64,000 nt of DNA from Entophlyctis helioformis. Taxonomy: Eukaryota; Chytridiomycota; Chytridiomycetes; Chytridiales; Chytriomycetaceae. A model generated the notes under the pieces. It did not search any database, was not told where the DNA came from, and saw only the letters and a list, made by a program, of their open reading frames with translations. The stretch lies in assembly GCA_025526915.1 (NCBI GenBank), contig JAHLKH010000057.1, forward strand, positions 1-64,000. The letters run 5' to 3'. Made by a program: the position numbers and the translations under genes. Below, piece by piece: positions 1 through 64,000 of this stretch (position 1 is the stretch's first letter; each line of letters begins with the position of its first letter).

Positions 1-901
1 GTGCCCGCCAGGACCTCCGCTTCCGCGGCGTCAAGGGCACCACCGGCACCCAGGCCTCGTTCCTCACCCTCTTTGACGGCGATCATGACAAGGTCGAGCA
101 GCTCGACGAGCTCGTCACCGAAATGTCGGGTTTCCCGTCCGCCTTCCTCGTCACCGGCCAGACTTACTCGCGCAAGGTCGACTACGACATCCTCAACGCT
201 CTCGCCTCGTTTGGCGCCTCGGCCCACAAGATCGCCACCGACATCCGTCTCCTGGCCCACTTGAAGGAGATGAGGAGCCGTTCGAGAAGGACCAGATCGG
301 CTCGTCCGCCATGGCCTACAAGCGCAACCCCATGCGCTGCGAGCGCGTCTGCTCGCTGGCACGCCACCTCATGACGCTCGCCGGCGATGCTGCTCAGACC
401 GCCGCCGTGCAGTGGCTCGAGCGCACCCTCGACGACTCGGCCAACCGCCGCATCTCCATCCCCGAGGCCTTCCTCACTGCAGACATTGTCCTGTCCCTCT
501 TGCAAAACATCTTTGACGGCCTGGTCGTGTACCCCCAGGTCATTGCGCGCCGCATCTCGCAGGAGCTGCCGTTCATGGCCACCGAGAACATCATCATGGC
601 CATGGTCAAGGCCGGCGGCGACCGTCAGGTTTGCCACGAGGAGATCCGTGTCCTGTCGCACCAGGCTGCCCGCCAGGTCAAGGAAGAGGGCAAGGAGAAC
701 GATCTCATTGACCGCATCCGCGCCGCCCCGTACTTCAAGCCCGTCGTCGGCCAGCTCGAGACGCTTCTGGACCCCAAGACGTTTGTCGGTCGCGCTCCCC
801 AGCAGGTCACCAAGTTCATCAACTCCGAGGTCAAGCCTGCCCTGGCTCCGTACGCAGAGATCCTTGCTCGCGGCCTCAAGACGGTTGAGCTCAACGTATG
901 A
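1..901 (+). CDS. ADE13: Adenylosuccinate lyase, C-terminal part (5' end outside window)
   Basis: Purine biosynthesis enzyme that removes fumarate from SAICAR and from adenylosuccinate; cytosolic homotetramer. The window opens inside the gene. The frame starting at base 3 reads a typical core ([15 protein letters not shown], then [17 protein letters not shown]). From about 276 the frame shifts by one and reads the family signature [16 protein letters not shown] at about 300-340, whose flexible loop carries the catalytic serine. It then runs to a stop at 899-901. The frame change near 270-275 sits where one G is missing compared with the expected Glu-Glu-Pro codons. There is no room for an intron, so it is most likely a sequence error. 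An AATAAA lies 76 bases past the stop. The family assignment is secure; the symbol follows the yeast name. Confidence 0.95.
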
Positions 902-976
902 TGCGCAGTTGCTTGTCTGCCCTGCTGCTCGTGTGCTCTTATTTCTCACCATCCGGCTGCGCTCGCCGGCCTCTCA

Positions 977-982
977 AATAAA
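977..982 (+). terminator. AATAAA polyadenylation signal of ADE13
   Basis: Perfect AATAAA 76 bases downstream of the adenylosuccinate lyase stop codon and ahead of the next promoter. Position and orientation fit a 3' end signal; usage is inferred. Confidence 0.5.
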
Positions 983-1121
983 CAACCGTCACTCAGTTGT
1001 CACGTTTGGGTCTGTCGTGTGATCTCCGACGCGCAGACTGGCCCTCATCCATCATCATCGCCCATCATCGCGCGTGTGTCTGTGGGAATGTTCACACGTC
1101 AAGGCACTGCCCGAAATCGCC

Positions 1122-1128
1122 TATAAAA
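1122..1128 (+). promoter_or_regulatory. TATA box (TATAAAA) of the glycine-rich gene
   Basis: TATAAAA lies 90 bases before the ATG at 1218, followed by a C-rich leader without upstream ATGs. It is the clearest TATA element I noticed and suggests a strong or regulated promoter for the low-complexity protein that follows. Confidence 0.6.
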
Positions 1129-1217
1129 GCCCTCACCCGTCCCGCCTCTTGCCCATCTCCAGCTCAACAGCTACAGTCCTCTGCTCCTCGACTCCACTCC
1201 TCTGCTCAACAACCAAC

Positions 1218-3030
1218 ATGACCTTTGCCAACATCAACGCTTTCGGCCCCGGTGCCGCTGCCCTTGGTGCTGATCCCTTCAACATCGCCAACATCAACGC
1301 TCGCCAGCAGTCTATTTACGGCCCGCAGGCTGGTCTCGGCCTCGGCCTCGGTCTTGGCCTCGATGCCAGTCTCGGTGGCATGGCCGGTGCTGGCCTCGAC
1401 CCTCTCATGATGGGTGCCTCGGTCCACCCCGCTGCGCGCTCGCAGCTCGGCCAACTCGGCCAGTACGGCCAGTACGGCCAGTTCGGCGCGTTCCAGAACC
1501 CCGCGCTTTGGCAGCAGGCTGGCCTGTCGGGACTTTCGGGTCTTGGCGGCCTTGGCGGCGGCCTTGGTCTCGGCAACCTGACCGCGCTCCAGCACGGTCT
1601 CGGCGGCGGCCTCGGCGTCGGCTCGTCGCCCATCGGCATCCTCGCTGCTGGCCCCCAGCACTACCAGCACCAGACCCCGTTCTCGTTCACCAGCGCCGGC
1701 AGCGGCTCGTTTGGTGCACGCGGTGCTCCCTTCAACGTCCCTGCTGGCGGCGCCAATGTGATCGCCGAGCTCCAGGAGATCGCCAAGGGTATGCCCCCAC
1801 CAACCGCACTGCATCCATCCCCATGCTAACCAGCTCGCTGCCATCACCGCGATCATCCCACCGGGCGATCTTGTACAGACCTCATGACCGATCGCGCTCG
1901 CGACTTCCACCACCTTGAGCTGGTCAACGACATGGTTGATGCCCGCTGTCACGGCCGCCAGGTCGACCAGGTCATCCAGGCACTCGTGCAAGGCGTTCCC
2001 GTCAACCCGCAGGCTCTCGCCACTGTCCTGCTCCGTGAGCGCCAGCTGGACCACTCTGCCGACAATGTGATCCGCACGGTGGTCAACGAGTCCAAGTACA
2101 ACCGTCGCGCTGACGAAAGTAGGTTGCCGCACTGCTCCACACTGCCCTCTACCCGATCCTGTGCTCACAGCCGCTTCACTTTCACTCGACCAGTCCTCGC
2201 CAACATCGTCTCTGGCCGCCCCCACCTGCGCCGCTACGACGAGAACATCAAGAACCGCAAGGACGACGCGTTCGACCACATCCTGGACCAGAAGGCCGCC
2301 ACCATCTGCCTCGCTGCCGCAGCCAGGGCCACGCCGGCTGGCTGCCGCTCACGCGCAACCGCGCCAAGAAGCAGCTCATTGCCGTGCGCGAGCTCATGAC
2401 CCCGAGCCCCATTGCCGGCTCCCCCGGCCTGGGCTTCCTCGCCACGTTTGGCCCCTCGATCGTCGCCCTCAAGGCTCACGCCGGCAAGGGCATCGCCTCG
2501 ACCATTGACCAGGTCACGGCCGGCGGGTGCCTGCTCGGCAACGCGATCGCGTCCGGTGTCTCGCCCATCGCTCAGGCCGGCATCGCGTCGCCCTTTGGCA
2601 TCGCCGGCACCTTTGGCGTGCAGAACCCGCTCACCCAGGCTGCCTGGGCTGCACAGGACCCCACGATCGGCGGTCTGGGTCTCGGCTACGGCGCCAGCCT
2701 CGCCGGCGGTCTCGGCGGCTTTGGCGGCTACGGCGGCTATGGCGCTCAGCAACTCGGCACTCTCGGCGGCTATGGCGGTCTCGGCGCTCCGGCGGCATGG
2801 CTACTCCCTTTGGCACGGGGCTCGGTGGCTTTGGCGGCTTTGATGCCTACGGCGGCTACGCCAACATTGACCCGATCCTCTGCAACGTCCACCCGGCCAT
2901 CGCCCAGCAGATGTGCGGCTCTGGCGTCTGTGGCGTGAACCCCGTTGCCACGGCCCAGTACGGCGGTCTCGCCAGCGGCTTCGGCACCTGGAACCCCGCT
3001 GGCTGGAACGCTGGCGCCATGGCCTGGTGA
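1218..3030 (+). CDS. Glycine/alanine-rich protein of unknown function
   Basis: I do not recognise a family. The ATG at 1218 follows the TATA box. The N-terminal part is Gly/Leu/Gln-rich, with GLGLGLGLGL and YGQYGQFG runs. A non-repetitive central segment follows (DFHHLELVNDMVDARCHGRQ onward, rich in charged helices). The C-terminal part is again Gly/Tyr-rich and ends in GWNAGAMAW. Two short introns are supported: about 1789-1878 (GTATGC..ACAG) and 2119-2193 (GTAGGT..CCAG). Two frame changes, near 2320-2340 and near 2790, interrupt an otherwise continuous reading. The second coincides with a CC where CCC would keep frame, so both look like assembly errors. There is no signal peptide or membrane segment. 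The composition recalls structural or phase-separating proteins, but that is only an impression. Confidence 0.75.
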
Positions 3031-3292
3031 TCTGCTCTTGCAGTACACGCCTGCACGCGTTCCCTGGCACGCGTTTGCCTGCCTGCCTGCTTGCATTCAT
3101 CTCATTGATTGAATGAATCTGTGATCTCCGATTGGATGCCCACAACACACACGCTGCTTCCACATCCCGCTATTGCAGTACTGTGCCATGCTTGTGTATA
3201 TTCCGACATTATGCTATGATCATCATCACATTCCAGGCCGCCATCGCCTCAATCATCCCCCACATCCACAACTCGCATCATTGCACCGCTTG

Positions 3293-6200
3293 CTATCGCT
3301 CTTGCTGAGCCAGCTCCCGCGCACCTGATGCAGACATGGACCCGCGGTTCATCTGCATCTGCTCTCGAAAGGACCGGCCCAGCTTGCTCCCGACTGTAGG
3401 TGCTTTGGTGATGCGCAAATCAAACACGGCCGGCTCGTCGCTTGTGTCCCACGGGGGTTGAGTGTTTTGCTCAAGCTCGGTGTACAGGTGCTGCTGGTGA
3501 ACGAGCTGCTGCTGCTGTGCGCTGAACGATATTGTTGATCCTCCCGACGTTACTGGCGCTCCGCCATGTCCTGAGAGCGCTCCCATTCCTGCATGATCGC
3601 TATGGCCTGTATATCGAGATGGGTAGTCTGCATGGCCGCCATTTGTGCTTGCCAGCAATGCGGATGGACGCGACTTGGAATGGGATCCCTCCATGCCACT
3701 GGCTGCCAAGGCGTGGCTTGACCCGCTTGCCATGGACGACAGGCCATACCGTGCTGGACCACGGGCGAGAAGACGCTCCTTGGCCTGCCCGCTCATCCTG
3801 CGACTGGTGCTTGGCTTTATCACGATCGCGTCGGGTTGAAGAGCAGCGGGCTGGACGCTTGCCCGTGCAGACGCGCTCTTGGGAATCCGTCGTGAACTAT
3901 GGGCAGTCTGGAGTGCAGCTGGATAGCCATCCATCGAAGCTGCTGAGCGTGGAGGCGTTGGGTGGCGTAACACGGTTGGCGCTGCTGCGTCGGGAAACCA
4001 GGTGGATGCATCTGAATGGGGCAGCACATGGTGCAGTCGCTGATCCATCAGATGCTCCATGTCGACTTGGATCGAGCTCGCAGGATCCGACTCATTGCCC
4101 GGTGTTTTGCTCGCACCCAGACCCCCCAGACCTCCCAGACCCAGTCCAGGCTCGTCTTGTGAGTAAAAGCTCGATGATCCATGCTTGGCTTGCATTGGCG
4201 AGTGTCCATACGCAGGAGAGCCCAGAGTGGCGTTAATGGTTCCCGGCGTGGCGCCATGTGGCGCTGCCTCAGACACGGGTCTCGCTGATGGCGTTGATCC
4301 AAAGCCTCGCACCACGGGACTGAGCAGGGACTCGCCTGACGCCATGCGGATGGACGACAGGGACGACATGATGCGAGGAAGCATCGTGTTGTCTCTTGCT
4401 GATGACGACGCCGCCATCGAGGCAGTCAGGGGTCGCCTCAATGCTGCCGAGTGTCGGTGATCGTCATAGTCATGAGCCTGATGCGCGGCAGTGCTGTACG
4501 AGGAATGGGCCTGTCTCTGGCTGTGGTGCTGTAGGCTGGCGGCCGGCTTTTCGCATGCGCTGTAAGCGCTGATGTTGAGGCCAAGACTGCCCTCGTCGCC
4601 AGAACGTCGCGCTCCTCGTGCAGATATTGCTTGCCCGTGACTGCCATTGCCGCCATTGCTGGAGCTGCCGTTGATGCTGCTGCTGCTGTTACTGCTGCTG
4701 CTCCCGCCGCTGCCGGTCAACCCACTGGCATGATGGCTGCCGATCCCGCCGTGAGATGGGTTATGGCTGCTGCTGCCGCTGCCGCCGCTGTGGAATTTGT
4801 CGGATGGATCGTTTTTGTGGTACTTGCGTCCTGTCACGACCGTCAATGACAACGAATCGGCTCCAGCGGCTCCAGCAGAGCCCGATGCACTTTGGCTTGA
4901 TCGCCAATGCACTTTGGCAGACGTGGCCGACGATATGAGTTTCTTGCGCAGCAAGGCCATGCGCTCGGTGGCTGGAGATGCCAGGGAGTCTGGATGCTGC
5001 GGGTCAAAGAGATCACGGCGGGCAGCCGTCAGTGGCCGTGCACGATGCTTGCTGTCGCTCTGTCCAGAATCGCTTGAGTTGGCGTTTGTCGTGCTTGCGT
5101 CGGGAACTCTGCCCGCCTGCCGAGAGCTGCCCGATTCTGCTGTGGCTGACCTGAGTTGCTGGCGTCTGCAGTCGATCGCGGCACGCGTGAGTCTTTGCCA
5201 CTTGCATTCCACAATAACTCTGCTTGATCTGGATCATCCATGTCGGCTTGCAATGAAGGGTGTTGGCGATGATGAGATGCAGACTGCTTTCGAAAGGCTG
5301 ATGCGGCGCGTTTCCCAATCGTTGACAGAGCAAGATGCGGCTGCTGGGATTGAGACGAAGATGCTGGTCGTAGTGTGCCGCTGCTTGTCACTCCTGTGGG
5401 TCTCGCTACGCTCACAGCGCCATGCTTGCTCTGGCCGGTGCCGCCTTGTTGCCGCGGCTGCTGCTGTTGCTGCTGGCTTTGATTGACAGCGTGCCGCTGG
5501 TCTGGCGGTGATGACGATGCCGAAACAGAGTCCGCGTTTCCAGCTCGTCTCGACTGAGATTGCCGTAAGAATCCCGCGCCAGTCGACATGACAGTCTCGC
5601 CTGCTGATCCAGACACCCGATCACAGATGCCCAACTGCTGCTCTGCATGAAAGGCGTCGTAGCTGTCCAGAGATACGCGGTCGATTGCATGGCTCTGTAC
5701 GGCGTCCTTATGCTGGCTGGCAATGTCGTGTGCGCTTCCAGCAGCACGCAGTGCATGCTGACGGTCGTGCTCCGATGGTGGGCCAGTATGCTGCTGCAGT
5801 CGCTCGGAAGGCGTGTCGGGCTCGTCGTCCTCAGCGCCGACACCCATCGAAAAGAACGCGGCAGTGTTTCCATGCATTGCAGACTCTTCGCCCGTGTCTT
5901 CAAGGGTTGCACGCAGCACAGGGACTGCCGACCTTTGCTGGGCCGTTTTGCGCCGAAAGGGCCGCCGCCGCACTGCCGATGCTGGCGATATGGGCCGTTC
6001 TTCTCCAGGCCGCACATTGCCAACTGCGTCGCAGGTGAGATACTTGTATGCTGCACCGCTCGAGGCATTGATCAGCTTGGTGACCAGATCGTCGCCAGCT
6101 TCCTCGTCCCAGCCTTTGATATCGTCGAAAAAGTTGCCATACGGATCTACGCCCCCTTGACCAGCGCCGTTGCTGCTGCCGGAATGGTGCGCAGCCGCGC

Positions 6201-6897
6201 TGGTAGAGGAGCCAGCCCCGCCGCCGCCGCCGCCGCGAATCAGCTCCGAGATGAGAGACGGCTCGTCGTCTGCATCCGGCTGATCGTCCAACTTGACGGC
6301 TGCAGGTGGCAGTGGAGGGGGGCGCGGCTTTGGACGAATGTGCGAGCCCGTCAGGATGACGGCAGGCGCCTTGCGAAAGCGGTTTGCATAGGCGTGCGCA
6401 GCATGGAAATGCAACGTGCTCGTGGCCGGCGGGGTCGCTCCGAATGCTGCTGCTCCAATGTTGATTGTTGTCGCCACGCTCGAGCCCAACGCCGCTCCGT
6501 GTGGGCCAAGCACAGGGGGTCCGCACGAGGCTGTGGCGTCTGGGCCGCCACCAGACGGCGCCGCGTTTGCCGAGACGCATGCGAGGCTTGCCGAGCCATA
6601 TCCTGGTGCGATGGCCAGTGAAGCGGCTGGCCGCGTGCTCGCCGTGCTGGTGCTGAGGGCCGTGTACGCAGCCGTGTTTGCAGCCGGTGTGTTGACGACG
6701 CCAGCGTCACCTGCTGATGGTGCAGCCAACACGACTCCGGCAACGGCAGCAGACGGCGCGACTGGCGTTGGTGCTGCCAGCACCGGTTGAGATGCCGATG
6801 CAGCCACGCCTGCCACGGTGCTGCCACTGGGTGAGCACAACGTTGGTGGCAGCGGCGGCTCGCCGTGGTGTGGCAGAGAGCGGCCCTCGCGTTGCAT
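3293..6897 (-). CDS. Large, mostly disordered protein, function unknown
   Basis: Read from the ATG at 6897 on the minus strand. The first 200 residues are Ala/Pro/Ser-rich. A better-ordered stretch follows around 6300-5950, including GNFFDDIKGWDEEAGDDLV and then ASSGAAYKYLTCDAVGNV. Long Gln/Ser/His-rich segments come next, and the rest has a conserved-looking patch, DLFDPQHPDSLASPATERM with LLRKKLI after it (about 5010-4930). The frame must change once between about 5212 and 5030, because one frame stops at 5029 and the other opens just upstream. This is either one indel or a small unseen intron. No domain is recognised; the tryptophan/acidic patches could be interaction motifs in a scaffold protein. 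The promoter lies against a transposon fragment starting near 6934. Confidence 0.65.
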
Positions 6898-6933
6898 TTG
6901 GCCGGATCTCAGAGGGGCAGCATTCTGTGTTTC

Positions 6934-6969
6934 CCCATAGAGCACCCTGTGCCGGCACCTGATTGGTCG
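6934..6969 (+). repeat. 36-bp dispersed block, copy 1
   Basis: This block, CCCATAGAGCACCCTG then GCCGGCACCTGATTGG, recurs at 41364-41399 with two substitutions. Weaker similarity extends about 15 bases to the left in both places. In both places it sits 40-45 bases upstream of the ATG of a minus-strand gene and at the left edge of transposon-related sequence. It may be a transposon end or a promoter element. Confidence 0.7.
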
Positions 6970-7066
6970 CGCCTGAGCTCGAAAGTCGCGCGCTGATTGG
7001 TCGATCTTGAGAGGGACAGCAAAGTGCTGACGCTGCGAGATGCGAGCACAGACTCTGCTGCACATG

Positions 7067-7672
7067 CTGCTCAACTGCGCGCCATCAACGTGCCCATCAA
7101 CGTGCCCATCAACGAGCCCATCGACATTCCCGTTGTCTGGGCATTTGGCATCGACTTTACAGGCCAAGGTGGCCGGCATGCTGTGTTTGAGAAGTTTCTC
7201 ATCAGGCATCTGCGGTCGTCTGGATATGCCTATGTGCGTCTGATGCCATGCCACCCATCCATCCATCCATCTGTGCACCAACTGACCACACGATCATGCA
7301 CACACACACACACACACACACACACAGATCTACCGCTGCAACGAGAACCTGACCAGCCAGATGTGCCCGCAGTGCAAGCAGCGGATCCCATACGAGAACC
7401 GCACCAACCTGCGACGCTACGAGTGCATACCATGCGAGACCGTCTACCACCGCGACGTGCTTGGAGCCACCAACATCGGGATGGTCGCACTGTGGCATCT
7501 GCTCTTTCCAACGTTCACCAACAATTCTGAAAATCGCATGGCCCTGTTTCCCAAGTCCTTTGTGGAGTTGCTCCGTGAGCGCCGTATCCAGCGAGCTGGC
7601 AAGGCCGGCTCAGAACCCCCTTCGTCTGCGAATGCCTGCACTGGCTGCCAGCCGCAGCCGCAGCTGCTGTAG
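7067..7672 (+). pseudogene. TnpB/Fanzor-like RuvC nuclease, C-terminal exons only
   Basis: TnpB/Fanzor proteins are RNA-guided DNA endonucleases with a split RuvC fold and a C-terminal zinc ribbon. The exon ending at 7233 reads VVWAFGIDFTGQGGRHAVFE and then RSSGYAY. A 94-base intron (GTGCGT to CACACACAG, 7234-7327) follows. The last exon reads CNENLTSQMCPQC, where the Glu fits the second RuvC acidic residue, then a second Cys pair (YECIPC). Next comes YHRDVLGATNI, where the Asp fits the third, and the exon runs to a stop at 7670-7672. The four Cys form the expected zinc ribbon. There is no in-frame ATG and the first catalytic Asp exon is absent, so this is a remnant. A three-fold ATCAACGTGCCC-type repeat sits just upstream (about 7083-7120). 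The same exon at 61 kb supplies the missing upstream part. Confidence 0.75.
7234..7327 (+). other. Intron with a CA-repeat acceptor
   Basis: GTGCGT donor, CATCCATC tract, then an uninterrupted CA repeat (about 7299-7326) whose last CAG is the acceptor. Protein continuity across it (SSGYAY joined to IYRCNENL) supports the boundaries. Confidence 0.65.
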
Positions 7673-7675
7673 CCA

Positions 7676-8074
7676 CTGCGTCTGGTGGGGCAAGCGTCGA
7701 TCTGCAGCGCATTGCGCCAAGCTCCAGCAGCGCCTGTCGTACGTCGCTTGCCGAGTGTTGCAGCCGAGTCGAGCTGGGCCATGCACCACATCCAGTCAAG
7801 TGTGCTGACAGACAGCCTGCTGTGAATCCCTCTCCTTCTCTCTCTCCCGCACACACTCTTCTCGCACTCGCTCTTGCTGTCTGGCTGTCTGCCTGTCTGC
7901 CGCTCGCACAGCCTGCAGCGTAAGTGGCCTTGCCCGCTGCGCGATGTGCTGGATTCATGACGTGGATGGCTCATCATGCTCTGCCTTGGCTTGGCTTGGC
8001 TTGGCTTGGACCGCTTGTGTGTGAATGCAGATGGCCAGGATGACCAGGCCTCGTCGGATTGCCCAGAGTTTGGC
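7676..8074. other. Intergenic stretch after the transposon fragment
   Basis: About 400 bases without a supported gene. It holds a CT-rich run near 7830-7860, a TTGGC repeat near 7986-8010 and the presumptive promoter of the SLH1 gene. A 3'-adjacent guide RNA for the nuclease remnant would fall here if one exists, but I cannot demonstrate it. Confidence 0.4.
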
Positions 8075-11000
8075 ATGCATCTACCGTTCTCCAGCCCATT
8101 GGACAGAATCTCCCGCCGTCCTGTGGCTGCACCCGTTGATGACTCTGCCACCGATGTTGACCAGCTCGAGATCCAAGAGTACCCGCCTGCATATGCAAGT
8201 GCGCTTTCGGTCAAGCCTGACGAAGAGACGTTTGACAAGCAATGGCTTCTCAGGCACGTCTCTCTCACTGCTTGGAATCCTTTGGAGTTGCGACGTGTCT
8301 GCTGGCCATGTCCGTCACTAATCGCGCTTTGGTTTGGTCGGTTGCAACACAACTCTACATAACAGACGTTGCACACAGCACCTCGGCATGGCCGACAGTG
8401 GCAATGCGCACATGTCTCCCGAGCAGCTCTGTATCGACGTGTTTTCGATCCTACGCACGGCAAAGAACGGCAAGTGCAGTTGCCTTTCTTGTTGGACGGC
8501 AGTCGATGTGCCAAAACAGCCTCTTCTTACTGTCGAACGCGATACGATCCAACAGACGACGATATCCAGAACGCGCTTGTTGATCTCATTGGATACTCCG
8601 ACTTTGACTTTATTGCCGCGCTCCTGGCTTGCCGTCAAGTCCTTGTGGAGAATGTCATGCTCGAGGTAACCAGAATATCCTGCTGCGAGTTGGCCTTGCG
8701 TGATTGGAATGCTACACTTTGCAAATCGCCGCTCTGACATGCACCGACTTTGCAATGCAATCTAGGCCCTGCACCGTCGCGACGATGTCGACGATGCCCG
8801 CCCAGCTGCCGGGAATGGCCCGTGGGGGTGACGGCCTGCCTGCCTCGCAGCAACGCGGCCCGCCTTCACACGGAGCCCGCGTGACGGTCATGTCCGAATC
8901 GGAAAAGCAGCAACTCAAGGCTCAGCGCAAGGAGCGCAAGAAGCAGTCCAAAATGTCCAAGGAAGAGTTTGACAACACGGCAACTGCCAGTCTTCTTGGC
9001 TTTGACGGCGATCATCTGCGCCAAGCACGCGCCGAACAGTTGCGGGCAGCCTCCAATGCACCGATGGCGTCAAACAAGGTATCAACGCTCTGTCCAGTAG
9101 ATCCCGTGCTTGAGATGGATGTCTGACTGTACACGTCCGTTGCTGTCCATAGAACCCGGGCGCCGGTGCAGACGGCCCCGTCTACCCGAACGTGTTCAAG
9201 TCCAGCAACGGTGGTTCCACGTTGTCCGCGTTTGGCACGCGTTTTGTGCTGCCTCCTGGCACGGAGCGAGTAGATGAGAAGGATTTCGAAGAGATCACCA
9301 TCCCGGTTGCAAAGCCGTTCCAGTCCGCGCATCAGAGAAGCGCATCGCCATCAGTACCATGGAACCGTTTGCGCAGCTTGCATTCAATAACTACGATTCG
9401 CTGAACCGTGTGCAGTCGATTGTCTTTCCGGTAGCATACGAGACAAGCGAGAACATGCTTGTTTGTGCCCCAACCGGTGCTGTAAGTCTGCCCTGCTGTT
9501 GTCCACTATCTTTTTGTATTTGTGGACAACGATCAGGACTGACATGGTATGATCCCACTGTGACGTGACAGGGCAAAACCGACATTGCCATGCTTACTGT
9601 TCTTCGTACAGTCTCGCAGCACTTTGTGGATGGCGTGTTGCAGCACGACAAGTTCAAGATTGTGTATGTCGCCCCGATGAAGGCGCTCGCTGCTGAGATT
9701 GTGCGCAAGTTTTCGTCAAGACTTGCGGGCCTGCAGGTCCGCGTGCGCGAGCTCACAGGCACGTTTTGACTATCCAGGCACTGGCTTACAGCTTTCGACC
9801 TAACAATCATTGGCACTCATTGATGTTTGCAGGTGATATGCAACTTACAAAGGCCGAGATTGCCGACACCCAGATGATTGTCACCACTCCTGAAAAGGCA
9901 AGATGCGCGCGTCGCATTGGGAAGTCGGGATCCTACTGTGCAGACGCTGACCATGCTCATGGTGGCCAACGCCAATCCAGTGGGATGTCGTGACAAGAAA
10001 GAGCGTGGGCGACACAGAGCTTGCGCAAAAGGTCAAACTGTTGATCATTGACGAAGTGCACCTGCTGCACGAAGGACGCGGTGCCGTCATTGAAAGCATC
10101 GTGGCTCGCACCTTGCGGCTGGTCGAATCCAGCCAGTCTCTGATCCGTGTCGTGGGCCTCTCGGCAACTCTTCCCAATTATGTCGATGTCGCCATGTTCC
10201 TCGGGTGGGTTGCATGCTCGTCTTGGCTGCGTGCTCTCTGTGCGCGCTCGTTGCTGACGGCCTCGTTCCCTAGTGTCAATCCATACGTCGGCCTCTTCTT
10301 CTTTGACGCTGGATTCCGCCCGGTCCCACTTGAGCAGCATTTCATTGGTGTCAAAGCCAAGGCGGGATCAACCATCTGCCAGTCCAAGATGAACCAGATC
10401 TGCTACGACCATGTTGTCGACCTCGTCCGCGGAGGGCATCAAGTTATGGTGTTTGTCCATGCGCGCAAAGAAACGGTCCGCACCGCACAGACACTGCGTG
10501 AAGAGGCGCTCAACACCGACGAGATTGGGCTCTTTGACTGCAGCGAGGATCCGCAGTTTGGCATTTTTCTCAAAGAGGTCCAAAAGTCCAAGAACAAGGA
10601 GCTCAAGGAACTGTTTGCGTCTGGGTTTGGCATTCACCACGCCGGCATGCTGCGCTCTGACCGCACACTGACCGAGCGGATGTTTGAAAAGGGTCTTCTC
10701 AAGGTGCGCGTCTGAAATGCGTATGCATGTCATTAGCACGCGAGAGCCATCGTAACTGACCGCAAGTGCATTTCCAGGTTCTTTGCTGTACTGCAACACT
10801 CGCATGGGGTTCGTGTTTTCCGGATGCACGATCGTACCATGCGGTTTTCCATGCCTGCGATCCAATGATGGAAACTGATTGGTTACCGTGCCATGGCCAA
10901 CAGGTGTCAACTTGCCTGCCTATGCAGTCGTGATCAAAGGCACACAGGTATACAATGCCGACAAGGGTGCCTTTGTGGATCTGTCCATCCTGGATGTGCT

Positions 11001-11123
11001 GCAGATCTTTGGACGTGCAGGCCGGTATGTGCCACGCATGAATGCTATGCAATGCCAGACTCTCTTGGACTGTCAGTCAACTCACTAACGCGCGTGTTGA
11101 CCACACACACACACACACACACA

Positions 11124-11172
<49 letters not shown>

Positions 11173-14100
11173 CCGCAGTACGAGGACCGCGGTGTTGGCT
11201 ACATCATCACAACGCATGACAAGCTCAACCACTACGTATCGGCTATGACGCAGCAGCATCCGATCGAGTCCACGTTTTCGGAAAAGCTCGTCGATAACCT
11301 CAATGCCGAGATCTCGCTTGGCACGGTCACCAATCTGGACGAGGCAGTCAAATGGCTGTCGTACACGTATCTATACGTGCGCATGCGCAAGAATCCGTTC
11401 CAGTACGGTCTGGACTGGAAGGAAGTGCAGGACGACCCTCACCTTGGCAAGCGTCGCCGCGATCTTCTCGTGTCGGCCGGAAAGGTTCTGCACAAGACGC
11501 AGATGGTGGTGTTTGACGAGCGCACTGGCTACTTGACCCCCAAGGATCTCAGCCGCATTGCGAGCAACTACTACATCAGCCATTCGACGATTGAGATTTT
11601 CAACACGATGATGCGTCCGCAAATGACCGAGGCAGATGTCCTGTCCATGCTCAGCATGAGCAGCGAATTTGAGAACATCAAGTCGCGCAACGAGGAGATG
11701 ACAGAGCTGAAGGGGCTTCTTGCAAACGAGTGCGCATGTGCTGTCAAGGTACGGCCTGTTGGAGAGGGGGTCCTGCATTCGCTGTCATTGGGATACAGTC
11801 GTGTGGATGCGATACTGACACACAACAATCATGGCTTTGTTTCCAGGGCGGAATTGAGACTAATTATGGCAAGGCCAACATCTTGCTCCAGTCGTACATC
11901 TCGCGCGCGTACATCGACGACTTTGCCCTTGTTTCGGACACAGCCTATGTCGCCCAGAACTCGTCTCGCATTCTGCGCGCCTTGTTTGAGATTGCCATGA
12001 GCCGCAACTGGGGCCCGACAGCGACGGTGATTTTGTCACTCTGCAAGACCGTCGACAGACGCATGTGGTCGTACGAGCATCCACTGGGCCAGTTTGATCT
12101 GTCGGCCGAAATCCTCGGCAAGCTGGAGAAATCCTACGACAAGATCAACATGGAGAGCATGCGCGACATGAATGCAAGCGAGCTTGGTGACTTGGTTCGC
12201 CACCACCGCATGGGAGACACGATTTATCGCTGTGTGCACCAGTTCCCATCACTGCACCTTGAGGCCACCATTGCTCCCATCACACGCACCGTCCTACGTG
12301 TCACGTTGAATGTCACTGCAGGCAAGGACGCTGTTCATTGATGAGCCAGTGTGCTGCTTGCTTGTGCGGATGGGCTTGATGCTGATTCTTTTTTGCAACT
12401 GGAATGCGTGCGTGCAGATTTCATGTGGAGCGAAAAGGTGCATGGCAAGTCTGAGCCATGGTGGATTTGGGTGGAAGGGCCGGAGAACACAGAGATCCTC
12501 TACTCTGAATACCTGCTCATACACAGGAGAAACTACCAGGAGACGCAGAAGCTTGGGTTCACGATACCCATCCCGCGCAGTACGACCACCACAGACGGTC
12601 TGCCGCCGCAGATATACATCCGCGCCACATCAGACCGGTGGATTGGTGCTGAAAACATCATTCCTGTCTCGTTCAAGCACCTGATCCTGCCTGAACTCAA
12701 TCGGGCTCCCCACACGGATCTGCTGGATCTGCAGCCCTTGCCCATCTCTGCGCTCGAGAATCCCGTCCTCGAGGAGATCTGCAGAAAGCGGTTCCAGTAC
12801 TTTAACCCTGTGCAGACGCAAATCTTCCACACGCTCTACCGAACGCAGCACAATGCACTCATTGGTGCACCAACGGGTTCTGGCAAGGTATGCTGGATGT
12901 TTGTATGTGTGTGTGCCAATCCGATGTAAACAGGCACTGACAAGGAGTGCTCCTCATGCAGACGGTTGCGGCGGAGCTTGCCATGTGGTGAGTGACGGTG
13001 GGCAATGCCAAGCATGGGAAGCAAACCAAGACTGCGACTGACAGAAACGCGTGTGTCTGTAGGTCTGCCTTTAGAGACTTTCCAAAGTCCAAAGTGGTTT
13101 ACATTGCCCCGCTCAAGGCACTCGTCCGCGAGCGCGTGCAAGACTGGCGTGCGCGTCTGACAGACGCGATGGGCCGCAAGCTGGTGGAGCTGACGGGCGA
13201 TGTCACGCCAGACCTGGAAACGATCCAAAGCGCCGATATCATCATTACAACACCAGAAAAGTGGGACGGCGTCAGTCGCAGCTGGCAGACGCGCAAGTAC
13301 GTCACGGATGTGTCGCTGGTCATTATTGACGAGATCCATCTGCTTGGCGGCGACCGCGGCCCCATTCTCGAAGTCATTGTGTCGCGGATGAAGCACATTT
13401 CTGCATCGACCAGCAAGAACATTCGCGTTGTTGGTCTGAGCACAGCGCTGGCCAACGCGAGCGATCTGGCTGATTGGCTGGGCATTGGCAACGTCGGGCT
13501 GTTCAACTTTAGGCACTCTGTGCGTCCTGTGCCACTCGAGATCTTTATTGAGGGCTACCCGGGCAAGCATTGTAAGTCATGCACCTTGAGTTGAACGTTG
13601 GGTGCCAACACTGATGCATGGCCGGTGGGCTCTCCCTGAGCAACAGACTGTCCGCGCATGATCTCGATGAACAAGCCCACATACGCCGCGATCATGACAC
13701 ACTCGCCTGCCAAGCCTGTTATTGTGTTTGTCTCGTCCCGTCGCCAAACCCGTCTGACCGCGCAGGATCTGATTTCGTTTTGTGCCAACGACGACAATCC
13801 GCGCCGCTTCTTGCACATGCCCGAGGAGGAGATTGAGATGTTGGCATCAAACGTTCGCGACCAGGCGCTCAAGCTTGCTCTTCCGTTTGGCATAGGCCTG
13901 CACCACGCAGGTCTGGTCGATTCGGACCGCAAGCTTTCCGAGGAGCTGTTTGTCAATGGCAAGATTCAGATTCTGATCGCAACGAGCACGCTTGCCTGGG
14001 GCGTCAACTTCCCGGCACATCTTGTGGTTGTCAAGGGCACCGAGTTTTACGACGCCAAAGTCAAGGGCTACGTGGATTTCCCAATCACAGACGTGCTGCA

Positions 14101-15736
14101 GATGATGGGACGTGCTGGCCGTCCACAGTTTGACGACAGCGGTGTGGCAGTGATTCTGGTGCACGACATCAAGAAGAACTTTTACAAAAAGTTCCTGCAC
14201 GAGCCGTTTCCGGTCGAGAGCAGCCTGCACACGTGTCTCGAGGAGCATCTGAATGCAGAGATTACGTCTGGCTCGATCAAGACCAAGCAGGACGCCATGG
14301 ACTATCTCAGCTGGACATATCTGTACCGACGTGTTCGCATGGTATGTGCCCTTCAAGGCTGTGCTCGTGATCTCTTTTTGCTTGCATGCTGGCTACTAAT
14401 GCTGGCTGATGGCTGGATGCCAATGGGCTTGATGTATAGAATCCAACCTTTTATGGAGCCGAGGACACATCTGACGAGGCGTGCAACCAGTACCTCTCCA
14501 GCCTGATCGACACTGCGCTGGACTCGTTGGAGGAGGCAGAGTGCATCGAAATTGTGGATGACTTTGAAGTGCTCCCGACCAGCTACGGAAAGATCGCGTC
14601 GTACTACTATCTGCGCTATAAGACGATGGGCGTCCTCAAGCGTCGCCTGGCACCCAACTTTAGGATGCCAGTCGCCGGTGCCTCTGGAGAGCAGGCGGCG
14701 GGAGACCTTCCGAAGCTGCTGCGGATCCTCTCCGATGTTGCCGAGTACGACGAGCTTCCTGTTCGCCACAATGAGGATCTCTTGAACCGCGATCTGGAGA
14801 TGCTTGTCCCTTTCAGCGCCAAGATTCCCAAGGACAGCCGCTCGCCGTTTGATGCACAGGATGCTGGCAGTGTGCAGTACGACAGTCCGCATCTCAAGGC
14901 GTTCCTCCTTCTGCAGGCCCACATGAGCCGTCTGCCCCAGCTTCCATGTGCCGACTACCACGTCGACACATCACCGTTCTGGACCAAGCCATCCGTGTGG
15001 TGCAAGCCATGATCGACGCGTGCGTGCTGCAGGGCTTTTTTGCGACAACCCTTGGCCTGATGACGCTTCTCCAGTGCATCAAGCAGGCGCGCTGGTCGAC
15101 CGACTCGACACTGCTGACTCTGCCCCATGTGGCATCGGACATGGTGCCGCTGTTCAAGCGCGACGGCCGTCCCATGGCAGGGCTGGCCGACTTTGCCGGT
15201 CTTGAGCCGCGCGAGATTGACAGCATTCTTGGCAACGTGCAGCCGCTGTCAGCCACACAGCGACGCGAGATTTCCAACGTTGTGCTGAATCTGCCGTTCA
15301 TGGCCATCAGCTACGAGATCGAAGGCGGCAAGAGCAAGGAAGGCCGCTGGTACGTGTCGCCGGGCACGGTGTACAAGGTTCATCTGCACGTTACTCGATC
15401 GCGGCCATACAAGGCATGGCGGCAGATCCAAAAGCCAAACCAAGTGCATGCTCCCAGGTTCCCAAAGCCCCAGTCAGAAGGCTGGTGGGTGATGATTGGA
15501 GACGAGCGCAAGAACGAGCTGTGGGCTCTTAAGCGTGCGCGCCAGCGTCGGACGTGCCCAGATCGGGCATCAAGAGCAGCAACAGCCCCAAGCCACAGCG
15601 CTCAGATATGCGTCTGACGCTTTCGTTTGAAACGCCAGTCAACCTTGGTGAGTATGACTTTGACATTGTGTTGGCGAGCGATGGATATCTCGGCCTGAAC
15701 CAGCGCCAACCTCTTCGCATCTGCGTTGTGGCTTGA
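8075..15736 (+). CDS. SLH1: SLH1/ASCC3-type Ski2-like double-cassette RNA helicase
   Basis: Ribosome-quality-control helicase (yeast Slh1, human ASCC3) that splits collided ribosomes. The N-terminal part carries [20 protein letters not shown]. Cassette 1 shows [32 protein letters not shown] and FGRAGR, then a Sec63 unit. Cassette 2 shows [49 protein letters not shown] and [11 protein letters not shown], then a second Sec63 unit ending [19 protein letters not shown]. The text after cassette 2 motif III (GYPGKH) fits ASCC3/Slh1 better than Brr2. At least 14 introns are needed. Five have GC donors: 8254-8365, 8470-8519, 9759-9832, 9898-9980 and 12322-12417. One intron near 11024-11171 is almost wholly CA repeat. 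Frame changes near 9337, 14965 and 15545 look like assembly errors. The start is uncertain: ATG 8075 is chosen, 7976 is an in-frame alternative. Confidence 0.93.
11103..11171 (+). repeat. CA dinucleotide repeat inside an SLH1 intron
   Basis: About 68 bases of (CA)n with a single phase break at about 11130. The run ends in CACAG, which serves as the splice acceptor before the [11 protein letters not shown] exon. Confidence 0.85.
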
Positions 15737-15892
15737 TCAATCTGAATGAATGCCGGATTCGCGTTTATTGGGCCTTCCAGCCAAGAGTGCGACATGGGAA
15801 ACAAGTACATACGAACGGGTCAGATGGACCCGATCGGGGAGAAAAGTGAGGAAGAAAGGTAGCCGCATAACTTGCCAAACGAGAAGAGTTGG

Positions 15893-18800
15893 TTACAGAG
15901 CCTTGACCTCTGCAAACTTTTCGACCAAGCGATCGTGATGTTCTGTGCCGCCATATGTCTCCTTGGTTCGTGACATGACGGTCTTGACGGTTTGGCGAGC
16001 CTGGTACGCCCAGTCTTTGCACACGAGTTCAGTAGAGCCACCGACGCGGACCTCTTCCTCGTGCGGGCCAAGTGTGATGTATGCGTCTGCAACCTGGATT
16101 GTAAAGTTCACCAGAGACTTGAACACGTCCTCGTTGGTGTTGACCTCGGGATGGTGCAAAATGGAGCGGTATGCCTTTTGGTAGTAGTCGAGTGCCTTGC
16201 GCAAGCGGCCCTGCGACTGCTCGAACTGAGCACAAATGACAAACAGGCGAGGTGTGGAGACCTTGGCTGTGATGGCGTCCAGCAGGGCAGCCAGCTTGGG
16301 GGCATGGCGAGACGAGGGCTCGCCGGCAGAGTCCAGCTGATCGCTGGCAACGGCAAGAACAACCACCTCAAGCACCTGGCGTATCCAACGTTGGCAGGGA
16401 AGCGGTAAGCAGGTGGGATGCGGCGCAAACGCATTTGGCTGGCAAACCCCAAACCAAGACGAACCTCTACATCGACGAGCGCATCCTTGAACTGCGGCTT
16501 GTCGGCGCGGATGGTCAGAATACGGTCAAAGGAGCGGATGGCCTCGGAAAACTCTCCAATGTCAACAGCGACAAAGAGATAGTTTTCCCAGACGTTGGAT
16601 GAGTCAAAATTGTGGCGGAGAGACTCGCGGAGGCAGTTGAATGCCTCGCGCCTGCAGAAACGAGGAATTGATGCAATCGCGCTGTGTCAGATCACAGATA
16701 CGAGCAGCAGGCCAACGCCAATACAGCTTACAGCTTGCGTTGCTTAATGTAAGCCGAAGCAAGATTGTTCCAGGCCTCGCCGTTCTGTAAAAAGACACCG
16801 ATTTAGTGTTGTAGCACACCGAGGGCGACAAGCAGCGGCGGCCAAACGATAACTGTACCTCATTGTCAATGGCCGTGACACGGCTGAATGCCACGATTGC
16901 CTTGTCGTAGTCGTCGATGCGCATGGCGGCACAGCCCATTACAAACCACGAGTTTTCAAACAGGGGATTGATGGCAAGCGCAAGTTCGTAGCACTCGATG
17001 GCCTTGTTCCAGTTGCTGAGCTTGAAATAGTGTGCACCGAGCGAGCGCATGGCACGAGCATAGCGGCCACCTGACAGTCGCCACGCCTCTTCATAGAAGC
17101 TGATTTCGCCGCGGATATCACCGAGAAGGCAGTGGAACTTTGGCGAATTTGGCGAAGTCTTGAGAAGATCGCGCACCACCACTTCGGCCTGTAAGGTGAT
17201 TAGATTGCCGAGCGCGCGAGCTGCATGTTAGTGTCCAGTGGAGAGCCGGACAAGCATCGCAAGGGAACGAATAGCAAATGACGGCGGGCTACCTTTTGCG
17301 ACTGCTCGAGCATCTGGTGGCAAGACACAACATCCTCCCACATCTGCAGACGCTCAAAGATCTCGAGGGCCGAGCGGACGACACCGAGTGAGACGTAACG
17401 CTCACCAAGCTCGCGCTACATGCCAGCTGTGTTAGCATATCAAGCGCAGGGGCTGCTGCCGCGTTGCATAGGGTTGGAAAAGAAAAGCAGCAGATGCAGG
17501 GCAGAAGGGGGGGTTGAAATATAGTGGGTTATGGAGGCATGCGAGCCAAGACGGTAGCTTGATGACTCGCATGTACTATGATCCCTCTGTTGATGTGGCA
17601 GGTCAGAGATGGCAGATGGCAAGCGAGCGGTGCCGAAACACTCACTCGCACGCCACCTCATCGCCATCTCTGTAAGCCCGAGACTGCATCCAAAACCCAA
17701 AAGTAAAACACTTTTGGAGAATCGGGGAACGACTGGGTTCCAAACGGCACGTAAACGTGCTGGTGGAGGGTCGCACACAGACTCGCGACTGCCTGCGGAG
17801 AAGACAGTACAGCAAGAACAGGGAAGAGTATGGGACGAGATGGTGGTATGACCGGTGCGTACCTCCAGCTCCCACTTGGGCGGCATGAGAAGCGAGAAGA
17901 AATGACGCAACCGCACGGCGACGGGAGACTCCTCAATCACGATTTGGTCAACAAGAGCCTGGAGTTGGAGGGCAGCGCGCTCGACGGTCCTGAACTTGTC
18001 GCTTTCGAGACGCGAGCGCAAGAGAAGAGCCATGGTGTGCACCATCCAGTTGTTGGGGTTCTCCAATACACGGCGGACGTACGGGTACATCTCCTCGATG
18101 GTAAGGCCGTGCATGGGGTTGGTGTTTTTGACATTCATGCAGACAGCCAAGAGAATAGCCTGGTCGGTGGGCCGCAAGCTCTTTTGCACGGGGGTGTCGG
18201 TTTGCGTGATTTGGATGGTCTCGAGGATCGTGTCGTCATTGTGGGGAAGGTTCTGGGGCTTGCGAACAGCGGCATCGGTCTCTTTGACCTCCGAGTCCAT
18301 GTCCGAGTCAGCGTCTTGCCTTGACTCGGCCATCACGACGAGCTGCGTGACTTCAAACGTTTGGAACTTTGTGCGCTTGCCAAGGGCACCCGTCAGGTTC
18401 CACGTCAGCTGGCTCGTTTCTTGAGCCAGAGTGAAGCGCGGCTGTTGGCAAGATTTTGGGGGGATCAAAGTGGCAAGAGAGTCTTAGTGAATGACAGACG
18501 GACAAGCTGGCTGGCTGGTGGCAGCAAGACAATGGCAAACAAGACTGTCAATGCCAAGAAACGCACGTTTGCCTTGGCGTCTTGCTTGTAATAATGGTGG
18601 ACTAGGCCGTACTCGACGTGGTAACGCGTGCAAACATCGCGCTCAGTCTCGACGCTGGGCAGGTTGGTGCCGACTGTCGCATATACATAGGGGCGAGACG
18701 CGGTCAGAGCATAGCATCGTCAGGCTGCGACCATGGGAGCCAACGGTTACCTTGGTCAAGAGAGTTGAAGATGAGATCATGCAGAAGCGAGGCCGGGTTG

Positions 18801-19726
18801 TCGATGATGCGCTGCTGGATGAATGCGCACCGATACGTCCACCACGGGCTTGTCTGAAGGACAACGTGTCCGATGATGGGCAACGTCAGTCGATGCAATG
18901 CCGATACGCTTTCCAGGCAGCAAACCAAGCCATGAAACCATAAGCGCACCTTGAGAGCAGACAGATCAGCAGCGGCATCGACCAGAATGAGCTTGGCGAT
19001 CAAAAGCAGGAGCGGGTCGGGCGTCAATACGTATGCACTCTCGTGGTTCGACTCGAGACGCTCGAGTGTCTTGGCACGGACGGCATCACGATCCTGATGG
19101 GTTGAGTGACGAGCATGCAAAGGCGTGAGTCCATGCCAGCAAAAACCGCCGTGGAGCATGGCAAACACAGACACACCAGACTGCGGATCTGGCTCGAGAA
19201 GAGGTCGATGGCAGCAAAGGACAGCAAAGGGCCCGTCCATGCGCTCTGCACAAACGAATGGAGCGCTGCAATACCGACGCAGAGCGCGTTGAACTGGGTC
19301 TCGGCCGAAGCATCAACGAGCGTGTTCTTGACTCGGACGGCAAGCCAAGCCGCCACATCTGCACAAACAAGGAAACACCGGCAGAGCACGGAGAAGACGC
19401 CGGCACTGTCAGTTGAGCGCAGCCGCGAGCACGGTGCCAGCAGTCCCGTATGCACAGGGCTTCCCACGGCGCCATCGCATAAACACAACTGCCCAAGGCG
19501 GCCATGGAAAGAAAAAAAGGCACACACCTCCGTCGGCCGCAAGCGAGACGTCGGCGTCGGTCTGGCCAGCGGCAAACAGCTCCCTGGCAAACTCGGACGT
19601 GAGGACACTATGGAAGTCGCCCTTGAGGACAAGGTCTGCCGTTGCGTCCTGCGGCGACAGCTGGCCGGTGCTCGCAGTGCGGAGCGACCCACGCAGCAGC
19701 GCCCACTCGTCGAAATCAAGAGTCAT
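15893..19726 (-). CDS. TTC27/Emw1-type tetratricopeptide repeat protein
   Basis: TTC27 (Emw1 in yeast) is a conserved TPR protein linked to cell-wall integrity and protein assembly. The ATG at 19726 opens MTLDFDEWALLRGSLRTAS. The middle has the QTSPWWTYRCAFIQQRIID segment that resembles the family. TPR units follow: RYARAMRSLGAHYFKLSNWN, KAIECYELALAINPLFENSW, DYDKAIVAFSRVTAIDNE, and RLRKALDYYQKAYRSILHHP near the end, with a stop at 15893. An acidic Asp/Glu-rich linker lies around 18300. The gene has many short introns, several read from splice motifs and TPR continuity. It diverges from the aminotransferase gene with only 54 bases between start codons. Confidence 0.85.
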
Positions 19727-19780
19727 TATTATGGGAAGCCTGAGATTTATCCGTTTTGAGCGTTTATCCTAACTCTAAAA
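19727..19780. promoter_or_regulatory. 54-bp divergent promoter between TTC27 and the aminotransferase
   Basis: Both start codons face away from this AT-rich gap, so the two genes almost certainly share regulatory DNA or have promoters reaching into each other's leaders. I see no clear TATA element. Confidence 0.55.
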
Positions 19781-21454
19781 ATGTCGGCATATGTCGACGT
19801 GGAGAAGTGGGCATCTCAGAGCGATCAAGAGTATGAGCGGCCACCCGACCCAGGCTTCGAGAGCCAGTGGCTCGAGCTGTTTTCCAGCAGTGCGCCGCCA
19901 GAGTTTGGCGAGCCGCTCAAGGCCGCCCATTTCCCGCTCCTTGGTGGCAACGACCCAGACCTGCCCTCGGCTGCCGCCTTGACGTTCCTCGCCCACGGCT
20001 CTTATGGAGCCACTGCATCGCCAATGCTAGACACAGCGCACAAGTGGTCGCTCCGCATCGAAGCCAACCCAGTGCGGTTCTACTACCACGTCCTGTTCCC
20101 GTACCTTGCTCGCTCTGCGCGGGATGCGGCCGCCTTTGTCGGTGCATCGCCACAAAACATTGTGCTCACCGCCAACGTCGAGTTTGGCATTGGCGCTGTG
20201 CTGAGCTCGCTGGATCTGGAGCCAGGCGACGTTCTCGTTGCATTCGACTGGACCTACGAGGCTGTCCTTTTTGCGATGGAGTCTGCGGCACGATCCCGCG
20301 GTGCAACGGTTGCCAAGATCCCAACGACCATGCCTGTCACTGGCGACTCGGTCGTTCAAGATCTGGAGCGGTTCTTTGCAAGCCATGATGCCCAGAATGT
20401 GGCTGATCAGTCGCGAGGTCGCATTCGTCTTGCGTCCTTTGAACACATCACCAGCCCGACAGGTGCGTCACGACAGCCGCTACCACATGAGAGCAGTGCC
20501 AACGATGGGCACTTGATGACGGAGACTTTGGATATCAAGCTCACCAAGTGCACACCCTCGCTGCTCACCAGCATTGATTCTTCCTGTTGAGAAGCTTGTT
20601 AAGATATGCCGTGACCGTGGGATTCTGACCCTGATTGACGGTGCGCACGCTATTGGTAAGCTCGACTTGCATGGCAGCCTTTTGCGGGGCATGCAGGCTG
20701 ATAGTGGCCATCGCGTCTGAATGCGCCGATACGAACATGGGTGTTTTAGGGCAACTGCCGCTCATGTTGGAAGAGATGCGGCCTGATTTCTATGTCACGA
20801 ACCCACACAAGTGGCTCTGCAATGTGCGAGGCTGTGCTCTTCTCTGTGAGTTGCCTTGGGTTGTGAATCGATTGGATCCACAGATACTGACACGATCCTG
20901 CTGTAGACGTCGATCCAAAGCATCATAAGATGGTGCATCCGTTGTTGACCACGTGGGGAGCAGGCAAAGGAATGCACGCCGAGTTCGTCTGGCAGGGTAC
21001 TCAAGACTACTCTGCGCAGCTCAGTCTGGCCACGGCCATTTCGTTCTTTCGATGGATTGGCCCCGAGAAGATCATGTCCCGAAATCGCGCTCTTGCTCGC
21101 CGTGCTGGCAAGATGCTGGCAGAGGTCTGGGCCACGGACTTGCTGACCACGGACATGGACATGTTTGGCTGCATGGTGACTGTGGGCGTGCCTGATCGGT
21201 TTGTCAATCCAGCCAGCGGCGACGGTGCATGTGTTGACACGTGCTCCTTCAGCGATCTCCATGATGACCTCATCGGGCAGCATGGCGTTGAGGTGCCCGT
21301 GTTCACGTTCCGCAAGAAGCGATACGTGCGAGTGTCTATCCACATGTACAACTCGTGGGCAGACGCATGCAAGCTTGCCGAAGCTGTGCTAAAGTCGCTT
21401 GGGTATCCACCACGCATGAGGCAATCGTTGTCCGTCTTGCCGCCTGGCGCATGA
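19781..21454 (+). CDS. Class V PLP-dependent aminotransferase (isopenicillin-N-epimerase / cysteine desulfhydrase-like)
   Basis: Fold-type I PLP enzyme. It reads LTFLAHGSYGATASPMLDTA near the N terminus and ANVEFGIGAVLSSLDLEPGD in the cofactor domain. IDGAHAIG carries the Asp that contacts the pyridine nitrogen, and VTNPHKWLCNVRG holds the Schiff-base lysine. The C-terminal half (KKRYVRVSIHMYNSWADACK) fits the same family. Introns fall near 20461-20587, 20655-20749 and 20846-20907. Fungal and plant relatives include L-cysteine desulfhydrases and uncharacterised epimerase-like enzymes, so the substrate cannot be named from sequence. The open frame is intact and ends at 21454, 57 bases before the PPCS start. 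Confidence 0.88.
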
Positions 21455-21510
21455 GTGACGAATGAAGCAGATCGGGCATTGCCGTTGTTTCCACACAATC
21501 CGTCATTCTA

Positions 21511-22729
21511 ATGGACGCGGACGAGTTCTTTGCAACGCAGCCGCCGCCAGGCAACCTCGAGCAGGTGGCCGGCGCCGTCAGGGACTTTGTGGCGCTCAAC
21601 AACAGCCAGTCCCGCCGTATTGTGCTGGTGTCAGTGAGTGGAGCGACTGCATGCGGGCGGCGTTGTCGTGAATCGACGCACATGAGCAGCGCCTGTGTGG
21701 CTGACGCCGACGCTGACGCCGACTCTGACGGCCATGACTATTGGCCCAGTCGGGAGGCACAACAGTGCCGCTCGAGAACCAGACGGTCCGATTCTTGGAC
21801 AACTTCAGTGCAGGCACTCGCGGAGCCGCCTCGGCCGAGTACTTTATCGAGGCGGGCTATGCCGTCATCTTCTTGCACCGGCAGTTCAGCCTCGAGCCGT
21901 ACACACGCCACTACACCCACTCGAAAAACTGCTTTCTGGACTTTCTGGCGGCCGAAGCCGACGGACAGCTACGTGTTCGCGACGAGTTCCTGCCAGAGAT
22001 TGCACAGATTCATGCAAAGTACCACAAGGTGGGCTGGCGGGTCATTCGGCTTGGTTGGGTTTCTTTTTTGGCTGACAGGCAGGTCGTGCGTCTGGCAGGC
22101 CAACAAGGACAACATGCTGCTCAAGGTCGACTTTGTGACACTTCGCGACTATCTGTTTATGCTTCGCCGGATAACGCAAGAGATCTCCAAGGCGGGCCGC
22201 ATGGGCATGTACTACTTGGCCGCGGCAGTGAGCGACTTTTTCATTCCCATGAACAAGATGGTGCGTTAAGGCGTGCATGCGTGAGATGGATGCATCGATA
22301 GCTGACCATGAACACGACGGATGGATCGGCGGATGGATCGATGGATGCATACAACGCAACCAGCATGAGCACAAGATCCAGTCTGGAAACGGTGACCTGA
22401 AGCTGTCGCTCGATCAAGTGCCCAAGACGATCAAGCCGCTGGTCGAAGAGTGGTCAATGCATGGATACATTGTATCGTTCAAGTTGGAAACAGACGACGC
22501 GCTGCTGCTGCCCAAGTCGCGTGCGGCTCTGCAGCGCTACGGCCACCAGCTTGTCATTGGCAACATGCTTCTGACGCGCAAGAATGTTGTGCACTTTATC
22601 TTCAGCGATGCACATGAGGAGATCCGGCTGACACCACAAGAGTCGGAGCAGCATTTCGAGATTGAGCGGCACATCGTCAGCCGCCTCGTCGTGCTGCACA
22701 ACGAGTGGATTGCGCAGACAGAGACGTGA
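21511..22729 (+). CDS. CAB2: Phosphopantothenate-cysteine ligase
   Basis: Second step from phosphopantothenate toward coenzyme A, joining cysteine to 4'-phosphopantothenate. The sequence runs from [20 protein letters not shown] through [20 protein letters not shown] and [20 protein letters not shown], the nucleotide-binding core. It continues with [13 protein letters not shown] and [18 protein letters not shown], then [16 protein letters not shown] near the end. Eukaryotic PPCS is a stand-alone protein, as here, not fused to the decarboxylase. Three introns are supported: after VLVS near 21630, near 22030-22095 and near 22261-22375. The symbol follows the yeast gene. Confidence 0.92.
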
Positions 22730-22922
22730 GGGCAGCAGTTGGTCGTCTCAAAAGTATCAGGCACTGCCCCAGAGGAATGAACTGGTCTTTGAACCACATC
22801 GCTCCAGTAAAGACTCGCCAGACGCCACGAATAGAGTGGAAAGAGCAAGATGATTGACAAGAACAGTTGTATTGCAGTCTCGATAGACAAGGCAGATCTC
22901 CATTGTTGCAGGGAGATTGCGC

Positions 22923-23852
22923 TTAGAAGGAGAGAGCAGCACCCTGTAAGCAGAAGAAAGAGTGAGTGGCGCGGCTGGGTGGTGCTGCTCGAGAATCAAT
23001 ACGCATGGATACGCGCACAGACGAACACACACCTTGGTCTTCTTGTCACCGCCAAGCTCGAAGTGCTTGCAACGCTTGATGGCAGTCTGGTGCTTGTACT
23101 TGCAGACGGTGCACTCCATGCGGAGGACGATCTTCTTGGTGGTCTTGGCCTTCTTGTGGAAGACGGGCTTGGTCTGACCACCAAAACCCTTCTGCTTGGC
23201 GTCGTAACGGCGCTTACCTACAGACGTCACAGCAACAGTCAGCCAAAGTCCTCCCACCAATGCAACCGTTGGAAATGGTGTCCATCGATAATCACCATCC
23301 ATACAAGATCCAGAGGCAGCCCAAACTCACCCTGGGCGAAGAGCGAGGCCTTGCCAGTCTTGTACTGGGTGACCTTGTGGGGGGTGTGCTTTCTGCACTT
23401 GGAGCCCTTGCAGAATGTGTTCCGGGTCTTGGGGATGTTGACCTAGTAACAGGAACAGGACTGAGTGAGTCGTGTGCTTTGCAGCGACGCCAAGCGGCGC
23501 AGTGGCCAACAGCCAGCACGCCCTGCCAATATCAGCCGTCCCACAGCACCCCTGCCCACTGCAGCGCCTGTTTTGGTGCTGGTTGCTGGTGTGGTGTGGT
23601 TGCTGCCCTCGAGACATGAACCGAATCGGATTCGCTGTGCGGCTGCTGCCTGAGAAGCCGATGCTGCAGAATCGCAGGGCGGCCATAGAGGCACCAATGT
23701 GGAGCCATCCACAAGACGGATGGGATGGGATGGGATGGATGCATCCTAATGCGTCTGTGCAGCGGTTGGGATGGGATGGTCGGTGTCCTGCAGGTGCTGG
23801 ATGGGCTGGGCTGGCTGGGCTGGCTGGCTGGCTCAAATCGAATGCGTACCAT
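22923..23852 (-). CDS. RPL42: Ribosomal protein eL42 (L44/L36a)
   Basis: Small zinc-ribbon protein of the 60S subunit near the E site. The first coding exon is only the ATG at 23850-23852; a 407-base intron (GTACGC..TAG, 23443-23849) follows. Exon 2 reads [20 protein letters not shown] and [17 protein letters not shown]. Exon 3 reads [20 protein letters not shown] and ends [13 protein letters not shown] last short exon encodes GAALSF and the stop at 22923. The zinc-ribbon Cys residues are present. The single-codon first exon resembles the arrangement in other fungi, where an intron sits at the very start of this gene. Confidence 0.95.
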
Positions 23853-23932
23853 TTTGACAGGGGTGTTTCGCGAGGAAGTGAAGTTGGATTTTGGCGTGTT
23901 TGATTAATCACGATTTTGAAATGACATGCACT

Positions 23933-25296
23933 TCAGGGTTGGAAGGGGAATTTGGCGCGCCAGTGGTGAGCAACCTGCTCGCGGGTGCACACCCACACGT
24001 CCTTGTGCTGTGCGACATGGTCAAGAAACTGGGCCAGTGCAGCTGCCCGTCCGGGCTTGCCGATGATCCGACAGTGAAGACCAACAGACATGAACTTGGG
24101 GGCAGGATGGTTTGCATCTTTGCCTTCTGCATAGAGCACATCAAACGTGTTCTTGAGGTAAGTAAAGAACCCATCTGGGGATGTGAACCCAGGCGCCTGT
24201 CCGAGCCAACGTGTCAATCACGGCAAAAGGGTCTGCATTCGATGCAAAAGCACGCACGACGCAAAACTTCATGTCGTTCTGATCGAGCGTGTATGGAATG
24301 ACGAGGTGGCCGTTCTTTCCTGCATTGGTCCAGTACGGCTATGTGCAATGTCAAACAGAAAGGGATTCAGCAACGAAATGGCGAGGCATTGCCCGAGAGT
24401 CTGCACGTTGCTCCTCACAAGGTCGTCGTTGTACGCGTCCGAGTCGTACAAGAGCGGCAGGCCAAGCTTCTCGTACTCTTCTTGAACCAGTCGGCGGGAG
24501 TTGGGGCCAATGCGGCCCGTGTACCAGCCAGTGGGGCACGGCCCGTGGGCGACGCGCTCTGGATAGCAGCAATGGCCAAGCGGATATGCTCGCGCTCTGT
24601 CGCCTCGCTGACGTTTTGGTAGTTGATCCATCGGTAGTCTGGAAGTCGATCGGAGGAGCAGACCAGTGAATCATTGTGACTCTGGGGCGGGGCACTTGCT
24701 TGTGAGAATGCATAGACTGCGACGTACTGTGTGACGCAATCTCGTGGCCAGCCGTCTCCATTGCGTGGATAACAGCCGGATGGTGTTCGACGGCGCGGCC
24801 AACGGCATAGCAGGTAAACGGAAACTTGTGCTTGTCAAACATGCGCAGGATGCGCCAGACGCCGCACCGTGACCCGTACTCGTACTGCGTCTCTGCAGAG
24901 GTGGCAACACAGGTGTCAATGGGAGATTCGCTACAATGGACAGGACGCATCGTACCCATGTTCATGTCCCGAGCACCAACAACCGGAGCACCGCCTGGCG
25001 TCTTTGACGCAGTTATCGTGGTCGTTGTGTTCGAGTAAGCATGGTTGCAAAGCTTATCTGGTGTGTCTCCAGGCTCCGCCATGTACCTCGTTCAAGAACA
25101 CTTCGGATGCAGGGTCTCCGTTGGCCACGGTGTTCTCGCCACCCTCTTCGTAGTTGACAACAAAGTTGATGGCCAGCACTGCACCGTTGGGCCACTCTGG
25201 GTTGGGAGGGTGCTGTCCATACCCCTTCAGGTCTCGTTCGCTGAAATTCATCCTGGTGGTTGAGTGACGGAGTATTGCCCTGTGCAACTCGCCCAC
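23933..25296 (-). CDS. PuuE-type allantoinase / polysaccharide deacetylase-family protein
   Basis: NodB-fold metal hydrolase whose closest family is PuuE allantoinase, which opens the hydantoin ring of allantoin in purine catabolism. It reads DLKGYGQHPPNPEWPNGAV and VNYEEGGENTVANGDPASEV at the N terminus. YEYGSRCGVWRILRMFDKHK comes next, then AGHEIASH and GWYTGRIGPNSRRLV. YDSDAYNDDL follows, then HLVIPYTLDQNDMKFC and SVGLHCRIIGKPGRAAALAQ. These match the family order. At least four introns are needed, including one near 24340-24455 (GTGAGG..CATAG) and one near 24190-24262. The start could be 25296 or the internal Met near 25252. Cytosolic; no signal peptide, which argues against a secreted chitin deacetylase. 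Confidence 0.85.
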
Positions 25297-25494
25297 GCGT
25301 CACGCCGTGTCGGCATTGCTCGTCGTCGTCGTCCATTGGTGGATCGGCATTTGGATCTCATGGGCCAGCCGCTTCATTGCCTGCCCCTCATCCAGCTTGC
25401 TTCAAAATGCCAGGTCCAGCCAGTTCACTAGAAACAATAAAGATTAAGAGTAAAGAGGAGTGCATTGAATGGCTCGCAACAATACAGCGCGCGC

Positions 25495-27218
25495 TTAGAG
25501 CATCTTCTGGATAAGAGCGTTGATCTTGTCCTCGCGGTTGCCAGACTCGCCGCCCTCGATGAAGTGGGGAACCTTCTTGCCCTTGAAGCCGCCGGTGGGG
25601 TTCGACAGCTTGAAAGCCCAGAGGAAGGCGTTGGCCTGCTTGAAGTGGGGGCCGACGGTGTAGATCTCGTGGACAAGGTCCTCGATACAGATGATGCCAA
25701 ACTGGCCAAGGGCACCCTCAATGACCTGGTTGTCGGTGATGGGGATGCGCTGCTTGTTGATCTTGGCGAAACCGCGCTTGTAGATGAGCTCGCGGGTCGA
25801 CTTGAGGTTGGGGTAACCCCAGGCGATGTAGGGGCCAACCCACTGGAGCATCTGGAGAGTGGCCTTGTTCAGGCGAACAAAGGTGCCAGAGTTGATCTGG
25901 GTGAGGCGGAGGAGCTGCAGAATCTTGCGGGGCTTGGGGGCGATCTTGTTGATACCCTTGATACGGATAACAAAGGCGAGCTTGGCCTCAGCGGGGACGT
26001 AGAAGCTGCCCTGGGCCTTGGCCTGGCGGGTGAGACGGATCTCGTCACGCTCCTTTGCGCGGTACTCCTTGACGTACGACTCGGCGCGCTTGAAGATAAC
26101 CTGGCGCTTGGCCTTGTTGTCCTATAAACGGTGCGCGCAACAGCAAAAACGTGCAAAGAGCGGTCAGACACGGGGCATTGAAGAGCAACGGACGCAAGCA
26201 CAGTGGTGTGGCCAACGTGGCATCAGCCCCGAAAGATGGTTAACGGCAGCTACATCGACTGCTTTTGGCAGACTTCGCTACGCGGTTGTAGTTGTACATC
26301 ATCACCGCCGTCGGCACACACCACACACCACACACATGCTCGTAGCACGGTAGCAAGAGAATGGACAAACCTTCTTGCGCTGGACCTCCTTGGCGGCACG
26401 GTCAGCGGCGACCTTCTCGGCGGTCTTTCTCTTCTTGAGAACGGACTCGGGGGTAACACGCTTGACGGGAGCCTTGCTGCTGAACAAGCGCCGACATCCA
26501 CAAAAGACAGACACGGCAACGTTAGCATCATCAAAGGAAGCAAAAGAATAGGAAACCGGCCGATCAAGGAGGTGCACAACGACACGACCACACGGACAGG
26601 GCTGCATATGCGTTTGGCTGGGCTGCTTGCATGTAGAGACAGGCAAGCGACACAGCCAAAGCAAACAGGAAGGGGGAGTATCCACAAGGGAAGGGGGTCA
26701 GACGTTGATGGATTTGATTGGAGTGGGCTCGTGCAGCAGCAGCGGCTGCAAGAGCACCACACCAACAGGTCGCCCAGACGGCTCCTTCCACAGAGAAAAG
26801 AGCCGTTCAAGCAAAGCGTAACAGGCTGCAAGCGGCTCAAGCCGTCGAGGCAAGAGTAGCATGAGCAGGCCCGTTCAGCAGACACGAATTTAAGGGGAAG
26901 AAGCGCTTTGCCGCAATGGCATGAGAGCAGGGTCCAAGCAGACACACCGAGAGGTGATGCTCAAGCGCTTCTAACCCCCATATCCCCGCAGCAGACGCTG
27001 GCAGGATTGGAAAGACTGGCGTCACCCAACGAGGCAAGCCCGTCGACGTATGGCTGTAGAGCGTCGCAGCTCCTACTTGCTCGGCCGGCTCTGTTCCAGC
27101 GACACCTGCGAATGGCCAAGAGGGAACCGCAACAATGTGCGCCGCCGCAGGATGTCACCGGCACCAGAGGCGGACAGAACCAGCAGAGAGAGGCGGGGCA
27201 GACTCACACAGCGACCAT
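25495..27218 (-). CDS. RPL7: Ribosomal protein uL30 (L7)
   Basis: 60S subunit protein. Exons read [20 protein letters not shown], then [35 protein letters not shown] and [20 protein letters not shown]. It continues with [20 protein letters not shown] and ends [11 protein letters not shown] with a stop at 25495. The first exon is inferred as ATG GTC GCT GT before a consensus GTGAGT donor (start 27218). That makes the first intron about 725 bases, far longer than any other intron in this gene, and typical of fungal ribosomal protein genes. A second intron lies near 26123-26371. I looked for snoRNA boxes in the long intron and found no convincing C/D pair. Confidence 0.92.
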
Positions 27219-27613
27219 TGTTGACAGAGAAAATGTGAGTGTGCTGGGAAGCGCAAGGCGCTGCCGGCCCGCCTTTGTTGCAACAGAAGAAAAATGCAGG
27301 GTCACGTGACTCTGGCTGATTGGCCTGTGTTAATCGCCGAGACTCGAACGAAACAGCGCGATGTGGCCGAAAGTGAGAAGGGGAGCCACGATAGTACAGA
27401 AGCACGGCACTGTCGCTGTGTGAGAGCGATCATCCCACTCGCCAGTGCATGCGTGTTGGCGATGGTCATCCTGGCTGCCTTCTTCGCGCTCCTCTTGAAG
27501 CTCTTGTGCGCTGTGCCGTCGCCCAGAGTCGTCGTCCATTCTCCAATGCGTCCAGCCCGCCAATTCCAACTTTTCAAATCTGATAGTTTGTCCAATAATA
27601 CCAGACCGTCGAA
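27219..27613. promoter_or_regulatory. Divergent promoter between uL30 and eIF3g with a palindromic E-box
   Basis: 395 bases separate two translation genes pointing apart. GTCACGTGAC at 27301-27310 is a perfect palindromic CACGTG site, followed by GATTGG (reverse CCAAT) near 27320. Both elements also occur in mobile-element promoters in this window. Shared control of the two genes is inference. Confidence 0.55.
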
Positions 27614-28983
27614 ATGGCAGGGTACGGGACGGTGCAGAAGTGCTGGCTCGGCCAAGTTTGCAGGCAATGCACTGCTCCCTGGCCGACTACACCTCACTGA
27701 CTGGCAACGCTTGCATGGCAGACCCAACTGGGACGAGACGGAAGATATGGAGTTTGATGGCAAGTGCAATGCTCTGCCGTTTGTGCTGCTCCGTGCTCGC
27801 CTGAGCATCACTAACGCTCAGACTCGGTTGGCTGGATGGGCGTCTTGTGGTCGGGGTGCTGCGTGGGCTGCCGCTGGGTGGTCGCACGGTTGGCTGCCAT
27901 GCAGACGAACTCCCCCCCACGAAGACTGTTGTCGAGGCAGACGGCACCAAGGTCGTCACCGAGTACATGTTCAACGACGACGGCAAGAAGGTCAAGGTCG
28001 TGAAGAGAATCCGCACCAAGCTGATCAAGACAACGGTCAACAAGGCAGTCGCTGAGCGCAAGGTGCGTGCGTGTCCGACAGCCGCTGTGCTTGCTGGCAA
28101 TGCCGCAGCCTTGTATATCTCTGGCTCACAGTGACCTGCCGTTGGCATACGACTCGACAGAAATGGGCAAAGTTTGGAGAGTCTGCTGGCTTGCCGCCAG
28201 GCCCAGACACCAATGCCACATCGCTGGGTGAGAAGGTTCTCATGAAGCTCTCGCAGGGCATCAAGGACGAGGTGGTGGAGCAGGACGCCAAAACCGCAAC
28301 GGCAGCAGTCAACTCCAATATTTCGTGCCGCATCTGCAAGGGCGAGCACTGGACCACAAAGTGTCCTTACAAGGACACGTTCAAGCCGCTCAACGAGCTC
28401 ACCGCGCCAAAGGCGCCTGTGGCAGATGCAGGTAGGGCTGACGATGCGCGATCCCTGGGATGTTCTGTGCTGGACACTCGAGAACGTACTGCTGATGCAG
28501 TGCAATCGCTGCAGGCGAAGAGAGAGGACCCTCAAAGTACATTTCGCCAGGTGCCCGTGCGCGCCTGGCCGGTGGTCCACAGGCAGACACCGGCAGTGGA
28601 TCTCGCCCCGACTTCAAGCGCGACGAAGCAAACACCATTCGCATTTCCAACCTGTCGGAGGAGACGACCGAGAACGATGTTCGCGATCTCATCTCCCGCT
28701 TCGGACCCACGTCGCGTGTGGTATGTGTCGGTTTGATCGCCGCCGATCCTCCATATGTGGTGCACAGAGGCTATTATGACTACTGTGGCTGCAACAGCAC
28801 TCACCCGTGTCCGTGCATCTGCATCGACAGTACGTTGCCATTGACAGAGACCTGGGCATCTGCAAGGGATTTGCTTTCATCAGCTTCTACGACAAGCAGT
28901 CTGCCGAGCGCGCCATTGAGAAGCTCGACGGCTTTGGCTACGACTCTCTTATCTTGCGGGCCGACTGGTCCAAGCGGGACTAA
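27614..28983 (+). CDS. TIF35: Translation initiation factor eIF3 subunit g
   Basis: RNA-binding subunit of eIF3 in scanning and reinitiation. A tiny first exon (MAG) joins PNWDETEDMEFD, then an intron with a GC donor (GCAAGT, 27760-27904). The next exon reads ELPPTKTVVEADGTKVVTEY and KKVKVVKRIRTKLIKTTVNK. A zinc-knuckle-like unit CRICKGEHWTTKCPY comes next, typical of eIF3g. The C-terminal RRM has IRISNLSEETTENDVRDLIS (RNP2 side) and ICKGFAFISFYDKQSAERAI (RNP1), and the protein ends LRADWSKRD at 28983. Further introns lie near 28062-28162, 28432-28512 and 28720-28831. Length and domain order match the family. Confidence 0.93.
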
Positions 28984-29082
28984 GCAGAATGAACTTTCAG
29001 TATTGTGCAGTGGCAATCGTGCTTCATGGCATCCAGAAGGGATGAAAACCGTCGACGTTTTTTCTTTGGCCCCAACTCCAAG

Positions 29083-30200
29083 ATGGCACCCGAAAACCAC
29101 AGCCGCAACTGCGACGTTTCCGACGACGACGATGTGTACGCTCCCGCGGACATGTTCGAGGAGCCAGAGGGATTCCGCCCTCCGTCTCCACAGCCCACGA
29201 CCACGTCGTTCGCCCGCATTGCTGCCGATGTCGAGCCAGGTGTGCCACGCCGTGCACACCGACAGCCGTTCACTTGACGAACTGCTGACTCGGCAAGCAA
29301 TGCCTTGAACAGGCACGCCGACTGAGCTGGTCGTCCACTTGGTCGGAAAACACAGGTCGGCACAGGCTCGATGCTCTGTTGGCTGTCCGAGTGCAGCAAT
29401 TGGCTGACTCTGCTTCGCTTGCAATCGCTAGTCTGTGGGGCCACTGGCTCTGGAATGCTGGAAAGTCCATGACCCAGTACCTGGACAAGAACAAGGACCT
29501 TGTCCGAGGCAAGGCGGTTGTCGAGCTCGGCGCTGCTGCCGCTCTGCCGTCGATTGTGGCGTCTCTGGACGGAGCTCGCAAGGTATGCACCGCTGCGATC
29601 CCTGTGCTGCCATTTCGATCCCGTCGTGGCCCACGCAACTCACTCGTTTCGACTGGAGCACAGGTTGTGAGCACAGACTACCCAGACCCGCAGCTGCTCA
29701 CCATCATCCGCCGCAATGCAGAGGAAAACGCGATCGAGAAGCTCCGCGATGGCAGCTTTGTTGTCGAGGTCTGTCTATTGCCCAGCGGTTTGACTGGTTG
29801 GCATTCACCATCACAGCATTGGCCACTCACGGTCCGTGGCGCATAAATAGGGATACATCTGGGGTGACGATCCTGCCCCTGTTCTCGCACACCTCTCCGA
29901 TGACGGCTCGGAAAAGTTTGACGTTGTCCTGCTCGCTGATGTCATCTTCAACCACAACCAGCACAACCAGCTACTCAAGTCTTGTCGCCAGCTTCTTGCA
30001 CCCGGCGGTATCGTGCTCACCACGTTCACTCACCACGTTGTCAAGTGGGCTGACCGCGACATGAAGTTCTTTGACATTGCTGACGAGCTTGGCTACAAGC
30101 ACGAAAAGCTCTACCAGGAACGCTGGGAGTGCATGTTCCCAAAGACGACGGTGACGTTGAAGTCCGCAGCACCGTCCATGCTTACAAACTGTGGCTCTAA
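29083..30200 (+). CDS. EFM7: EFM7/NNT1-family protein methyltransferase
   Basis: EFM7 (yeast Nnt1) methylates the N terminus and adjacent Lys of translation elongation factor 1A. The family signature DMFEEPEGFRPPSPQP is present. It is followed by ELVVHLVGKH and LWGHWLWNAGKSMTQYLD, then the SAM-binding motif GKAVVELGAAAALPSIVASL and VVSTDYPDPQLL. GYIWGDDPAPVLAHLSDD and FDVVLLADVIFNHNQHNQLL follow. Introns are near 29241-29312, 29356-29431, 29583-29664 and 29770-29848. The last 20 codons need a one-base frame change near 30145 to reach the stop at 30198-30200; the missing base may be a G after AAAG. The start at 29083 is the Met nearest the conserved block; earlier in-frame Met codons exist. 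Confidence 0.9.
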
Positions 30201-30243
30201 GGTGACCAGATTAAAGCAAAAAACTTTCCACAAGATCCAACTT

Positions 30244-32757
30244 ATGCGCGAGATTGTGTCGGAAGAACAAGCCCAATTGTGGCCATACGCAGAAGAGCAG
30301 CTCTCGTGCATCGAGCCCATGCTGGCCCACTTTGTCGCATGGAAGAACGTCTTGACTGTATGTCCGTTGTGCCACCGTTGATGCGTCCTTTGTTTCATAT
30401 CAGCAGCAGGCAACCTTTGCCTCGTATTCAAACAAGAGTGAAAGAGAGCTCATTATCGCCTCACACACACACACACACACACACCACACACACACACACA
30501 CACACATGTCGCTGTGCTTCACTAACAACAAATGTTGTCAACATCTTTACTTCACGCGCCATCCCTTTGTGACGTGTCGCACGCATTGGCCCAACAAGCG
30601 CCTCATGGACTTTTTCCGTCTGCAGCAAAAGATGGAGCAGGCCATGGCAAAGGAGCATGGGAAGCTACTGCGGACACTCGGAAGCCTTGAGCCATCGCTA
30701 GGTAGTCTTCGTGACATGCTAGTCTTCATTCGATTGTCCTGTCACTCGGCTGACAAGAACTTGCGCGTGTGGCTTGGTCAAACTTCAAAACCCACGAGGC
30801 CCGGGAGCTGGCAACACCCTCAAGTCGTGGCAGCACTATGCACAATTCTTTGAAGCAGAGTACGCCTCAAGCGAGTCCCTGATTGCCAGCACTGTGCTGA
30901 GCCGTCTCAAAGCGGTCAAGACTGAACTCAAAAAGAGACAAAAGGTACAACGGCCAGATCGATTGGGGTCACATCGACATTAGCAAACTGACACATTGTG
31001 TGAACCACTTCAATGCCGTCAACCGCAGATGTACGTGTCTCAAACGTCGCAATGGAAAGCAACGCTTAGCAGCGACCGTTCAAAGACCATGAGCTGTATC
31101 GCCGCCCACGAGCGCAATCTGGTCAGACGCACGAATGCAATCAAACCCGGATCATCAAGCGCTCAGTCAGGAGTAATGCTGGACACGGATCCATGGCTTA
31201 CAGAGCGCGTGCTCCACCAGCAACTGGCAAAGATGATTGACGGAGAGAACACGTTCCAACAGAACATGTCAGACCTTGTCAAGGATATGAGCGAATTCGA
31301 TGCCAAGATTGTCGTGGATCTAAAGCAGGCAATGGACGATTTTGCACGTGCTAGAGTCGCACAATGGACGTCCATGCAGGTACGACTGACCAAGTATATG
31401 TAACGTTGATGGCGTTGAAGGCCGATCAAGCAGACAAGCAACATTCCACTAATGTGCCTGTCAAAACCAACTGGAAAACCCTGCAGACGCACATGTCATC
31501 GGCCAATGCGCTGGCATCCTTTGCAGACCCGCAGTCTCACTTCAACGCCTTTGTCGTCTTGCATCGGCTGGACGATGTCGACGTGTGGCAGCATCCTCGG
31601 ATCGTTGACGAGTTCTCTTACAAAGTTCGCGAGATCCAAATCCTCCACCATGGCATCCTCCATATCCCTGGCAAGATTGGCAAAAACACGTGGACCCCAG
31701 TTGTGGCAGTTCTCACCGAGACGGGATACTTCCATTGCTTCAAGATCACCAAAAGCCAAAGGGACCAATTTGTTGCGAATAAGTGCCAAGACGAGAACAA
31801 TCGCATAACGGATCAAGGCCGCACGCTAGGCAGAGAGCGTCGACCGACTTCATCAAGCATGATATGGCCATTTTCAACACTTTCGAGAAAGCAGTCAGCC
31901 AATCCAGCCCGTCTCGAGGATGCTTACAACGGACTGGAACAACCATCGGCAACATTAAGGTGAGCAATATCACCGTAGGATGGTTCCAAAGATACATTCT
32001 ACAAACAATGTGCGTAGGAACCAACACACGACCGCAAACAATGTAGCATGTGCCTCAGCCAGTCTCGAATCAACTTCCAGCTGGTGCGCGAGAAGAAGGA
32101 TCAGCACGTCTTTGAAGTGGTCATTCAGCACCGTCGTCCACGGAGCAACGGGCTGTTTGGACTCCTGGCAAAGCCACCGAGTGACACTTGGACCCGCTAT
32201 GAGTTTAAGGCAACATGCGAACCTGAGCTGATCGAATGGCTTGCGGTGCTTCAAGGCAAGGCCAAGTAAGTCCGTTGTCTTTAATGTGTTCAAAGAGGCT
32301 GTGGTCTAACGCAAGCGGCAACGCAGAAGCTACGTTCCTCAGGGTCCGCCGTCGCCTTGTTTAGCAGTCAGGAGACTATCGAGCAAAGCGTTGAGGCGAT
32401 GATCAAGGAGCACCACGCTCGCGCTCTTTCGGGCATTTTCCCAGAGCAGCAGACGGACAAGGTTCCTGAAGCCCATCTGCCAGAGTCAGCCGATCCGTCC
32501 AAAGCTCTGAGCCGAGCCGCACGCCAAAGCTGCAGCCGGCCACTTCACGCTCGTCACTAGTACACGCTGCACCATTAGACGTTTTGCCTGACAACGCTCA
32601 GAATCTGCAATCGCCGTCATCGTCGTTGGTAACGCTGCACGACCCGTTGACTGTCATTCAACATCGGCAAAAGACCTCGGGACACGATCTTCCTGCGCCT
32701 CGCGACAGTGTGCCTGCAAGGCAGGATCATACTGTCGTGGCACACATGGCCGTTTAA
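30244..32757 (+). CDS. SLM1-like BAR/PH-domain protein
   Basis: Slm-type proteins bind PI(4,5)P2 at eisosomes and pass signals to TORC2; the family is fungal. The N-terminal exons are helical and coiled-coil rich: EEQAQLWPYAEEQLSCIEPM, then FFRLQQKMEQAMAKEHGKLL. LKSWQHYAQFFEAEYASSES follows, then DPWLTERVLHQQLAKMIDGE, which fits the F-BAR-like region. A PH-like segment follows (WTPVVAVLTETGYFHCFK, and later TWTRYEFKATCEPELIEWLA). The intron after WKNVLT contains a CA repeat (30463-30506). Toward the end one frame change near 32490 is needed to reach a natural low-complexity tail that stops at 32757. The assignment is by overall pattern and is less secure than the neighbours. Confidence 0.62.
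30463..30506 (+). repeat. CA dinucleotide repeat in an SLM-like gene intron
   Basis: About 42 bases of (CA)n with one phase break, within the intron after WKNVLT. Unlike the two other CA runs it does not end in the acceptor. Confidence 0.85.
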
Positions 32758-32852
32758 GACACTCTTCATTTGCTCTTCTTTCTGAAATAATCCGCTTTTT
32801 GATTCGGCAATATAAAGCTGTTAGAAACAGTGCTTCAGAGCCGTTGTGATTG

Positions 32853-33373
32853 TTACTCACCTAGTTTTTCAACAGCCTCCACTGCGACACTGGCGTACAT
32901 TGTAGGGTCATATGCTGCTATAATGTAATGCTGCATGGTCTTTGACACGATTATTCCTGCCTTGTCCTATATTTGCAGCATTCAGCTGTCAGCGACAGAT
33001 TCTGGATAAACAACTTTCATAAGGAGGCAGCTGTACCGACATTCTTTGCGTATATTGAAAGGCTGTCTGCGCGTACTGCACGGTACGGAACCTCCAGGAA
33101 GGTTATTCCATTGTCAGAGCTTCGCACCTCACGGGGATGCTCAAATGCAGACTCTATCTTTGTCAAATCGTTTGGGCCAAGCTGCCAGCATAGATATTGT
33201 AAGCGAATGCCAGCCAATAATGTCAGACGACAACGAGGGTTATCACAGCGCTCGCCATAACGTACAACAAAGTTTGGCGACTTGGCCTTGATGACACCGT
33301 CCTTCTGCCGTATGATGGCTGCATGGCTGATATGCCTCGTTCCCATAAGCGCTTCCTGCAGCAACGAATTCAT
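32853..33373 (-). CDS. Profilin-family protein
   Basis: Profilins bind actin monomers and polyproline. The minus-strand exon from 33373 reads MNSLLQEALMGTRHISHAAI and then DGVIKAKSPNFVV, the profilin N-terminal layout. It ends with RADSLSIYAKN. An intron (GTCGGT..ATAG, about 32968-33036) leads to DKAGIIVSKTMQHYIIAAYD, then the C-terminal helix ending AVEAVEKLGE and a stop at 32853. The central part is somewhat longer and more divergent than conventional profilin, so it may be a divergent paralogue. It converges on the SLM-like gene with 95 bases between the stops. Confidence 0.75.
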
Positions 33374-33755
33374 GGAGATTGCAAAAGCGAAGGAAAGTCG
33401 GACGCGTCAAAAACAGCAGCCTGTCTGTTTGCTGCCAACTGACTGGCTGCCTCACTAGCATAGCAGGCAAACCGGATGCCCGCCATTCGTACACAATTTC
33501 ATAGTTGTGGAGAGTCCCTTGCTGTCCTGATGGCATGCATAGCGAGTAACTGCCAACGATGTCTGGCAATGAGTCAAGCGAAATTGATTGGCCGTGTCTC
33601 ATCCATATCCAACAATTCAAGTTGTGCAAAGAGACAATTCACTTTGTCTCACTTGTCTCACCCAGTCGCATCGTTTGTATTGATGCTCGTCAAGGCGGTC
33701 GGAGCAGAGCGCGAGGCTCTTGCTTCTGGAGGCGAGACATCGTTGACGAGACATC
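33374..33755. other. Region between profilin and the RRM gene
   Basis: About 380 bases hold the presumptive promoters of two divergent genes. A minus-strand open frame overlaps it (33243-33629) and reads smoothly in part (SLDSLPDIVGSYSLCMPSGQ). It overlaps profilin coding sequence and has no supporting splice or family signal, so I did not call it. Confidence 0.35.
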
Positions 33756-36437
33756 ATGGCCAATCGCGAGACTCGCAAGTTCCCCATGCCGCTCAGCTCT
33801 TCCAAACCAACGTCTCCTTCCGCTACCCATTCATTATGTCCGGAATCGAGGCTGCTCGTGCAATCTGCCAGGACGTCGCCACAGCAACTGGACAGCAACC
33901 AAACCACTCGAGTAGCTCACCTTACAGTGATCATGCTCGCGAGTTCAACCAGTCTCGACTGCGAGGCGACCACCGTAAGATGCTCCAACCTCGTCGCCAC
34001 ACCTGGCTCACAAGACCGAAATGGTTGGTGCAGTGACGACGGCTCAACACCTCCCCCACAACCACTGTTTGCTGACAGTCCGGCACTTGCCTCGCTGCCC
34101 AGATCACGCAACTGCAGCAACAGATTGACATGCTCAAGCAACAATACCATCGCCCAGCAACGCGTCTGCTTGATTCTTCACAAGGCGAAGCACAGCACGT
34201 CACCGAGTCCATTGCCAAGAGAAGCGCCGAATCTACCCCTGGACAACGCCCGGCCATGCACATGATGCATACCGTTGAAAACAAACACCTGGACGGGTCC
34301 GGCACTCAAGAAACGGCTGTGACCGAGGCTGCCAAACTCTCAAGTCTGGAGGTCCTGCTGCGATCGAGACCATGCGTGCCTTCAAACAACCACTTTGCAG
34401 TGCTCAAGATTTGCAACATCAGTTGGGACTTGACTGCGTCCGATGTCGTTTCGTTCTTTGCTGGCAGCGAGGTGCGGTGGTCCTGGCTTACTACGTCGAT
34501 AGTGTGAATTGTGTGCATGGTGTTCATTCCTGATTGTGTTTGCGTAGATTCCGACAAGACACCTACCGCCGTACTACCATCACTCGGTGCACATCATCAT
34601 GGATCGCGCGACTGGAAAGACACGCAGCGAGTGCTTTGTGGAATTTCCCTCGGCTACCCAAGCTCAAGCTGCGCACAAGTCACACAAGCGAGGCATTCTA
34701 AAGGGACGACTGGTCTCCGTCGAGTTTTCATCACAAGAGGAGCTGTGCGCTGCCCTCTTTCCAAGTCTCGCGGCGTCAGTGCGACGGGCACAACAGGAGC
34801 AGCCGAAGCGTGACGCCGAGAATCAAGCCGCTGACAATGACAACCTGAGAGGACTTGGTGGAATGGCGGGCAAGTTTCCAGCATATCTCATCCGACTGTT
34901 GCGTTAGTGCCGCTGACAAGCTGCATCTGCAGGTGACTACGATCACGACAGTGGCAGTGAATGTCAGACTCCAGGCCATGCGCTAGCTCAGCCAGAATAT
35001 GTCTACGTAACCAGAGAAGATGTTCTTGCGCTTCTTGCGAGTTGCAAGCCCTCTCGGGTAAAGCATTCATCTCCTGCACTCGTTCGAAGGACTAGAGCGT
35101 AGCTGACACCAGCGCTGCTGCACGGGTTGTATTGATTCGATGCTACAGGCTCACCTGACACGCAAGTTTCCAACCAAGCGTCCCTTCGAGAACATCATTT
35201 CAATCCTATCGAAAGTGCCTTGGCATCGTCCAGACCTTGTGCCGACCCTGCAGCGCGACCATCTTTTTGAAATGTCCAAGCGTATGGTTCCATGACATCC
35301 GTCTTTCGTTTGTGTCAAGATCCATATGCCAGTCAACTAACAAACATGCTGGTCCATCAACACCTTGGGGTTTTACTAGTGGGCACAGAGAGTCTGCGTT
35401 TCCATGTCCAACGCGGCAGCAATCTGCTTGGATTGGCTTTCCTGGATGCATTCGTTCGAGCCGCGCTCTGCGTTCCGCTTTTCACAGAGAAGCAAAAACA
35501 GATTGTCCTTTCCACTGCTGTAAGTTGCGTATCAGTGACATTGCCGAGCATCAACGATCCAACGCACATCTAGACTAAGCCATGTGCAGCGTCTTGACTG
35601 CCCTCATGACCTCGAGCGATATGTGTTCATGCCACAAGAAGAGCTGCCTGAAGATAGCGACGATGACGCAAGCGACGGTGGTAACGTCCAAGGCACTTCA
35701 AACCTAGCATCTGCACTCGTATCGCAAGGCTGCATTCGTGGAACAGGCGTAACTTACGCGGTAAGACACTGGCATCTTATCATTTTGACAAGTGGAAAAT
35801 GCTAACCATTCGCAATCAGTCAATGATAGCAGCCCAGTCTCACAGTGGCGATGTGCAGCTCGGACAGCGACATTTGAAGACCTTCAACGATCAGCCAATC
35901 CAGTTTAATGGCCGCGCGAGCAACAACATTTGCAGTCTGGACAGCACGTTGGTGAGTGGCGAATCAACATGAAAGGTGGCCCACCTGTGCAACGTTTTGA
36001 CGTGATGCTTACTGGTGTACTCCCCTAAAGTTACCATTGCTGGGCAAGCCAGGAATGCGAACCATGGAGCTCGATCAATGGCCATGCCAGCGGCTGTTTC
36101 TCCTTCATCATTTTCGTCGTCGTCTTCGTCTGTTGCGCCGCTTGACCACGACAAACAGTGGCAAAACTCAGTTCAGACAAGCCCCATGCCCAATGTGAGT
36201 TCGTCAAGCATTTTTACCACGAATACTCTTATCGCGCAGTTGGCTGCAACCGAAGAGGCTCTACTGCATAGTCAGCTCCGCCAAGAGCAGATCGCCGACG
36301 AGTACATGCGACACATTGCCTCGTTGCAGCTGGTGAACAATCGTGTTGTGGAGCGCAACGAGCAGCTGGAGCGCCTTTGCGAACTCTTGACGAGCAGATG
36401 CATCGAACTTGAACAGGGGCGTGGAATCTATGACTGA
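33756..36437 (+). CDS. Fungal RRM-domain RNA-binding protein with C-terminal coiled coil
   Basis: An N-terminal Ser/Pro-rich region precedes a short coiled coil (QLQQQIDMLKQQY). An RRM follows: FAVLKICNISWDLTASDVVS carries RNP2, and TRHLPPYYHHSVHIIMDRAT then RSECFVEFPSATQAQAAH carries the RNP1 side. An intron with a GC donor (GCAAGT, 34870-34932) leads to an acidic segment. KFPTKRPFENIISILSKVPW and then CVPLFTEKQKQIVLSTA follow; this C-terminal region recalls uncharacterised fungal RNP-domain proteins. The last exon has a predicted coiled coil (EEALLHSQLRQEQIADEYMR) and ends at 36437. The exact start and first exons are uncertain, and one frame change near 35280 fits a lost G. Confidence 0.6.
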
Positions 36438-36628
36438 ACCTTGCCGAATTGGGCGATTGTGACAACTTGTGTGCTGTTTTGATTTTTGTGCTTCATGAAT
36501 GAAGTAGGCTCCTGATCCAAGCATCAAAACGTGCGTTCATGACCGCCAGTCCCTCAGCAAAAGCGCAAATGTTGGCCAAGTCATTTATTGCGAGTGTCAT
36601 TTTGATAGTCTGTGTGCGCTCGAGTCAC

Positions 36629-39600
36629 TTAGCTGATGTCCAGTCTCAACTTGACATTCATAGACACGAGCTCCGTGCACAGGTAGCGGAACACGTATGG
36701 GACAGCTACAATCTCAATGCCGCGACTGGTGTTGCAGGTGAGGCACTCAACAAGTCTTCCTCCGCGTGCACCCTGTCCCATGTCGGCGGAGTGATGATGG
36801 TCACTGGCGCCGTGCTCGTCGCCCTGAACAGCTCCGGCAGCACCGAGCTTGCGTTGGATGGGGCTCAGAATGCTTCCACACAGACGACACACGTAGCATT
36901 GCGAGTAGTCGGAGCAGTTCATCAGCCGGTCTTGCAGCAGGAAAGAGACACCGTGGGCGAGGAGCGAGTCGCGCTCCATCTCTCCAAAGCGGATGCCACC
37001 AGCGCGCTTACGGCCCTTGACTGGCTGCTGGGTAAGGTTGTGGACCGGTCCAGTGGTACGCACTTGGTACTTGTCTGAAACCATGTGACGCAGACGCTGA
37101 TAGTAAACAACCTGGAAGGAAGGGAGAAACCAAGTCAGATCGGGCCATTTCACGCCGAGCCACAGGCAACCCGCGAACGTACACCAATGTAAATATCTGC
37201 CTTGAACTCCTGGCCCGTGATGCCAGAATACATGGGCTCGTTGCCGTGGTAGTTGAAGCCCGCAGCAAGAAGCTCTTCGCCAAAGAAGTCTCCGGCAGCA
37301 TGGTCTTCGTTGAACTTGAATGGCGTGGCGTCTTGTGCGTGGCCGTGGAGGGCTCCGGCCTTGGCCGCAAGCGACTCGACGAACATACCAATGGTCATTC
37401 GCGAGGGAAAAGCGTGTGGGTTGATGATCACATCAGGGATGATGCCGCTCTCAGAGAACGGCATGTCAACAGACGGCCACTTTTGCGAAATAACACCCTT
37501 TTGTCCGTGTCGCGACGAGAACTTGTCACCAATAATGGGCGGGCGGGGAATGCGCAGCTTGATGTGGATCTTTTGCAGCTCTTGGTCCCCAGTATCAGAG
37601 CCTGGCCGATACAGAGCACAGAACACCATGCAAGCTGGTTAGACTCAATGCGCTCCTGTCAACCAGCTTGCCGAAAGCAAAGCGACTCACCAATGAGGCG
37701 CACTTGGTCCACAAACGCATCTTCCATGCCCTTGTACGCCTGGATGTGCACCTTGCCCGTGATGTCGTCAACGTAGGCGTACATGGGGTCGCCCTGGGTA
37801 AGACGCACGCCAACGATCGGGAGGCCGTCCAAGTCGATAAACTCGAGAGCTCGATCCAGAACCTTTTGCTGTAGACGGATCGTGGACTCGCCAGCCGCCA
37901 TGAAGCCAAAGTGGTGCGAGATTGGCTCGCCGCGCCGCCGTTGGTCGGCAAGATCGACCCACTCTCCCTTGTAGACTGTGCCGTATCCATAGCCACGCTC
38001 GTACGACGACTTTGAGATGATCGAGGCGTCCTCCATGTCGTATCCAGTGTATGAAATGACACACACAACGGCATTCATACCGTTGGGATAGCCGTCCAGT
38101 CCATAGTCATTGTACTCTTTTGGGCGGACGATGGGCGTCTGGCCAGTCTGCAGACGGTAGAGCTTGTTGTCTGTGCGGTGGGCGAGGTTCTGAGCAGGGG
38201 TTCCCATGGCCTGCTTACCCATCTGAGCAATCGAAGGATGGGAGAGTCCAGAGCAGTTCGGTCAGTCGCGTCATCTATATGGAGCCATCGCCATCACATA
38301 GCATGCAACCCTTGCGCCACGTACTTGGCATTGGTACATGTTTCTCGGAGACTGGTTAAAGTCGGAGAAAGGCGTCATGTTGGCAACGACACTAAGCATG
38401 TTCGTCGGTGTGAACTCCTGGTGCGTTGTGATGCCAGGAACCACGTCTTCGTTCATGCAAGCCACGTCCATGTACACCTGCTCAAATGGCCCAACATAGT
38501 CGAGTGTGCCGGTCGGGAGGTACTTGACAGGGCGAACCATGCGAGCTGGCGACGAAAACAGGAACAGACCGGGATATTGACCACCGGTCGACGGAGGCAC
38601 CAGGCCAATCTCGAGCGTCAAGGGAACACGGTTCATCTTCTTGACCTTCCAATCGCGAAGGGTCTGGGCGATGCGTCGCGCAACAGATGCACTGCACCAT
38701 CCAATAACCTTGCCATCCAGCTGGACGCTGAGCACAGTCTTTTCACGGTCGTCCAATTGGGCGATGGCGTCTCCGACTTGGGTTTGATCGTCGAACAAGG
38801 CCTGGTTGGTGTCGTCGTCATCAGAAACGTCCATCACATCTCCACTCGCCCTGACACGAGCATTGGCAGCTGATGTCGTCACGCGCGGACCAAGACCAGA
38901 GACCTGTCCTGCTCCAAGCGATGCAACAAGCGACGCAATGTGCGAAACGTCGACTTGATCAACGACAATTTCGCAACTGTGGCTCAGATGGTTGAGCAGA
39001 CCACAGGGCGAGCCGTCTGGAGTGTGCACGGGGCACAGGAAACCCCATGATTCTGGGAGCAGCTTCCGAACTGTCGTCGTTTTGAGTTCCGCAAAGTACG
39101 AGCCACGATGGATCGAGCGGAAGTGCGAGATGTAACGGTTGAAATTGAGCTTCTCCGCAATGATTGTGTACCCAGACACCTGTTGGCATTGTCGGGTAGC
39201 AGAGGCAGGCGGTGCATGAGCGCGTCAGCCTCAGTCGCAGCGACCGTCAGAGCCCAAACCGTCCACGCGACCCCAAGCGAGTGTCTGCGAATGCATACCT
39301 GCTGGAGATCGAGACCCGAGTTGCTGACAAGGTTGCCGGTCGCCAGGAAATAGTCCAGCTTCTTGCCAATGTCAGACGAGCCGCCAGTCTTCTGAAGCAC
39401 GTGCTGGATATACTTTTCTGCAAGCGGTTCCGATAAAGCAAGAACCCCATCAGTCGTTGAAACACAGGGCGATGCGAGAATGGCTCATAGTAAACACTTA
39501 CTGTCCATGAAATCAACCTTTGAGCGTTGTCTTCTCAGGTCGGTCTGGATCTGGATCTTGATGGCACCGAGCCAGTCGCCCAGTTTCTCTTTGACAATGG

Positions 39601-41319
39601 CCGACACAAGATGGCCAGCCAAAAGCGTCTCCTGGAACTGAAGAGAGTCAGGATTGTCGGCTGCCGTGTCACCAGCCACAAGAGAATAGAGCTTCTGGAG
39701 CATAAATCTGGAGAAAGCAACCACCAGCATGCGTGAAAAGGTACATGATCAGTCAAACAATTCCGACTGTCGAGACCAAATCCAGCGAATACGCATCGTG
39801 TGCAGTGGTGGCAGGTAACATGTGCACTTACATGAGCAGGTCGAATTTGGACTTGTTGTCCGACAGGTGCACAAGAATAATGCTGCGCAAAAATTCAAGG
39901 CCGACCTCTTGCTCGAGCATGTCCTCGGGCGAGTCGAGCATCACTGCAAACTTGCTGCCAAGGTAGTCCAGGCACTGGCTGCGGTTGTACACGGCGTAGC
40001 GGCGGAACGAGCGCAAGAGTAGCTCGACGCGATCCGTCAAGAAGGTGTTGTCGTACTTGCCCATCGTGATCCGCTCGAAAATCTCGCGATCGCTTGCATC
40101 GCAAAGAGCGCGAAGAACGAGCAAGACGGGGACCATGTACTCGTTTTTGCGGTACGAGAAGCGCAGGGTCACAGCACCATCGTTACAGTAGTGAAGCGTG
40201 ACGGTCTGCGAGGTCTGGTCTGGACGAACACAGCGGATCGTCACACCAAACTTGGAGTAAATCGGGCCGCGGTTTTGGAACGAAGGACGCACAAGCGACG
40301 TCGGATGGTTGCGACGAGGAACGATGAGCAGGCGGATAAGACGCTCAATGCCGTTGGTGATAAAGTAGCCTCCAAATTCGTCGGCGTCTTCGTGGTGAAG
40401 CACCATCTCGCTGGGCGGTTTTCCGTCCAGGTTGCACTTGAGACTCTATTGATGTTGAATCAATCCAAGGTCCGGCAGCGCGGTTTGCCAAAGCACGGCA
40501 GACCAGTAGTAGTACAGTTAGGTAAAAGGATCGAAGTCATGGCAACGTGGTGAGCATGCAGACGCTTGCAACATACCCGAACCATGATGGGCAGCGAGCC
40601 CAGGTTGCGGATCTCGCTCTGGGTTGGGCCGCCATTGATGCGCCAGTTGAGTCGAATCTGCATTTTGGCCTTGTACGAGGAGCCGCGCTCGCGACATTCG
40701 GCCGGGTAGACGACCGTCGACAGTGCACCCTTTGCATTCTCTGCGCTGGGCTTACCCACACTGAGGTTTGAGACCCAGACTAAGGCACATCAGCGCATGC
40801 GAGGCGGGCGGGTTGCAGCCAAGGCAGCGTCAGCGAATCGGGCACGCAGCGCGACCAGAAAAACAAAAAAGATCGCTGGCGGCAAGCCGACCATGACAGC
40901 GGCAGCAGCAGCAGAAAACAAGGTGTGCGGCGACAGCACAAGCACGAGTGCATGTGGCGAGCAGAATGCCAAGTGCGCTTGTCTGTCGAGGCTCGGTACT
41001 GGCGAGGGCGACTGTGCTGTGCGGCCAATAGCGAGCATCCAAGGCAGCCAGTAGCAGGCGACTCACATTCGACCTTGTTGCGTTCGCTCAACGGAGTCTC
41101 GCCTCGAATGCCGTCAAAAACGACCGTCTTGCCAAGGTCCGCGATGGCCTTGTCGAGCAGACCCTGCTGCCCACCGGCAAACGTGAAGAGCGAGTTGAAC
41201 GACTCGACATGCGGGGTCGACAGCTTGGCCAGCTTGGGATTGTGCGGGCCGGACTTGGACGGCGCAATGGCCTGACGCTGCCATTCAAGCGTGCCAAACG
41301 AACGATGATTTGGCGCCAT
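36629..41319 (-). CDS. RPA135: RNA polymerase I second-largest subunit
   Basis: Catalytic-core subunit of the polymerase that makes rRNA (yeast Rpa135/Rpa190 pair), nucleolar. Starting MAPNHRSFGTLEWQRQAIAP, the exons read FGGYFITNGIERLIRLLIVP, RRNHPTSLVRPSFQNRGPIY and IRCVRPDQTSQTVTLHYCND, a block specific to Pol I. GFLCPVHTPDGSPCGLLNHL follows, then GQYPGLFLFSSPARMVRPVK and ISYTGYDMEDASIISKSSYE. GDKFSSRHGQKGVISQKWPS is the hybrid-binding region. A C-terminal zinc site is formed by CYVCRLCG and CLTC. The stop is at 36629. About nine introns are inferred, each with matching splice motifs. The 36-bp dispersed block lies 45 bases upstream of the ATG. Confidence 0.95.
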
Positions 41320-41363
41320 CGATTTCGTAAGATAGGCGAGGGGGGGGGGTAATTGATTTCGTT

Positions 41364-41399
41364 CCCATAGAGCACCCTGCGCCGGCACCTGATTGGCCG
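41364..41399 (+). repeat. 36-bp dispersed block, copy 2
   Basis: Matches 6934-6969 at 34 of 36 positions and is preceded by a run of ten G. It marks the left edge of the transposon-rich region and lies just upstream of RPA135. Read on the minus strand it places a CCAAT box in that promoter. Confidence 0.7.
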
Positions 41400-41839
41400 G
41401 CTGGTTTGCCTCGAATTTTGTTCAATTTGGCATCCAATTTCCAATCTTTTTGAATCCAATTTCATATTCTTGTCCGAATTCCCAGTCACTCTGAGCAGCC
41501 TGCAGTCGATGCCTTCTCAAGTCGTGGTCGCTTTGGCGCTTGCTTGTGGACTGCCGAGCCTGTCCAAGGGGCAGCAGTTGGCTGCGTGTTGGTAGTGTCA
41601 CCAAGAACTGTCCTGTCATTGCCTGTTGCAGCTGTTGGCCTTCTGCGTCCAGGCGGCCCTCTTGTGCGTGCTGCTGGGGCTGCCTGCTGCAATGTCCGAA
41701 CGACCGACGTCACAGGCGACACAGACGCACTGGCATCAGCTGCTGCTGGTATCTTCCGCTTGCTTGACGCTCTTTGGCGGCTGGCTGTTGGCGTGGCAGC
41801 TACAGCAACGGCTGGCTGTCCAGGCTCGTCCGCAAGGTC
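41400..41839. other. Left flank of the transposon, no gene called
   Basis: The first 80 bases are AT-rich, unlike the surroundings. A plus-strand open frame at 41626-41895 has hydrophobic runs (LLAFCVQAALLCVLLGLPAA), but no start context or family signal supports it, and it overlaps the tail of the minus-strand gene. Confidence 0.3.
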
Positions 41840-43240
41840 CTAGCCGTCGTCGAGCTTGTCAAGGCACACAGTGTCAACAGAGTCGCAACTGTTGACAGCC
41901 ATCGCACAAGAGGCAGACGAGCTCACCAACGAGGAGGTGGATGGATCACTCGGCGTATCGTTGAGCTGCCGCGTATCGTCGAGCTGCTGTAAGGCATCGC
42001 GCTTGGATTGGTCTGACATTGAGAACTGTCGAGGCGATACACACAGAATGCCTGCAGCAATTCTGCCCACTCATGTCAACCTCTGTCCTGGCTGCCTTTG
42101 TGTAGACAGCATACTCTTTCTGGATGGGATTGCTGATGGGGCCCCAGACAAAGATGTTGTATGATTTGTCGTAGGATGTGTATGTGCTGTTTGTGCAGTC
42201 AGTCTGCTGTGCGATCAGTGCATACACATCCTATGAGAATATCCTACCGGCATTTGCAGGATGGCTCAACAAGGAATCTGCGCTGATCAACATCCATCGA
42301 CCTGATCTTGAAGATGAGTTGCATCTGTCGCGCGACTGACATGAACTCTTCCAGGTCTGGCTTGTCATTCCGGCCCTTTCCAGTCCGTCGTAAACTGTCT
42401 CGCCACACGTTAAACAGCTGTGTCCATGCAATGGTTAGTGCTGATTGTCAAGGAGAGTGTGTTGTCTGCCCGTTTATAAGCTTACTTGCTCCACGGGATA
42501 GGACGTAAGCGCGCGACCATACAGATGTGTAAAGGTCGCCCCTTCTGGGACTGCAAACTCTGCATCTGGATCAAGTGTCACAAGCATGCCCAGATTCTGG
42601 TTGTTGGCTGCTGCAAAGACGCTCGTCTCGGCAAACTGTCGTGTGAGGTTTAGAAGTCAGTGAGCGATTGCACTGCTTAGTCTGCGTTGTGGGTGATCAG
42701 ACTTACCTTGTGATGATCGCGGTACTTTGCATAGTGCTCAAGGAGTTGGAGGACGCTGCTCTTGAACGAGGGATCGGATGCAATGCCATGCATCACGATG
42801 CCGGGATTGCTGGAATCTTTGAGGCACGGGAGCTTGACGAGAAGCTTGTCGATGCTGTCAAGAGGCACCACCTATACTTCACAGCCGCCAGGTTTCGCCT
42901 TGATGGCAAAAGCATGGACGTTGTTGTTAAGTCGTCTTGGCACGAAGCTTGTCAGAACCAAGGGGAGGCGAGACGGCTGGATGCATATGACGCCTTTACG
43001 CGGGCCATCTGTGAGCTTGACGAGTGGCAGCAGCAAGTATATTTGGTTCTTCTTGTCCACCAGTGTCATGCTTTCAAATGAACCATTGTTGCAGTGGAAG
43101 CACAAGCTGTTGTCTAGAAACTTCCCTGTTGGGTCGATGACCTGTGGGTCTGCTTGACTGGGAGCTGGCTCTGTGGTGGCTGCTGCGTCCATGTCGTCCT
43201 GCTGGTGCACGGCGGCATGTGGTGGCTGTTGCTCGTCCAT
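41840..43240 (-). pseudogene. Unrecognised multi-exon gene on the minus strand, in-frame stop
   Basis: No family recognised. Starts MDEQQPPHAAVHQQDDMDAA and reads NSLCFHCNNGSFESMTLVDK and NQIYLLLPLVKLTDGPRKGV. AFAIKAKPGGCEV is followed by a TAG (about 42872-42874), directly continuing in frame as VVPLDSIDKLLVKLPCLKDS. After introns it reads FAETSVFAAANNQNLGMLVT, LFNVWRDSLRRTGKGRNDKP, then DVYALIAQQTDCTNS. The last exon runs MSDQSKRDALQQLDDTRQL to a stop at 41840. All introns have GT-AG ends. The lone UAG makes this copy a probable pseudogene unless it is a base error. It shares the 28-bp-repeat promoter with the nuclease gene, suggesting a transposon-encoded partner. Confidence 0.5.
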
Positions 43241-43931
43241 TCCAACTCTGTCGCCAGAGCGCCACTGCCACTGGTGGTGGGATCGCTGTGATTGGTCGAT
43301 CTTGATGGAATCGCTGTGATTGGTCAATCTTGGTGGGATCGCTGTGATTGGTCGATCGAGAGAGCCCTTGCAAGGTTCAGACACTGCGCGATGCAAGCAC
43401 AGCAACGGCGGCACTGAGTGCCGTATGACGCTGCCCACCGCCGCCATCAGCAAACCAGCAACGGCGACTTGCTCAAACTTGCCCGTTTTCTCTGCTGCTC
43501 TCGTTCTGCAGCTGCTGTTGCATCAGCAACGCTGCTTGCTGCTTGGCACCACCAACATCCACGCCGCCTGTGCACACACCCAGGCCTGCTCGTCGTCACT
43601 CGTCGCACCACCGACCTTGCACTCACTCGCCGCTCAGCCAGCCAGCCAACAGCAGCAAGCACATCGCCGCTGCTCACTGCCTGCCCTCTCGTTCAACGAC
43701 ACCACCACTCACCCAGCCAGCCAAGTGCACACAGGCCAGCACGACCCGCCGTCATTGCACCTTGCCCATCCCACAACCGCTCGGCCCTCTTGCCCAGCAA
43801 GCCAGCTCGTAAGTCTCTGCTTGCTGGCTGTTGCATGTCCTTGCACACCCTGCACGCTCTGCATGCTGATACCGACCACCGACTCTTGCACACACACATG
43901 CCCAGACGCTCTCAACACTGCTCGCTGCAGC
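43241..43931. promoter_or_regulatory. Divergent promoter and long leader of the XPG/Fanzor gene
   Basis: Contains the 28-bp repeats and a segment (43370-43410, CACTGCGCGATGCAAGCACA) also found in the deleted copy. A C-rich, Cys/His/Ser-coding but low-complexity stretch leads to the ATG at 43932. An open frame runs through from 43320, but its composition suggests leader rather than protein. Confidence 0.5.
43279..43362 (+). repeat. Three tandem 28-bp repeats with GATTGG boxes
   Basis: TCGCTGTGATTGGTC begins at 43283, 43311 and 43339, giving an exact 28-base period. Each unit holds a reverse CCAAT box. The deleted copy has GCTGATTGGTCGATCTTGA once at about 6992-7010. Likely regulatory repeats of the transposon promoter. 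Confidence 0.75.
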
Positions 43932-46900
43932 ATGGGAGTCCCTGACTGGCTGCGACTCCTCAAGGAGTTTGGCTACGTCATTGTGTTCGGCGACGGTGCA
44001 AGCTTGTCCGACGCACTTTCCACGGTACTCGGAGAGGTCAAGCAACAGGCGACCCTGCCATCGACGACATGGACGTCGACGACATCGCTGTGGATGACAC
44101 CAGTGCAACTCCTCGACCGTCGCTGCTGCAGCCACCATCACTGCTGGACTTATATCCAAGGCAGCCACAGCTGCCAGCATCGCCGTTTTGACACCTACGG
44201 TTGCCACTGCCTCCTCTGCTGCCACCACCACCTCTTCTGCCCCATCTGCCGTCGCTTCTGATGGCACCAGCACCTCTGCGGCCACCAGCCTTTCGACGAC
44301 TGTATCCGCTGCCACCACCACCACCACAACCGCCACCACCACAACCGCCACGACGACCACCACAACCGCCACCACAACCGCCACGACCACCATCACCACT
44401 GCAACCACACATGAGTGCATCCAGTGTCATACATGTTGATGCACTGAGCATCTTCTACGGACCGCTACGTGGGCTGGCCGCTTTCCACCGGCCGTCGTCT
44501 GTTGATGAGTGGGTGACAATCGTTGCACCTGTTCTCAAGACGTTTCTCAAGTCGGTCGGTGACGGGCGGGTCCTACAGTTCCATGTCGATGGCAGGCTTG
44601 CCGAGACGGGAATCAAGCGCGCATATAGCAGCCGTGCTCTTCGAGTACTTCAATCAGTGGCCACCATCCAGAGATCCATCCACTGGCGCCGCAAGCATGG
44701 ACGGTCTGGACGTTTGTCTTGGTATGTCTGCCTCTTTGTGCTTCATACACATGATTCTAACTTTTAGTTGATGCTACAGGAAGGAGAGAAAGGCACTACT
44801 TGGCTCCTTCACTCTTACATGGTCAGACAAGAAGAACATTGCTGAGGCAATCGCGGCAATCCTCGGCCCATCGTCGCAACACACTGTCCATCAGTGTGAC
44901 AACGAGTCTGATGTCTGCATCGCCCGCAAGGCTGCCCTCTATGCACGCGAGCCAAGGTATTCATCACCATGGTATCTGTTGTTTATGATCAATGGCTGAC
45001 AACCTGCATCCCAGCAATGGCATGCCAATGGCTGTCATTGCTGGGGACTCGGACCTGGTTGTGCATTGTACTGGATGCTGCCCTGTCATCCTGACACGCA
45101 TGCAGAAGGGACATGTCAGCCAGGTCCGATTGTACAACTACAGTGGCGCTGCATCTACTGCAGCAGCCTTACGGTTGTACAACTTCCCCCTGGCATGTCA
45201 GCTGGCCGCCTCCATGGCCAAGAATGACTATCATGATTGCTACGGCGCGGTATGTTCATTGCATGACTCTGCTCTTGCTTGCCATCCATGTTGTGATGAT
45301 GACTAATGCACATTGCCACTCCCATGACATGGAAGGTCTACCTGCCGCTGTCAAGTTCATCAACAAGTTTGTCGAGGCTGCGGCCAGAAAGGCAGGCATC
45401 AAGCCGGTCGACTACTGTGCCCACCTCCATGACCGCGACAAGGCAGTTGCATTTGCAAATGCAATCAAGGATGCATACTGCAAGGATCTGTTGTTGCTGG
45501 ATGGTGGTGTGGCCCTCACCAAGAGCTTCCTGAACGCCTTTGGCGTTTTTGTCCACCACGATGAATCAGGAAGCTCTGTTGGTGAGACCACATCCCCATC
45601 CAGTCACAGCAGCCCATCTGGTGATGCACCAGCACAGAGGCAAGATTTTGTTTGACTGGTCATGGCATGGTGGCACAGATGCATTTGCATGCACAACACT
45701 CTACTGACTGTCCATCCCTACATGCCATTGACAGCAGCACAGCTGTTGGCACAACCACCACAAGGTACATATGCATGACATTGCTTGGTGTGTGTTGTAT
45801 AACTGACTTGGCATTCTGTGTTTGATTGGATTGCAATGCAGCTGCCGGCTACATCGCGACTGTGTTCTTGTTCACCCCAAGGCCCAGCAAGGCAAGCAAG
45901 GTGCTGATGTTGTCCATCTCTCCCAGGAAGATGTCAAGCAGCAAGTCAAAGGCATCAACACCAAGCGACTCGACACTTTGCTGGAACAAGTCAAGGGATG
46001 TCCAGTTGCTGTTGACTGTGTTCTGTTACACACAGCAGATCATGTCGCTTGCAACACCAACGGATTCACTGGCCGCGACGTTCTGGCAGAGATCAGCAAG
46101 ACAGCCAGTGCAGAGCTCATTGGGATTGTACGCGAGAAGTCTCCTGCAGCAGAAATGCACACCGAGTTCAACGAAGGAAATAAGATCATTCGTGATGGAC
46201 ATGTATGTTGTTGCATGACTGGATGCATGTGCATTCCTTGCCTTGAAACATCCCACTCATCCACTGCTTGTTGGACAGGATGTTGCATCAAAGCTGCGCA
46301 GACAGTTCAACAAGCTTGCATATCCACCATTTAGGAAGACAGCAACGCCAGGTACTTTGAGACTGCTGTTGGATGATGCCACACTCTGTACTCACAGCAC
46401 ATTTGTCTGAATGCGCCACTCTTTTGGAAGGTGGACGCAAGGGTCGACACCACCACCGGACAGGCATCTCTTTGAAAAAGCTCTCCAAATTTGTGGACAT
46501 ACAGATCAAGGCTTTGGAGTGGCTGGAACGCCTGACACATCCCATGGATCACGGCCTGCCTGATCTCCATCTGTCAACACTTGGCAAGAAGCGGGAAGAT
46601 GCAGTCGCCATTCTGGAATCAATCCTCAAGTGATCTGCTGTATGTCTTCAACTTTGCTTGCTGTGTATGGATGTGTTGACTTTGCACAGTCACTGATTTT
46701 ACATCCAACAGGCTGAGTTGGATGCATCCACTCCAGTTGGCCCCTCCCACAATGATCATGCTTGCGTGGCTGCCAGCAAGGTCTTGTATGTTGATCCATC
46801 TGCTGACAACAAGACAACGGTCAGTCCACATGCACTGTTTGTGATTTTGGACATATTGCACACAATGCTGATGGTGCATTGGACCTCAACAGGCACAACT

Positions 46901-47345
46901 CCTACTCTCAGCAACCAGGAAGGCCACGTACAAGAAGAACCGCAAAAAGGAAGCTGCAGATGCTGTGATCAACAAGACCATTGACAACAACAAGGAGAGT
47001 GCACGCCGGCAAGACCGCCAGACTGAAACAGCTGCATCAGAGAGTGACAAGACGTAAGTTGTGTATGCCACACTGCAATACTTGAAGATGCTTGCTGACA
47101 TGCATGTTATGCCACAGATGGGTTGCTGGGAGTCGATTTGCACTGCATCTGCAGCTCGAAAAGCTGGGCCGCACAATCACAGGATGGTTCATGACACTCG
47201 CTGCAGCCATCAATGGCAAAGTGCAACAAGCCAAGGGGAATGCATCTGATCAACACAATGAGGACGTGCTGGATCAACATGGAGAGGACATGCCTGACCA
47301 TCCTGGCATGCGAGTGCTTCTGAAGGTAAGTGGCAGGATTGCCAT

Positions 47346-47346
47346 T

Positions 47347-47381
<35 letters not shown>

Positions 47382-47406
47382 CCATTCTGCCTGCCTGCCT
47401 GCCTGC
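47346..47406 (+). repeat. TGCC tetranucleotide repeat in an intron
   Basis: About 15 units of TGCC with one interruption (GCCATTC), lying between the exon ending near 47323 and the one opening near 47450 in the transposon gene. Confidence 0.85.
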
Positions 47407-48784
47407 ATGGCTTTGCATGTACTGACTTGCAGGCTGGCATGGTGTGCAGGACATGTTGTCAAGTCACCTGCAGAGTGCCCCAGTCTTTGGTGTTCATGCA
47501 AGCAGGTTGCCGATGGGTTGGACACACTGCCAACTCATCGAGGACATCATCGCGCGGATCTACTCATTCACCGTCGGCATACGCCATGCTGGACTCATTG
47601 TAATCGGTGCCATCCTGGAGGAGCTTCTTGATCTGAACCCGGACATGCCACTTCCCCCAATGTACCACATATACGAGTGGACCCATGGAGAGCAGAGCGG
47701 GCATTGCTTTCTGAGTCTTGATAGCCTCAAGGACCTCGACGACATTGGCAACGCACTCATGGCCGGCCCATGCATCCTCGAGACAGACATTACTGCGCAT
47801 GCGATGTACGGCCCAAGTCAGTACAGTCGCAAGGGCAAGCTCCCTTCGTTTGGGTCACCAGTGCGACTATCAGCAGGAACGACACTCAAGCTTTGTCTCT
47901 TTGAGAAGCCTGACGAGCCAAAGACGCACAAGACGCCAAAGACGCAAAAGATGCCCAAGAAGCCAGCAGCCCCAGCAGCACCAGCAGCACCAGCAGCACC
48001 AGCAGCACCAGCAGTGCCGACACCCAATGACTTGCTGTCGATGCTCATCACCAGCAAGTCTGCTGGCCAGACATCTGTAGCCTGCATCCTGCAGCACCTC
48101 TCATTTGTCCTTACAGGCGAGCAGATGGCCAAGCCACGGGTGGATATGCTCATGCTCAACGCATGGCTTGTTACGTTTATGCAGCTCATGATCCACCGCA
48201 GCTGGACGCTGGCCAGCATGACCGACCAAGCTGCACCACCAGCCGACACGATCAAGGCTGACATGGACACTGGCGATGCGCAACAGGCAGGCACAATGCG
48301 GACCACCACACAGAAGGCCGAGATGAAGGCAGGCGCACGTCGACCGGCCAAGAAGCAGCAGACTCGTGTGCGGCATCTAGACATGTGGTGGGCAAGCTTG
48401 CTCCCAGCCGATGCACAGCAGGCCGACACACAGCAGGCAGCTGTGCCATACAGGCTTGTCAACACCTTGTGCGGGCTTGCAACCACTCAGATCTTCAGCA
48501 ACCTGGCAAGGGAGTTGAGCAGCACACTCGCTACACACTTTATCTCAAGCCGGTCGAAGCTTGTGTCGATTGCGGCCCACTGTGCGATGCCCACTGCAAC
48601 TTCCGAGCAGATTGCAGCATGGGTCAATGCCATGTTCAAGCCAGTCAAGACTACCAAGGTCGCCAAGCGCACTGCTGCCATGGACACTACATCCAGCCTA
48701 CCGACACGCAAGAGAGCAAGGTGCAAGGGGCCCATCAACAACCAAGAGAGTGTGGACGCCACCCAGGACGCTGCCCAGGATGTC

Positions 48785-48788
48785 GCTC
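48785..48788. repeat. Target-site duplication GCTC, left copy
   Basis: GCTC precedes the 5' LTR and recurs at 59253-59256 after the 3' LTR. Removing the element and one copy gives an uninterrupted reading frame (QDVA then PPALSLKRTA). Confidence 0.75.
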
Positions 48789-48904
48789 TGTCAACGGCCC
48801 GTATCCACGGTCGTTGGGTTCTTATGGCGTTTCGGTGTTTTACTAGAATCTTAACTTAACGATTGAAATCTACTACTACCAGCCCTCGTTCTGGAACTTT
48901 CATT
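48789..48904 (+). repeat. 5' LTR, 116 bp
   Basis: Starts TGTCAACGG and ends CTTTCATT; matches 59137-59252 throughout by eye. Unusually short for a Ty3-type LTR. The LTR 3' boundary could shift by one or two bases. Confidence 0.85.
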
Positions 48905-48972
48905 GATCCAACTTCTCAGGAACCGAACCAAGCACCCCACAGTGCTACAGTCTGACAACAACAACAAGCGAA

Positions 48973-50953
48973 ATGGACAACGACAACGGAAATGGCGACG
49001 TAGGTGGCACGGGCCGCCCCAACCGGTACGAAGCCGGCCACGATCCCAACGGTACGGACGAGAGCGAGACGACCATCACGATCCCCGCCAGCCTGCGCGA
49101 GGCAGTTGAGACTTTCCTGTCGGCCCAAAAGGAGGGGGGAGCCTCATCCACGGCAGGTGGCCCCATGATGAGTGGATCCACGATGGCCATCCCCACGGCG
49201 GCCAACCCCAACGACGCTCCATGCCACCACGGCCCTCGCTGCAGCACCGGTGCAAACAATGGCGCGTCTTGACCAAACGCAGGAGCACCAGGAGGACGTG
49301 GAGATGGCAGGAAAGGCGGCCAGGAAGGCAGCCAGGAAGGCAGCCAGGAAGGCAGCCAAGAAGGTGGCCATGGAGACGGTCAACGAGGAGACCAGGGCAG
49401 CGAGCGCGAAGGCAGCCAGGAAGGCGGCCAAGGAGGCGACCAGGAAGGCAACCATGGCAGCGGCCAAGAAGGCAGTCCAGGACGCCAGCGCCGCCAAAGT
49501 CACGGCGCGCGCAGCCAATGCGGCACTCGTGGCACTGCACCAGAGCGAGTCATCGGACGAGTCGGACCCAGGCAGCGTTACCACGCCGCTACGCCAGCGC
49601 AGGGACACCTTGGAGACCTGGCGCCCACTCGACAACCTGGACGAGTCGGGACCATCGGCCCTCCGCATTGCTCGCGACAAAGCCAACGACTACATCATCG
49701 GAGTTGGGCAGAGTGCGATGTCAAGCCGCCAGATAGCGCGTCTCGCGGAGTTTGTCAAAGCCACGGCCTTCGTCACAGCGGCCCCCTTCACGGACGCTGA
49801 GGCCCACCAGACCACCTGGACCGCTGAGCTCAACCAGATGAGGGCGAGGTGCATGGAAGCCGGCACCGACAGAGGCACAATCGACGCGACCAGCAAGGCC
49901 ATCGCGAGCATCGTCACAGCAGCCGCAATCGCCGACCTGAGACACGGCAGCAAGGCCACCAGCCGTAAGGACAGCCAGGAGACCCCAACGGAGCCAACCG
50001 CCAAGACAAACGGCAAGATCCCGGACATGGACAGGTCCAGGACACTGCTCGCAAACAAGTTTGGACTGGCCGCGACTGGGACCCCTCTCGCAGTGCGGCT
50101 TGTAAACACCATCGACGCGATCCGCACCTTCTGCCTGGACCTTGAGGATGTCAACATGGCCAAGGTAATCAGGCGACTCCAAGGCACAGTGCTCAGCATA
50201 GAGGCCAGGCGGAAGTTCCGGGCCCGCGTGGCGACCCTCACGCCGGCCAAGATGGCCCTCGTCGAATCGGACCTCGAGGCATTCATCGCAGAGCTCACGG
50301 ACGTCTTTGCCCCGGTACAACTCGCAGCCAAGGAATTGCGGGACGCGATCAGGAGCGTCAACGTAGACGACCAGCTGAACCTCGAAGAGACCCACTCGGC
50401 CCTGTCATCCTTGGTCGAGGCATGCATCCACCTCCAGACGCCGGAGTTTCCATTCAGCGACATCACGGACGCCTTTCAACGTTGCTACCAGCTTGTACCC
50501 AATTCGACCAACGATACCCTCATCTCGCTGGCGCTCAAGCAGAACCGCAAGTCCGGGGTCACCAAGGAGACGTGGTGGGACGAGGTGTCAGAGGCCGTCG
50601 CGTTCTGCGTCGGGGACCTCCCACACATGCGCGGCCGTGGCCCAGCCAGGCAGCCGGACAGCGGCGGTCAGAAGAGGTCGCGCTCCCGCTCACGCTCTCC
50701 CAAGTCCAGGCAAAATGCCAGCGCCAACACCTACACCAACACCAACACCAGCACCAACACCAACGTGAGACCCCGCAAGTTCATAGCAGGCTACTGCGAC
50801 AACTGTCTACTCCCGTTCCACCGTCGTGACGAATGCCCAGCGAAGTGGGACGCAATGCGCGTCAAGGCCAATGGAGAGGCCCGCAAGAACCCTCACCTGA
50901 ACTTGCCGACAAAGCAACCCGAGGAGTCCGACTGGTACGCCAAGTCGACCTGA
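48973..50953 (+). CDS. gag: Gag of the Ty3-like element
   Basis: The frame from ATG 48973 (MDNDNGNGDVGGTGRPNRYE) shifts near 49240-49260 into the long frame that ends at 50953. After the shift comes an Ala/Lys repeat (AGKAARKAARKAARKAAKK and variants, 49300-49480). A helical capsid-like region then carries KVIRRLQGTVLSIEARRKFR and later FSDITDAFQRCYQLVPNSTN. A basic Ser/Arg tract leads to a zinc knuckle CDNCLLPFHRRDEC (CX2CX4HX4C) near 50795-50840. The knuckle and position make the assignment firm. The shift may be an assembly error. Confidence 0.85.
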
Positions 50954-51450
50954 CGGGGTGGGCCGCAGACGCCAAGCAGCAGCACTCGCCCGACCGCTGC
51001 TCCGATCCTCGTTGTCTGCGATAGCCCTCCTCCTCTACCTCCGGAAACCGCCGAGCCACCGGCGCACCAATGCGCACCGCCTTCGGACCCACACACACAC
51101 CCGGACCGGCGGCCTCTCATACTGGCCCTCGACATCCTAAGCCCACCCGAGACCACACACGGGCGGCGGAAACGACTAAGGCACAGGCACGGCGGGATGG
51201 AGAGCCGTACCCCGCGCGATGACCAACCAGGCTCTGACAACGGAAGACCGAACCCCAGTAGCAGCGAGCGCTCCGGCCACCCTGATGCGAGAACCGCTGC
51301 AGCTGATGCGAGTCTGTCCCCTTTTGGAGAGGCGAGCCCTGGTGACTCAGGCAGCCAACCCGATTGGGAGGCGGACGAAGCGGACGCTGGAGGCAGGTGG
51401 GGCACAGGCCAGCCGGACTCTTGTGTAGATCTGGACCTCTCTCGATTGGT
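50954..51450 (+). other. Spacer between gag and the tandem repeats
   Basis: No recognised domain. The piece at 51287-51425 (ADASLSPFGEASPGDSGSQP) recurs in diverged form at 52118-52255, so the whole spacer plus repeats is probably an expansion inside the 5' part of pol. Confidence 0.5.
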
Positions 51451-52092
51451 GAGCACCGTTGCCGAGCAGGTGGCTGTGTGCCAACCAGTGCTGACAACCT
51501 CCTCCCCGATCTGGCTGCGAATGTTGCGTGCGCGTCTCGGGTGGTAGACCCGGACGACGCTGTGGATCCTGCTGCTCAGGTGCGCCTGTTGCCCAGGAGT
51601 CCTGTCCTTTCCGTGAGCACCGTTGCCGAGCAGGTGGCTGCGTGCCAACCAGTGCTGACAACCTCCTCCCGATCTGGCTGCGAATGTTGCGTGCGCGTCT
51701 CGGGTGGTAGACCCGGACGACGCTGTGGATCCTGCTGCTCAGGTGCGCCTGTTGCCCAGGAGTCCTGTCCTTTCCGGTGAGCACCGTTGCCGAGCAGGTG
51801 GCTGTGTGCCAACCAGTGCTGACAACCTCTCCCCGATCTGGCTGCGAATGTTGCGTGCGCGTCTCGGGTGGTAGACCCGGACGCGCTGTGGATCCTGCTG
51901 CTCAGGTGCGCCTGTTGCCCAGGAGTCCTGTCCTTTCCGGTGAGCACCGTTGCCGAGCAGGTGGCTGCGTGCCAACCAGTGCTGACAACCGTCGTCCCGA
52001 TCTGGCTGGAATGTTGCGTGCGCGTCTCGGGTGGTAGACCCGGACGACGCTGTGGATCCTGCTGCTCAGGTGCGCCTGTTGCCCAGGAGTCC
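51451..52092 (+). repeat. Four tandem ~164-bp repeats between gag and pol
   Basis: Units start GAGCACCGTTGCCGAGCAGG at 51451, 51615, 51779 and 51942 (periods 164, 164, 163); the last is cut at about 52092. Small indels between units change the reading frame from copy to copy, so the array is unlikely to be translated throughout. Confidence 0.9.
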
Positions 52093-52099
52093 GCCCCGA

Positions 52100-55000
52100 T
52101 CGGACCCGGACCGGCCTGTTGCGAGAACCGCTTCAGCTGATGCGAGTCTGCCCCCTTCTGGAGAAGCGTGCCCTGGTGACTCAGGCAGCCGACCCGTTCG
52201 GGAGGCGGATGAAGCGGACGCTGGAGGCAGGTGGGGCACAGGCCAGCCGGGCTCCCGTTCAGATCGCTTTGTTTCTAGCGCTGGCACTCGGCGGGGAGAC
52301 AGCCCCGGCCCAGCGGTTGCCCAGACCGCCACGACAGACCACGCGGCGGACATCCTGGCCGTCACGGTTGTGGCCACAACCGACCCCACATGGCCCGCAT
52401 CGACCGCCCCGGCCGAGGATTTGCTGTCGACAGCCCTCGGCTCCCTAGCACCACACACCGCGTCGACCGCGGACGTGACCGGTCTCGTCAACTCAGCCCC
52501 GACAAGCGTCGCATCCACACCAGAGGAGACCACACCCGCAGCGGACGCCAAGAAGGGAGATCCGTCCCCCGACACGCCGTTGCTCATCCATCAAGACTCA
52601 CTCAGTTCCAGCGACGCGGACGTCACGCCTATGGACGACAAGCCGACCCCAGCGATCGCGCAGGGGGTCTCGGCCACACCCATGCACCCGGCAGCGGCAG
52701 TGTTGGACAACGAAGTGCGCGCTCCGGATGCGTCGGTCTACTCAATCGCCGGCCCGTTGCCCGAAGCCGGGACAAGCCACAGCAGCGTCGACTCGTTCTG
52801 GAGCGACAGCGCATCAGCAACCTCGAGCTACACATCCGCGAGATCGGAATTTGGCGATTCGGATTCAACCCCGCGCAGCAAGGGCCACCGGTTGCGGCGG
52901 AAACGCAGGCAAACTGCCTGGTTGACCCAGCCGTCCTCGCCCAAAAAGAGAGAGTCGCACTCGAGCGGCCCCACGTCACACTCCGCATGGGACCAGCACG
53001 CCTCGCGGTGCAGATCGGGCCAGCAAAGGGCCGCCGCATGGTCGGCGCAATCGCGATCGTCGACTCAGGCTCTAGTGCGTCCGTGGTGTCCTTCCAGGTT
53101 TGCAAGGCGATTGGTGCACCCGTCCGGGAGCTGTTCAATGGCACGACGCTCACCGGCTTCGGCGGCACAGACGCAGTCACACCCCGGGGCACGTCACGCC
53201 TGACCATCAGGGTAGGCGACAGCACCACAACGATCGACGCGTTCGTGGTAGACCACCTCCCGCAGCTGTTGCTCCTCGGCACACCTTGGCTCAAAGGCGC
53301 CCAGGCCTTCGCCGACTTTGACAAGGAGACAATCACGTTCCATGGCGCCAGACGCCCGGCCAAGATGTCCCTACAGCGCGAAGACGGCCTCAAGTTCTCC
53401 TTCCCTCTCGTCACGGCTGAGAGAGTGACGATCAAGGCAGACCAGGTTGGCGACTACCGCATCAAGGTGACATTTCCCCGTGCGATGGCGCTGTTCCCGC
53501 TCAACAAGGAGGGCATTGCCCAGTCATCTCGCGACGTGATGGCCAGAAAGGGCATCACATTGGCCACAATGCCACTGGTCCCCCGGTCGACGGAACCCTT
53601 CGCGGCCGACATCCGGTTCCTCCCGCTGGACAAGGCATTGCCGGCGTTCGAACCGGACTGCATGCCTGCGGGCCGCAAGAAAGGCGCGACATTTGTCCTC
53701 CCGGCAGGCACGGTCGTGGGAACTTTTGCCCAGATCGAGTTCTCGGACTACCTGGTCATGCACGTCTCGGACGGCATGATGCCCCCGACACACTTGGAGA
53801 CACCGCAGGATGGACGCAGAGGCGACTCCGTCCCCGAGCTGCCCCAAGAATGGACAGACAACGACGGCTGGCCACCGGGGTATGCGCACAGCGACGACCA
53901 ACTCAAGAACATGTCTGCCGACCAGGTAACCCAGCTCAAGAGGTGCCTGCAGCGTTATCATCGTGCGTTCATCGTGGACAAGACCAAGATCGGCACGACG
54001 CACTTGGTCAAGGCCACCATCGACGTGCAAGGACACCCCCCGATCGCGGCGCTCAACCAGCGGCACAACCCGGTGCGCCGCGCGCAGGTGATTGAGCTCA
54101 CAGAGGACATGAAACGCCGCGACGTGATCGAGGAGTCGACCAGCCCATGGGCGTCGCCCATCGTGCTCGTACGCAAGTCGGACGGCAAGATTGCTTCTGT
54201 GTCGACTACCGACGGCTCAACGCGGTCACCAAGCCAGACTCGTTCCCCATGCCGCGCATCGACGACACCCTGGACGCGCTCGCAGGAAGCCAGTGGTTCA
54301 CCTCGCTCGACTTGGCGGCAGGCTACTGGCAGATCGAGATGGACGAGAAGGCCAAGGAGATGACGGCTTTGCCACGCCAACCGGCCTCTGGCAGTTCAAG
54401 AAGCTCCCCTTTGGCCTCCGCAATGCACCTAGCATCTTCAACCGCCTGATGGCCGGCGTGCTCCGTGGCTTGTGGTGGAAGTCGTGCCTTGTCTACCTGG
54501 ACGACATCATCGTGTTCTCCAAGACGTTCGAGGAGCATCTGGAGCACCTCGGCTGGGTACTAGAGCGGGTGCAAGACGCGGGGCTCACAATCAAGGGCTC
54601 GAAATGCGACTTGGCACAGCAAGAACTGATCTACCTGGGACACAAGGTGACACCCCAAGGCATCGCATGCGACCCCAAGAAGCTCGTTGGAATCGGCCAC
54701 TTCCCGGCCCCCACGGACGTCGGCGGCGTGCGCTCATGGCTCGGCGTCACGGGATACTACCGCCAGTTCATCGATGGATACACCGACCTGACAGCCCCGC
54801 TCACCAACCTGCTCAAGAAAGACGTTCCGTTCGTGTGGTCAGACGCATGCCAGACGTCGTTCGAGGCACTGAAGAAGGCGTTCACCTCGACACCTGTCCT
54901 CGCATACCCGGTCTGGGACCGGCCGTTTGTGCTACAGACCGATGCCAGCAACGCAGGCATCTCGGCGATCCTGGCACAGTACGGCGACGACGGATTCCCC

Positions 55001-57020
55001 CACATGATCGCGTGCAGCTCGCGGAAGCTTACAGAGACCGAGACTCGCTATCACATGACAGACAAGGAGGCGCTCGCGGTCATCTATGGCCTCGACAGCT
55101 ACCGCGCATACATCCTAGACTGGCCCCTGATCATCGAGACGGACCATGCCGCGCTGAAGTACGTGCAGACGCTGGGCGCTCAAAAGGGCGGCCGACTCGG
55201 CAGATGGGCGATCAAGATCGGCGAGTTCAACCCGGTCATCAAGCACGTGCGTGGTGTAGACAATCAGGCCGCGGATGCGCTTTCAAGGCAACCGGCAGAA
55301 CCTGCTCCCGAGACAACACCAGAGTACCTTCCTGCCGGCCCAGACTCACTCGGCCCGCCACCGCCGTTCCCGGCCCTCGAGGTCCCCATCCTGGCCGTCT
55401 CTGCAGACTCGACGACCTCAGTGGAGGTGCCGGCGACCTCTGGCACTACGGCTTGGCGCGAGCAACAGCAACGCGACCCGCTCTGCAAGTTCCTGTCAGC
55501 AGCAATCGCAGACCCGGCCCAGACAGCGGCGATGGCAAGACACCCGCGGACTTTCTGGGGGATCGGCGCACTGGACGAGAAGCTGACACGTGAGACGGCG
55601 GAGGCTTGCAAGCTCCTGCGCAAGGGCAAGTTTGCACTCGACCAGGACGGAATACTCTGCCGCGCGACGGACATTAGCTCAAGAGTGGACCCAGACACAG
55701 GGCTGCGGATCCCCACTCAAGAACCGTTCAACTGGATCGTAGTCCCGGCGTCGATGCGGCAGGCCGTCCTCCACAAGATGCACGACAGCCCGGTAGACGG
55801 CACCCACGTGGGACGCGACAAGTGTACAGCAAACACAGCGGCATCCTACTACTGGCCCAACATGATGCGCGACATCGCTCTCTACGTGCGCACCTGCGTA
55901 CCGTGCCAGCGGAGGAAAGGAGCCGAGCCGAAGCAACAGGGCCTCATGCACACGACCGACCCGCAGGGAGAGATCACCCGCCCAATGCAGCACTGCACAG
56001 CCGACGTCATCGGCCCGTTCCCCATCTCGCTCAAGGGCAACAGATACGCGCTGATCGTGGCATGTCACCTCACCAAATGGAAGATAGCGATCCCCATCGC
56101 AGACAAGGAGGCAACAACAGTCTGCCAGGCTCTCTACTACGGGGTCGTCACCCAGTTTGGCCCGATGAAGGTCCTGGTGACAGATCAAGGCAGCGAGTTC
56201 ACGTCCAAGGTCACTCGCCGCCTGGCACGGCGGCTACTGATCGACCAGCGATTCACGACGGCGTATCATCATCAGGCCGCCCACGGGGCAGAGCGTTTCA
56301 CCAAGTACCTCAAGGACGGGCTCAGCATCTTCACTCAGGGCGACTACCCGGCATGGGAACTGCCCATGCGATCCTTGGTCTACACGTACAACTGCTCCAA
56401 ACATGCGACCACCCAGTTCACCCCGTTCTACCTCATGCACGGCTTCCAGCCGCCGACGCTGACCCACCTCGACGGGGCGGACATGCAACCGGCGCTCAAG
56501 GAGGACGCGGTCAAGCACCGCCTGGACATGCTACGCGCACTGCATCTCGCGCGGGCTCTGGCCGCCAAGCACATCATGGATCGACAACAGCAGTGGGGCA
56601 CGAGGTACAACCAAGGCCGAAAGGACGCAACATTCGAAGTAGGCGATTTTGTCCGGGTCTGGGCTGACGCCCAGGGCCGACCAGGGCAACCCAAGAAGTT
56701 CCGAGACTCTTGGCGCCGCGAGTGCATAGTCATCGAGGTGCGGCCCCACTCCAACTACGTGGTCCAACCACTGGGAGACGATCAACAACCCCACGAAGGT
56801 GGCCCGCGCCGCGTGGTCAACATCAAGAAGCTCCGGCCATTCTTTGTTCGGCAGGAGGACCCCCAACAAGATTTGGAGATGGAGGATGCGTCGACGGTCA
56901 CGGGTAGCGCGCTGTCTTTGCTGACCCAGCCGACCACGGTGACAAGTGCAGCGGCCGACCACAGTTCGCACGATTCGACAGTGTCCACAGGGGAACTGGA
57001 GGTGGCAGGAGGCCTGCTGT
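52100..57020 (+). CDS. pol: Pol polyprotein of the Ty3-like element (PR-RT-RH-IN)
   Basis: The N-terminal Ser/Asp-rich part leads to a retropepsin ([12 protein letters not shown] and LLLLGTPWL, about 53055-53290). The RT has [48 protein letters not shown] and the YLDD box [13 protein letters not shown] (54190-54530). The RNase H shows [14 protein letters not shown] and [13 protein letters not shown]. The integrase has the HHCC zinc site ([11 protein letters not shown], then CVPCQRR) and DDE residues in [21 protein letters not shown] and [14 protein letters not shown]-like C-terminal module reads [13 protein letters not shown]. Frame changes near 52915, 54190 and 54367 are single-base. The stop at 57018-57020 is created by the nested insertion; the original tail is at 58964-59100. 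Confidence 0.92.
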
Positions 57021-57285
57021 AGTACTGGGCTGCCAGACGGACTTGCCGGCTGGTCTCGGGGCAGTGAGTATGCACGCAGGGGAACGGCGGGCAGACGACT
57101 ACTTCATTGGGAGGCAGCACAGACCTGGTCTCGGGGCAGTGAGTATGCACGCAGGGGAACGGCGGGCAGACGACTGCAAGAACGGGGGAAACCAGAGCGG
57201 CCGGTGCGGCCCGACAATGTCTGTCCGGTCACGTGGGTCACGTGGATCACGTGGATCACGTGACCGCGACCGAGCATCCGTTACA
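57018..57285 (-). repeat. LTR of the nested element (left)
   Basis: 268 bp, nearly identical to 58691-58958. It contains two tandem copies of a segment starting GTCTCGGGGCAGTGAGTATG (period about 72), and a CACGTG array at 57230-57262. Confidence 0.88.
57230..57262. promoter_or_regulatory. Four CACGTG E-boxes at 9-bp spacing in the nested LTR
   Basis: CACGTG at 57230, 57239, 57248 and 57257. The second LTR (about 58903-58935) repeats the array. Looks like a bHLH-factor binding array driving the element; function is inferred. Confidence 0.6.
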
Positions 57286-58690
57286 CTCCCCCCAGCGTAG
57301 ACAGCCACTCATAAGAAAGAAGAGTGGATGAACAGCGACTAAGAGGATGCATGGGCGTTGCACACACAAGAAGCAGAGGTGTGGGCAACAATGGACGCGA
57401 AGGACACAGGACGGGGAACCGTGCGCACAGAGCAACAAGGAGAGAGAGAGATGGAGTGGATGGAAGGGGAAGAGATGGAGAGATGGATTGGATGGAGGGG
57501 GGAGAGATGGAGAGGTGGCTTGGATGGAAGAGGGAAAGGTGGAGAGGTGGACAGATCAGGGCCGAGAGGGTGAACATGGTCAACAGACACATGAACAGGT
57601 GGACAAGCCGGATGGTGCGGCGATCAGGATGGAAAGGCAACAGCAGCTGCGAGATCGTGCCGGTGGTGACCGAGCTGACGTGCATGGCCGTGTTGGTGTA
57701 AGCTGATCCGAATGTGGTCAGAGCTGTACGGTGTAGGGTGGCGGCTGATGGCTGGTCAGGGACGCAGTGTGGGTTCAAGTGGCGATCCAAAAGGGATCCC
57801 ACCCCAGACTCCTCTCGCAAGAGGCACCGAGCATGGCCTGGATACCCGGTCCAGGAGCTGATGCTGAGCTACAGATGTGCAACGTGCTGGGGCCGGTGTC
57901 TGCAGGCTGCGGCCAATGGATGCTGATGCCGAGACCAATGGCGGCTGGGTGGCTGAGGCGGCTGATGCTGCCAAGGCCGAGGTGATGAACGCGCCCGTCG
58001 ACGAGAACATCGTGCTGCAGAAGCAGCGAGGCACAAGCCGATCCAGTGGTGGTTGATATGGCGGACAATGCAGCTGTGGCAGATGCAGGCCGTGCCGTGC
58101 TGAAGCGAATGCCGATACTGACGTGCTGATCCAGATGTGGTCAGGACTGATCGGCGTGGTTGTGGCGGCTGACGAAAGTTGCAGCGGTGCAGTTGAGGGT
58201 GTAAGTGGTGATCGACTGTGGATCCCGCCCCAACTCCTCTCACAGGAGGCACAGAGCATGCCTGGAGACAATGTCCAGAAGCAGATGCGGCGACAAGCAG
58301 GTGGAGCTGATGCTGGCGAGCGAGCTGATGCCGGCAGATATCGAACCATGCGACGGAAGGCAAGTGTGAGGCGGCTGTAAAGAGGCATTGGATGCCAGAG
58401 CCGGTGGGTGGATGACGACACTGCCCACTGCCAGCTGCTGACCAAGACGCATGAAAAAAAGTGCGCTGGTGCACAGCGGCAAGTGTCGACAAGCGGATGC
58501 CGCGAGAGCACAGGAGCGTTGAGACGAGGACGTCCAGTGTGCAAGACTCGAGGCGCAACTCCGCAGGGCCTGGGTGGCAAGACTGCCGACCGCCAGCAGG
58601 CCCTGGTTCCAGCCGAGGCAGCAGAGGCGGCGAGGATGTCCAGCCAAGCTCACCAATGCTGCCCCGACCGAAAAAAAGTTGGGTTCTTGC
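57286..58690. other. Interior of the nested element, no supported gene
   Basis: Holds a GGAGAGATGGA-type purine repeat (57440-57560) and two diverged copies of a roughly 280-base segment (about 57700-57990 and 58120-58400, both with CTCCTCTC..AGGAGGCAC.GAGCATG-like blocks). Open frames exist on both strands but have low-complexity, repeat-driven composition. Confidence 0.5.
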
Positions 58691-58958
58691 TGTAGCACTG
58701 GGCCTCCAGGCGGACTTGCCGGCTGGTCTCGGGGCAGTGAGTATGCACGCAGGGGAACGGCGGGCAGACGACTACTTCATTGGGAGGCAGCACAGACCTG
58801 GTCTCGGGGCAGTGAGTATGCACGCAGGGGAACGGCGGGCAGACGACTGCAAGAACGGGGGAAACCAGAGCGGCCGGTGCGGCCCGACAATGTCTGTCCG
58901 GTCACGTGGGTCACGTGGATCACGTGGATCACGTGACCGCGACCGAGCATCCGTTACA
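58691..58958 (-). repeat. LTR of the nested element (right)
   Basis: Matches 57018-57285 with a few substitutions near its left end. It ends CATCCGTTACA and is followed by the CCTGC target duplication. Confidence 0.88.
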
Positions 58959-58963
58959 CCTGC

Positions 58964-59100
58964 AGCCCATGGACCTCGGATTGATGCCTATATTGGACGA
59001 GGCGGAGCCCGCGGACGTCCGGCGGCGGAACCCGCCCCGAGCCGCGCGACGCGTCCGGGCCACAGATCCATACCCAATCAGGCGCTTCGGCGCCAATTAG
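58964..59100 (+). CDS. Pol C-terminal tail cut off by the nested element
   Basis: After removing the nested element and one CCTGC, the pol frame runs on without a break into QPMDLGLMPILDEAEPADVR and ends PYPIRRFGAN with TAG at 59098. This confirms the nested insertion site to the base. Confidence 0.75.
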
Positions 59101-59124
59101 GATCCCTCGGTTACTCGGTTTTCT

Positions 59125-59136
59125 AGGAGGAGGAAG
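59125..59136 (+). other. Polypurine tract of the Ty3-like element
   Basis: AGGAGGAGGAAG immediately before the 3' LTR, the position and composition expected for plus-strand priming. Confidence 0.85.
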
Positions 59137-59252
59137 TGTCAACGGCCCGTATCCACGGTCGTTGGGTTCTTATGGCGTTTCGGTGTTTTACTAGAATCTT
59201 AACTTAACGATTGAAATCTACTACTACCAGCCCTCGTTCTGGAACTTTCATT
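59137..59252 (+). repeat. 3' LTR, 116 bp
   Basis: Copy of 48789-48904, followed by the GCTC target duplication at 59253-59256. Confidence 0.85.
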
Positions 59253-61256
59253 GCTCCTCCTGCCCTGAGTCTCAAGCGGACTGCATCACAGCTGCTGCTG
59301 GCCACTGATGGCAGCACATCCAAGAGGCCAAAGGACAAGACTGCTGCCACAGATGCCTCGCAGGCCACACCACCAGCCACACAGGATGGGGATGCTATCA
59401 AGATCCCACAAGAGCTGCATCCGATTCAGGCGATTGTGCGCAGCACGTCAACATCAGACATTTGTAAGTTCAAGGAGCTCTGTGATCTTGCAGGTGGCAC
59501 AGCCATCAAGTTATGCCCAGAGCCAGCCAGCTGCGACCCCTTTGTCCTCATCACAGAGACTACCCTCTTTTGGGCTGTGATGGGGACAAAGAAGGATCGT
59601 GTACCCACCAAGGACAATGCTGTCCTCCAAGCACTGAGAGAGCAGCTCCTGGCTGCACTTGGTAGGTCACATTTGTCTATGCCATGCCAATGCCATTTGA
59701 TGCTAACACTGCACTGTGTTCCAAGGCTACAATGATGCCGAGTTGGCCCTTAAGTTGCCAAATGACCTGATTGAGAAGGCCTTCAGCAAAAGCAAGGAGC
59801 TGGCCATCCTCGACATCCTCCTCCCTGGACTCGCCTCGGATACACGTCGCTTCCAAACGCCAGCTGAGGCCAAGACAGAGATGGACACAGCTAATGCCCA
59901 GGCTGAAGCAGATGCCACAGCCATGGCAATGCTCAAAGCTGATCGTCTCAAGCTGGATGATGAGCAGCGCAAGAAGCACATTCAGGCTGCGATTGATGCT
60001 CTGCCACCAGCACGACCAACCAAGGCAGTCAGACTGGGCAGCATCAAGACTGATGGATACAGCATCTGCCAGACAGTGTTGGACTTTTGCACAAACCGTC
60101 CAGAGTCGCCTCGCAGTATGTGGCGTGCTTGAATGCTTTGGTGCACACATGAATTCTGACTGCTGCCTTGCTCTGCATACTCCAATCTGATGTCTTCAGG
60201 CGAGCAGCCGTGGGTTGCTCATGATGACGATGACTTGGATGATGGCTTGGATGATGGCTTGGATGATGGCCTTGATGGCACATGTGAGTTGCTGTGCCAA
60301 TCCAGACACGTACTTGTTGTCCACACCAACAAACATGCCATCCACAGCCGCCAATCCAGCCAACCCGTCAGCCACCAAGCCAAAAGCAACCAATCCTGTA
60401 AGCCACTTGCATGCCAACCTCGTGCATTGGTGCACATGCACTGCACATTCCTCACTCATGCCATGGCATGACAGGGCAAGCTCAGCTTCTACGCCTCGCA
60501 GCGATTGCATGACATCATCAAAGCCAACAACCTGTTCACCAACAAGGGCTACCAGACTGTTCGCGTTGTCAGCTTTGATTGGGGCCAGCGGTACCTGTAT
60601 GGCGCGTCCAGCATCTTGGTCGATCTCAGAGACTTTTCGTATACCCTCGAGTCCAACTACGTGCTCTCCTCTGGCATGGCACGAGCTGAGCGTGACCTTC
60701 AGCGGTGGTATGCATGCAATGACTCTGCCACGCGCACTCTTGACCAGATCAACTCACAGTGCCTGCCTCTTGTGCCAGGCTCAACAATTGATATGCCAAG
60801 GCAGCTGACATCCAGGCGGCCATTGCATTCAAGACAGCAAAGCATGCCGATCCAAACGTCAAGCCTGGCGAGAGAGCCTTTTGGGATCTGCGCTGCCATG
60901 CGTACTGCACGCCATTCCTGAATGCACGGGTACGTTTTCTCTGCTTCTGGATGTCCATTGCCATGACCGCCAAGCTGCTTGATTGCCTGCTGATCACACT
61001 GGATGGCATGGCGTGGCATGGCATTCCACAGAAGGTCAAAGCCAAGCGGTTTGCCATGCGCAGCAACAGCATGTCTGATCGCGGAAACGCTCTTGAGGGC
61101 ATCATAAAGCTGGCAGGCTCGACCACTAGATATCGCGCATCTCGTGCATCTCAAGGCCGCTGTGACAAGCCAACAGAGAAGGACATCCCTGTTGTATGGG
61201 CATTTGGCATCGACTTTACAGGCCAAGGTGGCCGGCATGCTGTGTTTGAGAGGTTT
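59253..61256 (+). pseudogene. TnpB/Fanzor-like RuvC region, 3' part of the interrupted transposon gene
   Basis: The exon at 59253 reads APPALSLKRTASQLLLATDG, then ELHPIQAIVRSTSTSDICKF. After an intron (from GTAGGT near 59662) comes YNDAELALKLPNDLIEKAF and a helical Lys/Ala/Glu-rich segment. An acidic repeat DDGLDDGLDDGLDG lies near 60239-60280. The exon from about 60474 has KLSFYASQRLHDIIKANNLF, then TVRVVSFDWGQRYLYGASS, where the Asp fits the first RuvC acidic residue. After a frame adjustment near 60795 and an intron (about 60931-61032) it reads KVKAKRFAMRSNSM. It then reads VVWAFGIDFTGQGGRHAVFE, almost identical to the exon near 7126. An LTR element interrupts at 61257, removing the catalytic Glu, third Asp and zinc ribbon in this copy. 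Confidence 0.65.
60237..60282 (+). repeat. Short tandem repeat coding an acidic DDGL tract
   Basis: GATGATGGCTTG-type 12-bp units, at least three, in frame with the transposon gene. Confidence 0.7.
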
Positions 61257-61350
61257 TGTAACGGATGCCGCCGCAGTCCCGTGGTCACGTGACCTGCTGG
61301 CATTGATCTGGACGCGCCTCGCCCGGACTTGGCTTGGCCCTGTTGTTGTA

Positions 61351-61469
61351 GTTGTATCCAGCCGTAAGCCTGTATACTCACTGCCCCTCTGCCACCAGGT
61401 CTGTGCCTGAGTCTCAATGAAGTTGTATCCAGCCGTAAGCCTGTATACTCACTGCCCCTCTGCCACCAG
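61351..61469 (+). repeat. 71-bp-period tandem repeat in the second element's LTR/leader
   Basis: GTTGTATCCAGCCGTAAGCC and the following 28 bases occur at 61351 and again at 61422. Two tandem copies. Confidence 0.85.
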
Positions 61470-61569
61470 ACGGCCAGCCGCTCTCGACGAGGACAGTTAC
61501 AACAACAACCAACGCCACCGACGCCGCCAGCCGCCGTTACCTGCGGCGTCGAATTCTTTTTGTGCGCCT

Positions 61570-63493
61570 ATGGGCCTGTCTCGCACGCCCACCCCTGGCG
61601 CCGGCCCTGCCGGCGCTGCGGCCGACGCCGACCCGGACGCCAACAGTGCCTTGTTTGTCTCGCCAGGCACCTCATTCGCCGACGAGCCGTCACACCTCCT
61701 GCATGGGTTTACGGGTAACTCTACCATCTGGGCTGATAGCCGCACGCGTGATTCTGGGCTTGGCTCCATGGCCAGCGGCATGTCTGCATCCCGCCTCCCT
61801 CAGGCTGGCTCTCGTGGCCGCCAGGGTGCTCCATCGGGCAATGCAACCTCTGCAGTGGCCTCCAGCACGCCCGCGTTTCGCCACTCCTCTGCCGCGCCTC
61901 GGGGCGGCGGAGGTGCTCTGTTGGGCGGCGCGGGCGGCTCGCATGCCTTTCCCGTCCACTCTGTTGGCGCCGCGTCCGCTTCTGTGCACCAGCTGCAGGA
62001 TTCGGCCAGCGAGGACGTCCGGATCACACTGGATGACCACGCCGCATCGCTGTCTGCGGTTCAGGTCTCCATCGAGGACCTGCAGACCCGTCTGCATGAC
62101 ACCCACGAGCTGCTAGCCCAGCAGGCGGACTCTTTCACCACGTCTGCCGCGTCCAATGAGGAGCGTCTGGCCGCTCTGTTCAACTCGGTGTCAGCCAACA
62201 CGGCAGCCGTGCGAAACTTGCAGACGCAGGCCACCAAGACCGTGGAATCGATGATCGCCCTTAGCAAGCAAGTTGCCTTGGCCCAGCAGTCTGCGGACAA
62301 GGCTGTCGCTGCCACGGCTGCCTTGCAGGCGTCGCGTTCGGCCCTCGCGATTGGGTCCTCGGTGGACGCACGCCTGCCAGCAGCCGCGGACGCCCGTGCA
62401 CCAAACCTCGCCAAGGTTTTCACAGACTGCTTGGGTGCCAAGCAGGTACCATTCAGCGGATTTGTGATGACCAAAGGCCCGGCTCCCTCAGTCGACTGGA
62501 ACGCCACTCACAAGAACCTCAAGCCATTTGTCATTGCAGTCGGCGGAGCATACAAGGAAGCCTGCACCACTGCCGGCGTCGACGCGATCCCATTAGGCGC
62601 CATCTTCTCGCTACTGCTGCCTTATTTCTCTGGCCGCGCACTCGAGTTTGTCACCGCATGGCACGAGTCGCATTCTGCCGACGATGATCTGTTCACGTTC
62701 CCTCAGTTCCTCGCCGACCTCCAATCGCTCCACCGCAACCCAGAGCGGATTCGCAACCAAGCCGAAGGGAAGCTGGCGAGCCAGTTCAAGCCGACGCTGT
62801 GCCATGGCCGCGCCCCGCAGGATTGGATTCTGGAGGCCGAACCGCTGTTCAGCGACGCGGGATACACGGACGACCGGAAGCTCAGATTCCTCCGTGCCCA
62901 CATCAAGGATCTGCCCCCAGGGAAGTTCAAGACGTATGCCGCCCTCCGCGACGCGTTCTTTGAGGATCACTCAGAGGCAGCCGAGCACGCCCTGGAGACT
63001 GCCGCCGCCACTGCTCTGGCAGATGCCCACAAGGCCCTGAGGCCCAGTCAAAGCCCAGCTCTGGCAAGACAGCTGCCGCGTCGCCGCGTTCTTGGAGTTC
63101 CTCGTCGCCCAAAGCTGCCACCCCCGCGCCTTCAGGCAGCAGCAGCGCGTCTGAGACGCGTAAGGCTGCCTCGCCCGCTGCGACAGCCGACCATGCCAGC
63201 CGATCGCCTAGCCAGCGCCCGCCCCACTCTAAGGTTGGGCGCATCGCGGCAAAGGCCAAGGCAACCGGGTACGTTCGCTCGCCCCCTCTGGCTCCTCCTG
63301 CTCCTGCGGCTAAGCACGCTTCGGCGGCTAAGCCTGCAGCCGCGTGTAAGCCCAATGCTGACACCGAATCTCCATCGGTCCCTGCCCGTGACGACGGCGC
63401 ACCAGCAATGGCTCCGGCTCGCAGTCGCTCGAAACCGTCTCGTCGTTCTCAGACGACGGGACCCAGTACAGCGACGCAGATGAAGAAGAGTGA
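61570..63493 (+). CDS. gag: Gag of the second LTR element
   Basis: Starts MGLSRTPTPGAGPAGAAADA (an upstream in-frame ATG at 61417 lies in the probable LTR). A Ser/Ala-rich N terminus is followed by a heptad-rich coiled coil (VQVSIEDLQTRLHDTHELLA, with HELLAQQADSF at its end). The capsid-like region reads FVIAVGGAYKEACTTAGVDA, PYFSGRALEFVTAW, NQAEGKLASQFKP and RKLRFLRAHIKDLPPGKFK, ending near 63030. The frame changes near 63040 and again near 63410 if the acidic tail DADEEE with a stop at 63491 is correct. No zinc knuckle is visible, so it may lack one or lie in another frame. Confidence 0.8.
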
Positions 63494-63550
63494 CCCATTG
63501 GGTGGTGTTGCGAATAAAAAGATGCCCTCCGCGGCCCCTGATCACCCTGT

Positions 63551-64000
63551 TTGTCCTGTGATGCCGCCATCGCGGCTAAAGGAGGGGCACCTTGCTCCCG
63601 TGAGGCCTATCACGGAGAACCGGTGCACCTTCCGGTGTTCCTGGACAATCGCAGTGCCAGTGTCCTGGTGGACACTGGCAGCAGCGCGAATCTAGTGGCT
63701 CGCCATTGGTTGGATGCCAATGGCCTGCTCGCCGCTGCCCGGCCGTTCACCCGGCAGGCGGTGACTCTCGAGTTTGCCAATGGCAACTTGCAGAGGCTAG
63801 ATTCAGGTATACCTCACGCTGGCCGACAGATCAGCTGCGGTCAGCCAGGTGCGGTTCCTCGTCTATGACGGTGTGGATGATGTCATCCTGGGCATGCCAT
63901 GGCTGCGCACCACCGCGGAGGCGTCATTCAACTTCCGTCGCGGCGTTTTCCGCTTCTCAACTGAGTCGCGCCCCGATGTGCACCACATCTGGCAGCATGC
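63551..64000 (+). CDS. pol: Protease start of pol in the second element (continues beyond window)
   Basis: A retropepsin with HLPVFLDNRSASVLVDTGSS, where the DTG triad is the active site, followed by NLVARHWLDANGL. After a one-base change near 63807 (TATACCTCACG where an extra C would keep frame) it reads FLVYDGVDDVILGMPWLRTT, the typical second half. Reverse transcriptase would lie beyond the window edge. Confidence 0.8.

Follow-up and report, generated by a model that had tools for sequence, protein, structure and literature searches.

A multicopy chytrid transposon whose main gene appears to join an XPG-like nuclease to a Fanzor-type nuclease

The DNA analysed here (the window, 64,000 nucleotides from the 29.6 Mb genome of Entophlyctis helioformis) contains exons with signatures of the XPG family and, farther downstream on the same strand, exons resembling the RuvC nuclease of TnpB and Fanzor, raising the question of whether one transposon gene encodes both. 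On the best reading of the sequence, a Fanzor-type nuclease appears to be fused to an XPG-like nuclease. The locus is probably a transposon of about 10 kb, the main gene of which encodes a single protein of about 1,700 residues comprising an XPG/FEN1-like 5' nuclease, a middle region and a Fanzor/TnpB-type RuvC domain with its zinc ribbon. Our searches found no earlier description of an XPG-like (flap-cutting-type) nuclease paired with a Fanzor relative in one protein.

The element and its family

The window copy is a single DNA transposon (C57:41338-68803) interrupted by two inserts (Table 1). The original prediction had set its limits at 43932..61256, which proved too narrow: the element extends from 41338 to 68803, and 61256 is the edge of the second insert, which starts at 61257. 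The first insert, of 10.5 kb, is bounded by 121 bp direct repeats (48789-48909 and 59137-59257, 99% identical) and contains a frame (54128-57022) judged by eye to encode a reverse transcriptase/integrase. The RuvC exon picks up again at 67921 and is followed by the zinc ribbon, to about 68.25 kb of contig C57 and hence beyond the window end. Since the window copy has its own zinc ribbon past 67921, the protein can be completed without the fragment near 7 kb, which is 91-94% identical to the corresponding block of the 14 listed copies. The peptides reported earlier were all recovered, namely MGVPDWLRLL (43932), HVDALSIFYG (44432), CDNESDVCIAR (44895), VIAGDSDLVVH (45034) and AKNDYHD (45217) on the XPG side, FDWGQRYLYGAS (60574) and VVWAFGIDFTGQGG (61191) on the RuvC side, and MCPQC (7361) and YHRDVLG (7445) in the 7 kb copy. 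The window copy is dead, carrying two inserts and, in the better gene model, in-frame stops at 45776 and 60789; an earlier model had frameshifts at 45664 and 46405 in place of the stop at 45776.

Table 1. Features of the transposon copy and associated sequences in the window
Feature	Position	Strand	Basis or remark
Isolated piece of another copy, limited to the RuvC-II, zinc-ribbon and RuvC-III block	7123..7507	+	PF07282 match 7322-7477
Transposon 5' terminus (GAGGGGGGGGGGTAATTGATTTCG...), 5' terminal inverted repeat	41338..41500	.	Homology with other copies begins here
Second gene, divergently transcribed, exons	42247..43240	-	Conserved frames in 4 copies; open frames on to ~41490
Candidate first coding exon, MGVPDWLRLLKEFGY...	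43932..44036	+	MG(I/V) frames ahead of the VD exon in 5/9 copies (by eye)
XPG-like nuclease exons 44435-44721, 44780-44956, 45015-45253, with VDALS, FHVDG, ESDVC, DSD, NDY	44432..45253	+	Spliced alignment, acids
Middle exons linking the halves: 45336-45581, 45738-45789, 45842-46202, 46279-46351, 46431-46629, 46777-46819, 46893-47053, 47118-47325	45336..47325	+	In-frame stop 45776; small exons uncertain
First part of long exon, with the end of the middle region and the beginning of the Fanzor-like part; cut off by the LTR-type insertion	47450..48788	+	Spliced alignment
Inserted LTR-type retrotransposon, outside the gene	48789..59257	.	121 bp repeats at both ends
Fanzor-like exons 59208-59661, 59726-60115, 60486-60707, 60779-60929, 61032-61256: TDG motif, RuvC-I FDWG, RuvC-II VVWAFGIDF	59208..61256	+	In-frame stop 60789
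Second insert, within the RuvC-II exon	61257..64000, on to 67920 of the contig	.	Rest of the copy, 67921-68803, lies past the window end

Short GAGGGG terminal inverted repeats bound the element, which belongs to a multicopy family; the 5' terminus has 40 scored genome matches among 85 candidates. Target duplications are 9-10 bp long: in 15 end pairs read by eye, at least 8 of the 9-10 bases agree in six, 7 of 9 bases agree in four (two pairs of copies share flanks), and no duplication was seen in five, the window copy included. MuDr-type transposons generate target duplications of 9-11 bp, and the element shows both duplications in this range and the terminal inverted repeats of that type.

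Co-location was assessed with the 150 XPG matches listed, out of 233, and with the 150 zinc-ribbon candidates that were scored, out of 205. Among these, 45 of 92 XPG-like loci are followed on their own strand by a zinc ribbon 4.9-8.3 kb farther downstream, with none within 3.5-9 kb upstream or on the opposite strand; of the 150 zinc-ribbon sites, only 45 could be paired with one of the XPG matches listed. Twenty stretches around independent zinc-ribbon matches contained XPG-like exons in nine cases and Fanzor-like exons in 16, in the same order, and only the last exons in four. This recurrence indicates that the association of both modules is more than chance, and the search for further copies yielded a multicopy family with one intact member (C38) among eight full copies. 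The only nr matches were short annotated fragments of 272-332 aa, neither the full-length protein nor the XPG-part profile matched any of the 8000 candidates scored for each, and none of 91 pattern stretches for the Fanzor part in viral contigs was confirmed.

The two nuclease-like halves and the joint between them

XPG/FEN1 proteins typically begin with MG(I/V), and a candidate first exon of this kind precedes the XPG-like exons in the window; tblastn with this exon (43932..44036) returned no other copy. XPG/FEN1 5' nucleases have seven conserved metal-binding acids in a fixed order. In the family, D occupies six of these positions in all 9 or 10 covering copies, and the seventh is E in eight of nine and K in one. 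The motifs VD, FHVDG..GIK..R, EAD, DSD and DY, which follow the XPG order, are invariant or nearly so. The best-matching XPG family is XPG_I_2 (PF12813), recovered over the EAD-DSD stretch in four of seven rows and, in another set, in five of six (one composite) at E<1, with E-values of 7.6e-4 in one copy and 3.4e-4 in the composite; its best score of 20.6 bits lies below the curated cut-off of 24.2, and neither the window copy nor copy L026 gave a match. The chytrid domain resembles XPG_I_2 proteins, but differs from them in falling below the family cut-off and in forming part of a transposon protein. Genome-wide, XPG_I (PF00867) matched three other loci only, none from the transposon family. 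A profile comparison of the N-terminal part with a single host XPG sequence returned nothing, and one with EXO1/XPG gave the right register at a probability of 2.2%, its score of 21.18 lying only just above the 20.82 of 60 shuffles.

The C-terminal half had been predicted to belong to TnpB/Fanzor, and its sequence fits this assignment. The zinc ribbon matches PF07282 (E 1.6e-12, 47.8 bits against a cut-off of 26.3), for which all 150 matches listed in the genome lie above the cut-off, and the C-terminal piece alone matches the NCBIfam family guided_TnpB (NF040570; E 4.9e-7), its 29.4 bits falling below the full-length cut-off of 100. The Fanzor motif given by Bao and Jurka, D-X(125,275)-[TS][TS]-X-X-C4 zinc finger-X(5,50)-RD (PMC3627910), is present in all 17 copies reaching it, with a RuvC-I D to TS spacing of 185-191 in 15 of them; the spacing pattern missed two. 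The catalytic acids are retained at RuvC-I (D in 17 of 18 copies, one gap), RuvC-II (18/18) and RuvC-III (17/17), as are the four cysteines (17 of 17 covering copies). In the window, the first Fanzor-like exon (start 59208) overlaps the 121 bp repeat. AlphaFold2 modelled an annotated fragment without the zinc ribbon (P0003) with low confidence (pLDDT 44), and a PDB sequence search with both halves found nothing relevant. The 3' end showed no RNA structure signal (z -0.44; none of 45 pairs covarying among nine closely alike sequences), and an Rfam scan found no match within the window.

Gene models were obtained by spliced protein alignment, the reference being cut at intron stretches and stops in insertions penalised. 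The first model showed a recurring stop near residue 675 in eight of ten copies spanning the joint, and was corrected after this observation, five intron stretches having been read as coding. The stop sits inside an intron of 73-85 bases with +5G donors in 10/10 and YAG acceptors in 9/10 placed cases. Bearing in mind that the aligner may place introns so as to step over stops, the eight introns between the halves were present in 77 of 92 copy-by-intron checks. Those at model residues 459, 579, 630 and 700 were found in 10/10, 10/12, 13/14 and 15/15 copies (together 48/51), with +5G donors in 10/10, 10/10, 12/13 and 13/15 of those placed; introns 318, 338, 486 and 574 were weaker (6/10, 9/10, 6/9 and 8/12), with poor donors at 318 and 338. 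The aligner's intron at 48339-48407 was taken as spurious because the frame 47426-48859 is open. Copy C38, one of eight full copies, has an uninterrupted coding frame across the two halves (0 frameshifts, 0 stops) and an open 1.7 kb long exon and is flanked by a perfect 10 bp target duplication, while the other seven carry frameshifts or stops. The continuity of reading proposed by the original prediction is supported by the intronic position of the stop, the shared introns and this uninterrupted copy, in which the separating stop named beforehand as evidence against a single gene does not occur.

Alternative readings of the main gene

A splicing model may merge what are in fact two adjacent genes within the same transposon, one for an XPG-like protein that stops inside the middle region and the other for a Fanzor. 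The stop near residue 675 in the first model, the restriction of nr matches to short fragments with no fused protein, and a 3' block much younger than the XPG part would all fit such an arrangement. Nevertheless, the stretch holding that stop has good splice signals in ten copies, L026 lacks the stop, the four best introns bridge the joint, and the long exon carries the middle region and the Fanzor N-terminus in one frame, making two separate genes quite unlikely. A second alternative, that the N-terminal half is no relative of XPG/FEN1 but a different domain whose acids follow a similar pattern, is suggested by the sub-threshold score of every Pfam XPG match, the silence of PF00867, the lack of a relevant PDB match and the two tested copies without any match; the PF12813 matches over the EAD-DSD stretch and the near-invariant motifs in XPG order speak against it, and we regard it as distinctly improbable.

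The RuvC half might also have ceased to be a guided nuclease and serve as the transposase or a DNA-binding part of the element. The genome gave no match to the MULE transposase domain (PF10551) even though the duplications are MuDr-like, and the 3' end gave no guide RNA signal, as this would lead one to expect, but the three RuvC acids and four cysteines are kept in nearly every copy, and such a change of function seems unlikely. The fusion of an XPG-like nuclease to a Fanzor-type nuclease thus remains the preferred reading.

Possible mechanism and relation to known transposons

Purifying selection acts on both halves of the protein, dN/dS having a median of 0.28 and a maximum of 0.43 in the XPG part (41 usable of 45 pairs) and of 0.51 and 0.86 in the Fanzor part (166 pairs). 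Median dS is about 1.5-1.6 in the XPG part vs 0.11 at the 3' end, and copies are homogenised at the two ends of the element, with an old core between them; the first gene model gave a similar picture of selection and dS to the corrected one. Homogenised ends are what breaks and repair copying at the element ends would produce, and low dS there can also be obtained by ordinary recombination between copies.

As a leading mechanism, we tentatively consider a cut-and-resect role possible. The Fanzor half would make a guided break at the vacated site or at an allele without the element, the XPG half of the same molecule would trim 5' flaps or chew back the 5' ends of the break, and repair would then copy the element back. 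The original prediction had suggested that the flap nuclease could process transposon ends or guide RNA. The full scheme, in which one polypeptide is both RNA-guided cutter and 5' end processor, the guide is read from the element's 3' end and repair restores the element, is rather doubtful. If true, it would constitute a eukaryotic homing device with a built-in resection step and would account for homogenised ends (dS ~0.1) around an old core (dS ~1.5). Fanzors are under development as compact eukaryotic editors, and a constrained, amplified natural fusion to a flap/5'-end nuclease would offer a direct, testable hint of a guided break that is resected and then repaired by copying. Such a fusion bears on why transposons carry Fanzors and may offer a ready-made cutter-resector.

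The nuclease of AcademX transposons is an XPG nuclease. AcademX is reported to combine its nuclease with 3 or 4 bp duplications, and AcademH a helicase with 9 or 10 bp duplications (PMC10045372). The chytrid element resembles Academ in being a DNA transposon with an accessory nuclease, and AcademH in its 9-10 bp duplications, but differs from AcademX in duplication length and in its Fanzor-type RuvC. The fungal Fanzor1 elements of MuDr type ROr-4, PBl-3 and MCi-4 show 9 bp duplications and do not themselves encode a MuDR transposase (PMC3627910); the chytrid element likewise carries a TnpB-like motif protein in a fungal DNA transposon, but adds the XPG-like domain and middle region (~1,700 residues, modelled) and a second gene, in a genome that gave no match to the MULE domain. 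With the Fanzor/TnpB RNA-guided nucleases in general it shares a RuvC domain split around the zinc ribbon (PMC10711439), and departs from them in that no guide RNA signal was found, no PDB entry matched by sequence and the score fell below the full-length TnpB cut-off.

The family also draws attention to its mobilising enzyme. PF10551 had no match in the element's own genome, the control matching in three of 14 genomes. The second, divergent gene had no Pfam match with E<0.05, and its tested exons gave pN/pS values of 0.33-0.87 (10 pairs among five copies). Three stretches sharing the element's 5' end, taken in the search for an autonomous partner, all run to contig ends; two were scanned, one containing XPG-like exons and the other the 5' part only.

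A probable single gene across the two halves

The original prediction of a single transposon gene, running from an XPG-like N-terminal part through a middle region to a Fanzor-like C-terminal part (RuvC and zinc ribbon), is backed by introns common to copies of the element across the joint between the halves, by a long exon and by one intact copy. When 17 copies and two window pieces were first aligned, with splicing, to a composite reference of 1,759 residues, introns were common to copies, and 8 of the 10 joint-spanning copies carried a stop around residue 675, under that model a possible end of the gene. Five stretches of this reference, the region of the stop included, look like introns; once these were removed (leaving 1,655 residues) and a penalty was set on stops inside insertions, the recurrent stop, the kind of separation between the XPG and RuvC parts that would have divided the gene, sits inside an intron of 73–85 bases. 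Counting an intron as common if it has the same phase and lies within 10 residues, over the covering rows (aligned copies), 77 of 92 copy-by-intron checks were positive for the eight introns between the halves (table), of which 574 and 579 may be one longer intron, since a tiny exon is otherwise left.

The long exon, between residues 700 and 1241, runs from the closing stretch of the middle region into the beginning of the Fanzor-like part, with a 618 aa frame in one copy (L028) and 1,749 stop-free bases in another (C38). Among eight copies covering the whole model, seven carry 1–7 frameshifts or stops each; the C38 copy (X027), flanked by a perfect 10 bp duplication, carries neither, and is the one intact copy among them. 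By the Nei-Gojobori method, over pairs that have copies in common and hence are not independent, dN/dS is 0.17–0.43 for the XPG part (median 0.28, from the 41 of 45 pairs that were usable, the other 4 being saturated), 0.25–1.03 for the middle region (median 0.48; 104 of 105 pairs; one pair above 1) and 0.30–0.86 for the Fanzor part (median 0.51; 166 pairs).

Identity and linkage of the halves

All peptides quoted in the original prediction were found in the window, and its TnpB/Fanzor-like RuvC half is supported by a match to the zinc ribbon PF07282 (E 1.6e-12) and by the Fanzor/TnpB motif as defined by Bao and Jurka (excerpted text of PMC3627910), present in 17/17 copies; the match to NCBIfam guided_TnpB has an E of 4.9e-7, yet its 29.4 bits fall short of the cut-off, 100. 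Five database proteins match this part, all from Entophlyctis helioformis. The XPG-like reading of the N-terminal half stands in part. In its favor, the acids of VD, FHVD, EAD (E, D), DSD (both D) and DY (D), presumably corresponding to FEN1 acids, are kept in the 9–10 covering rows with one exception, and PF12813 (XPG_I_2) matches 4/7 rows of a first alignment, 3/6 of a second and, at E<1, 5/6 proteins of a third run. Against it, PF12813 remains below its cut-off (20.6 bits against 24.2; best overall E 3.4e-4, a composite; best single copy 7.6e-4) and has no match in the window copy or in L026. MG(I/V) starts, chosen by eye, occur in 5/9 copies, and when profiles are compared against EXO1 and XPG, DSD pairs with DSD and DY with DY, at a probability of 2.2% and with a score barely exceeding the best of 60 column shuffles.

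Across the genome (29.6 Mb in 482 contigs; window, C57:1–64000), PF07282 (Cas12f1-like_TNB) yielded 205 candidates and 150 scored matches. In 20 stretches of up to 10 kb fetched around such matches, several cut by contig ends or inserts, tblastn with window exon peptides found XPG-like exons in nine and Fanzor-like exons in 16, ordered as in the window, and the last exons alone in four. The XPG-like part, used as query, found 233 matches, and the 150 of them listed form 92 loci; among the matches listed, 45 of these have a same-strand zinc ribbon 4.9–8.3 kb downstream, and within 3.5–9 kb none has a same-strand ribbon upstream or any on the opposite strand. Nine of the other 47 have a same-strand ribbon 9.5–12.9 kb downstream, the pattern expected of insert-bearing copies; the window copy also falls among the 47, with a ribbon ~23 kb away beyond two inserts, and many of the remainder lie on contigs without any ribbon among the matches listed. 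From the ribbon side, 45 of 150 have an XPG partner among the matches listed.

The Academ transposon nuclease is an XPG nuclease. Within the literature collection searched, Fanzor and XPG do not occur together in any paper, and among the titles and abstract openings listed none reports a Fanzor-XPG fusion; TnpB and XPG occur together in one paper, on Cas12a. In excerpts, "fused" refers to tags in a Fanzor paper (PMC10711439), and Academ transposons carry a nuclease described just as such (PMC10045372).

Ends, divergence and a possible mechanism

Homology between copies stops sharply at GAGGGG...CCCCTC. Genome matches to the 5' end (85 candidates, 40 scored) and 3' end (207 candidates, 40 scored) gave 15 end pairs from the scored lists, seven at 9.7–10.3 kb, six longer (12–27.5 kb) and two shorter. 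By eye, direct duplications with at least 8 of 9–10 bases matching flank 6/15, the element start being allowed to shift in C22 and C13, and 5/15, the window copy among them, have no direct duplication. Some pairs (L009, L010, L012, L021) lose homology ~50 bp short of the usual CCCCTC, at ATCGGGCC, perhaps because these 3' ends are eroded or of an alternative form. The MULE transposase domain, the sole transposase family searched, has no match in the genome; a second gene at the 5' end, which matches no known family or domain and is under mild purifying selection in five copies, is a candidate source of the missing mobilising function.

Median dS over 28 pairs of eight full copies is 1.5–1.6 in the XPG part, near saturation, 1.1–1.5 across the middle region and the beginning of the Fanzor part, 0.8–0.9 up to residue 1371, and 0.26, 0.12 and 0.11 going 3' beyond it; pS between copies of the 5' gene is 0.07–0.12. 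Divergence is U-shaped, from near-identical ends (dS ~0.1) to an XPG part at ~1.5, and, being low at the ends and high in the core, shows that both ends have been homogenised while the core between them is old. Breaks at the element ends with copying by repair would produce this pattern, as would ordinary exchange between copies; on a side reading, the ends may evolve in concert or exchange modules. Beside the observed composition, order, constraint and ends of the element and its one intact copy, a mechanism of breaks and repair can be proposed by analogy with known enzymes: the RuvC half would make a guided break, as Fanzor/TnpB do, the XPG half would trim 5' ends or resect, as FEN1/EXO1 do, and repair would copy the element. 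A look for guide RNA at the 3' end gave no support: folding of the last 187 bases does not exceed that of shuffled sequences, and the nine 3' end sequences compared are too similar to covary.

The window copy and its inserts

Features of the element and of the window (C57 coordinates, model residues or contigs)
Feature	Position	Support	Remarks
Window copy	41338–68803
Second gene	42247–43240 (-)		divergent; frames open to ~41490
In-frame stops	45776; 60789
LTR-type element	48789–59257		121 bp repeats; interrupts long exon
Array, ~four 163 bp repeats	51448–52092	97% matches	in LTR-type element
272 bp direct repeat	57015–57286; 58688–58959	98.5%	near 3' end of LTR-type element
Second insert	61257–67920		inside RuvC-II exon
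gag-like frame	61411–63483	by eye	in second insert
RuvC exon resumes	67921		then zinc ribbon
Detached RuvC-II/zinc-ribbon block	7082–7507		open frame 6997–7527
PF07282 match	7322–7477
Joint intron	318	6/10 rows	poor donors
Joint intron	338	9/10 rows	poor donors
Joint intron	459	10/10 rows	+5G donor 10/10 placed
Joint intron	486	6/9 rows
Joint intron	574	8/12 rows
Joint intron	579	10/12 rows	+5G donor 10/10 placed
Joint intron	630	13/14 rows	+5G donor 12/13 placed
Joint intron	700	15/15 rows	+5G donor 13/15 placed
C-terminal introns	1241, 1371, 1447, 1498, 1585	every covering row
C-terminal intron	1374	17/18 rows
Duplications	C38; C22	10/10 each	by eye
Duplication	C178	9/9	by eye
Duplication	C3	9/10	by eye
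Duplications	C95; C13	8/10 each	by eye
Duplications	C121; C312; C14; C331	7 of 9	two copy pairs with common flanks

The gene end originally predicted at 61256 has to be abandoned, as it is the base before the second insert. Parts of this insert recur at 96–99.6% in four other loci (L010, L012, L016, L024); its opening 245 bases are found again in L074. Pieces like the 272 bp repeat, perhaps a smaller nested insert, occur in other element copies. A short tandem repeat of CCATCAACGTGC is joined to the detached block in the same reading frame.
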